From positions 1 through 23,355 of IMG/VR virus record IMGVR_UViG_3300043395_003655: DNA of 23,355 nt, one strand, 5' to 3'. Source of the DNA: a virus. Each line of letters starts with the position of its first letter. Positions within the stretch are counted from its first letter, which is position 1. Shown one piece after another: positions 1 through 23,355 of the stretch. The position numbers and the translations under genes were made by a program. Under the pieces are notes generated by a model, which made no database searches, was not told the origin of the DNA, and saw only the letters and a program-made list of their open reading frames with translations.

Positions 1-398
1 TGAAAACGTGTAACATAGTCGTAGTGTGCCGCCGCATTCGACTGATATTCAATGTGACGCGCAATGCCATCCCACATTCTCGCGCTTTCCGAAGTCGCGC
101 CATTTCCTGCCGCACGATACTTAATGCTCGGCTTATTCATCTTTGCATCATTAATGATGTTCAGATTATGCTGCCGGGTTTTGTTGATCGTAAGTGCCGG
201 GCGTTCTTCGCGCTGGCGGTCACTCCACATTCTTGTCGGCCACTGATATTTGTTATCTGCGTCCGCGTTAGCAAAACGCAAATCATCCATAAAAAGACGG
301 CGAGCGTAGCTTTCCCACGCAACGCACCGATCAAAACGATCCTGCGCACGGCGAAGAATTTTGCTATGTTTTTCGAAATCTTTTTCGTTCTTCGCCAT
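1..398 (-). CDS. Portal protein, P22-like family (N-terminal 132 aa, runs off the window)
   Basis: The minus-strand frame opens with ATG at 398, directly after the terL stop (TAAATG), and stays open to base 1, so only the N-terminus is seen. The portal is the dodecameric ring at the capsid vertex through which the terminase pumps DNA. The peptide has the pattern of the P22 portal N-terminus: a charged helical start (MAKNEKDFEKHSKILRRAQD), a tryptophan-rich stretch with WPTRMW, then RPALTINKTRQ, INDAKMNKPSIKYR and an ARMWDGIARHIEYQS helix. Family members are roughly 650-750 aa, so about 80% lies outside. The position right after terL is the classical packaging order. Confidence 0.88.
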   Translation of the reverse strand, partial: MAKNEKDFEKHSKILRRAQDRFDRCVAWESYARRLFMDDLRFANADADNKYQWPTRMWSDRQREERPALTINKTRQHNLNIINDAKMNKPSIKYRAAGNGATSESARMWDGIARHIEYQSNAAAHYDYVTRF

Positions 399-1763
399 TT
401 ACGCCATCCATCCCAGGCTCTCGCCTATGCTTTGAAATGCACCCTTTAATCCACTATGTTTTTTCAGGGCGCTCGAAATTTTACGGCTTTTTCTATCACC
501 GCCACGATCACTTGACGCAATTGCCATATAACGGAAAGCATCGGCGGCATGAGACGACCAATCGTGCACAGGTTCATTTGAGAGAATTTCTTTATCCGGG
601 TCTTCAGCGTAGTGGTAGTGACGAAGTGAATGCAGAAGCCCCTTTTCACACCGTGACGCGTCGAACCAGCAAGTCGGGAAAATCCCTCTCGCCGCAATAA
701 TTCCGTCAACCTTACTTAATCTCGGGACAATCCGCACTCGAAAACCCGCTTCTCGCATTTGTTCTTCGATTGACTTTTTCGATCCAAGCGTTTTTGCGCG
801 AGCATCATGAGGAAGCCAGCAATCACCATATTCATACAATTCACCATTTGAGCCATAGCGTGACCGCAGCACATGAATGTAGTGATCGAGACCTTTTAAG
901 CGGTTTTGGTAAAAGTCAATCACTCGCCGTTGCATTCCGACATATTGCTCAAAGATGATCGCGGTGCTATCAGAACGCCCAAGATCGAAATACAAATTCA
1001 CACTCGAACTTGCATGGTGCGGAACATGCGTAATTCGTCCTTCTTCAGCGCAATCACGAAGTTCATCCGCATAAACCGCGCCTTCAAGGCTTTTTCGACA
1101 TTCACCTTCCCAAACATGCAAATAAGCGTCACGGTCACGGGCTTTAAGGTCCAGCATTTCCTGCTTCAAAACCGTCGGAAACCACGGATTGTCACGCCAA
1201 GAAATCTTCTGCACAATCGCATTTTTCGGCGGATGAAGCACAAATCTTACATAAGTATCATCGCTTTCAAGTTCTGGGTTGAAAGATGCCCAGATTTCTG
1301 ACCCTTCTTTTCTGATCGTCGGGATTAAAACGTCCCAAGAATTTTTTGTGACCTTATTAGCTTCTTCAACCCAGCAAATGTCCACACCTTCATAAGACTT
1401 AATTTTGGTGACATTGTTCCGAATGCCTTCAAAAGAAAATTCAGAGCCAGTCGAAGGACAATAAATTCTTGCCTGTTCGATTTGATAAAAACCTTGTAAG
1501 CCAAGAAGCTCAATTTGATCGCTCAGCACACGATGCACCGAGTCTCGAATTGAATTTTGCAACTCACGAGCACAAAGAATACGAAGGGGGCGTTTTGCTG
1601 CTAAAATAACGAGCGCTCTTGCAATTCCCCACGATTTTGCCCCGCCTCTCCCTCCATACAAAACTCTATACCGCACAGGCAAACCATTAACCTGTGGCCA
1701 GAAAAGACATTGAAGCTTTTCTGGCCACTCAATAACTTTTGCGTTTTGTGTTGTTAGGTCCAC
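399..1763 (-). CDS. terL: Terminase large subunit (PBSX/Terminase_3-like ATPase-nuclease)
   Basis: This 454-aa protein is the DNA-packaging motor. Seen: a Walker A-type loop YGGRGGAKS (about 36-44), a Walker B strand VDICWVEEA (127-135) with acidic pair E133/E134, a coupling-motif-like SFNPE (160-164), and a C-terminal RNase H-fold nuclease with candidate metal ligands D260 (YFDLGRSDSTA), D320 (LPHD) and D408 (SHAADAFRY). The length fits the family. The start is GTG at 1763 in MDLTTQNAKV; no good Shine-Dalgarno precedes it, and the GTG lies inside the 33-bp box at 1757-1789, so initiation may be controlled there. It is followed without a gap by portal. The small terminase candidate lies 9 kb upstream in the same strand, an unusual separation. 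Confidence 0.93.
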   Translation of the reverse strand: MDLTTQNAKVIEWPEKLQCLFWPQVNGLPVRYRVLYGGRGGAKSWGIARALVILAAKRPLRILCARELQNSIRDSVHRVLSDQIELLGLQGFYQIEQARIYCPSTGSEFSFEGIRNNVTKIKSYEGVDICWVEEANKVTKNSWDVLIPTIRKEGSEIWASFNPELESDDTYVRFVLHPPKNAIVQKISWRDNPWFPTVLKQEMLDLKARDRDAYLHVWEGECRKSLEGAVYADELRDCAEEGRITHVPHHASSSVNLYFDLGRSDSTAIIFEQYVGMQRRVIDFYQNRLKGLDHYIHVLRSRYGSNGELYEYGDCWLPHDARAKTLGSKKSIEEQMREAGFRVRIVPRLSKVDGIIAARGIFPTCWFDASRCEKGLLHSLRHYHYAEDPDKEILSNEPVHDWSSHAADAFRYMAIASSDRGGDRKSRKISSALKKHSGLKGAFQSIGESLGWMA

Positions 1764-1789
1764 TTGTTATTGACTTTCTAATGGGTCTA
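1757..1789 (-). repeat. 33-bp intergenic box, copy A (upstream edge of terL)
   Basis: Read on the minus strand this segment begins TAGACCCATTAGAAAGTCAA and ends AAGTGGACC, followed by TAAC. It matches the copy at 12596-12628 at 28 of 33 positions. It starts at the TAG stop of the 57-aa gene and contains the GTG start of terL. It is likely a regulatory site on DNA or on the terL leader RNA; its function is not known. Confidence 0.7.
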
Positions 1790-1960
1790 TTTTTTCTTCA
1801 TCATCTTTTTATTATACGAGGCAAGACCCTTTTTGTCCATCGCCATATCTTTCGCGGACCCCTCTTTTACGCCCTTTGCCTTCATTTTCTTATCCTTAGC
1901 TTTGTCCATCGGGCTGCGTTCCCATTCGGCCATCGTCATCTTCTTTCCACACTTAGCCAT
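1787..1960 (-). CDS. Small lysine-rich protein, 57 aa
   Basis: An ATG at 1960 preceded by AAGGAG at good spacing opens a 57-aa frame ending in TAG. The ATG overlaps the TAA stop of the upstream membrane gene (TAATG), so translation is probably coupled. The peptide starts MAKCGKKMTMAEWERSPMDK, is very rich in Lys and Met and ends in KKMMKKK. I do not recognise a function. It resembles the short basic proteins that phages often carry between structural genes (compare 7759-7920, 9993-10148 and 10150-10416), which may bind DNA or be packaged; that is inference. Its 3' half seems to hold a promoter for terL. Confidence 0.75.
   Translation of the reverse strand: MAKCGKKMTMAEWERSPMDKAKDKKMKAKGVKEGSAKDMAMDKKGLASYNKKMMKKK
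1811..1839 (-). promoter_or_regulatory. Candidate promoter inside the 57-aa gene, reading into terL
   Basis: On the minus strand TGGACA (1834-1839) and TATAAT (1811-1816) are separated by exactly 17 nt, predicting a start near 1804, about 40 nt before the terL GTG. The -10 is perfect and the -35 matches 5 of 6. It lies in coding sequence, so chance is possible. If real it would give terL and portal their own transcript. Confidence 0.4.
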
Positions 1961-2190
1961 TACTTATCTCCTTTTCTGTCTAACAATTTGAACCCGATCT
2001 GCAATGACAGATAAATGCAGCCGAGAATTGGGGCTAAAAGTGCAGCAATATCTGAATATGGTTTTATCATCGTCATCCACCAAGGAGAAGAAATCATTGC
2101 GGCAGAAACAATTCCTCCAATTTTTTCACTTGTTGTGGAAAAAATATCATTCCAGTTCATAAAATGTTCAGGCGGAGTTCTCAGCGGCAT
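1960..2190 (-). CDS. Small membrane protein, holin candidate, 76 aa
   Basis: The chosen start is ATG at 2190 (MPLRTPPEHF), which has GAGGGA seven bases upstream and lies clear of the previous gene; an in-frame ATG at 2223 would overlap the end of the tail gene and lacks a clear ribosome site. Two hydrophobic segments are visible: roughly KIGGIVSAAMISSPWW (24-39) and IAALLAPILGCIYLSLQIGF (about 50-69), followed by a charged tail KLLDRKGDK. Size, two membrane spans and charged end fit class II holins, which open the inner membrane for endolysin. It sits among tail and packaging genes instead of beside the endolysin, so a structural or superinfection role is possible. Confidence 0.5.
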   Translation of the reverse strand: MPLRTPPEHFMNWNDIFSTTSEKIGGIVSAAMISSPWWMTMIKPYSDIAALLAPILGCIYLSLQIGFKLLDRKGDK

Positions 2191-2210
2191 TTCACTTTCC
2201 CTCATTTTAG

Positions 2211-3521
2211 TTAGAAAACCCATTTACGCAATCGACTTACCGTCGATGCTCCTTTTTTTGTAAAAATCCATCCAAGATTATTTCCGGCATTTATATTGCC
2301 GTTTATAAAATATGATTGCCATCTTGCCCCTCCAGATGCAATAGAGTCTTTTATGCTACAAAAAGCCACGTTTACGACACCAGTTAAATCGGACAAAGTA
2401 AATTGCGTGCCCGCAACAGAACTTTGCAAAGTCAACAATTTTCCAGCAGTTCCCGCAGCCGTAAAAGAAGACACTGCTTGAGTTGTGCCTGCTGTAAATG
2501 TAATAGTAGTAGAACCAGTTGACCTATATGTATTTGTAATATCCCGAAAAGCATTAGACCCGCTAATTATCAGCTCTCCAGAGCCGCCTTGATTAAGAAT
2601 AGGCCATGACGCCCCGCCGCCAGCAAATGTTTTAGTGCTGGAGCTTGTCATGCTTATTACGCCATTACCTGTGACGGTAAGATTTGTTATAGTTGCGCAA
2701 TTCCAAGCAGTTCCAGACCCAGAAACTGTCCAAGTGCCCGATCCAATTGCCAATGTTCGACTGACACTGCCACTACTGGATAAGGTAGAAATTGATACAT
2801 TATTGCCGTTCGCGTTAAATACCCCCGCGTCAATGGTCAAGCCATACGTTGGGTTTATGGTCAGCGAATCACCAAGAACCCATGTGCCAGAATTGTCTTG
2901 CAACACGGGATTATTGATCGTTTTTCCGTTTGTGATAAGTGTGCTAGTTGACCCGGAAGTAACGTTTCTTAATGTTAAATTAAAATTTCCAGCAGTTAAA
3001 GTCATGCCGGTTGAAAAAGTTAAGTTTCCATTAATAAATTTTGTTCCGGCAGCTAAAGTTCCAGAAAAACCTGTAAAATCTAAAGCACGAACGCGAGCAG
3101 AACTCATTCCAATAACGTCAGAACCGCCTAAAACATTAAATGAAATTGTATTTTCGGCCGCAACGCTGGTGGCTGCAATTGTTCGTGTTCCAGTGCTGCT
3201 TGTAGATGTTAAATCAATAACTGGCGTTCCAGACACGCTGCATGAGGTCGTTTGCGTAAAAACCGTTGTCGAGTTTCCAGCAATCTGAATTTTATTAGAG
3301 CCAAAAGCTAGTGTTCCTGTATATCCTGATAAATTAAGAGTCAAACAAGGAGCGACAATTTCAAGAGTGCAGGTTCCACCGCCTGACGATGAATTAAAAA
3401 AAACAGCATCGGCCGCTGTAGGAACGCTCTCGCCTCCAGCGCCGCCGCTGCTTGCAGCCCAATTTGTAGTATTTGAAGCGTCCCATGCCCCAGAACCACC
3501 AACCCAATATCTATCAGCCAT
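2211..3521 (-). CDS. Beta-rich tail / receptor-binding-like protein, 436 aa
   Basis: The start MADRYWVGGSGAWDASNTTN has AAGGA eight bases upstream, overlapping the stop of the tailspike gene. The N-terminal YWVGGSGxWDxSNTTNWxxSSGG motif is one I associate with phage tail and surface proteins. The rest is a long run of Ser/Thr/Gly/Asn-rich strands (LTLNLSGYTGTLAFGSNKI, ISMTSSSTKTFAGGG), spaced like a right-handed beta-solenoid, with almost no charged residues. It has no visible catalytic motif. It ends in a basic stretch STVSRLRKWVF. Following the tailspike directly, it is probably a second fibre or tail appendage. Its codons are rich in A/T at third positions compared with the packaging genes, which fits exchange of host-range modules. 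Confidence 0.65.
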   Translation of the reverse strand: MADRYWVGGSGAWDASNTTNWAASSGGAGGESVPTAADAVFFNSSSGGGTCTLEIVAPCLTLNLSGYTGTLAFGSNKIQIAGNSTTVFTQTTSCSVSGTPVIDLTSTSSTGTRTIAATSVAAENTISFNVLGGSDVIGMSSARVRALDFTGFSGTLAAGTKFINGNLTFSTGMTLTAGNFNLTLRNVTSGSTSTLITNGKTINNPVLQDNSGTWVLGDSLTINPTYGLTIDAGVFNANGNNVSISTLSSSGSVSRTLAIGSGTWTVSGSGTAWNCATITNLTVTGNGVISMTSSSTKTFAGGGASWPILNQGGSGELIISGSNAFRDITNTYRSTGSTTITFTAGTTQAVSSFTAAGTAGKLLTLQSSVAGTQFTLSDLTGVVNVAFCSIKDSIASGGARWQSYFINGNINAGNNLGWIFTKKGASTVSRLRKWVF

Positions 3522-3532
3522 ATTGGTGATCC

Positions 3533-5602
3533 TTACTGATTAGAGCCTATAGCTTGGAAATACAGCTCTCGGGAGAATCCGGTTTTGTTTTCCAGTAACC
3601 ACGAGCTAGAACCTGCATCCCAATACACGTTTAATTTTGCTGCGGTTCCTTGTGTCGCGCTATATGTCCCATCGTTATAAATAAACGTAATGGTCTTTGT
3701 TGTGGCCAAAAAAGCAATGATGGCTACTTTGCTTCGACTATCATTTATAATTCCAACAACGGAAGCTCCGGCGGCCAGAGGCAAAGTTATTACTGTTGGA
3801 TCAGGAGCGTCTACAGTAATAACACCTTGGTTAATAGGCACTCCAATTATATAATCGCGCCTGTATGCTGATGTCGATGCGCTGTAAAGCGCCGTGCTAT
3901 ATAAAATGCCCGCAGTAACAGCACCACGAACGCCATTGATTAAAGTAAAATCAACAATAGACGCAGTAGAGCCTGTTTGCCAAAAACAATTGTTTATCTG
4001 TAGGCGTTCGTTGCCTGTGATTTTCTCTATATCCAAAGCTTTTCGAGAGTTTGAAAGCCAAACGCAACTATCAAGCGTTATGTCGCGGAAGCGTCTAAAA
4101 TAATATCCTTGGCCTATTTCTCCCATATAAATGTTTTTGAAGCTTATATTCGTGACTTCAGATACGCTTCCTTGGTCAAAATAAAAACCATATCCAGTGT
4201 CCTCAAGACCTTCTGTTCCTTCCCATCTAACATTTTCTATATTCAATGCGTAAGATGCACCGTCTGCGGCTAAAGTAGAATTGTCATAATACATTCCATA
4301 TTTACCATTGAGCCACGCTTGGTAGCCCGTAAACGACACGTTGGAGAAATTTGCCCCAGGCTCAAAAAAGAAATTAGCTCTCGTGTAGTCCGGGGGAGTT
4401 GTGTAAAAACCAGCACACGATGTCAGAATATTATTAAAGTTGCACTGGTCCAAAGAAAGCGATGGAAAATTTGTATTCCTAGCAATTGAGAAAGGCGTGT
4501 CTGCGGCTAAATACAAGTTGCCGAACGACATGGAGTCTCGGCCGCGAGTTCTGATGCCTATAGAATTGTTGCCGCTCCATTGGCTGCTCGCACCAACCGC
4601 GATGCTGTCAACCTCCAGCAGAGTGCAGTCCTTAAACTCAATGGCGGTTTTTTTGTGAGTTTGATCGTTTGTAAAAAAATTCATTCCTTTTATGGAATTT
4701 TGAACCATGATGCCGTCGTCTGTCGATCCTTCTCCGCCCTTGCCAAAGAAAAAGCAGATGTCATCGGCAGTAGGATTAAATAAAATTTGTGTAGCCCAGA
4801 CACCCGCGCCATATAAATGCAATCTATTTTGCACTATAGATATTGTGCTGGTTATTTTATATATTCCGGGAGGGAAAAATATTGCGCCATTCCCAGAAGT
4901 AAAAACATTAATAGCCGCTTGTATTCTAGCAGTAGAGTCTGCTACGCCGGACCTATCCGCCCCAAACCACAATACATTGATTGGCGTATCATAAATACGC
5001 AACCATGCCGATGAACCATTTCCTCCTGTCGGAAGAATAATCGTTCCGCCGTTATCGACATACGTGCCCGGAGCCGCACCAGTTACGCCATAAAATTGTC
5101 CCCCACCGCCATCGCCAACCGCATAATACCCAGCAACATCTATAGTTTGTAGCGCCACTGGCTGCAACGCTTTCAGCGCAGGCGTAACAGTCTGCGCAGA
5201 TAATTGCGTCGGCAAAGAATACGAAAACATCCACTGTTTTAAGTCAACTGCAAAAATATAAAGAGTTTGATAAGCAGGTAAAACAGTGCCAACATTTCCA
5301 GGCACGCCACCAATTGTTGAGCCTCCAGCGGCATACACAATAACAGGATTTGCCGTTGAATTACTTACAACTAAAACTTTTCCCGGTAACGCTTGTGGAA
5401 TAGTTATTCCAGCATTTGGCGCAGCAGACGTAATATTTGTAATCGCGTCAATAACCACAACCGACGTATTAACATTTCCCCCAGCCGTCGCAGTGACAGA
5501 AGTAGTCGTAGACCATTGCGGATTTCCGAGCTTTTTATTCAGCTCAGTTCCGTCAATCAGCCTATAGCCATCTATAAACGATTGGGGGGTCGTAGTTTCC
5601 AT
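3533..5602 (-). CDS. Tailspike with pectate-lyase-like beta-helix, 689 aa
   Basis: Three parts are visible. Residues 1 to about 125 form an anchor-like domain (DGYRLIDGTELNKKLGNPQW ... ALPGKVLVVSN ... QWMFSY) that resembles the N-terminus of the fibre at 7923-8798. Around 208-255 is the classic entry to a Pectate_lyase_3 beta-helix (NVLWFGADRSGVADSTARIQ, AAIN, GAIFFPPGIYKI), followed by about 300 residues of beta-helix repeats. The C-terminal 120 residues (VITLPLAAGASVVGIINDS onward) form a separate beta-rich unit. Such spikes bind and often cleave surface polysaccharide; the substrate cannot be read here. Two ATGs (5605, 5602) compete; the second has better spacing from AAGG, the first overlaps the previous stop (TAATG). 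Confidence 0.85.
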   Translation of the reverse strand: METTTPQSFIDGYRLIDGTELNKKLGNPQWSTTTSVTATAGGNVNTSVVVIDAITNITSAAPNAGITIPQALPGKVLVVSNSTANPVIVYAAGGSTIGGVPGNVGTVLPAYQTLYIFAVDLKQWMFSYSLPTQLSAQTVTPALKALQPVALQTIDVAGYYAVGDGGGGQFYGVTGAAPGTYVDNGGTIILPTGGNGSSAWLRIYDTPINVLWFGADRSGVADSTARIQAAINVFTSGNGAIFFPPGIYKITSTISIVQNRLHLYGAGVWATQILFNPTADDICFFFGKGGEGSTDDGIMVQNSIKGMNFFTNDQTHKKTAIEFKDCTLLEVDSIAVGASSQWSGNNSIGIRTRGRDSMSFGNLYLAADTPFSIARNTNFPSLSLDQCNFNNILTSCAGFYTTPPDYTRANFFFEPGANFSNVSFTGYQAWLNGKYGMYYDNSTLAADGASYALNIENVRWEGTEGLEDTGYGFYFDQGSVSEVTNISFKNIYMGEIGQGYYFRRFRDITLDSCVWLSNSRKALDIEKITGNERLQINNCFWQTGSTASIVDFTLINGVRGAVTAGILYSTALYSASTSAYRRDYIIGVPINQGVITVDAPDPTVITLPLAAGASVVGIINDSRSKVAIIAFLATTKTITFIYNDGTYSATQGTAAKLNVYWDAGSSSWLLENKTGFSRELYFQAIGSNQ

Positions 5603-5604
5603 CA

Positions 5605-6204
5605 TTAACCTTGCAATATGCCGAGAGTGACGCTCATATCCGAAGTAGAAGCAAGCGCCGCCGTCGCCGCACTCGGAACAACTACAGCATATAAATTTGA
5701 TGAAGTTCCAAGAAGTGCTTTCGCAATTCCATCCAGATTATAAATCGTATGCGTGCCCAACACGCTACTTGCTAATGTCAATTGGTAAATGCCAAGAAGA
5801 ATTGCAGAGTCCGCCGCAGCAATCGCCGCAACATTTCCATTTGTAAAAGTGCCCGCAGGACTCGCAGAGAAAATCGCAACATTAATTGCCGCAGTCTGCA
5901 CGGACCCTTTAAACTTAACCGCAATACTTTCCAAAATTCCACCGTATTGCGCATTCGCAGACAAAATAAGCGGAAAAGTCATAATTCCGCCCATCACCAC
6001 ATTCGAATTATACACACCTGCCGTGACAGTCGGTGTCACACTGACTTCATAAACTCCTTGGGGAAGGGCGTTAATGGCAATTGAGCCAATCGGCGCTCCA
6101 CCTCCAGAAGCCGAAGCCATGGCAAACGCATATGTTCCGTCTCCCAAATTAACTAATTTGATCGGAACGCCTGTTTGATACCCGAAAAAATCTGCGTCTG
6201 CCAT
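5605..6204 (-). CDS. Virion-like protein of unknown role, 199 aa
   Basis: The start MADADFFGYQTGVPIKLVNL has AGGAGA seven bases upstream. The protein is rich in Ala, Gly, Val and Thr with predicted beta strands (VYEVSVTPTVTAGVYNSNVV, GGIMTFPLIL, GGILESIAVKFKGSVQTAAI) and no charged patches or membrane segment. The GGxLxFxx...GGxLxSVxVxxKxxxxT pattern is common in phage virion proteins upstream of tail fibres. It is the first gene after a terminator and its stop overlaps the tailspike start, so it heads the tailspike-tail-holin group. A structural or connector role is inferred; no enzymatic motif is seen. Confidence 0.6.
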   Translation of the reverse strand: MADADFFGYQTGVPIKLVNLGDGTYAFAMASASGGGAPIGSIAINALPQGVYEVSVTPTVTAGVYNSNVVMGGIMTFPLILSANAQYGGILESIAVKFKGSVQTAAINVAIFSASPAGTFTNGNVAAIAAADSAILLGIYQLTLASSVLGTHTIYNLDGIAKALLGTSSNLYAVVVPSAATAALASTSDMSVTLGILQG

Positions 6205-6217
6205 TTGAAAATCTCCT

Positions 6218-6243
6218 AAAAGAAGAGGGGCTTTTGCCCCTCT
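6218..6243 (-). terminator. Rho-independent terminator after the signal-peptide protein
   Basis: An 8-bp perfect stem (AGAGGGGC / GCCCCTCT, 4-nt loop) is followed on the minus strand by TCTTTT. It lies between the stop at 6249 and the start at 6204. It should end transcripts of the 208-aa gene, at least partly, though no strong promoter is visible for the genes after it. Confidence 0.75.
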
Positions 6244-6248
6244 GGAAA

Positions 6249-6875
6249 TTAATTATAAGCCCAAGCATAAGTCGTCGCGCCGCCCGTATTCGTGCAAAAC
6301 ACAACACGAGTGACTGCGCCCGTTCCGCTGACCGCCGAGCCGTAAGTGCCCGTCGCATACGCCGTGCCATTGCTGACCAAAGCAACCGAACCAAACGTCG
6401 TTGCATCACACGTAGGCAGGAGCGCAATCGTCGAAGTCGGCAGCTTCATGTAACTTGTGACAGTCGGAGCCGTCAGCACATACGCTTTAAGCTGCTGCAT
6501 CTGGATCATTTCGGTCTGCGGGTTTACACCGCCACCGCCCGAAGTCATCGCAGTTGAAGCAACTGTCTGTGAATTATTGACGGTCCAAGTGCCGCCAGCT
6601 CCCGACAAAATCACCGTGCCCGGTGCGATGTTCGCACCACGCAAATTCTGGCCAGCGTAGATTGAACCAGTGATGGCCGTCGCCGTCAAAGTCGTCCCGG
6701 AAATCGAGCCGGTGAATGACGCCATGGTGGCAACATCGCCCGTGTCGGCGGGGACATACTCAAAACCGGAAAGAGGGGCAGCCGCAAGCGGATAACCCGG
6801 AAACTGTCCGGCAGCAAAAGCAGCATTCGAAGCCATTACAGCCAAAATGCCGCCAAGAAAACCAATCTTTTTCAT
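6249..6875 (-). CDS. Tail-like protein carrying a Sec signal peptide, 208 aa
   Basis: The start MKKIGFLGGILAVMAS has AGAGGCGAG upstream. The first 22 residues are a textbook Sec signal peptide: MKK, a hydrophobic core and an AFA/A cleavage site (SNAAFA then AGQFPGYP). The mature part holds FTGSISGTTLTATAITGS...GQNLRGANIAPGTVILSGAG...TWTVNNSQTV, a beta-rich unit I know from phage tail and virion proteins, then a polar C-terminal half with Cys in TCDA and FCTNTG, which could form a disulphide after export. It stands alone: a 112-nt gap upstream and a terminator downstream. An exported phage structural-type protein is unusual; it may coat the host surface or block adsorption, but this is inference. 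Confidence 0.7.
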   Translation of the reverse strand: MKKIGFLGGILAVMASNAAFAAGQFPGYPLAAAPLSGFEYVPADTGDVATMASFTGSISGTTLTATAITGSIYAGQNLRGANIAPGTVILSGAGGTWTVNNSQTVASTAMTSGGGGVNPQTEMIQMQQLKAYVLTAPTVTSYMKLPTSTIALLPTCDATTFGSVALVSNGTAYATGTYGSAVSGTGAVTRVVFCTNTGGATTYAWAYN

Positions 6876-6925
6876 ATTTCTCGCCTCTTAGCCTATGGCC
6901 GCGACACAGGCACGGCTCAATTTAC

Positions 6926-6954
6926 ATGGTGGAGCTTAGGCGAAAGAAAGTCAA
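6926..6954 (-). promoter_or_regulatory. Weak candidate promoter for the signal-peptide protein
   Basis: On the minus strand TTGACT (6949-6954) is followed after 17 nt by CACCAT (6926-6931), only 3 of 6 matches to a -10 box. The gene behind it has its own terminator, so a nearby promoter is expected. The remaining bases of the 6876-6987 gap show nothing else clear. Confidence 0.25.
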
Positions 6955-6987
6955 CGCGATTTATTCAAAAATATGACTAAAATGGCT

Positions 6988-7092
6988 TTAACCTAACAAA
7001 AATTTTAACGTATTATGAAGTAAAACTACAATAATTCCTGCGCACACAATTTGAAGCACAGAATAAACGAAAAATTCCCAATCCGGCGGCAT
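6988..7092 (-). CDS. 34-aa single-span membrane miniprotein
   Basis: The ATG at 7092 overlaps the TAA stop of the nuclease gene (TAATG), which is strong support for a real, coupled gene despite its size. The peptide is MPPDWEFFVYSVLQIVCAGI followed by IVVLLHNTLKFLLG: a short acidic/aromatic N-terminus and one long hydrophobic segment covering about residues 8-26. I do not recognise it. Given its coupling, it may work with or restrain the nuclease at the membrane, or simply be a lysis accessory; both are inference. Confidence 0.6.
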   Translation of the reverse strand: MPPDWEFFVYSVLQIVCAGIIVVLLHNTLKFLLG

Positions 7093-7562
7093 TATATCGG
7101 GTTTCTTTCAAGCCAATGCAAGATTGGAATGATTTTTTGCGTTTCTGCCCTCATAATCGCCCCTTTCAACGTGGTTTCGACGAGTGAAAGGTCTGGAGTT
7201 TTGCTTAAATGTCTTGCCGCTACAATTCCAAGCGGCTTTTTATCTGGCCAAACTGTCTGTGCGATTGGAAAATACAACTCTTGAAGCTGGGCAATGCCTT
7301 GTTCAACATTCGTCAACTTGCATTCAATAATCACAATTCTTTTTTGCCCCTCTATAAAGAGGTCCATTTGACAATGTCCCGGCCCGTTCAAGTCCTTAAA
7401 CTCAAACCATTGGCCGTGTTCTGCACGTGGAATGGCCGCAGCAAGAGCTTTTTCGTATCGTAGTCCCGCAGCCTTCGCCCCTCTCGGCCTTGCTTTCGAA
7501 ATATGTGCTGGTCGCAAACACATCGCAGCGTATTCCAATCCAACTACGCTGCGAAAAGTCAT
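7092..7562 (-). CDS. PD-(D/E)XK-like nuclease, 156 aa
   Basis: The protein shows the core of the PD-(D/E)XK nuclease fold: a helix with E37 (GLRYEKALAAAI), strand FEFKDLNGPGHCQMDLFI with D67, then RIVIIECKLT with E80-x-K82, and a following helix VEQGIAQLQELYFPI. These would be the metal-binding and catalytic residues. Start: ATG at 7562 (MTFRSVVGLEY) is preceded by AAGGGCG at suitable spacing and does not overlap the previous stop; a longer frame from 7592 would overlap it by 29 nt. Known members act in recombination, packaging end-trimming, restriction or host DNA breakdown; which applies here is not visible. It is an odd resident between tail genes, and it is coupled to the 34-aa membrane protein. 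Confidence 0.65.
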   Translation of the reverse strand: MTFRSVVGLEYAAMCLRPAHISKARPRGAKAAGLRYEKALAAAIPRAEHGQWFEFKDLNGPGHCQMDLFIEGQKRIVIIECKLTNVEQGIAQLQELYFPIAQTVWPDKKPLGIVAARHLSKTPDLSLVETTLKGAIMRAETQKIIPILHWLERNPI

Positions 7563-7563
7563 A

Positions 7564-7755
7564 TCAAGCGCCCTTTTTCCCTTTCGGATCAATCCAAACT
7601 AACACTTTTTCCATTTTAATTTCAACCATTAAACAAGAATCTGGATAGATTTTTGGGTCAAAAGTCAAAAATCCATGGGCGCGAAGCGGGAACGGCCCGT
7701 CCTCTACAGGCACCAATTTGAACCATTCCCCTTCCGGCTCTAATCTAAATCGCAT
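7564..7755 (-). CDS. Hypothetical protein, 63 aa
   Basis: ATG at 7755 lies 3 nt after the stop of the upstream gene, whose last codons (GAAGAAGTGAG) supply the ribosome site. The product (MRFRLEPEGEWFKLVPVEDG) looks like a small all-beta protein with Pro-Asp-Lys turns (FDPKIYPDS, WIDPKGKKGA) and no Cys pair, signal or membrane span. It is not recognised. The tight spacing to the basic protein before it and the nuclease after it supports a real gene in the same transcript. Confidence 0.6.
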   Translation of the reverse strand: MRFRLEPEGEWFKLVPVEDGPFPLRAHGFLTFDPKIYPDSCLMVEIKMEKVLVWIDPKGKKGA

Positions 7756-7758
7756 GGC

Positions 7759-7920
7759 TCACTTCTTCTTGACTTTTGCAGGGAGCTTTTTCATCGCGCC
7801 CTTTCCTTTCACCTCATACTCTCGCCCGACGCTTTGTGGAATACCCAAACGCTTTGCCGCTTTCGGGTCATGCGCAACCATCGCCATCATTTTCGCCTGT
7901 GCTTTACTTTTTGCGGGCAT
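7759..7920 (-). CDS. Small basic protein, MPAKSKAQ family, 53 aa
   Basis: AGGAG lies seven bases before the second of two tandem ATGs (7923 and 7920), giving MPAKSKAQAKMMAMVAHDPK. The first ATG overlaps the stop of the fibre gene (TGATG). The start MPAKSKAQ..M...A is typical of a family of short phage and bacterial proteins (DUF3008-like in my memory), followed by AAKRLGIPQSVGREY and a lysine-rich end (KKLPAKVKKK). The function of the family is unknown to me. Net charge suggests nucleic-acid binding or packaging in the virion, which is inference. Confidence 0.7.
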   Translation of the reverse strand: MPAKSKAQAKMMAMVAHDPKAAKRLGIPQSVGREYEVKGKGAMKKLPAKVKKK

Positions 7921-7922
7921 CA

Positions 7923-8798
7923 TCAAACTCCTGTCATCGTTACAATTATCGAAGGAATCGCAGGTCTTGCTGGACTTACACCCGGAACATCCGCCTGCGC
8001 TGCTCTCGCAAACAATCGCATGGTAACATCTGCCGACCACCATGCTAATTCCAGATAATCACCCGCAGCTAACATTAACACAAAATTCCACGCCGCGACA
8101 ACTTTCGCGTTATTGTTATTCGCATCACTCGACGTATTTGTCCAATCCAACGCCTGCCCGTTTTTCTTCAGCCAGATTTCAAAAGTATCCTGTCCGGAGT
8201 CCGTTTTGTCGAACTGCGCGGAAAACTGTAAGTTGTAGACCCCTGATCTCGTGACAGTAATTTTTGACCCACCAACAATACTAATGCCCAATGACGAGTC
8301 TACCGTGTTAAACGTCATGATTTGTTCATTCGCAGCCGTCGCAGGAGGTGATGAAGGCTGGATCGTCGTATCATACGCGGAAATATAATCACTTGCAGCA
8401 GATGAAGCGATTGGTAAAAATGAATAAGTCCATTTCCTAAGTTCCTGTGCGACGAACAAACATGCAGATGTTCCTCGCTGCAAAATCCCAACGTCCCCAG
8501 ACACTCCATCAATCATTGAGTTTCCATCAGCAAACACCCGCATATCTGTGGCAGAATTATTATAAACCAGCATGATCTTGCCGGGGAGCGCAACAGGCAA
8601 TGTCACGCCCGCACCAATTGCCCCGACTGTCGCAACATTCGCCACACTTTCCACAATTTTTGTGCTTGTCAGGCGGGTCCCGCCTACCGTCGCCTCAAGA
8701 GGCTTAGTCGTGCCCCAGACCGGAGCGCCGAACAATTCGTCAAGTGTCTGCCCGTCGAAAAGCCTTTTACCAAAATCGAGTGCTTGTGGGAAAGTCAT
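7923..8798 (-). CDS. Tail fibre with shared anchor domain and C1q/TNF-like C-terminus, 291 aa
   Basis: Start ATG at 8798 has AAAGG seven bases upstream and overlaps the o-spanin stop (ATGA). Residues 1 to about 120 (RLFDGQTLDELFGAPVWGTT ... GVTLPVALPGKIMLVYNNSA ... GVSGDVGILQ ... LRKWTYSF) match the tailspike N-terminus segment by segment. The remainder from about 130 (ISAYDTTIQ ... ITVTRSGVYNLQFSAQFDKT ... FEIWLKKNGQALDWT ... AAGDYLELAWW) has the strand pattern of a C1q/TNF-like jelly roll, a trimeric fold found at fibre tips. I infer a short receptor-binding fibre that docks at the same virion site as the tailspike or an equivalent one. Confidence 0.7.
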   Translation of the reverse strand: MTFPQALDFGKRLFDGQTLDELFGAPVWGTTKPLEATVGGTRLTSTKIVESVANVATVGAIGAGVTLPVALPGKIMLVYNNSATDMRVFADGNSMIDGVSGDVGILQRGTSACLFVAQELRKWTYSFLPIASSAASDYISAYDTTIQPSSPPATAANEQIMTFNTVDSSLGISIVGGSKITVTRSGVYNLQFSAQFDKTDSGQDTFEIWLKKNGQALDWTNTSSDANNNNAKVVAAWNFVLMLAAGDYLELAWWSADVTMRLFARAAQADVPGVSPARPAIPSIIVTMTGV

Positions 8799-9085
8799 TT
8801 TGTGGCCTTTTTCGCCGGAAGCCATTTGCATTTCAGCGCGACGCCTACGGCGTTATGTTCTCGAATTTGCGCGATTGTCGGGGCTGTGTCGTGGCGGGAA
8901 TAGTAAATGGCGCGAGCAGCAGTGCAAAAATCCGCGCCCTTCGGCACGTCAATCTCTGAGGAACGGGTCGTCTGACACGCCGCCAGTGCGAGGCTCACGC
9001 ACACGACCAGCATCAAGCGCCCGTTGTTCTTCTCGCGCCGCAAGGGCAATTCGGTTCGCGTCAGCGTTGGCTTGTAAAATGTCAT
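8795..9085 (-). CDS. o-spanin (Rz1-like outer-membrane lipoprotein), 96 aa
   Basis: A lipobox is clear: hydrophobic LMLVVCVSLA followed by LAAC with lipidated Cys37. The mature 60 residues end with a pattern seen in Rz1-like proteins of many phages: FCTAARAIYYSRHDTAPT and IAQIREHNAVGVALKCKW. The gene starts inside the i-spanin gene in another frame (137-nt overlap), the classical nested Rz/Rz1 arrangement. Start ATG at 9085 with AGGCGGA just upstream gives a 24-residue basic n-region (RREKNNGR); an ATG at 9013 would remove all positive charge before the signal and is less likely. Role: with the i-spanin it fuses inner and outer membranes in the last step of lysis. Confidence 0.82.
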   Translation of the reverse strand: MTFYKPTLTRTELPLRREKNNGRLMLVVCVSLALAACQTTRSSEIDVPKGADFCTAARAIYYSRHDTAPTIAQIREHNAVGVALKCKWLPAKKATK

Positions 9086-9197
9086 TTTCCGCCTCCGCCT
9101 GCCCAGCCTTTTTCAGCCGTGCCCCTTCCGACCATTCAAAAAACTTACTCACGGCACCGAAAAGCGCCGTGAGTGCTGATAGAATGGAGTGAATCAC
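8949..9197 (-). CDS. i-spanin-like inner-membrane subunit, 82 aa
   Basis: GTG start at 9197 overlaps the stop of the preceding gene (GTGA) and has AGG six bases upstream. Visible parts: a hydrophobic N-terminus (MIHSILSALTALFGAVSKFF, a probable anchor), then a helical coiled-coil stretch rich in Ala, Glu and Arg (AEAENDILQANADANRIALA, AREEQRALDAG), and a polar tail ending SDDPFLRD, an ending I have seen in Rz-like proteins of other proteobacterial phages. Position between the membrane genes and the nested lipoprotein gene supports the call. At 82 aa it is shorter than lambda Rz, but short versions exist. Confidence 0.7.
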   Translation of the reverse strand: MIHSILSALTALFGAVSKFFEWSEGARLKKAGQAEAENDILQANADANRIALAAREEQRALDAGRVREPRTGGVSDDPFLRD

Positions 9198-9376
9198 TTC
9201 ACGCCTGCAACATTAGCGTCTTTCGCCGCCATGCCCGCAAAACCTGCCATGAGTGTGGGGATGTCGTTGAAATCCACAGCCCCTGCAGACGCCCATTTCG
9301 CAAGCACACCCATAACCGCCGCCAGTCCCAGAATTGTCGTTTTCCAAGAAACCAGCATATTCGTAATCACGTTCAT
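9194..9376 (-). CDS. Small membrane protein of the lysis cassette, 60 aa (holin candidate)
   Basis: ATG at 9376 is preceded by GGAGGAAGAA, a very strong ribosome site that overlaps the TAG of the 28-aa gene. The product begins MNVITNMLVSWKTTILGLAA: one clear membrane span (about 11-29, TTILGLAAVMGVLAKWASA) and a second weaker one (FNDIPTLMAGFAGMAA), then AKDANVAGVK. The SWKTT...GLAA...AKDxNV pattern is common in small phage membrane proteins near endolysins, often labelled holin. Its place between endolysin and spanins favours that; the protein at 1960-2190 is a rival. Confidence 0.6.
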   Translation of the reverse strand: MNVITNMLVSWKTTILGLAAVMGVLAKWASAGAVDFNDIPTLMAGFAGMAAKDANVAGVK

Positions 9377-9385
9377 TTCTTCCTC

Positions 9386-9472
9386 CTACTTAGTCAGCAC
9401 AAGCGCCATACCAAACAACATCAAGATTGCCGCTACCGCAAACGCAACAAACAATATTGTTTCTTTTATCAT
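9386..9472 (-). CDS. 28-aa single-span membrane miniprotein of the lysis cassette
   Basis: ATG at 9472 overlaps the endolysin TGA (ATGA) and the frame ends with TAG at 9386, whose bases form part of the next gene's ribosome site. The peptide MIKETILFVAFAVAAILMLF then GMALVLTK is a short charged N-terminus and one hydrophobic helix covering nearly the entire protein. Coupling on both sides supports expression. It could be a holin partner, a pinholin-like peptide or an antiholin; no homologue is recognised. Confidence 0.55.
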   Translation of the reverse strand: MIKETILFVAFAVAAILMLFGMALVLTK

Positions 9473-9996
9473 GGTTTTTCTCGTGCCTGTCGAAATGCGT
9501 CTTGGAAAGACCGAGCATACCCGGCAACCAGTTTCGCGCGGTCAGTTTTATTAATAATACGACGAGCATTTACAAAATCGACCCGCCCCGGACGGATATA
9601 ATCCGAAAGTTTTTTACCAGTGAAAATTCCGGTAACCATTCCTTCAAAAGCCGCCCGCAACGCAATCGGCCAAGTCATTAAGTCGCCGGGCTTTTTCGCC
9701 CCAAACTTCCGCGCGTTTTCTTCCCAAGTGACTTGAACGATTCCTTCCCCTACCCACGGATAATACTTTTTTGTCCGCAGATACCGTTCCCCGCCCATTT
9801 CTCTGATCGGCTGCATTTTATGCGCAGTTTCATGCACAACAGTCGCAAGCAAATACGCCAATTCATCGTCCGACATTTTCGGCCAATTGCTTTCTCGGTA
9901 ATCAAGGATTTTTGTAATCCCTTCAACCTGCGACTGCGTAAATCGCCCGCCAAACACACTTTGCCGAACGCGATTGAAAAAATATTCTCTATTCAT
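9469..9996 (-). CDS. Endolysin, GH19 chitinase-like glycoside hydrolase, 175 aa
   Basis: The protein cuts the peptidoglycan glycan backbone at lysis. Family marks seen: the N-terminal FFNRVRQSVFGGRFTQSQVE helix pair, LATVVHETAHKMQPIREMGG with the likely catalytic acid E56, a second conserved block YPWVGEGIVQVTWEENARKF (compare GRGYIQLTW in better known members), and the C-terminal DFVNARRIINKTDRAKLVAG region. It has no signal peptide, so it needs a holin for release; two small membrane genes follow. The start ATG at 9996 overlaps the stop of the 51-aa gene (ATGA). Length is normal for a single-domain phage enzyme. Confidence 0.85.
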   Translation of the reverse strand: MNREYFFNRVRQSVFGGRFTQSQVEGITKILDYRESNWPKMSDDELAYLLATVVHETAHKMQPIREMGGERYLRTKKYYPWVGEGIVQVTWEENARKFGAKKPGDLMTWPIALRAAFEGMVTGIFTGKKLSDYIRPGRVDFVNARRIINKTDRAKLVAGYARSFQDAFRQAREKP

Positions 9997-10148
9997 TTTT
10001 TCCTCGCCGCTCGCATGTTATCCACAAGATTAGGATAAGGGCGGCCCGCTTTTTTCGCCGCCCGTTTCGCATTTACTTTTTGCGCAGTCGATAGCTTTTT
10101 CGGTTTCGGCAAATCAGCGGGACGCGATTTTTCCCAAATTTCTTTCAT
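9993..10148 (-). CDS. Small basic protein, 51 aa
   Basis: The ATG at 10148 lies one base after the upstream stop and the TGA overlaps the endolysin start. The peptide begins MKEIWEKSRPADLPKPKKLS and continues TAQKVNAKRAAKKAGRPYPN then LVDNMRAARKK. The ending AKKAGRPYPNLVDNMRAAR is a pattern I have met in short phage proteins of unknown function. About one third of residues are Lys or Arg. Gapless spacing to both neighbours supports it. Confidence 0.75.
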   Translation of the reverse strand: MKEIWEKSRPADLPKPKKLSTAQKVNAKRAAKKAGRPYPNLVDNMRAARKK

Positions 10149-10149
10149 C

Positions 10150-10416
10150 TCAGCATTTCCACGCACGAAGCGAAAGGGCTTTGCGAGTTGGCTTGCCTTT
10201 TTCGTCTTTCATCGGCCCCGGCATTCCACCCATACGAGCGCAAAAACTTTTCCGTCTCGCCGCATCTTTTTCGTTTTTCGGGTTCGGCGCAGGCGGTTTT
10301 AGCCCCGGTTTGCCTTCGGCCTTCGCTTTCGCGTTGTAAGACGCACGACCTTTCGCGTTTAGCCCGCCCTTCGGGTCTTGTCCCTCTTTTCGAGTCCATG
10401 CTGGAGTTTTAGGCAT
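10150..10416 (-). CDS. DUF6321-like small basic protein, 88 aa
   Basis: The start is ATG at 10416 (MPKTPAWTRK), 8 nt inside the end of terS, with AAGG upstream. The sequence matches the DUF6321-type pattern known from many tailed phages: WTRKEGQDPKGGLNAKGRAS, LKPPAPNPKNEKDAARRKSF, then CARMGGMPGPMKDEKGKPTR and KALSLRAWKC at the end. Function is not established; small size, positive charge and place beside terminase and virion genes suggest a DNA-associated or virion component. Both Cys residues (59 and 88) are in conserved-looking positions. Confidence 0.85.
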   Translation of the reverse strand: MPKTPAWTRKEGQDPKGGLNAKGRASYNAKAKAEGKPGLKPPAPNPKNEKDAARRKSFCARMGGMPGPMKDEKGKPTRKALSLRAWKC

Positions 10417-11269
10417 TTGGATTAAACCTTTTTGCCAGGTATTCCGCCCGAAGCGTGTCCCGTTCCAGAGCTTCCGCTTCGCGTTGCGCGCTCGCTGCTT
10501 CGGCTGCTTTAATTTTTGCTTGCGCGATGTCAGCGTGAGAAGGCTTTGGTGTAGGAGTGTGGGGCACGAACGGTTCCCCGTCAACATCTAATCCGGGAGG
10601 CATTCCCAATTTGTCCGCAAGAATGGGCCTAGCCTCCAGCGGGCGCACTTCCCCATAACCATCAAGGGGGGCCGTAGACAAGGCCGGTGCCACGGGTGCA
10701 AGCGTTGCTTCTAATGTCTGCGGCGCGTCATGCACGGGCGACACAAAATTAATTTGCAGCGCAAGCCCATTCCCTCCCCCACTAACAATCGTCTGTTGCG
10801 GAGCAGGCCCGCCTTTCGCTGTCGGTATCGATCGATCCGCCATACTCGTAAAAAGGTCCAGCAATTCCCGCTTCGTAAACTTATCCGGCTCCCGTTCAAA
10901 CCGTTCCTGCAATTCCTCCAGCACACTCGTCCCAAACGCCGCCATCCGAGCGTGAACATCAACATAAACTTGATGAAGTTCTTCCGCGTAAAACGCAACA
11001 AGTTCCTGAAAAGCCGGGTCGTTTTTCAAATCCGAAATCACCGATTGCCGGTAACCTGTAAGCTGCGAACACTCCAAAAGTGTTTTCCCCGACGCAACCG
11101 CCTTTGCAAGCATATGATGATTATATCGAAGCGCTTTAATCCGGTGCCCCCCTTTCCGCCCATCCCCCGGCGTCCACATATTCGCAATATCCAGCTCCGT
11201 GAGCCGCCGTGGTTCTCCGTAAAAAACCGGGGCAGGGCGGCGTCCGCGTCCGGGCGGCGTAACATACAT
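10409..11269 (-). CDS. Probable terminase small subunit, 286 aa
   Basis: Residues 45-95 (ALRYNHHMLAKAVASGKTLL, ECSQLTGYRQSVISDLKNDP, AFQELVAFYAEEL) form a helix-turn-helix followed by a coil, the usual build of small terminases, which recognise the packaging site. Next comes a helical segment to about 155 (YVDVHARMAAFGTSVLEELQ, ERFEREPDKFTKRELLDLFT), then a proline/alanine-rich linker and a long C-terminal helix (ADIAQAKIKAAEAASAQREA). At 286 aa it is longer than most family members, and terL is 9 kb away. The start ATG at 11269 has GGAG seven bases upstream, and that GGAG lies in a hairpin. Another DNA-binding role cannot be excluded. Confidence 0.6.
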   Translation of the reverse strand: MYVTPPGRGRRPAPVFYGEPRRLTELDIANMWTPGDGRKGGHRIKALRYNHHMLAKAVASGKTLLECSQLTGYRQSVISDLKNDPAFQELVAFYAEELHQVYVDVHARMAAFGTSVLEELQERFEREPDKFTKRELLDLFTSMADRSIPTAKGGPAPQQTIVSGGGNGLALQINFVSPVHDAPQTLEATLAPVAPALSTAPLDGYGEVRPLEARPILADKLGMPPGLDVDGEPFVPHTPTPKPSHADIAQAKIKAAEAASAQREAEALERDTLRAEYLAKRFNPNA

Positions 11270-11274
11270 TTGAG

Positions 11275-11315
11275 TGCTCCAAGCGGGGTGGTAGGCGCGG
11301 TGCGCCTCTGGAGCA
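11275..11315 (-). promoter_or_regulatory. RNA hairpin enclosing the terS ribosome-binding site
   Basis: In the minus-strand transcript TGCTCCA (11309-11315) can pair with TGGAGCA (11275-11281), 7 bp, enclosing a second stem GGCGC/GCGCC with a 3-nt loop (11294-11306). The outer arm contains the terS Shine-Dalgarno GGAG (11277-11280). Folding would hide it, so terS translation is probably regulated. Confidence 0.55.
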
Positions 11316-11378
11316 TGATAGTGGATAGTGGGGTAAAAAGCAAGACTGGGAAATGACGCAAAAGGTTAGGGTAAAATA

Positions 11379-11424
11379 GGTCCATCACTTAATTTTTCAC
11401 TAGTATAAATGTGGTATGGGCTAA
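11379..11424 (-). promoter_or_regulatory. Variant of the 33-bp box upstream of terS
   Basis: On the minus strand the segment starts TTAGCCCAT and ends AAGTGATGGACC (then TATT), the same end motifs as the 33-bp boxes but with a 13-bp longer middle. A TATACT -10-like sequence (11402-11407) is inside but lacks a good -35. The stretch 11270-11509 has no gene; besides this and the hairpins I see nothing else. Confidence 0.4.
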
Positions 11425-11459
11425 GCATTACTCCAATCCCAATCTAGGCCAGTCCCCCC

Positions 11460-11474
11460 TCGACCTTCGGTCGA
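11460..11474. repeat. Short inverted repeat next to the terminator
   Basis: TCGACC and GGTCGA form a 6-bp stem with a 3-nt loop, 17 nt beyond the terminator stem. It lacks a following T-run on the minus strand (it is followed by GGGGGG there), so it may be a second stop-assisting or RNA-protecting hairpin. Confidence 0.4.
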
Positions 11475-11483
11475 TCTCGTTTG

Positions 11484-11508
11484 AAAGAAAGGAGCCCCGA
11501 AGGGCTCC
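11484..11508 (-). terminator. Rho-independent terminator with UUCG loop after the 35-aa gene
   Basis: On the minus strand GGAGCCC-TTCG-GGGCTCC, a 7-bp GC-rich stem closed by C(UUCG)G, is followed by TTTCTTT. It begins 2 nt after the stop of the 35-aa ORF. This is a near-ideal terminator and separates that ORF from terS. Confidence 0.85.
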
Positions 11509-11509
11509 C

Positions 11510-11617
11510 TTACCAGAGCAAGATAGCAAGCTTGATTAAATAACTTTCATCTGGTGCGATCATCATATCAGCGACTTGATGATAAATCCACGCCCAGACA
11601 TGTTCATCCTGTTGCAT
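11510..11617 (-). CDS. 35-aa protein, single-gene transcription unit
   Basis: ATG at 11617 with AAGGG upstream opens MQQDEHVWAWIYHQVADMMI followed by APDESYLIKLAILLW and a TAA. It has its own promoter (11661-11689) and its own terminator (11484-11508), so it is the only gene of its transcript. The peptide is acidic and aromatic in its first half and amphipathic-hydrophobic at the end; it is too short for a DNA-binding domain. I do not recognise it. Such isolated small genes facing the early operon often encode regulators or host-takeover peptides, or the transcript itself may act as a small RNA. Confidence 0.6.
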   Translation of the reverse strand: MQQDEHVWAWIYHQVADMMIAPDESYLIKLAILLW

Positions 11618-11660
11618 GATTTTCCCTTTTCAAAAAGCCCGGCCTTGCGCCCATGAAAGA

Positions 11661-11689
11661 ACCTTACAAGGTTAGGCCCACGATGTCAA
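11661..11689 (-). promoter_or_regulatory. Leftward promoter of the divergent pair
   Basis: On the minus strand TTGACA (11684-11689), a 17-nt spacer containing TGGGCCTAACC, and TAAGGT (11661-11666). Predicted start near 11654, 37 nt before the 35-aa ORF. The -10 lies in the palindrome AACCTT-AC-AAGGTT (11660-11673), a possible operator. Confidence 0.7.
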
Positions 11690-11712
11690 CTCAAAATTTT
11701 CTATTGACATCG
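11681..11712. repeat. Inverted repeat formed by the two -35 regions
   Basis: CGATGTCAA (11681-11689) and TTGACATCG (11704-11712) are perfect 9-bp inverted copies with a 14-bp A/T-rich spacer. Each arm holds the -35 box of one of the two back-to-back promoters, so one symmetric regulator could control both. Confidence 0.75.
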
Positions 11713-11732
11713 AGCCTCAACATGTTTAGGTT
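11704..11732 (+). promoter_or_regulatory. Rightward promoter of the divergent pair
   Basis: TTGACA (11704-11709), 17-nt spacer, TAGGTT (11727-11732); predicted start near 11739, giving a leader of about 64 nt for the 191-aa gene. The -10 is centred in a small inverted repeat GTTTA-GGT-TAAAC (11724-11736). Confidence 0.7.
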
Positions 11733-11740
11733 AAACCCAC

Positions 11741-11765
11741 AACGCAAAATTGCGTTGCGCTTTTT
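11741..11765 (+). terminator. Leader hairpin, possible attenuator
   Basis: AACGCA and TGCGTT (11741-11756, 4-nt loop) form a stem followed by GCGC and five T at 11761-11765. It is at the very start of the predicted rightward transcript, so it could attenuate it or shield its 5' end. The stem is weak. Confidence 0.3.
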
Positions 11766-11802
11766 GAAAATCAAATCCGTCCATCACAACAGGAGCCATA
11801 CA

Positions 11803-12378
11803 ATGGTTAATGTCACACTAACTTATGGTGATCGTTCGGTTGAATTTTCCGACCTACCGGAAAACTCACAAGAACATCTTGTACGCCTTGGCTTTTCAAC
11901 CGCGATCAAAAATTCCATCGCGGGCGTCAAAGCCGGAATTCTTGGTAACGGCGCTAATCCTTGGAGCGATGCCGATATTGAGGAAGAGGCGCGGGCCGCC
12001 GGGTTAACGGTTTGGGGCCGTGACGAAGCAACGGCGCTTGCAATTTGCGCCGCTTTGCAAACGCGCATGTTCGACTCGATCGTATCCGGCGAAACCAAAG
12101 CGCCTCGCACAAGAACACCGAAGCTTTCGGATGATGACAAATTGCGGCGCGACATCGCAATCTCGCTTTTGCGTGCCGCGGCGGCGAAACAGGGCAAGGA
12201 ACTTCCCGCCGGTTGGCAAACTAACGCCAAGAAAGAAGATAAATCTTCGTTCGACGCATGGCTTTCCGACATGATCGCGAAATCCGACAAGCTTCGCGCC
12301 ACCGTCGAAAAGGAATTTACGAAGCGCAAGAAAGAGATGGAGAAGGCAGGCGAGGGGCTGGACGATATTTTCGCCTGA
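11803..12378 (+). CDS. Early protein of unknown function, 191 aa
   Basis: The start is ATG at 11803 (MVNVTLTYGDRSVEFSDLPE) with AGGAG seven bases upstream; the frame stays open further left but that part contains the promoter. The protein has an N-terminal beta-like part, a region around PENSQEHLVRLGFSTAIKNS with a helical continuation (IAGVKAGILGNGANPWSDAD), a lysine-rich middle and a helical C-terminus (FDAWLSDMIAKSDKLRATVE, EFTKRKKEMEKAGEGLDDIF). No Cys, signal or membrane span. It is the first rightward gene, has its own promoter and terminator, and ends in an acidic LDDIFA tail. An abundant early DNA-binding or host-takeover protein would fit, but this is inference. Confidence 0.75.
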   Translation: MVNVTLTYGDRSVEFSDLPENSQEHLVRLGFSTAIKNSIAGVKAGILGNGANPWSDADIEEEARAAGLTVWGRDEATALAICAALQTRMFDSIVSGETKAPRTRTPKLSDDDKLRRDIAISLLRAAAAKQGKELPAGWQTNAKKEDKSSFDAWLSDMIAKSDKLRATVEKEFTKRKKEMEKAGEGLDDIFA

Positions 12379-12394
12379 AAACAATGACTTGCAA

Positions 12395-12427
12395 CCCGCC
12401 GGGAGAAATTCCGGCGGGATTTTTGTT
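12395..12427 (+). terminator. Rho-independent terminator after the 191-aa gene
   Basis: CCCGCCGG (12395-12402) and CCGGCGGG (12411-12418) form an 8-bp GC stem with an 8-nt loop, followed by ATTTTTGTT. It starts 16 nt after the stop. Confidence 0.88.
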
Positions 12428-12500
12428 GCGTGAGGGCAAACATTATCGGGCGATTGTGTCGGGTTATAACGCGGGGATATATTTTTTTCGACCATATAGG

Positions 12501-12533
12501 GGTCCATACCCTGGTCACTGACTAATGGGCTTA
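12501..12533 (-). repeat. 33-bp intergenic box, copy B
   Basis: On the minus strand it starts TAAGCCCATTAGTCAGTGAC and ends GGTATGGACC. It matches copy C at 22 of 33 positions and points in the opposite direction, so B and C form a large inverted repeat around the central hairpin. Confidence 0.6.
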
Positions 12534-12552
12534 ACCTTTTCGTGAGACTTTC

Positions 12553-12594
12553 TCTCTTTCTCTCTCTATATATATTTTGAGAGAGAGAAAGAGA
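12553..12594. repeat. Homopyrimidine/homopurine hairpin with A/T loop
   Basis: TCTCTTTCTCTCTC (12553-12566) pairs perfectly with GAGAGAGAAAGAGA (12581-12594), 14 bp, with a TATATATATTTT-containing loop. The left arm is also a mirror repeat (12551-12565 reads the same backwards), the sequence type that can form triple-stranded H-DNA. Confidence 0.75.
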
Positions 12595-12595
12595 A

Positions 12596-12628
12596 TAGAC
12601 CCACTAGACAGTCAATGACAGATGGACC
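12596..12628 (+). repeat. 33-bp intergenic box, copy C
   Basis: It begins TAGACCCACTAGACAGTCAA and ends CAGATGGACC, followed by TACC. It is 28/33 identical to copy A at terL, 10.8 kb away on the other strand, and starts 1 nt after the hairpin. Confidence 0.7.
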
Positions 12629-12714
12629 TACCCTCAGACACACCAATGACCCCATACCCACCCAACAGGTCAAAAAAAATGTATCCCCGCGACATGACCC
12701 TCCGCAATGACCCC

Positions 12715-12743
12715 TTGACAATTCCCTCCTACCCGCCTATCAT
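12715..12743 (+). promoter_or_regulatory. Strong promoter of the rightward small-gene operon
   Basis: TTGACA (12715-12720), 17-nt spacer, TATCAT (12738-12743). Predicted start near 12750, within CATGGACCTAACC (12744-12756), the core motif of the 33-bp boxes. The first gene starts at 12792. This is the best promoter in the window. Confidence 0.8.
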
Positions 12744-12791
12744 CATGGACCTAACCAATACCCACATCGAAACAACCTGTGAGGTAACACT

Positions 12792-12992
12792 ATGCGAGGG
12801 ATAAAGACCCTATACATCGATCAGTGCGGTAATCAGTTTACTGCCAGCACTGTGAAGGAACTACGCAGCCAAATTCCCGGCAGGTGCACTCGAATGTATA
12901 TCGACCGCAAGGACGGGAGCACTCTGCATATCGGGTATGTCATTGGCAGGCATTGGCTTACGGCATACCGCCGCGTCGAAACCCCTGCGTAA
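12792..12992 (+). CDS. Hypothetical protein, 66 aa
   Basis: ATG with GAGG seven bases upstream, 42 nt after the predicted transcription start. The product begins MRGIKTLYIDQCGNQFTAST and contains KELRSQIPGRCTRMYIDRKD then GSTLHIGYVIGRHWLTAYRR: a compact alpha/beta pattern with an amphipathic helix (VKELRSQI) and strands ending in HWLTAYRRVE. It is not recognised. As the first gene of the operon it is likely to be made early. Confidence 0.75.
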   Translation: MRGIKTLYIDQCGNQFTASTVKELRSQIPGRCTRMYIDRKDGSTLHIGYVIGRHWLTAYRRVETPA

Positions 12993-13014
12993 CAACCCAC
13001 AAGGAGCCCAAACC

Positions 13015-13302
13015 GTGGCTGACCTATACGCCTCCGACGCCCGCGGCGTCTACATCCCGCAATATTTTGCGCAATCCGTGAACCGTAACCTAGTAATTGG
13101 CGTCGAGCCGGAAGACTACCAAACCCTCGAAGCCGGCCCAGACGCGCCCTACTACTGGGATACATGGCAGCACGTCTGTGACCACGCCAGCATTTCCAAC
13201 CCGAAAGGCGGCCCTCACGGCTATCTTTACCAATCTGGCGACTTATGGATAATCTGGGGCGACTCCGACCCCGACGCCTCAAATCTCTGCCCCGACCTCT
13301 AA
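13015..13302 (+). CDS. Hypothetical protein, 95 aa (GTG start)
   Basis: GTG at 13015 with AAGGAG eight bases upstream gives MADLYASDARGVYIPQYFAQ; an upstream ATG at 12937 would overlap the previous gene by 56 nt and lacks a ribosome site. The protein has YYWDTWQHVCDHASI and LYQSGDLWIIWGDSDPDASN, is acidic (DSDPDASNLCPDL at the end) and rich in Trp and Tyr. An acidic, aromatic small protein in an early operon could be an inhibitor or DNA mimic, but nothing proves that. Confidence 0.75.
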   Translation: MADLYASDARGVYIPQYFAQSVNRNLVIGVEPEDYQTLEAGPDAPYYWDTWQHVCDHASISNPKGGPHGYLYQSGDLWIIWGDSDPDASNLCPDL

Positions 13303-13318
13303 TCCGAAAGGCTTCGCC

Positions 13319-13780
13319 ATGCCTCTCTCAATATGGACTCGCCCTAACAACTACACCGGCCCGGAATGGTCGGACTATTATGTTTTCTTGTCCCAAACTC
13401 GCGACAGCGACACGCTAACCCGCAGCAATTTTATTTGCGCCCTTGAACAAGTAGGAGGCGAAAGCGAAACAGTCATCGTCGTTAACGAGTCCCATTGGGC
13501 GGTCGGCTGGATTGAATGGATTGCAATCCACAAAGACGACGCAAAGTCACTAGCAATCGCAGAAGACATCGCAGAAGCTTTAGAAAGCTATCCAGTTGTC
13601 AACGAGGACCATTGGAGCGAATTAGAATGGAATGAAGCCTGCGATTTTTGGGAAAGCCTATCTATCTCCGAACGGATTGCCTATTGCAAAGATGTCGGAC
13701 TTTCCATTTTCGCTGCCCGTAGCTCCACAATTCCTCCCGACGACAACGGCGCATTATACGACCTTTTAACCCGCCATTAA
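13319..13780 (+). CDS. Hypothetical protein, conserved in phages and plasmids, 153 aa
   Basis: ATG at 13319 with AAAGG seven bases upstream. The sequence MPLSIWTRPNNYTGPEWSDY, YVFLSQTRDSDTLTRSNF, VVNESHWAVGWIEWIAIHKD, and SYPVVNEDHWSE belongs to a type of conserved protein I have seen in many phages and mobile elements of proteobacteria, without known function. It is strongly acidic and rich in Trp, and ends FAARSSTIPPDDNGALYDLL. No catalytic motif is seen. Confidence 0.75.
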   Translation: MPLSIWTRPNNYTGPEWSDYYVFLSQTRDSDTLTRSNFICALEQVGGESETVIVVNESHWAVGWIEWIAIHKDDAKSLAIAEDIAEALESYPVVNEDHWSELEWNEACDFWESLSISERIAYCKDVGLSIFAARSSTIPPDDNGALYDLLTRH

Positions 13781-13795
13781 AAAGGACACAAAACC

Positions 13796-14017
13796 ATGAC
13801 ATCACAACCCGAAACAATTACCCGCGCAATCGACGCAGCGTTGCGCAAAGCTATCGACGCAGAAAATCGTGCACATCACTTGTTCCGCGCCGGAGATTTT
13901 GTTACGGCAAAATCATTTCAAATGATAGCGCGGAGCTGGCTGGATGACGCCATTATACTTGAGCAGCGACCGACGGGAGAAGGCGCCGCCAGACTAATTC
14001 GCGAATTGCTTGCATAA
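13796..14017 (+). CDS. Hypothetical helical protein, 73 aa
   Basis: ATG at 13796 preceded by AAAAGGA. The product MTSQPETITRAIDAALRKAI followed by DAENRAHHLFRAGDFVTAKS and FQMIARSWLDDAIILEQRPT looks like two or three amphipathic helices. No family is recognised. It lies 15 nt after the previous stop, in the operon. Confidence 0.65.
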   Translation: MTSQPETITRAIDAALRKAIDAENRAHHLFRAGDFVTAKSFQMIARSWLDDAIILEQRPTGEGAARLIRELLA

Positions 14018-14031
14018 CAGGGACTCCCCAA

Positions 14032-14526
14032 ATGGCCATAACACAATCCCGCATGATTGAGCTAATCCGCATTGCGGACGCCCTCACAACCACAATCCTC
14101 TTTCACAAGGAACAAATCTATTCAATAATAACGGCTCTCCCGCAGGACTTGCCTCGCGACGACTTAATCAGCGCCGTGCGTTCAATTCAAACTCTTACTC
14201 ATTCTTTATCCATCTCCCCTTCCCACCTAAACACTCTCGCAGCCGAACGGGCGCATTTCAAACTAAACGCACGTCGTAATGACCGAATTGCGAAAAAAGC
14301 TCGCCAACGACGCGGAGTCGCGCTAGACGCTATCAGCGCAACAGCGCCACAATCTCTCACGTCAAAACCCACCCCACAACCAGATTTACCCGCTATCGTT
14401 CATTCCCTTTCCTCCCGCAAAATCGAAATAAACAAAATCCACAAAAAATTTAACATGCCTGAACCATACTCAAACCCGCACAATGACACAGAACCGCTTT
14501 TGCCTGAACACAATGAAATGGCCTAG
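14032..14526 (+). CDS. Hypothetical protein with basic middle, 164 aa
   Basis: ATG at 14032 with AGGGA upstream, 14 nt after the preceding stop. Residues 1-75 are helical (MAITQSRMIELIRIADALTT), then a basic patch FKLNARRNDRIAKKARQRRG (about 76-95) that could bind nucleic acid, then a Pro/Ser-rich linker (TSKPTPQPDLP) and a polar C-terminus. I recognise no family. It is the last gene before the promoter at 14542. Confidence 0.65.
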   Translation: MAITQSRMIELIRIADALTTTILFHKEQIYSIITALPQDLPRDDLISAVRSIQTLTHSLSISPSHLNTLAAERAHFKLNARRNDRIAKKARQRRGVALDAISATAPQSLTSKPTPQPDLPAIVHSLSSRKIEINKIHKKFNMPEPYSNPHNDTEPLLPEHNEMA

Positions 14527-14541
14527 CTCGCCATTTTTCTC

Positions 14542-14570
14542 TTGACCTTAGGTCCATTATATGCCATAAC
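14542..14570 (+). promoter_or_regulatory. Internal promoter with box core in its spacer
   Basis: TTGACC (14542-14547), 17-nt spacer, CATAAC (14565-14570). The spacer contains TTAGGTCCATT, the reverse of the TGGACCTAA core. A small hairpin AAAGGC/GCCTTT (14579-14595) follows at the predicted transcript start. The 97-nt gap to the next gene fits a promoter. Confidence 0.6.
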
Positions 14571-14623
14571 CAAAGGGTAAAGGCCAAAAGCCTTTATCGC
14601 AACCCCTCACGGACACTTGCACC

Positions 14624-14896
14624 ATGGCCACGAACAACCGCTCCAGCCGATATCAAAAGAAAATTCGCCGCACAATGCGCCAGCTTTCACCTTTTACGCA
14701 AGAGCCAAATGGCCAAGTTTCATGGTCGCCACAGCCCGGCGATTATTACCTTGTCACCGGCACAACCCGTTCCGGGAAGCGTTTTCGTTTTCAAACGGAC
14801 AAATGGCCCCTTGCCGCCGCAATCAATGTCTGGCACGGCACGAAATGGCTCGTCCGTGACGGCCAACGCTTCTCAATCCAGCGTATTTACAACTAA
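14624..14896 (+). CDS. Hypothetical basic protein, 90 aa
   Basis: ATG at 14624; the ribosome site is poor (ACGGACACTTGCACC). The product starts MATNNRSSRYQKKIRRTMRQ, a basic N-terminus, followed by a beta-like domain (SWSPQPGDYYLVTGTTRSGK, RFRFQTDKWPLAAAINVWHG, TKWLVRDGQRFSIQRIYN). The GxxRSGKRF and NVWHGTKWLVRDGQR patterns suggest a small beta-barrel. It is not recognised. It is the first gene after an internal promoter. Confidence 0.65.
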   Translation: MATNNRSSRYQKKIRRTMRQLSPFTQEPNGQVSWSPQPGDYYLVTGTTRSGKRFRFQTDKWPLAAAINVWHGTKWLVRDGQRFSIQRIYN

Positions 14897-14929
14897 CCCA
14901 CTTCTGCCCCTGCAGCTATGGAGCCTTCT

Positions 14930-15331
14930 ATGCGCCTTTTCGACTTTTCCCCTACCACCTCCGAACGCCACGCCATAAACAAAGGCTTTTACCGTATCGA
15001 AGAATTGACCGGACACAATTCCTCTTGCGCGCGCTACGCGCGAGATGAACATCTCGGCTATGGCAACCGTCACGACCGCATCCCACTAATCGCCGCTCGC
15101 GGCCTTTGTTCTAAATGGTTTCTTGAGGGCCTTTATTCTCCCGACATCCTTCTCCGCGACTCTTACTATCTTCGCCCGGCTGCAGTTTGGTTTCAGGGTT
15201 ACGCAGCGAATTTCGCAAACACTTACGCCGGGAAATTTCCCGATATTTCCGCAATCGAATTTGGTGCGGCAGCCTATAAATCCGCTTTCGACCGAATGCT
15301 CGACCCAACCGCTAAACAACGGAGCGCTTGA
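14930..15331 (+). CDS. Hypothetical protein, 133 aa
   Basis: The start ATG at 14930 (MRLFDFSPTTSERHAINKGF) has GGAG six bases before it; the ATG at 14918 has none. The sequence contains YRIEELTGHNSSCARYARDE, RIPLIAARGLCSKWFLEGLY and RDSYYLRPAAVWFQGYAANF, and looks like a mixed alpha/beta soluble protein with two Cys. No family is recognised. Its TGA lies 1 nt before the next ATG, so the pair is probably coupled. Confidence 0.7.
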   Translation: MRLFDFSPTTSERHAINKGFYRIEELTGHNSSCARYARDEHLGYGNRHDRIPLIAARGLCSKWFLEGLYSPDILLRDSYYLRPAAVWFQGYAANFANTYAGKFPDISAIEFGAAAYKSAFDRMLDPTAKQRSA

Positions 15332-15332
15332 C

Positions 15333-15533
15333 ATGCTCACAGTCAAAGGACTTGACTCTGCAACAAATACAGAAGTCTGCTTGTATTCTTGCACCCTGCT
15401 CTCCGATGCAATCCGCTGGGCGCACGGTTACACGCGCCGTGATAATGGCGGATACGACACGATCATCGTTAACGACGCCAGCGGCGCGACCGTTTATACC
15501 ATCCCTTCCGCTCCCGCCGATACAAACTTTTAA
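15333..15533 (+). CDS. Hypothetical protein, 66 aa
   Basis: ATG at 15333 with GGAG eight bases upstream in the end of the previous gene. The peptide MLTVKGLDSATNTEVCLYSC, TLLSDAIRWAHGYTRRDNGG, YDTIIVNDASGATVYTIPSA reads as a small beta-alpha-beta-beta unit. Unrecognised; a longer open frame to the left is the antiparallel overlap of the preceding gene and is not used. Confidence 0.65.
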   Translation: MLTVKGLDSATNTEVCLYSCTLLSDAIRWAHGYTRRDNGGYDTIIVNDASGATVYTIPSAPADTNF

Positions 15534-15547
15534 CCCAGAGCAACGTC

Positions 15548-15835
15548 ATGCCTTTAGAAAAAAGATACGTCGCTTGCTTCAAATGTGAAGAAGTAAAAGA
15601 TTTTTTAGGAAAAATTTTGATAAAAGATAATGAGCTTTTATGGTTATCTGGCTGTAATTTACACTTCTTTTTATCAAATGAGTCCCGTGTAAATTTCGAA
15701 TCAATCAAACAGCTTAAAACAGCTTTGAACAACATTCGGCCTTTTTGGTTGTATAGACCGAAGAAAAATTCTTTACAAATTTTTGAGGTTATATTTGATG
15801 AAAACAAAACAATCCATGAAATCAGAGAAATATAA
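15548..15835 (+). CDS. A/T-rich hypothetical protein, 95 aa
   Basis: ATG at 15548 preceded by a weak AGAG. The product MPLEKRYVACFKCEEVKDFL, LIKDNELLWLSGCNLHFFLS, LKTALNNIRPFWLYRPKKNS has many Lys, Phe, Leu and Asn and a CxxC pair at 10-13. Its A/T content is clearly above that of the genes around it (runs such as TTTTTTAGGAAAAATTTTGA), suggesting recent arrival from another source. No family is recognised. Confidence 0.6.
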   Translation: MPLEKRYVACFKCEEVKDFLGKILIKDNELLWLSGCNLHFFLSNESRVNFESIKQLKTALNNIRPFWLYRPKKNSLQIFEVIFDENKTIHEIREI

Positions 15836-15850
15836 CAAAAGGACTAAACC

Positions 15851-16234
15851 ATGCGCCCTGCCACCAAAAAAGCTCTTCTTGCATCTATCGAGCATTGGAA
15901 ACAACTCGAACAAGTCGAGAGTACGGATGAAATTAAAATCGGCTCTAATTTTTGCGACCTTTGCAAGCGTTTCGGCAAGGGTTGTGAAAAATATTATTCA
16001 AAATCTAAATCAGAACGCTGCCCCGTTTTCGCATCAACAGGTTTTCAAGGTTGCATAAACACTCCTTTTCTCACGGCACGCTTATATGCAAATTCCTTCG
16101 TCTATGAGCGGTTCCGCTTACCTGCAGATAAAGACACCAAGGAAAAACTCCTGAAAATTTTTCATGAAGCCGCAAAAGCCGAACGTGAATTTTTAGAGTC
16201 CTTACTCCCGAAAGGCTCAAAAAATGCAAATTAA
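15851..16234 (+). CDS. Cys-rich protein, probable zinc ribbon, paralogue 1, 127 aa
   Basis: ATG at 15851 with AAAAGGA upstream. Five cysteines are placed as in a metal site: C35-x2-C38 (NFCDLCKRF), C45, C57 (RCPVFAST) and C68 (QGCINTPF). A helix precedes it (KKALLASIEHWKQLEQ) and the end is REFLESLLPKGSK. The protein at 16427-16747 has the same plan, including SIxHW, CxLC, CPVF, GC and EREFLESLLPK. The family occurs widely in phages; I know of no assigned function. Zinc binding is inferred from the spacing. Confidence 0.7.
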   Translation: MRPATKKALLASIEHWKQLEQVESTDEIKIGSNFCDLCKRFGKGCEKYYSKSKSERCPVFASTGFQGCINTPFLTARLYANSFVYERFRLPADKDTKEKLLKIFHEAAKAEREFLESLLPKGSKNAN

Positions 16235-16430
16235 CATCGGCCACGAAAACCAATCTTTCCAACTCAAAACCGCCGTTTCAGTTCTTTCCTCTATCATCCA
16301 ATCTAAAACTTTCAAATTAACTCCCAAAGAACGCGAGGCACTTATCAATTTTATTTCTGATCTCCAAACCGCACTTGACGAAAAAGACGAACGCGAATGG
16401 CTTGCCTACAACCTCGGAATTTTACTATGA
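16224..16430 (+). CDS. Hypothetical helical protein between the Cys-rich pair, 68 aa
   Basis: ATG at 16224 lies 11 nt inside the previous gene with AAAGG eight bases upstream, and its TGA overlaps the next start (ATGA). The product MQINIGHENQSFQLKTAVSV, LSSIIQSKTFKLTPKEREAL, INFISDLQTALDEKDEREWL is mostly helical, possibly a coiled coil at its C-terminal half. It is not recognised; coupling to both Cys-rich neighbours suggests a joint function. Confidence 0.65.
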   Translation: MQINIGHENQSFQLKTAVSVLSSIIQSKTFKLTPKEREALINFISDLQTALDEKDEREWLAYNLGILL

Positions 16431-16747
16431 CCCCTAAAACCCTCGAAGCCCTGCAAGAGTCTATTGCCCATTGGCGATACAACGAACAAATCACAGACAT
16501 CAACAAGGCCAGACTCGGCCCTGCCGAATGCGCCCTCTGCGCCAACTTTAAAGACCATTGGGACAAACCTATGTGCACTGGCTGCCCGGTTTTCCTAAAA
16601 ACCAAAACAAGAGGTTGCCGCTTTACGCCATATGACGACGCTGTCTTTGCGGCAGAAAATTACGACCTAGCCGCCTTTCTCTCCGCCGCAAAAGATGAGC
16701 GAGAATTCCTTGAGTCCCTCCTTCCAAAGTCCGTCCCTAGAGCCTAA
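16427..16747 (+). CDS. Cys-rich protein, probable zinc ribbon, paralogue 2, 106 aa
   Basis: The start ATG at 16427 (MTPKTLEALQESIAHWRYNE) overlaps the previous stop (ATGA). Cysteines: C35-x2-C38 (ECALCANF), C50-x2-C53 (MCTGCPVF), C64 (RGCRFTPYDDA). The C-terminal DEREFLESLLPK matches paralogue 1. The second CxxC pair makes its metal site more complete than that of paralogue 1. Duplication followed by divergence is likely; the role is unknown. Confidence 0.7.
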   Translation: MTPKTLEALQESIAHWRYNEQITDINKARLGPAECALCANFKDHWDKPMCTGCPVFLKTKTRGCRFTPYDDAVFAAENYDLAAFLSAAKDEREFLESLLPKSVPRA

Positions 16748-16750
16748 TCC

Positions 16751-16930
16751 ATGCTTTATCTCGCAGTTATCAAACTCGCAGACAACACTTATCTGTATTT
16801 TGGCCCTTTCCAAGACTACACAGTCGCCAACGATTTCGCACAAGTAAAATTTACTGAATACGTTGACGGAAAATGTGCTTACGTCGAAGGACTAATCTCT
16901 CCAGTTCTTTTCCCTAACCGCAAGGTCTAA
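16751..16930 (+). CDS. Hypothetical protein, 59 aa
   Basis: ATG at 16751, 3 nt after the previous stop, open to TAA at 16930. The product MLYLAVIKLADNTYLYFGPF followed by QDYTVANDFAQVKFTEYVDG has a beta-beta-alpha-beta pattern and ends SPVLFPNRKV. The ribosome site is weak, but the tight fit between neighbours (1 nt to the next ATG) supports it. Not recognised. Confidence 0.6.
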   Translation: MLYLAVIKLADNTYLYFGPFQDYTVANDFAQVKFTEYVDGKCAYVEGLISPVLFPNRKV

Positions 16931-16931
16931 T

Positions 16932-17354
16932 ATGCAAACTTTCCTCCCTCTCCCAGACTTTGTTGCGTCCGCCATGACCCTGGACAACCGCCGCCTCGGA
17001 AAGCAGCGCGTTGAAACGCTTCAAATTCTAAACGCCCTCACAAACCCGTCTTACGGTTGGCAAAACCATCCGGCCGTAAAAATGTGGCGTGGGCACGTTC
17101 CAGCTCTTGTCGTCTACGGCCTTGCTATTTGCAACGAGTGGAAACGACGTGGTTTCAATGATACATGTGCAGAAAAAATCGCAGCATTTATGCCGGATGA
17201 CCCCGGCATTCTATTCGACCCGCCATCATGGCTCGGCTCGGAACCTTTCCACGCTTCCCACCGTTCAAATCTTCTCCGCAAAGACCCGCAACATTATTCC
17301 CAATTCCACTGGACTGACGGCCCCGACCTCCCCTACATCTGGCCGACCCCTTAA
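16932..17354 (+). CDS. MSMEG_6728-like protein (pyrimidine-dimer glycosylase-related), 140 aa
   Basis: ATG at 16932 with AAGG upstream. The N-terminus MQTFLPLPDFVASAMTLDNR RLGKQRVE is typical of a conserved family in actinobacteria, proteobacteria and phages (MSMEG_6728 type), related in sequence to T4 endonuclease V-like pyrimidine-dimer DNA glycosylases. Further conserved blocks: LNALTNPSYGWQNHPAVKMW, RGHVPALVVYGLAICNEWKR and the C-terminal FHASHRSNLLRKDPQHYSQF followed by a tryptophan. Members are about 140-170 aa, so it is complete. Most members lack proof of enzyme activity; DNA damage repair or base recognition is a guess from the relation. Confidence 0.75.
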   Translation: MQTFLPLPDFVASAMTLDNRRLGKQRVETLQILNALTNPSYGWQNHPAVKMWRGHVPALVVYGLAICNEWKRRGFNDTCAEKIAAFMPDDPGILFDPPSWLGSEPFHASHRSNLLRKDPQHYSQFHWTDGPDLPYIWPTP

Positions 17355-17371
17355 TACCAGCGAGCAAACTC

Positions 17372-17731
17372 ATGCAAAAATGTCTTCTTTCTGACATAAG
17401 TTTAATGGGCTTTGACTTTATTGCAAAAGTCCATTTTACAATCGAAAGCTTTGGTGAGCGCCCTTCGGGGCAATTCGGTCCGCCAGAACATTATGACCCC
17501 GGCTGTGACCCGGATTTTTCTATCGACAGCATTAACCTTTCTCTCGAAGACCTTTTCTGGGACGAGGACAAAAATATATGGATTACAACTCACGGTCCAG
17601 AATTTGAAGCAACAGGAGCCCTTTTTTCGGTTCTCGCGTCAAGCAGAAAAATTGACGAAGCAATACTTTCTTATATCGAGGAGCACGAACATGACAAACA
17701 TGGGATATGGGCAGACTATGCCGAAGACTAA
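17372..17731 (+). CDS. Hypothetical acidic protein, 119 aa
   Basis: The start ATG at 17372 has GCGAG upstream; a second ATG at 17405 (MGFDFIAKVHFTIESFGERP) is where the regular protein pattern begins and may be the true start. The sequence has PEHYDPGCDPDFSIDSINLS, LEDLFWDEDKNIWITTHGPE and ends YIEEHEHDKHGIWADYAED, so it is strongly acidic. No family is recognised. Confidence 0.65.
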   Translation: MQKCLLSDISLMGFDFIAKVHFTIESFGERPSGQFGPPEHYDPGCDPDFSIDSINLSLEDLFWDEDKNIWITTHGPEFEATGALFSVLASSRKIDEAILSYIEEHEHDKHGIWADYAED

Positions 17732-17891
17732 CGCAATCATAAAACCCCGTCGCCCTCTCACATTCTCTTGCAGGAGTATATCTGAGGCTTTCAAAATTAT
17801 TTCGGCACTTAACCCTCGCCCCAAAGACCGCTGGGCGCACATCCTTGTCGAGGCAGACGGAACAATCACTCTCACATTCCGCAAACTTTAA
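17691..17891 (+). CDS. Hypothetical small basic protein, 66 aa
   Basis: ATG at 17691 has the best ribosome site of this region (GAGGAG, 7-nt spacing) although it overlaps the previous gene by 41 nt; a second ATG at 17718 (MPKTNAIIKP) would shorten the overlap to 14 nt. The product contains RRPLTFSCRSISEAFKIISA and LNPRPKDRWAHILVEADGTI then TLTFRKL: one amphipathic helix and two strands. Not recognised. Confidence 0.6.
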   Translation: MTNMGYGQTMPKTNAIIKPRRPLTFSCRSISEAFKIISALNPRPKDRWAHILVEADGTITLTFRKL

Positions 17892-17906
17892 CCCGGAGTC
17901 TCCGTC

Positions 17907-18089
17907 ATGCTTTTCGTCGCAGCCCTAACCTTGTTCATTTTCTTCTTATCTTGGCTCACATTCGCCCTCGTCGCATACATTTTTATCTACGGCTCTCTAG
18001 TTTTTTCTTATCTTTTTATCTGGGATGACCAAACTCGAAAACAAATCTGCCCGCACGGGCTATGGGCAACAATATTTTTGGATAAATAA
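17907..18089 (+). CDS. Small membrane protein, 60 aa
   Basis: ATG at 17907 with GGAG eight bases upstream. Nearly the first 40 residues are hydrophobic (MLFVAALTLFIFFLSWLTFA, LVAYIFIYGSLVFSYLFIW), enough for two spans, followed by a polar tail DDQTRKQICPHGLWATIF. Expressed with the early genes, it may affect the host membrane or exclude other phages; this is only inferred from its place and type. Confidence 0.7.
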   Translation: MLFVAALTLFIFFLSWLTFALVAYIFIYGSLVFSYLFIWDDQTRKQICPHGLWATIFLDK

Positions 18090-18112
18090 TGCCGAGCTGG
18101 GGATTAGACCCA

Positions 18113-18141
18113 TTGACTTTACGTCCTTGTCCCTTTATTGT
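18113..18141 (+). promoter_or_regulatory. Internal promoter
   Basis: TTGACT (18113-18118), 17-nt spacer, TATTGT (18136-18141), predicted start near 18148, just before the gene at 18165. It is preceded by TTAGACCCA, as at the start of the 33-bp boxes. The gap 18090-18164 holds no credible gene. Confidence 0.6.
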
Positions 18142-18164
18142 CCCTCTTAACCACGGAGTCCGCC

Positions 18165-18536
18165 ATGTCCCGCACACCACCTGTCCACGCAGCTACAGCC
18201 ATTTACTCCGAAGGCGATTTTATCTTTGTGCAACTCCGTGCGACGAAAGGCTACACCACAGAACTATCATTCCCTGCCACGCCCGGCGGAATGGCGGCGC
18301 TTCTTCGGCTTTTGCGTGAACGGGAAATGGCGCTTGCTGTATCACCTCACGCTATCGCACTGCCGGTAATGCCAATCCAACATGTGATCGACTCATGGGC
18401 GCGCGATCCAAACATTGAAGCTAAGGCGGCACGAGCACATGAACGTGCAGAGCGTGAACGGTTTCGATCAAAGCCGCGCGAAAAACAGCTCGAAGAATTA
18501 TCAGCGCTTTTCGAGAAACCCAATTTTGAGTTTTAG
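18165..18536 (+). CDS. Hypothetical protein, 123 aa
   Basis: The start ATG at 18165 (MSRTPPVHAATAIYSEGDFI) has GGAG six bases upstream; a TTG at 18138 falls in the promoter. The N-terminal half looks like a small beta-sheet domain (IFVQLRATKGYTTELSFPAT), followed by helices (MAALLRLLREREMALAV) and a charged C-terminal helix (EAKAARAHERAERERFRSKP). It is not recognised. It heads the group that leads to the helicase. Confidence 0.65.
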   Translation: MSRTPPVHAATAIYSEGDFIFVQLRATKGYTTELSFPATPGGMAALLRLLREREMALAVSPHAIALPVMPIQHVIDSWARDPNIEAKAARAHERAERERFRSKPREKQLEELSALFEKPNFEF

Positions 18537-18571
18537 CCCACCTGTGCTTCACTAACAAATGGATCTAACCT

Positions 18572-18808
18572 ATGACATTCAACCAAACTCCAGACGATCT
18601 TTTCGTTTTTTTCGATAAAATCGGAGCGGAAATTTCAATCTACCGTAACCCGCAGTCGTGGATGCAAAACAAGCCTTGGTTTTGCCGCATCACTTTAAAA
18701 CGACACAACGCGGAATTATCTGTTAAATCTGAAGCGGAGTCAGCACAAATCGCCATGTTAAACGCTTATGATGAATTTCGTGATCTTGCAAGGACGATTG
18801 ATTTATGA
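18572..18808 (+). CDS. Hypothetical protein, 78 aa
   Basis: ATG at 18572, without a clear Shine-Dalgarno; the preceding bases are ATGGATCTAACC (18559-18570), a variant of the box core. The product MTFNQTPDDLFVFFDKIGAE and ISIYRNPQSWMQNKPWFCRI followed by LNAYDEFRDLARTIDL reads as strands then a helix. Its TGA overlaps the next ATG. Not recognised. Confidence 0.6.
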   Translation: MTFNQTPDDLFVFFDKIGAEISIYRNPQSWMQNKPWFCRITLKRHNAELSVKSEAESAQIAMLNAYDEFRDLARTIDL

Positions 18809-19044
18809 GCACCGCTACGTATCTTGCTAAAGTCAACGGCATGTTAGATCGCCCAGAACTTCCTGACGCGAAAACCAAAGAAAACTTTTTATATTCCCTA
18901 ATTTCCTATTGGCAAAGGGAACTTAACAACCATAGAAAGGGCCGCCCGACTAAATTCACACCACTCGAAATAAACGAAATAATTTCTGAACTCGAAAACC
19001 GTATCAAAACAATTCGACAAGAGGCAAAAAATGCAAAAACTTGA
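18805..19044 (+). CDS. Hypothetical helical protein, 79 aa
   Basis: ATG at 18805 overlaps the preceding TGA. The product MSTATYLAKVNGMLDRPELP, YSLISYWQRELNNHRKGRPT and FTPLEINEIISELENRIKTI ending in RQEAKNAKT looks helical with a basic RKGRPTK patch. It overlaps the next gene by 14 nt. No family recognised. Confidence 0.65.
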   Translation: MSTATYLAKVNGMLDRPELPDAKTKENFLYSLISYWQRELNNHRKGRPTKFTPLEINEIISELENRIKTIRQEAKNAKT

Positions 19045-19351
19045 AGAACCTTTCCGCAGCGATCTCGCGCAACTTGCATATGACCGAACGCGCGCAGAAA
19101 CAATGCGACTCTGGGAACTTTTTGGACAAACCCCAGACGCGCTTGGTGTTATTTCCCAGACAATTATGCACTCGGCTTTTGTAAATCTTTTTACCGTCAT
19201 GAAAATTGACGTTGGTGATGATATTCCTGCCAAACGCGTAGCCCAAATATGGGTGGAGTCAATGACAGAACAATTTGCGAAAATGGACGAAGACTTTGCG
19301 GTATCACAAGTCACCGTTGCTCAACGCAAAGCCGCTAAAAACGCACACTAA
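19031..19351 (+). CDS. Hypothetical protein, 106 aa
   Basis: ATG at 19031 with AAGAGG upstream, inside the end of the previous gene. The sequence (MQKLEEPFRSDLAQLAYDRT, RLWELFGQTPDALGVISQTI, VNLFTVMKIDVGDDIPAKRV, VESMTEQFAKMDEDFAV) suggests a soluble, mostly helical protein. No motif or family is recognised. Confidence 0.65.
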   Translation: MQKLEEPFRSDLAQLAYDRTRAETMRLWELFGQTPDALGVISQTIMHSAFVNLFTVMKIDVGDDIPAKRVAQIWVESMTEQFAKMDEDFAVSQVTVAQRKAAKNAH

Positions 19352-19363
19352 TCGGAGACTGAA

Positions 19364-19801
19364 ATGATTTCTAACCCACGCCAGCCTGCAACCGCCCCAC
19401 TTGTCGGAATGCACTTTCGCCCGCCCGCTAAAGCGATCCTTCAATCCCTTCCTGCGTTTTATCCTTTGGAGCTTCGACCGGAGCCTGACAACCCTTACGA
19501 TCCGAATGCCGTTGCGGTCTGGTTTGACGCCCGCCACCTTTCCCCCGAAGCAAAAGAAGAACTTGAAAGCACACTTCCTGGCCAAGGACAGGACCTTGAG
19601 TCATTGCTTTCGCAGCGATGGTGGCAGATCGGCTACATGGCTCGCGAAAGCGCCGCGCAGCACCAATCCGACATCGCCGCAATAATCAACGGGCACAACG
19701 AGGACGCAGAAGTTTCGGGCGAGGGCTTCATCTGGACCGGCTATCCTGCCAAACTCGCATTTGACGGTTCTGGCAAACCTCTCGTTTCTTTCAACATCTA
19801 A
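19364..19801 (+). CDS. Stand-alone HIRAN-domain protein, 145 aa
   Basis: ATG at 19364 with GGAG six bases upstream. HIRAN hallmarks: PLVGMHFRPPAKAILQSLPA (about 12-31), the core LELRPEPDNPYDPNAVAVWF (35-54) and WQIGYMARESAAQH (87-100). In HLTF and Rad5 relatives this OB-like domain binds single-stranded DNA and 3' ends at stalled forks; bacterial and phage members often stand alone, as here. A 30-residue insert (ARHLSPEAKEELESTLPGQG onward) splits the domain. The SF1 helicase lies 900 nt downstream in the same operon, so joint action in DNA replication or repair is plausible. Confidence 0.75.
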   Translation: MISNPRQPATAPLVGMHFRPPAKAILQSLPAFYPLELRPEPDNPYDPNAVAVWFDARHLSPEAKEELESTLPGQGQDLESLLSQRWWQIGYMARESAAQHQSDIAAIINGHNEDAEVSGEGFIWTGYPAKLAFDGSGKPLVSFNI

Positions 19802-19813
19802 GGAAACTGCACA

Positions 19814-20194
19814 ATGGAAAAAATTGATTGGACAAAACCCATCGAGAACGATCAAGGTCCGTGCACATATCTTGGCGAAATCAAACGAACAAGAGACATT
19901 GTGTCTTTTGTCATAAAATCAAATTGCCGAAATGACCCCTCGCGTGAAACAGTAATTATAGTAAATAGATATGGTATTGATGAATATAACATAAAAGATT
20001 TCAAAGTTAGAAATGCCGAACCAGAGAAAGTTTGTTATTTTGCGTTCAAACCTGATGGTTATAGCACTGCAGCGACTACAGTTTCTTGTCCAACTCTTAA
20101 TAAAGAAGAGCTAAAATCTTACGACTATACTCACGCCATCAAAATCACAACCAAAGGCAATAAAATCATATCAATCGAACCGATCACACTCTAA
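19814..20194 (+). CDS. A/T-rich hypothetical protein, 126 aa
   Basis: ATG at 19814 with AAGGAAA upstream. The product MEKIDWTKPIENDQGPCTYL, RDIVSFVIKSNCRNDPSRET, VIIVNRYGIDEYNIKDFKVR, AFKPDGYSTAATTVSCPTLN looks all-beta and ends in an ITTKGNKIISIEPITL strand pair. A/T content is higher than in the flanking HIRAN gene. No family is recognised. Confidence 0.65.
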   Translation: MEKIDWTKPIENDQGPCTYLGEIKRTRDIVSFVIKSNCRNDPSRETVIIVNRYGIDEYNIKDFKVRNAEPEKVCYFAFKPDGYSTAATTVSCPTLNKEELKSYDYTHAIKITTKGNKIISIEPITL

Positions 20195-20207
20195 AATGGA
20201 GCCCACA

Positions 20208-20450
20208 ATGCCCAAAGAAATCTGGAAATCAATTCGAGGTTACACTGGTTTTTATGAAATCAGCAACAAAGGCCGAGTGCGGTCGCTTGACCGCATAATT
20301 TCCGATAAAAACGGCCACAAGCGCCGTATAAAGGCTCGGATGCTTACCCTTCACCCTCACAACTCCAACTCTTTCACAGTGACATTAAGCAAAAAGTGCA
20401 AGCATCGTGGCTACACTATCGCCCAGCTTAAAGCCAAAGCATTCAAATGA
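20208..20450 (+). CDS. NUMOD4-only protein (HNH part missing), 80 aa
   Basis: The start ATG at 20208 (MPKEIWKSIRGYTGFYEISN) has GGAG six bases upstream. IWKSIRGYTGFYEISNKGRV then RSLDR is a clear NUMOD4 motif, the DNA-binding module usually N-terminal to an HNH homing endonuclease. After RIKARMLTLHPHNSNSFTVT and LSKKCKHRGYTIAQLKAKAF the frame stops exactly where the HNH core would begin, and no HNH is seen downstream. It is a decayed homing endonuclease or a protein reused for DNA binding. Its stop overlaps the next start (ATGA), so it is fitted into the operon. Confidence 0.75.
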   Translation: MPKEIWKSIRGYTGFYEISNKGRVRSLDRIISDKNGHKRRIKARMLTLHPHNSNSFTVTLSKKCKHRGYTIAQLKAKAFK

Positions 20451-20692
20451 CCTTTCGTATTCACAAAAATGTAAAACCTGTTCCACGCACACGATACCCA
20501 TTTGTGCGAATGGAGATTGGAGATACATTTTTCGTGCCTTGCAATAAGTATTTCACAGAACTCGAACAATCAAAAATTCACAATGCTGCTCGCCGGTATC
20601 GTGAAAAACACGTTGCAGGTTTTCGGATAACAACTTGGACTGCAAAACAAAGCGATGGCAAAACCGCCATCGCCGTTCAACGCATTCACTAG
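20447..20692 (+). CDS. Conserved phage-type hypothetical protein, 81 aa
   Basis: ATG at 20447 overlaps the previous TGA. The sequence MTFRIHKNVKPVPRTRYPFV, RMEIGDTFFVPCNKYFTELE, IHNAARRYREKHVAGFRITT follows the layout (YPFxxMxxGDxFFVP, then a helix xxAxxYxxKxxxxF) of small proteins frequent in phages and mobile elements. The function is not known. It precedes the helicase by 14 nt. Confidence 0.7.
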   Translation: MTFRIHKNVKPVPRTRYPFVRMEIGDTFFVPCNKYFTELEQSKIHNAARRYREKHVAGFRITTWTAKQSDGKTAIAVQRIH

Positions 20693-20706
20693 CAGAGGTA
20701 TTCGTC

Positions 20707-22206
20707 GTGACGCCAACTCCAGAACAAGCTGCAATTATCGAAGCCGCCACGCAGCCGCAGTCGCTGATGGTCAACGCACTCGCAGGCACCGGCAAAACCA
20801 CAACCCTCACCATGCTCGCAAAGGCTCTCCCAAAGCGCCCAGCACTTGCACTCGCGTTCAACAAAAAAATTAAAGAGGAACTCGAAAAGCGTTTCCCCCC
20901 AAATTTCACTGTCATGACCATGAACGGTCTCGGCCATCGCGCATGGTCTTTTACTATAAACCAAAAAAAGATGTTTATTGACGCAAACAAAATTGGTCGT
21001 CTCACAAACGAAGCCTTGAAAGATTTTCCTGAAAGCAAATCAGAATGGGGAAATATTCGTGCCCTTGTTGTGTTAGCGATGCAGCGTGGACTTGTTCCTT
21101 CACGGTTTGAACATGCAAAAGGTCTTATTCCAGACACCCCAGACACATGGCTCGATCTTGACGACGAATTCGATCTTGGTCTTTCGTCAGACGAGCGTAA
21201 ACTTGCTCGCCGCATCCTTATCAATTCCATTGACGAAGGATTGAAAGGGTGCATTTCTTACGACGACCAGATTTATCTTCCGGTTGTTTTTTCTGGTGCG
21301 TTTCCTCGTTTCGAGACCGTGCTTGTGGACGAAGCGCAAGACCTTTCTCCGCTTAACCACCAGATGCTCAAGCGCGTTGCGGCGGGTAAACTAATTGTCG
21401 TAGGCGATCCTCGCCAAGCAATCTATGCTTTTCGCGGTGCCGACCACAATAGCATGGACAATTTGAAATCTCTTAAATCTGAATGGATCGAACTCCCTCT
21501 TAACACAACATTTCGTTGCCCGCAGAGCGTGGTCGAGCGCCAACACGATCACACCCCGGATTATGTTGCCGCGCCCTCCAATCCAAAAGGTGCAGTCATT
21601 GACTTAACCGGGCATGATGCTTGGAATTGGAAAAAGATTTTAAGAATGTCAAAAGGATCAACTGCGATTTTGTGTCGTAACAACGCACCGCTTTTGTCAA
21701 TGGCTTTTAAGCTTCTCCGCCAAAACATCGGTGTAACGATGATGGGGAGAGAAATCGGAAAAGGGCTTTCAAATTTATGTAAAAAACTTGCGCCCGATCA
21801 GTCTCTTGCCATTGCAGATTTCACTTTGCTCCTTAATGACTGGTTTGAACGCGAGTTGTCAAAAGCAGAAGCAAACAAAGACGCGGTAAAAATTGACACA
21901 GTAACCGACCGTTATGAGTGTATTAAAGCAGTGCTTGCGAACAAAAATCCAAACAACGTAAAAGAATTAATTTTTGAACTTGATAATCTTTTTGCGAAAG
22001 ACTCCGGACTTGTCACTCTTGCGACCGGGCACAAAGCAAAGGGGCTTGAATGGGACACGGTAATTCATCTTGACCCTTGGCGCATTCCTTCAAAATGGGC
22101 AAAGAAACCGTCCGAAATCACACAAGAAAATAATCTTTGTTACGTGCTGGAAACTCGCACGAAACACACTCTCATCCTTGCGAACCTTTCAACTTTCGAG
22201 GCATGA
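20707..22206 (+). CDS. UvrD/Rep-like superfamily 1 DNA helicase, 499 aa
   Basis: GTG at 20707 (MTPTPEQAAIIEAATQPQSL) has AGAGG eight bases upstream; an upstream ATG at 20635 would lie within the previous gene. Helicase motifs in order: Q motif TPEQ (4-7), I NALAGTGKTT (23-32), II VLVDEAQD (205-212), III VVGDPRQAIYAFRGA (231-245), IV PLNTTFRCPQSV (264-275), V TLATGHKAKGLEWDTV (437-452) and VI LCYVLETRTKHTLIL (477-491). Motif VI has ETRTK where most relatives have a VTRAK form, keeping the arginine. It is shorter than bacterial UvrD (about 720 aa), with reduced 1B/2B domains. Likely a 3'-5' helicase in replication or recombination. Confidence 0.9.
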   Translation: MTPTPEQAAIIEAATQPQSLMVNALAGTGKTTTLTMLAKALPKRPALALAFNKKIKEELEKRFPPNFTVMTMNGLGHRAWSFTINQKKMFIDANKIGRLTNEALKDFPESKSEWGNIRALVVLAMQRGLVPSRFEHAKGLIPDTPDTWLDLDDEFDLGLSSDERKLARRILINSIDEGLKGCISYDDQIYLPVVFSGAFPRFETVLVDEAQDLSPLNHQMLKRVAAGKLIVVGDPRQAIYAFRGADHNSMDNLKSLKSEWIELPLNTTFRCPQSVVERQHDHTPDYVAAPSNPKGAVIDLTGHDAWNWKKILRMSKGSTAILCRNNAPLLSMAFKLLRQNIGVTMMGREIGKGLSNLCKKLAPDQSLAIADFTLLLNDWFERELSKAEANKDAVKIDTVTDRYECIKAVLANKNPNNVKELIFELDNLFAKDSGLVTLATGHKAKGLEWDTVIHLDPWRIPSKWAKKPSEITQENNLCYVLETRTKHTLILANLSTFEA

Positions 22207-22207
22207 C

Positions 22208-22549
22208 ATGCACTATCTTGACCCTGCCCGTCCACGAATATCGGGGCTTCCGGCGTTCAGGACGGAATTAAACCCGACGGGCCTTTCGATCATACCGGGG
22301 TTGCATTGCGCGCCCCGTGAAGGGGATAGGATCGAAATTAGCGGGTTCTTTTCGACAGGGCGGAATAGTTGCGCACGCCGGGAAATTATTATCGCGGCGG
22401 CGGATTTTGCGTCTTTTTGGGAACGATGGCTTTCTGACCCGGAAAGCGTTGCAGAAAGCGACTTCAACTGGAAACCATTACCAACACAACCTGCGCTCCA
22501 ATCAAAACCTGTTCTTTCTCTCGACGATCTCCTTGGAGACTTCTCATGA
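22208..22549 (+). CDS. Hypothetical protein with acidic tail, 113 aa
   Basis: ATG at 22208 is 1 nt after the helicase stop with CGAGG six bases upstream. The protein (MHYLDPARPRISGLPAFRTE, SGFFSTGRNSCARREIIIAA, ADFASFWERWLSDPESVAES) ends VLSLDDLLGDFS, an acidic-aromatic tail of the kind that single-strand DNA-binding proteins use for protein contacts. The 191-aa protein ends similarly. No OB-fold signature is clear, so function is open. The stop overlaps the next ATG. Confidence 0.65.
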   Translation: MHYLDPARPRISGLPAFRTELNPTGLSIIPGLHCAPREGDRIEISGFFSTGRNSCARREIIIAAADFASFWERWLSDPESVAESDFNWKPLPTQPALQSKPVLSLDDLLGDFS

Positions 22550-22755
22550 CACAATTTACACCACAATCTCACAAAAAAGGGTTTAATGAAATGACCCTTC
22601 ACGAACTTCGAGAAGAAGAAGCGTTTTGGTCTCAAGAAATTGAAAAAGCTGAACAATGGGGAGCCGCAGTTGGAGTTACCCATTCCTTTCTTAAAGACTG
22701 TAGACGATTTATTGCACGCAAAGAAAAAGAGCAGCAAAATGAAAAATCACTTTAG
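22546..22755 (+). CDS. Hypothetical charged helical protein, 69 aa
   Basis: ATG at 22546 overlaps the previous TGA. An alternative ATG at 22591 (MTLHELREEEAFWSQEIEKA) follows GGGTTTAATGAA and would give 54 aa beginning at the conserved-looking helix. The product is rich in Glu and Lys and probably a helical hairpin (LKDCRRFIARKEKEQQNEKS). It is not recognised. Confidence 0.6.
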   Translation: MTQFTPQSHKKGFNEMTLHELREEEAFWSQEIEKAEQWGAAVGVTHSFLKDCRRFIARKEKEQQNEKSL

Positions 22756-22990
22756 ACCCATTTTCCCCCTTGTCTTTTGCGCATTTTTGTGCGATGGTTA
22801 CACTACGTTTTACGCGCCGCAAGGGCAATTCGCAGGGACCGCGAACACAAATCAAAACTATTCCACATTTTACGGCCCTTCGGGAGAATTTGCCGGGAGC
22901 GCAAACACCAACACCAACGGAACAACTTTTTTCGGCCCTTCCGGCCAATACGAAGGTTTTTCCAACAACTCCGGAGAATACGGCGAATGA
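22739..22990 (+). CDS. Exported repeat protein, 83 aa
   Basis: ATG at 22739 (MKNHFRPIFPLVFCAFLCDG) starts a Sec-type signal: KNHFR then a hydrophobic stretch PLVFCAFLC. After it come three repeats of about 20 residues: TTFYAPQGQFAGTANTN, STFYGPSGEFAGSANTN and TTFFGPSGQYEGFSNNS. The TxFYxxxGxxxGxAxT repeat is found in small exported bacterial and phage proteins of unknown function. A Cys at the end of the signal (FLCDG) could be a lipobox-like site, though the residues before it are not ideal. The stop overlaps the start of the nuclease (ATGA), so the two exported proteins are made together. Confidence 0.7.
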   Translation: MKNHFRPIFPLVFCAFLCDGYTTFYAPQGQFAGTANTNQNYSTFYGPSGEFAGSANTNTNGTTFFGPSGQYEGFSNNSGEYGE

Positions 22991-23355
22991 GCGCGATACT
23001 TGCCGCAGCTTTTGCTGCAAACATGATGATTTCCGGCGTCCCTTCTCGTGTGCATGACGGAGACACTTTAACAATAAACAAACAAAGCATTCGGTTGTTT
23101 GGGATAGACGCGCCAGAACTTAAAGAACCTTACGGTTTCTTGTCACGGAATTATCTTCGCGCGTTGACAAAAGGTGTTGAAATTTCCTGCAAACTTACAG
23201 GTAAAACGACATACAAACGCGTAGTAGCACGATGTTTTTTACCGAGCGGCCAGGAAATTAACCAACTTATGGTTGAAGGAGGCATGGCTCTTGATTGCTT
23301 TGGGTATAGTCGCGGGATTTATCGACAATTTGAACCACTTTCAGCTCGAGCACGT
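22987..23355 (+). CDS. Staphylococcal-nuclease-like protein, exported (N-terminal 123 aa, cut by window edge)
   Basis: The ATG at 22987 overlaps the previous TGA and the frame is open to the end. A signal-like hydrophobic N-terminus (MSAILAAAFAANMMISG) is followed by the SNase fold: VPSRVHDGDTLTINKQSIRL with D24 and R36, FGIDAPELKEP with D41 and E44, YKRVVARCFLPSGQEINQLM with R78, then VEGGMALDCFGY. These correspond to the Ca-binding aspartates and the Arg-Glu-Arg catalytic set of staphylococcal nuclease, so it should be active. Its job may be breaking down periplasmic or incoming DNA; this is inference. Confidence 0.85.
   Translation, partial: MSAILAAAFAANMMISGVPSRVHDGDTLTINKQSIRLFGIDAPELKEPYGFLSRNYLRALTKGVEISCKLTGKTTYKRVVARCFLPSGQEINQLMVEGGMALDCFGYSRGIYRQFEPLSARAR

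Follow-up and report, generated by a model that had tools for sequence, protein, structure and literature searches.

The window analyzed here, a 23,355-nucleotide stretch of viral DNA, carries the gene for the large terminase subunit (terL), a putative gene for the small subunit (terS), a stand-alone gene (P3), and an early rightward operon. It also holds several copies of an inverted repeat, hereafter the box, along with single half-sites of that repeat on or near promoter-like sequences. Box scores in the list come from a held-out matrix, trained on other phages only, without the window.

399–1763, minus strand: terL, large terminase subunit (Pfam PF04466, 5e-41; PHROG 3717), with box A over its start
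1755–1789: box A, 35-bp dyad TAGGTCCA-N19-TGGGTCTA over the first terL codons; score 33.5
10409–11269, minus strand: putative small terminase subunit gene terS, named from position and conservation only
11377–11424: long variant E, upstream of terS; arms TAGGTCCA and TGGGCTAA, 32-bp spacer
11661–11689, minus strand: leftward sigma70-like promoter TTGACA-17-TAAGGT, half-site TTAGGCCCAC (11672–11681) in its spacer
11704–11740, plus strand: P3 promoter TTGACA-17-TAGGTT, half-site TTAAACCCAC (11731–11740) just past the −10
11803–12378, plus strand: P3 (191 aa), a stand-alone unit followed by an intrinsic terminator (12395–12418)
12499–12533: degenerate box C, 63 bp before box B; score 7.6
12596–12630: box B, TAGACCCA-N19-TGGACCTA, upstream of the early rightward operon; score 28.2
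12715–12754, plus strand: early promoter TTGACA-17-TATCAT, half-site (12745–12754, minus strand) around the start site
14542–14570, plus strand: promoter-like TTGACC-17-CATAAC, half-site TTAGGTCCAT in its spacer; equivalents in G004 and G015
18104–18141, plus strand: half-site TTAGACCCAT on the −35 of TTGACT-17-TATTGT (18113), upstream of the D gene
18533–18567: box D, TTAGCCCA-N19-TGGATCTA, at the 3' end of the gene at 18162–18536; score 22.5
22752–22761, plus strand: half-site TTAGACCCAT ahead of a nuclease-like gene; weak promoter match

A first-pass annotation of this DNA had described a 33-bp box shared by the terL start and the early control region. The similarity is genuine: minus-strand 1757–1789 and plus-strand 12596–12628 are identical at 28 of 33 positions, while the best 33-mer in 200 dinucleotide shuffles of the window reached at most 22. 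The true unit, however, spans 35 bp and forms an inverted repeat centered on a single base; in the window it reads TAGRYCCA, 19 bp, TGGRYCTA. A symmetric matrix built from whole records gives the general form TARRYCCAY-N5-AYTSART-N5-RTGGRYYTA, centered on a single S, in which each 8-bp arm is itself nearly palindromic as purine and pyrimidine. A further copy at 18533–18567 (box D) had been overlooked; it matches at 23/33 and scores 22.5 without any training on the window. The resemblance of minus-strand 12501–12533 to 12596–12628 amounts to 21/33, not the 22/33 first given, and this copy (box C) is not significant as a full box because its score of 7.6 lies below the shuffle maximum of 11.0, although it includes one strict half-site (12525–12534, minus strand). 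A long CT/GA-rich imperfect inverted repeat (CTTTCTCTCTTTCTCTCTCTATATATATTTTGAGAGAGAGAAAGAG) occupies 12541–12595, directly 5' of box B, and a similar GA-rich tract precedes the box at 14872 in the related phage G006.

At terL, the GTG start codon at 1763 (minus strand) lies within box A as originally described, and inspection by eye likewise found no Shine-Dalgarno sequence. The same box, with its 19-bp spacer and a start codon, is found at terL in 29 other loci; the aligned relatives use ATG at the same place. Usually the stop codon of the upstream gene falls in or beside one box arm, with the terL start codon bordering the other. Codon 2 is GAC in 30/30 sequences and codon 3 is YTA in 30/30, compared with 48% of Asp and 13% of Leu codons elsewhere in the gene, although these sequences are related and the counts are not independent. 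Judged from this codon choice, the constraint at the terL start is on nucleotides.

Relatives were collected as uncultured contigs through a terL search of IMG/VR (terL 77–91% identical), and the sources of these public contigs point to a freshwater phage group. Every relative with a terL at least 80% identical (80–91%) and a readable start retains the box at that start, the arms being exactly 19 bp apart, whereas the three relatives at 77% (L024, L025, and L028) have no box at the terL start and one ~570 bp upstream of terL. Close isolate relatives of these phages were not found, the best terL and helicase matches being below 60%. In total, the symmetric matrix recovered 61 distinct boxes, with no match above 18 in the reversed-sequence control; whole records totaling 603 kb gave reversed-control scores of 12.4 at most, whereas nearly all real sites scored 18–46. 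Four of the larger records hold six boxes each, mostly at orthologous junctions: G013 (55.6 kb), G014 (56.1 kb, with a 93-bp terminal repeat), G015 (54.2 kb), and G006 (52.3 kb), the last with an extra terS-side site of the long form. The six junctions are the region upstream of terS, on its promoter; the space between P3 and the early gene E1 or beside P3; the end of the D gene; the space between Xup and X; the convergent junction between the primase/helicase gene and the last structural gene; and the terL start. Gene calls around the boxes are mechanical open reading frames named by similarity to G006 or G005, while terS and several others take their names from position and conservation. Boxes A, B, and D of the window occupy three of these orthologous junctions, and variant E represents the long form at terS. 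Comparable sites to box B exist in G004, G006, G010, and G014, and box D has counterparts at the orthologous position in G005 (43709) and G006 (11238). Variant E, whose existence upstream of terS had been noted, is kept at the same place and at the same 48-bp length in four relatives (G006, G008, G014, and G017); terS itself, which matched no family, has orthologs in G004, G006, G008, and G010. At the convergent junction, in six records, the box ends coincide with the stop codons of both genes, such that the gap consists entirely of box.

A strict version of the pattern occurs in 50 stretches among 2.9 million viral contigs (IMG/VR), all from this clade, with terL accounting for 24, the convergent junction for 13, gene X for 12, and another place for 1. 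It was absent from the closely examined box-less relatives, save for a single one-mismatch match in G029, and the strict 39-bp box form had no occurrence in 84,980 bacterial and archaeal species genomes, a search confined to this strict form. The consensus is the same in phages of 47–57% GC. In three box phages, arm words rank with the 8-mers most enriched in intergenic DNA, which they do not in five box-less relatives; a search for other boxes in those five relatives returned none, and for that search the reversed-sequence control was uninformative, as reversal preserves palindromes. The matrix search proposed by the first-pass annotation, applied to the window and to related phages, thus recovered conserved copies at gene junctions, and not the scatter of copies inside coding regions that would have spoken against a functional element.

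The half-site pattern TTARRYCCAY is found 9 times in the window and 12 times in G006, and not once in either reversed sequence. Across nine records, the 48 half-sites outside boxes coincide with better sigma70-like promoters than do random intergenic places (median 7.3 vs 5.5, p = 1e-7), a moderate enrichment among orthologous sites that are not independent and fragments of differing completeness. Typical examples, in which the half-site falls in the promoter spacer, are TTGACTTAGACCCACCGATATGCTATTAT (G014 and G005) and TTGACATGATGGGCCTAACCTGTCATTAT (G014). The leftward promoter at 11661–11689, which diverges from the P3 promoter, has equivalents in G010, G013, G014, and G015, and the P3 promoter has equivalents at G014 45968 and G017 38552. 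Among full boxes, the one at terS coincides in five phages with a promoter-like TTGCNN-17-TATACT, whose spacer takes in one arm and whose −10 falls at the center of the box. Outside terS and the early region, most boxes lie on no promoter-like sequence, and no consistent promoter was found at the convergent-junction, gene X, D-gene, or terL boxes.

Taken together, the form and placement of these sites suggest that a single gene-control protein, acting across the whole phage genome, very probably binds the box. The first-pass annotation had proposed one regulator, and this is well supported by the orthologous sites, the conserved promoter half-sites, and dyad arms that vary independently; its further idea of a link between packaging genes and the early switch is too narrow because the same box stands at some six junctions, among them the convergent replication/late junction and one in the replication operon. 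We consider it likely that the box acts as a double operator of a single regulator, with half-sites blocking promoters and full boxes either controlling the terS promoter or stopping polymerase at junctions. The double operator would consist of two inverted half-sites (TTARRYCCAY) around a small central dyad (AYTSART), and one sequence-specific regulator, in all likelihood encoded by the phage, would recognize it as double-stranded DNA; it is the form of the site that points to protein binding. The same regulator would block initiation from single half-sites in the −35/−10 region of early sigma70-type promoters, a repressive role suggested by their place in promoters. Full boxes at about six fixed junctions would split the genome into modules (P3; early 1; early 2; replication; structural; and tail, lysis, and terS). 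At terS the regulator would control the promoter lying on the box, while at the terL start, gene X, the D-gene end, and the convergent junction it would stop RNA polymerase from passing into the next module. Such roadblock action is suggested by boxes sitting at promoter-less junctions, above all the convergent one, and for most boxes outside terS and the early region it is a guess.

Three proteins are candidate binders: a ribbon-helix-helix (RHH)-like protein, a ParB–methyltransferase fusion, and P3, the only one of the three contained in the window, which is a fragment. The P3 unit (11704–12418) lies between the late and early operons and carries a half-site on its own promoter. P3 belongs to no known family, its structural model had no structural match, and tblastn-confirmed scans of IMG/VR and INPHARED found no relatives outside this phage clade. 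The RHH-like protein (73–76 aa) has an RHH-like sequence pattern and helix layout, and matched nothing in Pfam, PHROGs, a PDB sequence search, or Foldseek (as a monomer). It is encoded in the replication operon (L229:2187–2417 in G014, and orthologs), occurs in all box records that include this place, and is missing from most box-less relatives; an RHH dimer would fit arms nearly palindromic in purine/pyrimidine. G030, which has no box of this consensus, encodes a distant homolog within the same gene order. The fusion of ParB_N-HTH with an N6/N4 methyltransferase (PF02195, 1.7e-11) is likewise found in every box record covering its region, in the replication operon and without ParA (L229:5759–7192 in G014; L084:12892–14325 in G005). 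In G016, the gene beside the gene-X box (L235:14243–14962, 239 aa) has an HTH_3 domain and a second HTH_3 protein lies nearby; the other members are without it, and no HTH_3 match is common to the box phages. A more elaborate scheme, which we regard as quite unlikely, would have six insulated modules governed by a complex of the RHH protein on the arms and the ParB-type methyltransferase as a clamp on the center, silencing early promoters through half-sites and blocking polymerase in both directions at each boundary, so that a lytic phage orders its genes by opening and closing boundaries.

Several other functions could place a conserved dyad at gene junctions. As an RNA element, also suggested in the first-pass annotation, the dyad would form an mRNA hairpin controlling translation, processing, or termination, and its position at stop/start junctions would be apt; in two relatives one strand of the boxes folds well as RNA, with a z of −4.15 for the box at G005 27876 (plus strand). 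Nonetheless, the arms vary independently at variable positions, with no excess of matched bases: for example, equal half-site bases were observed at 0.38 vs 0.43 expected for independent arms at position 4, 0.40 vs 0.48 at position 5, and 0.49 vs 0.53 at position 9. This argues for a DNA dyad rather than an RNA stem. The three boxes of the window, moreover, fold no better than shuffles, there is no Rfam match and no U-run, and at terL the sense strand has A·C mismatches where the antisense has G·U, making an RNA role decidedly improbable. An intrinsic bidirectional terminator is not indicated either: in the sequences inspected, the boxes are not consistently followed by a run of T, and the stems in those of the window are weak. 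Reading the box as a T7-type promoter of a phage RNA polymerase draws on its center (GACTCAGTATAG), which we take to resemble the promoters of single-subunit RNA polymerases. Yet the dyad is symmetric, its center varies in G009 and G010, a convergent box would fire into two gene ends, and PF00940 had no match in seven records (the control set being equally silent), so that this reading is hardly credible. Module-boundary recombination sites, that is, short shared sequences at module ends promoting module exchange, would fit boxes that separate functional modules. We find this very improbable: no tyrosine or serine recombinase family matched in the seven to eight records covered, sharp identity changes between G014, G005, and G006 fall inside the structural module, and the promoter half-sites would be left unexplained.

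Two further readings retain DNA binding and change the binder. In one, the box is a parS-like partition or clamp-loading site for the ParB_N-HTH–methyltransferase fusion, which would spread from boxes and silence or organize the genome as KorB does. The presence of the fusion in every box record covering its region and the small palindrome with a central S are consistent with this, as is RK2 KorB, which acts from dispersed operators (PMC11790492). On the other hand, related fusions exist in G027 and G030, both without this box, ParA (PF13614) was not found in seven records, promoter half-sites lack the center, and ParB–methyltransferase fusions are common in phages without a known site (PMC12704722). 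On balance, a parS-like site seems unlikely. In the other, the box is the operator of a host-encoded regulator exploited by the phages, and here it counts that no binder has been pinned to the phage. A looser host site is compatible with the genome search, yet the strict 39-bp form was found in 0/84,980 species genomes and one consensus spans phages of 47–57% GC, and we therefore consider a host regulator improbable. A phage-encoded regulator on a double operator remains the preferred reading.

Dispersed operator and stoperator networks are known from a few temperate phages. The C1 repressor of the plasmid prophage P1 has 17-bp sites, present as asymmetric singles over promoters and in some cases paired inverted as double operators. 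The box system likewise combines single sites over promoters with inverted double operators, although the sequences are unrelated. In mycobacteriophage L5 and cluster A, the site of one regulator is dispersed over the genome in promoters and short intergenic spaces (PMC9283540, PMC6550527), as the box is; those stoperators, however, are 13-bp, asymmetric, more than 20 per genome, and oriented with transcription, whereas the box is a 35-bp dyad in about six fixed copies accompanied by asymmetric half-sites. Searches of the box phages turned up no integrase and, by HTH_3 domain, no immunity repressor other than an unassigned HTH_3 gene in G016, and PF00589, PF00239, and PF13614 had no matches in seven to eight box-phage records, some incomplete, with positive controls. 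The proposed mechanism resembles that of L5, but with a full site that is not asymmetric and no integrase or parABS found, the box system is not classed as an L5-type member. The SPBRE of SP-beta is similarly a conserved element in many phage intergenic and promoter regions, and was recognized in silico long before its binder MrpR was found (PMC10516654). It is, however, a 15-bp motif of a recombinase-fold repressor, and eight box-phage records include no PF00589 protein. Finally, the KorB and KorA operators of RK2 are short palindromes scattered over the genome, at which a ParB-family silencer acts together with a small partner protein (PMC11790492). A ParB_N-HTH protein and a small RHH-like one are likewise encoded by box phages, but the operators differ from the box in sequence and length, ParA was not found in seven records, and the fusion is only a candidate binder.

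Here, such a network appears in an uncultured phage group whose searched records gave no integrase; its site is palindromic and keeps to some six junctions between modules. The set of boxes offers ready-made sites for fishing out the regulator, and makes testable the idea that a dyad-bound protein may insulate neighboring phage operons in both directions.
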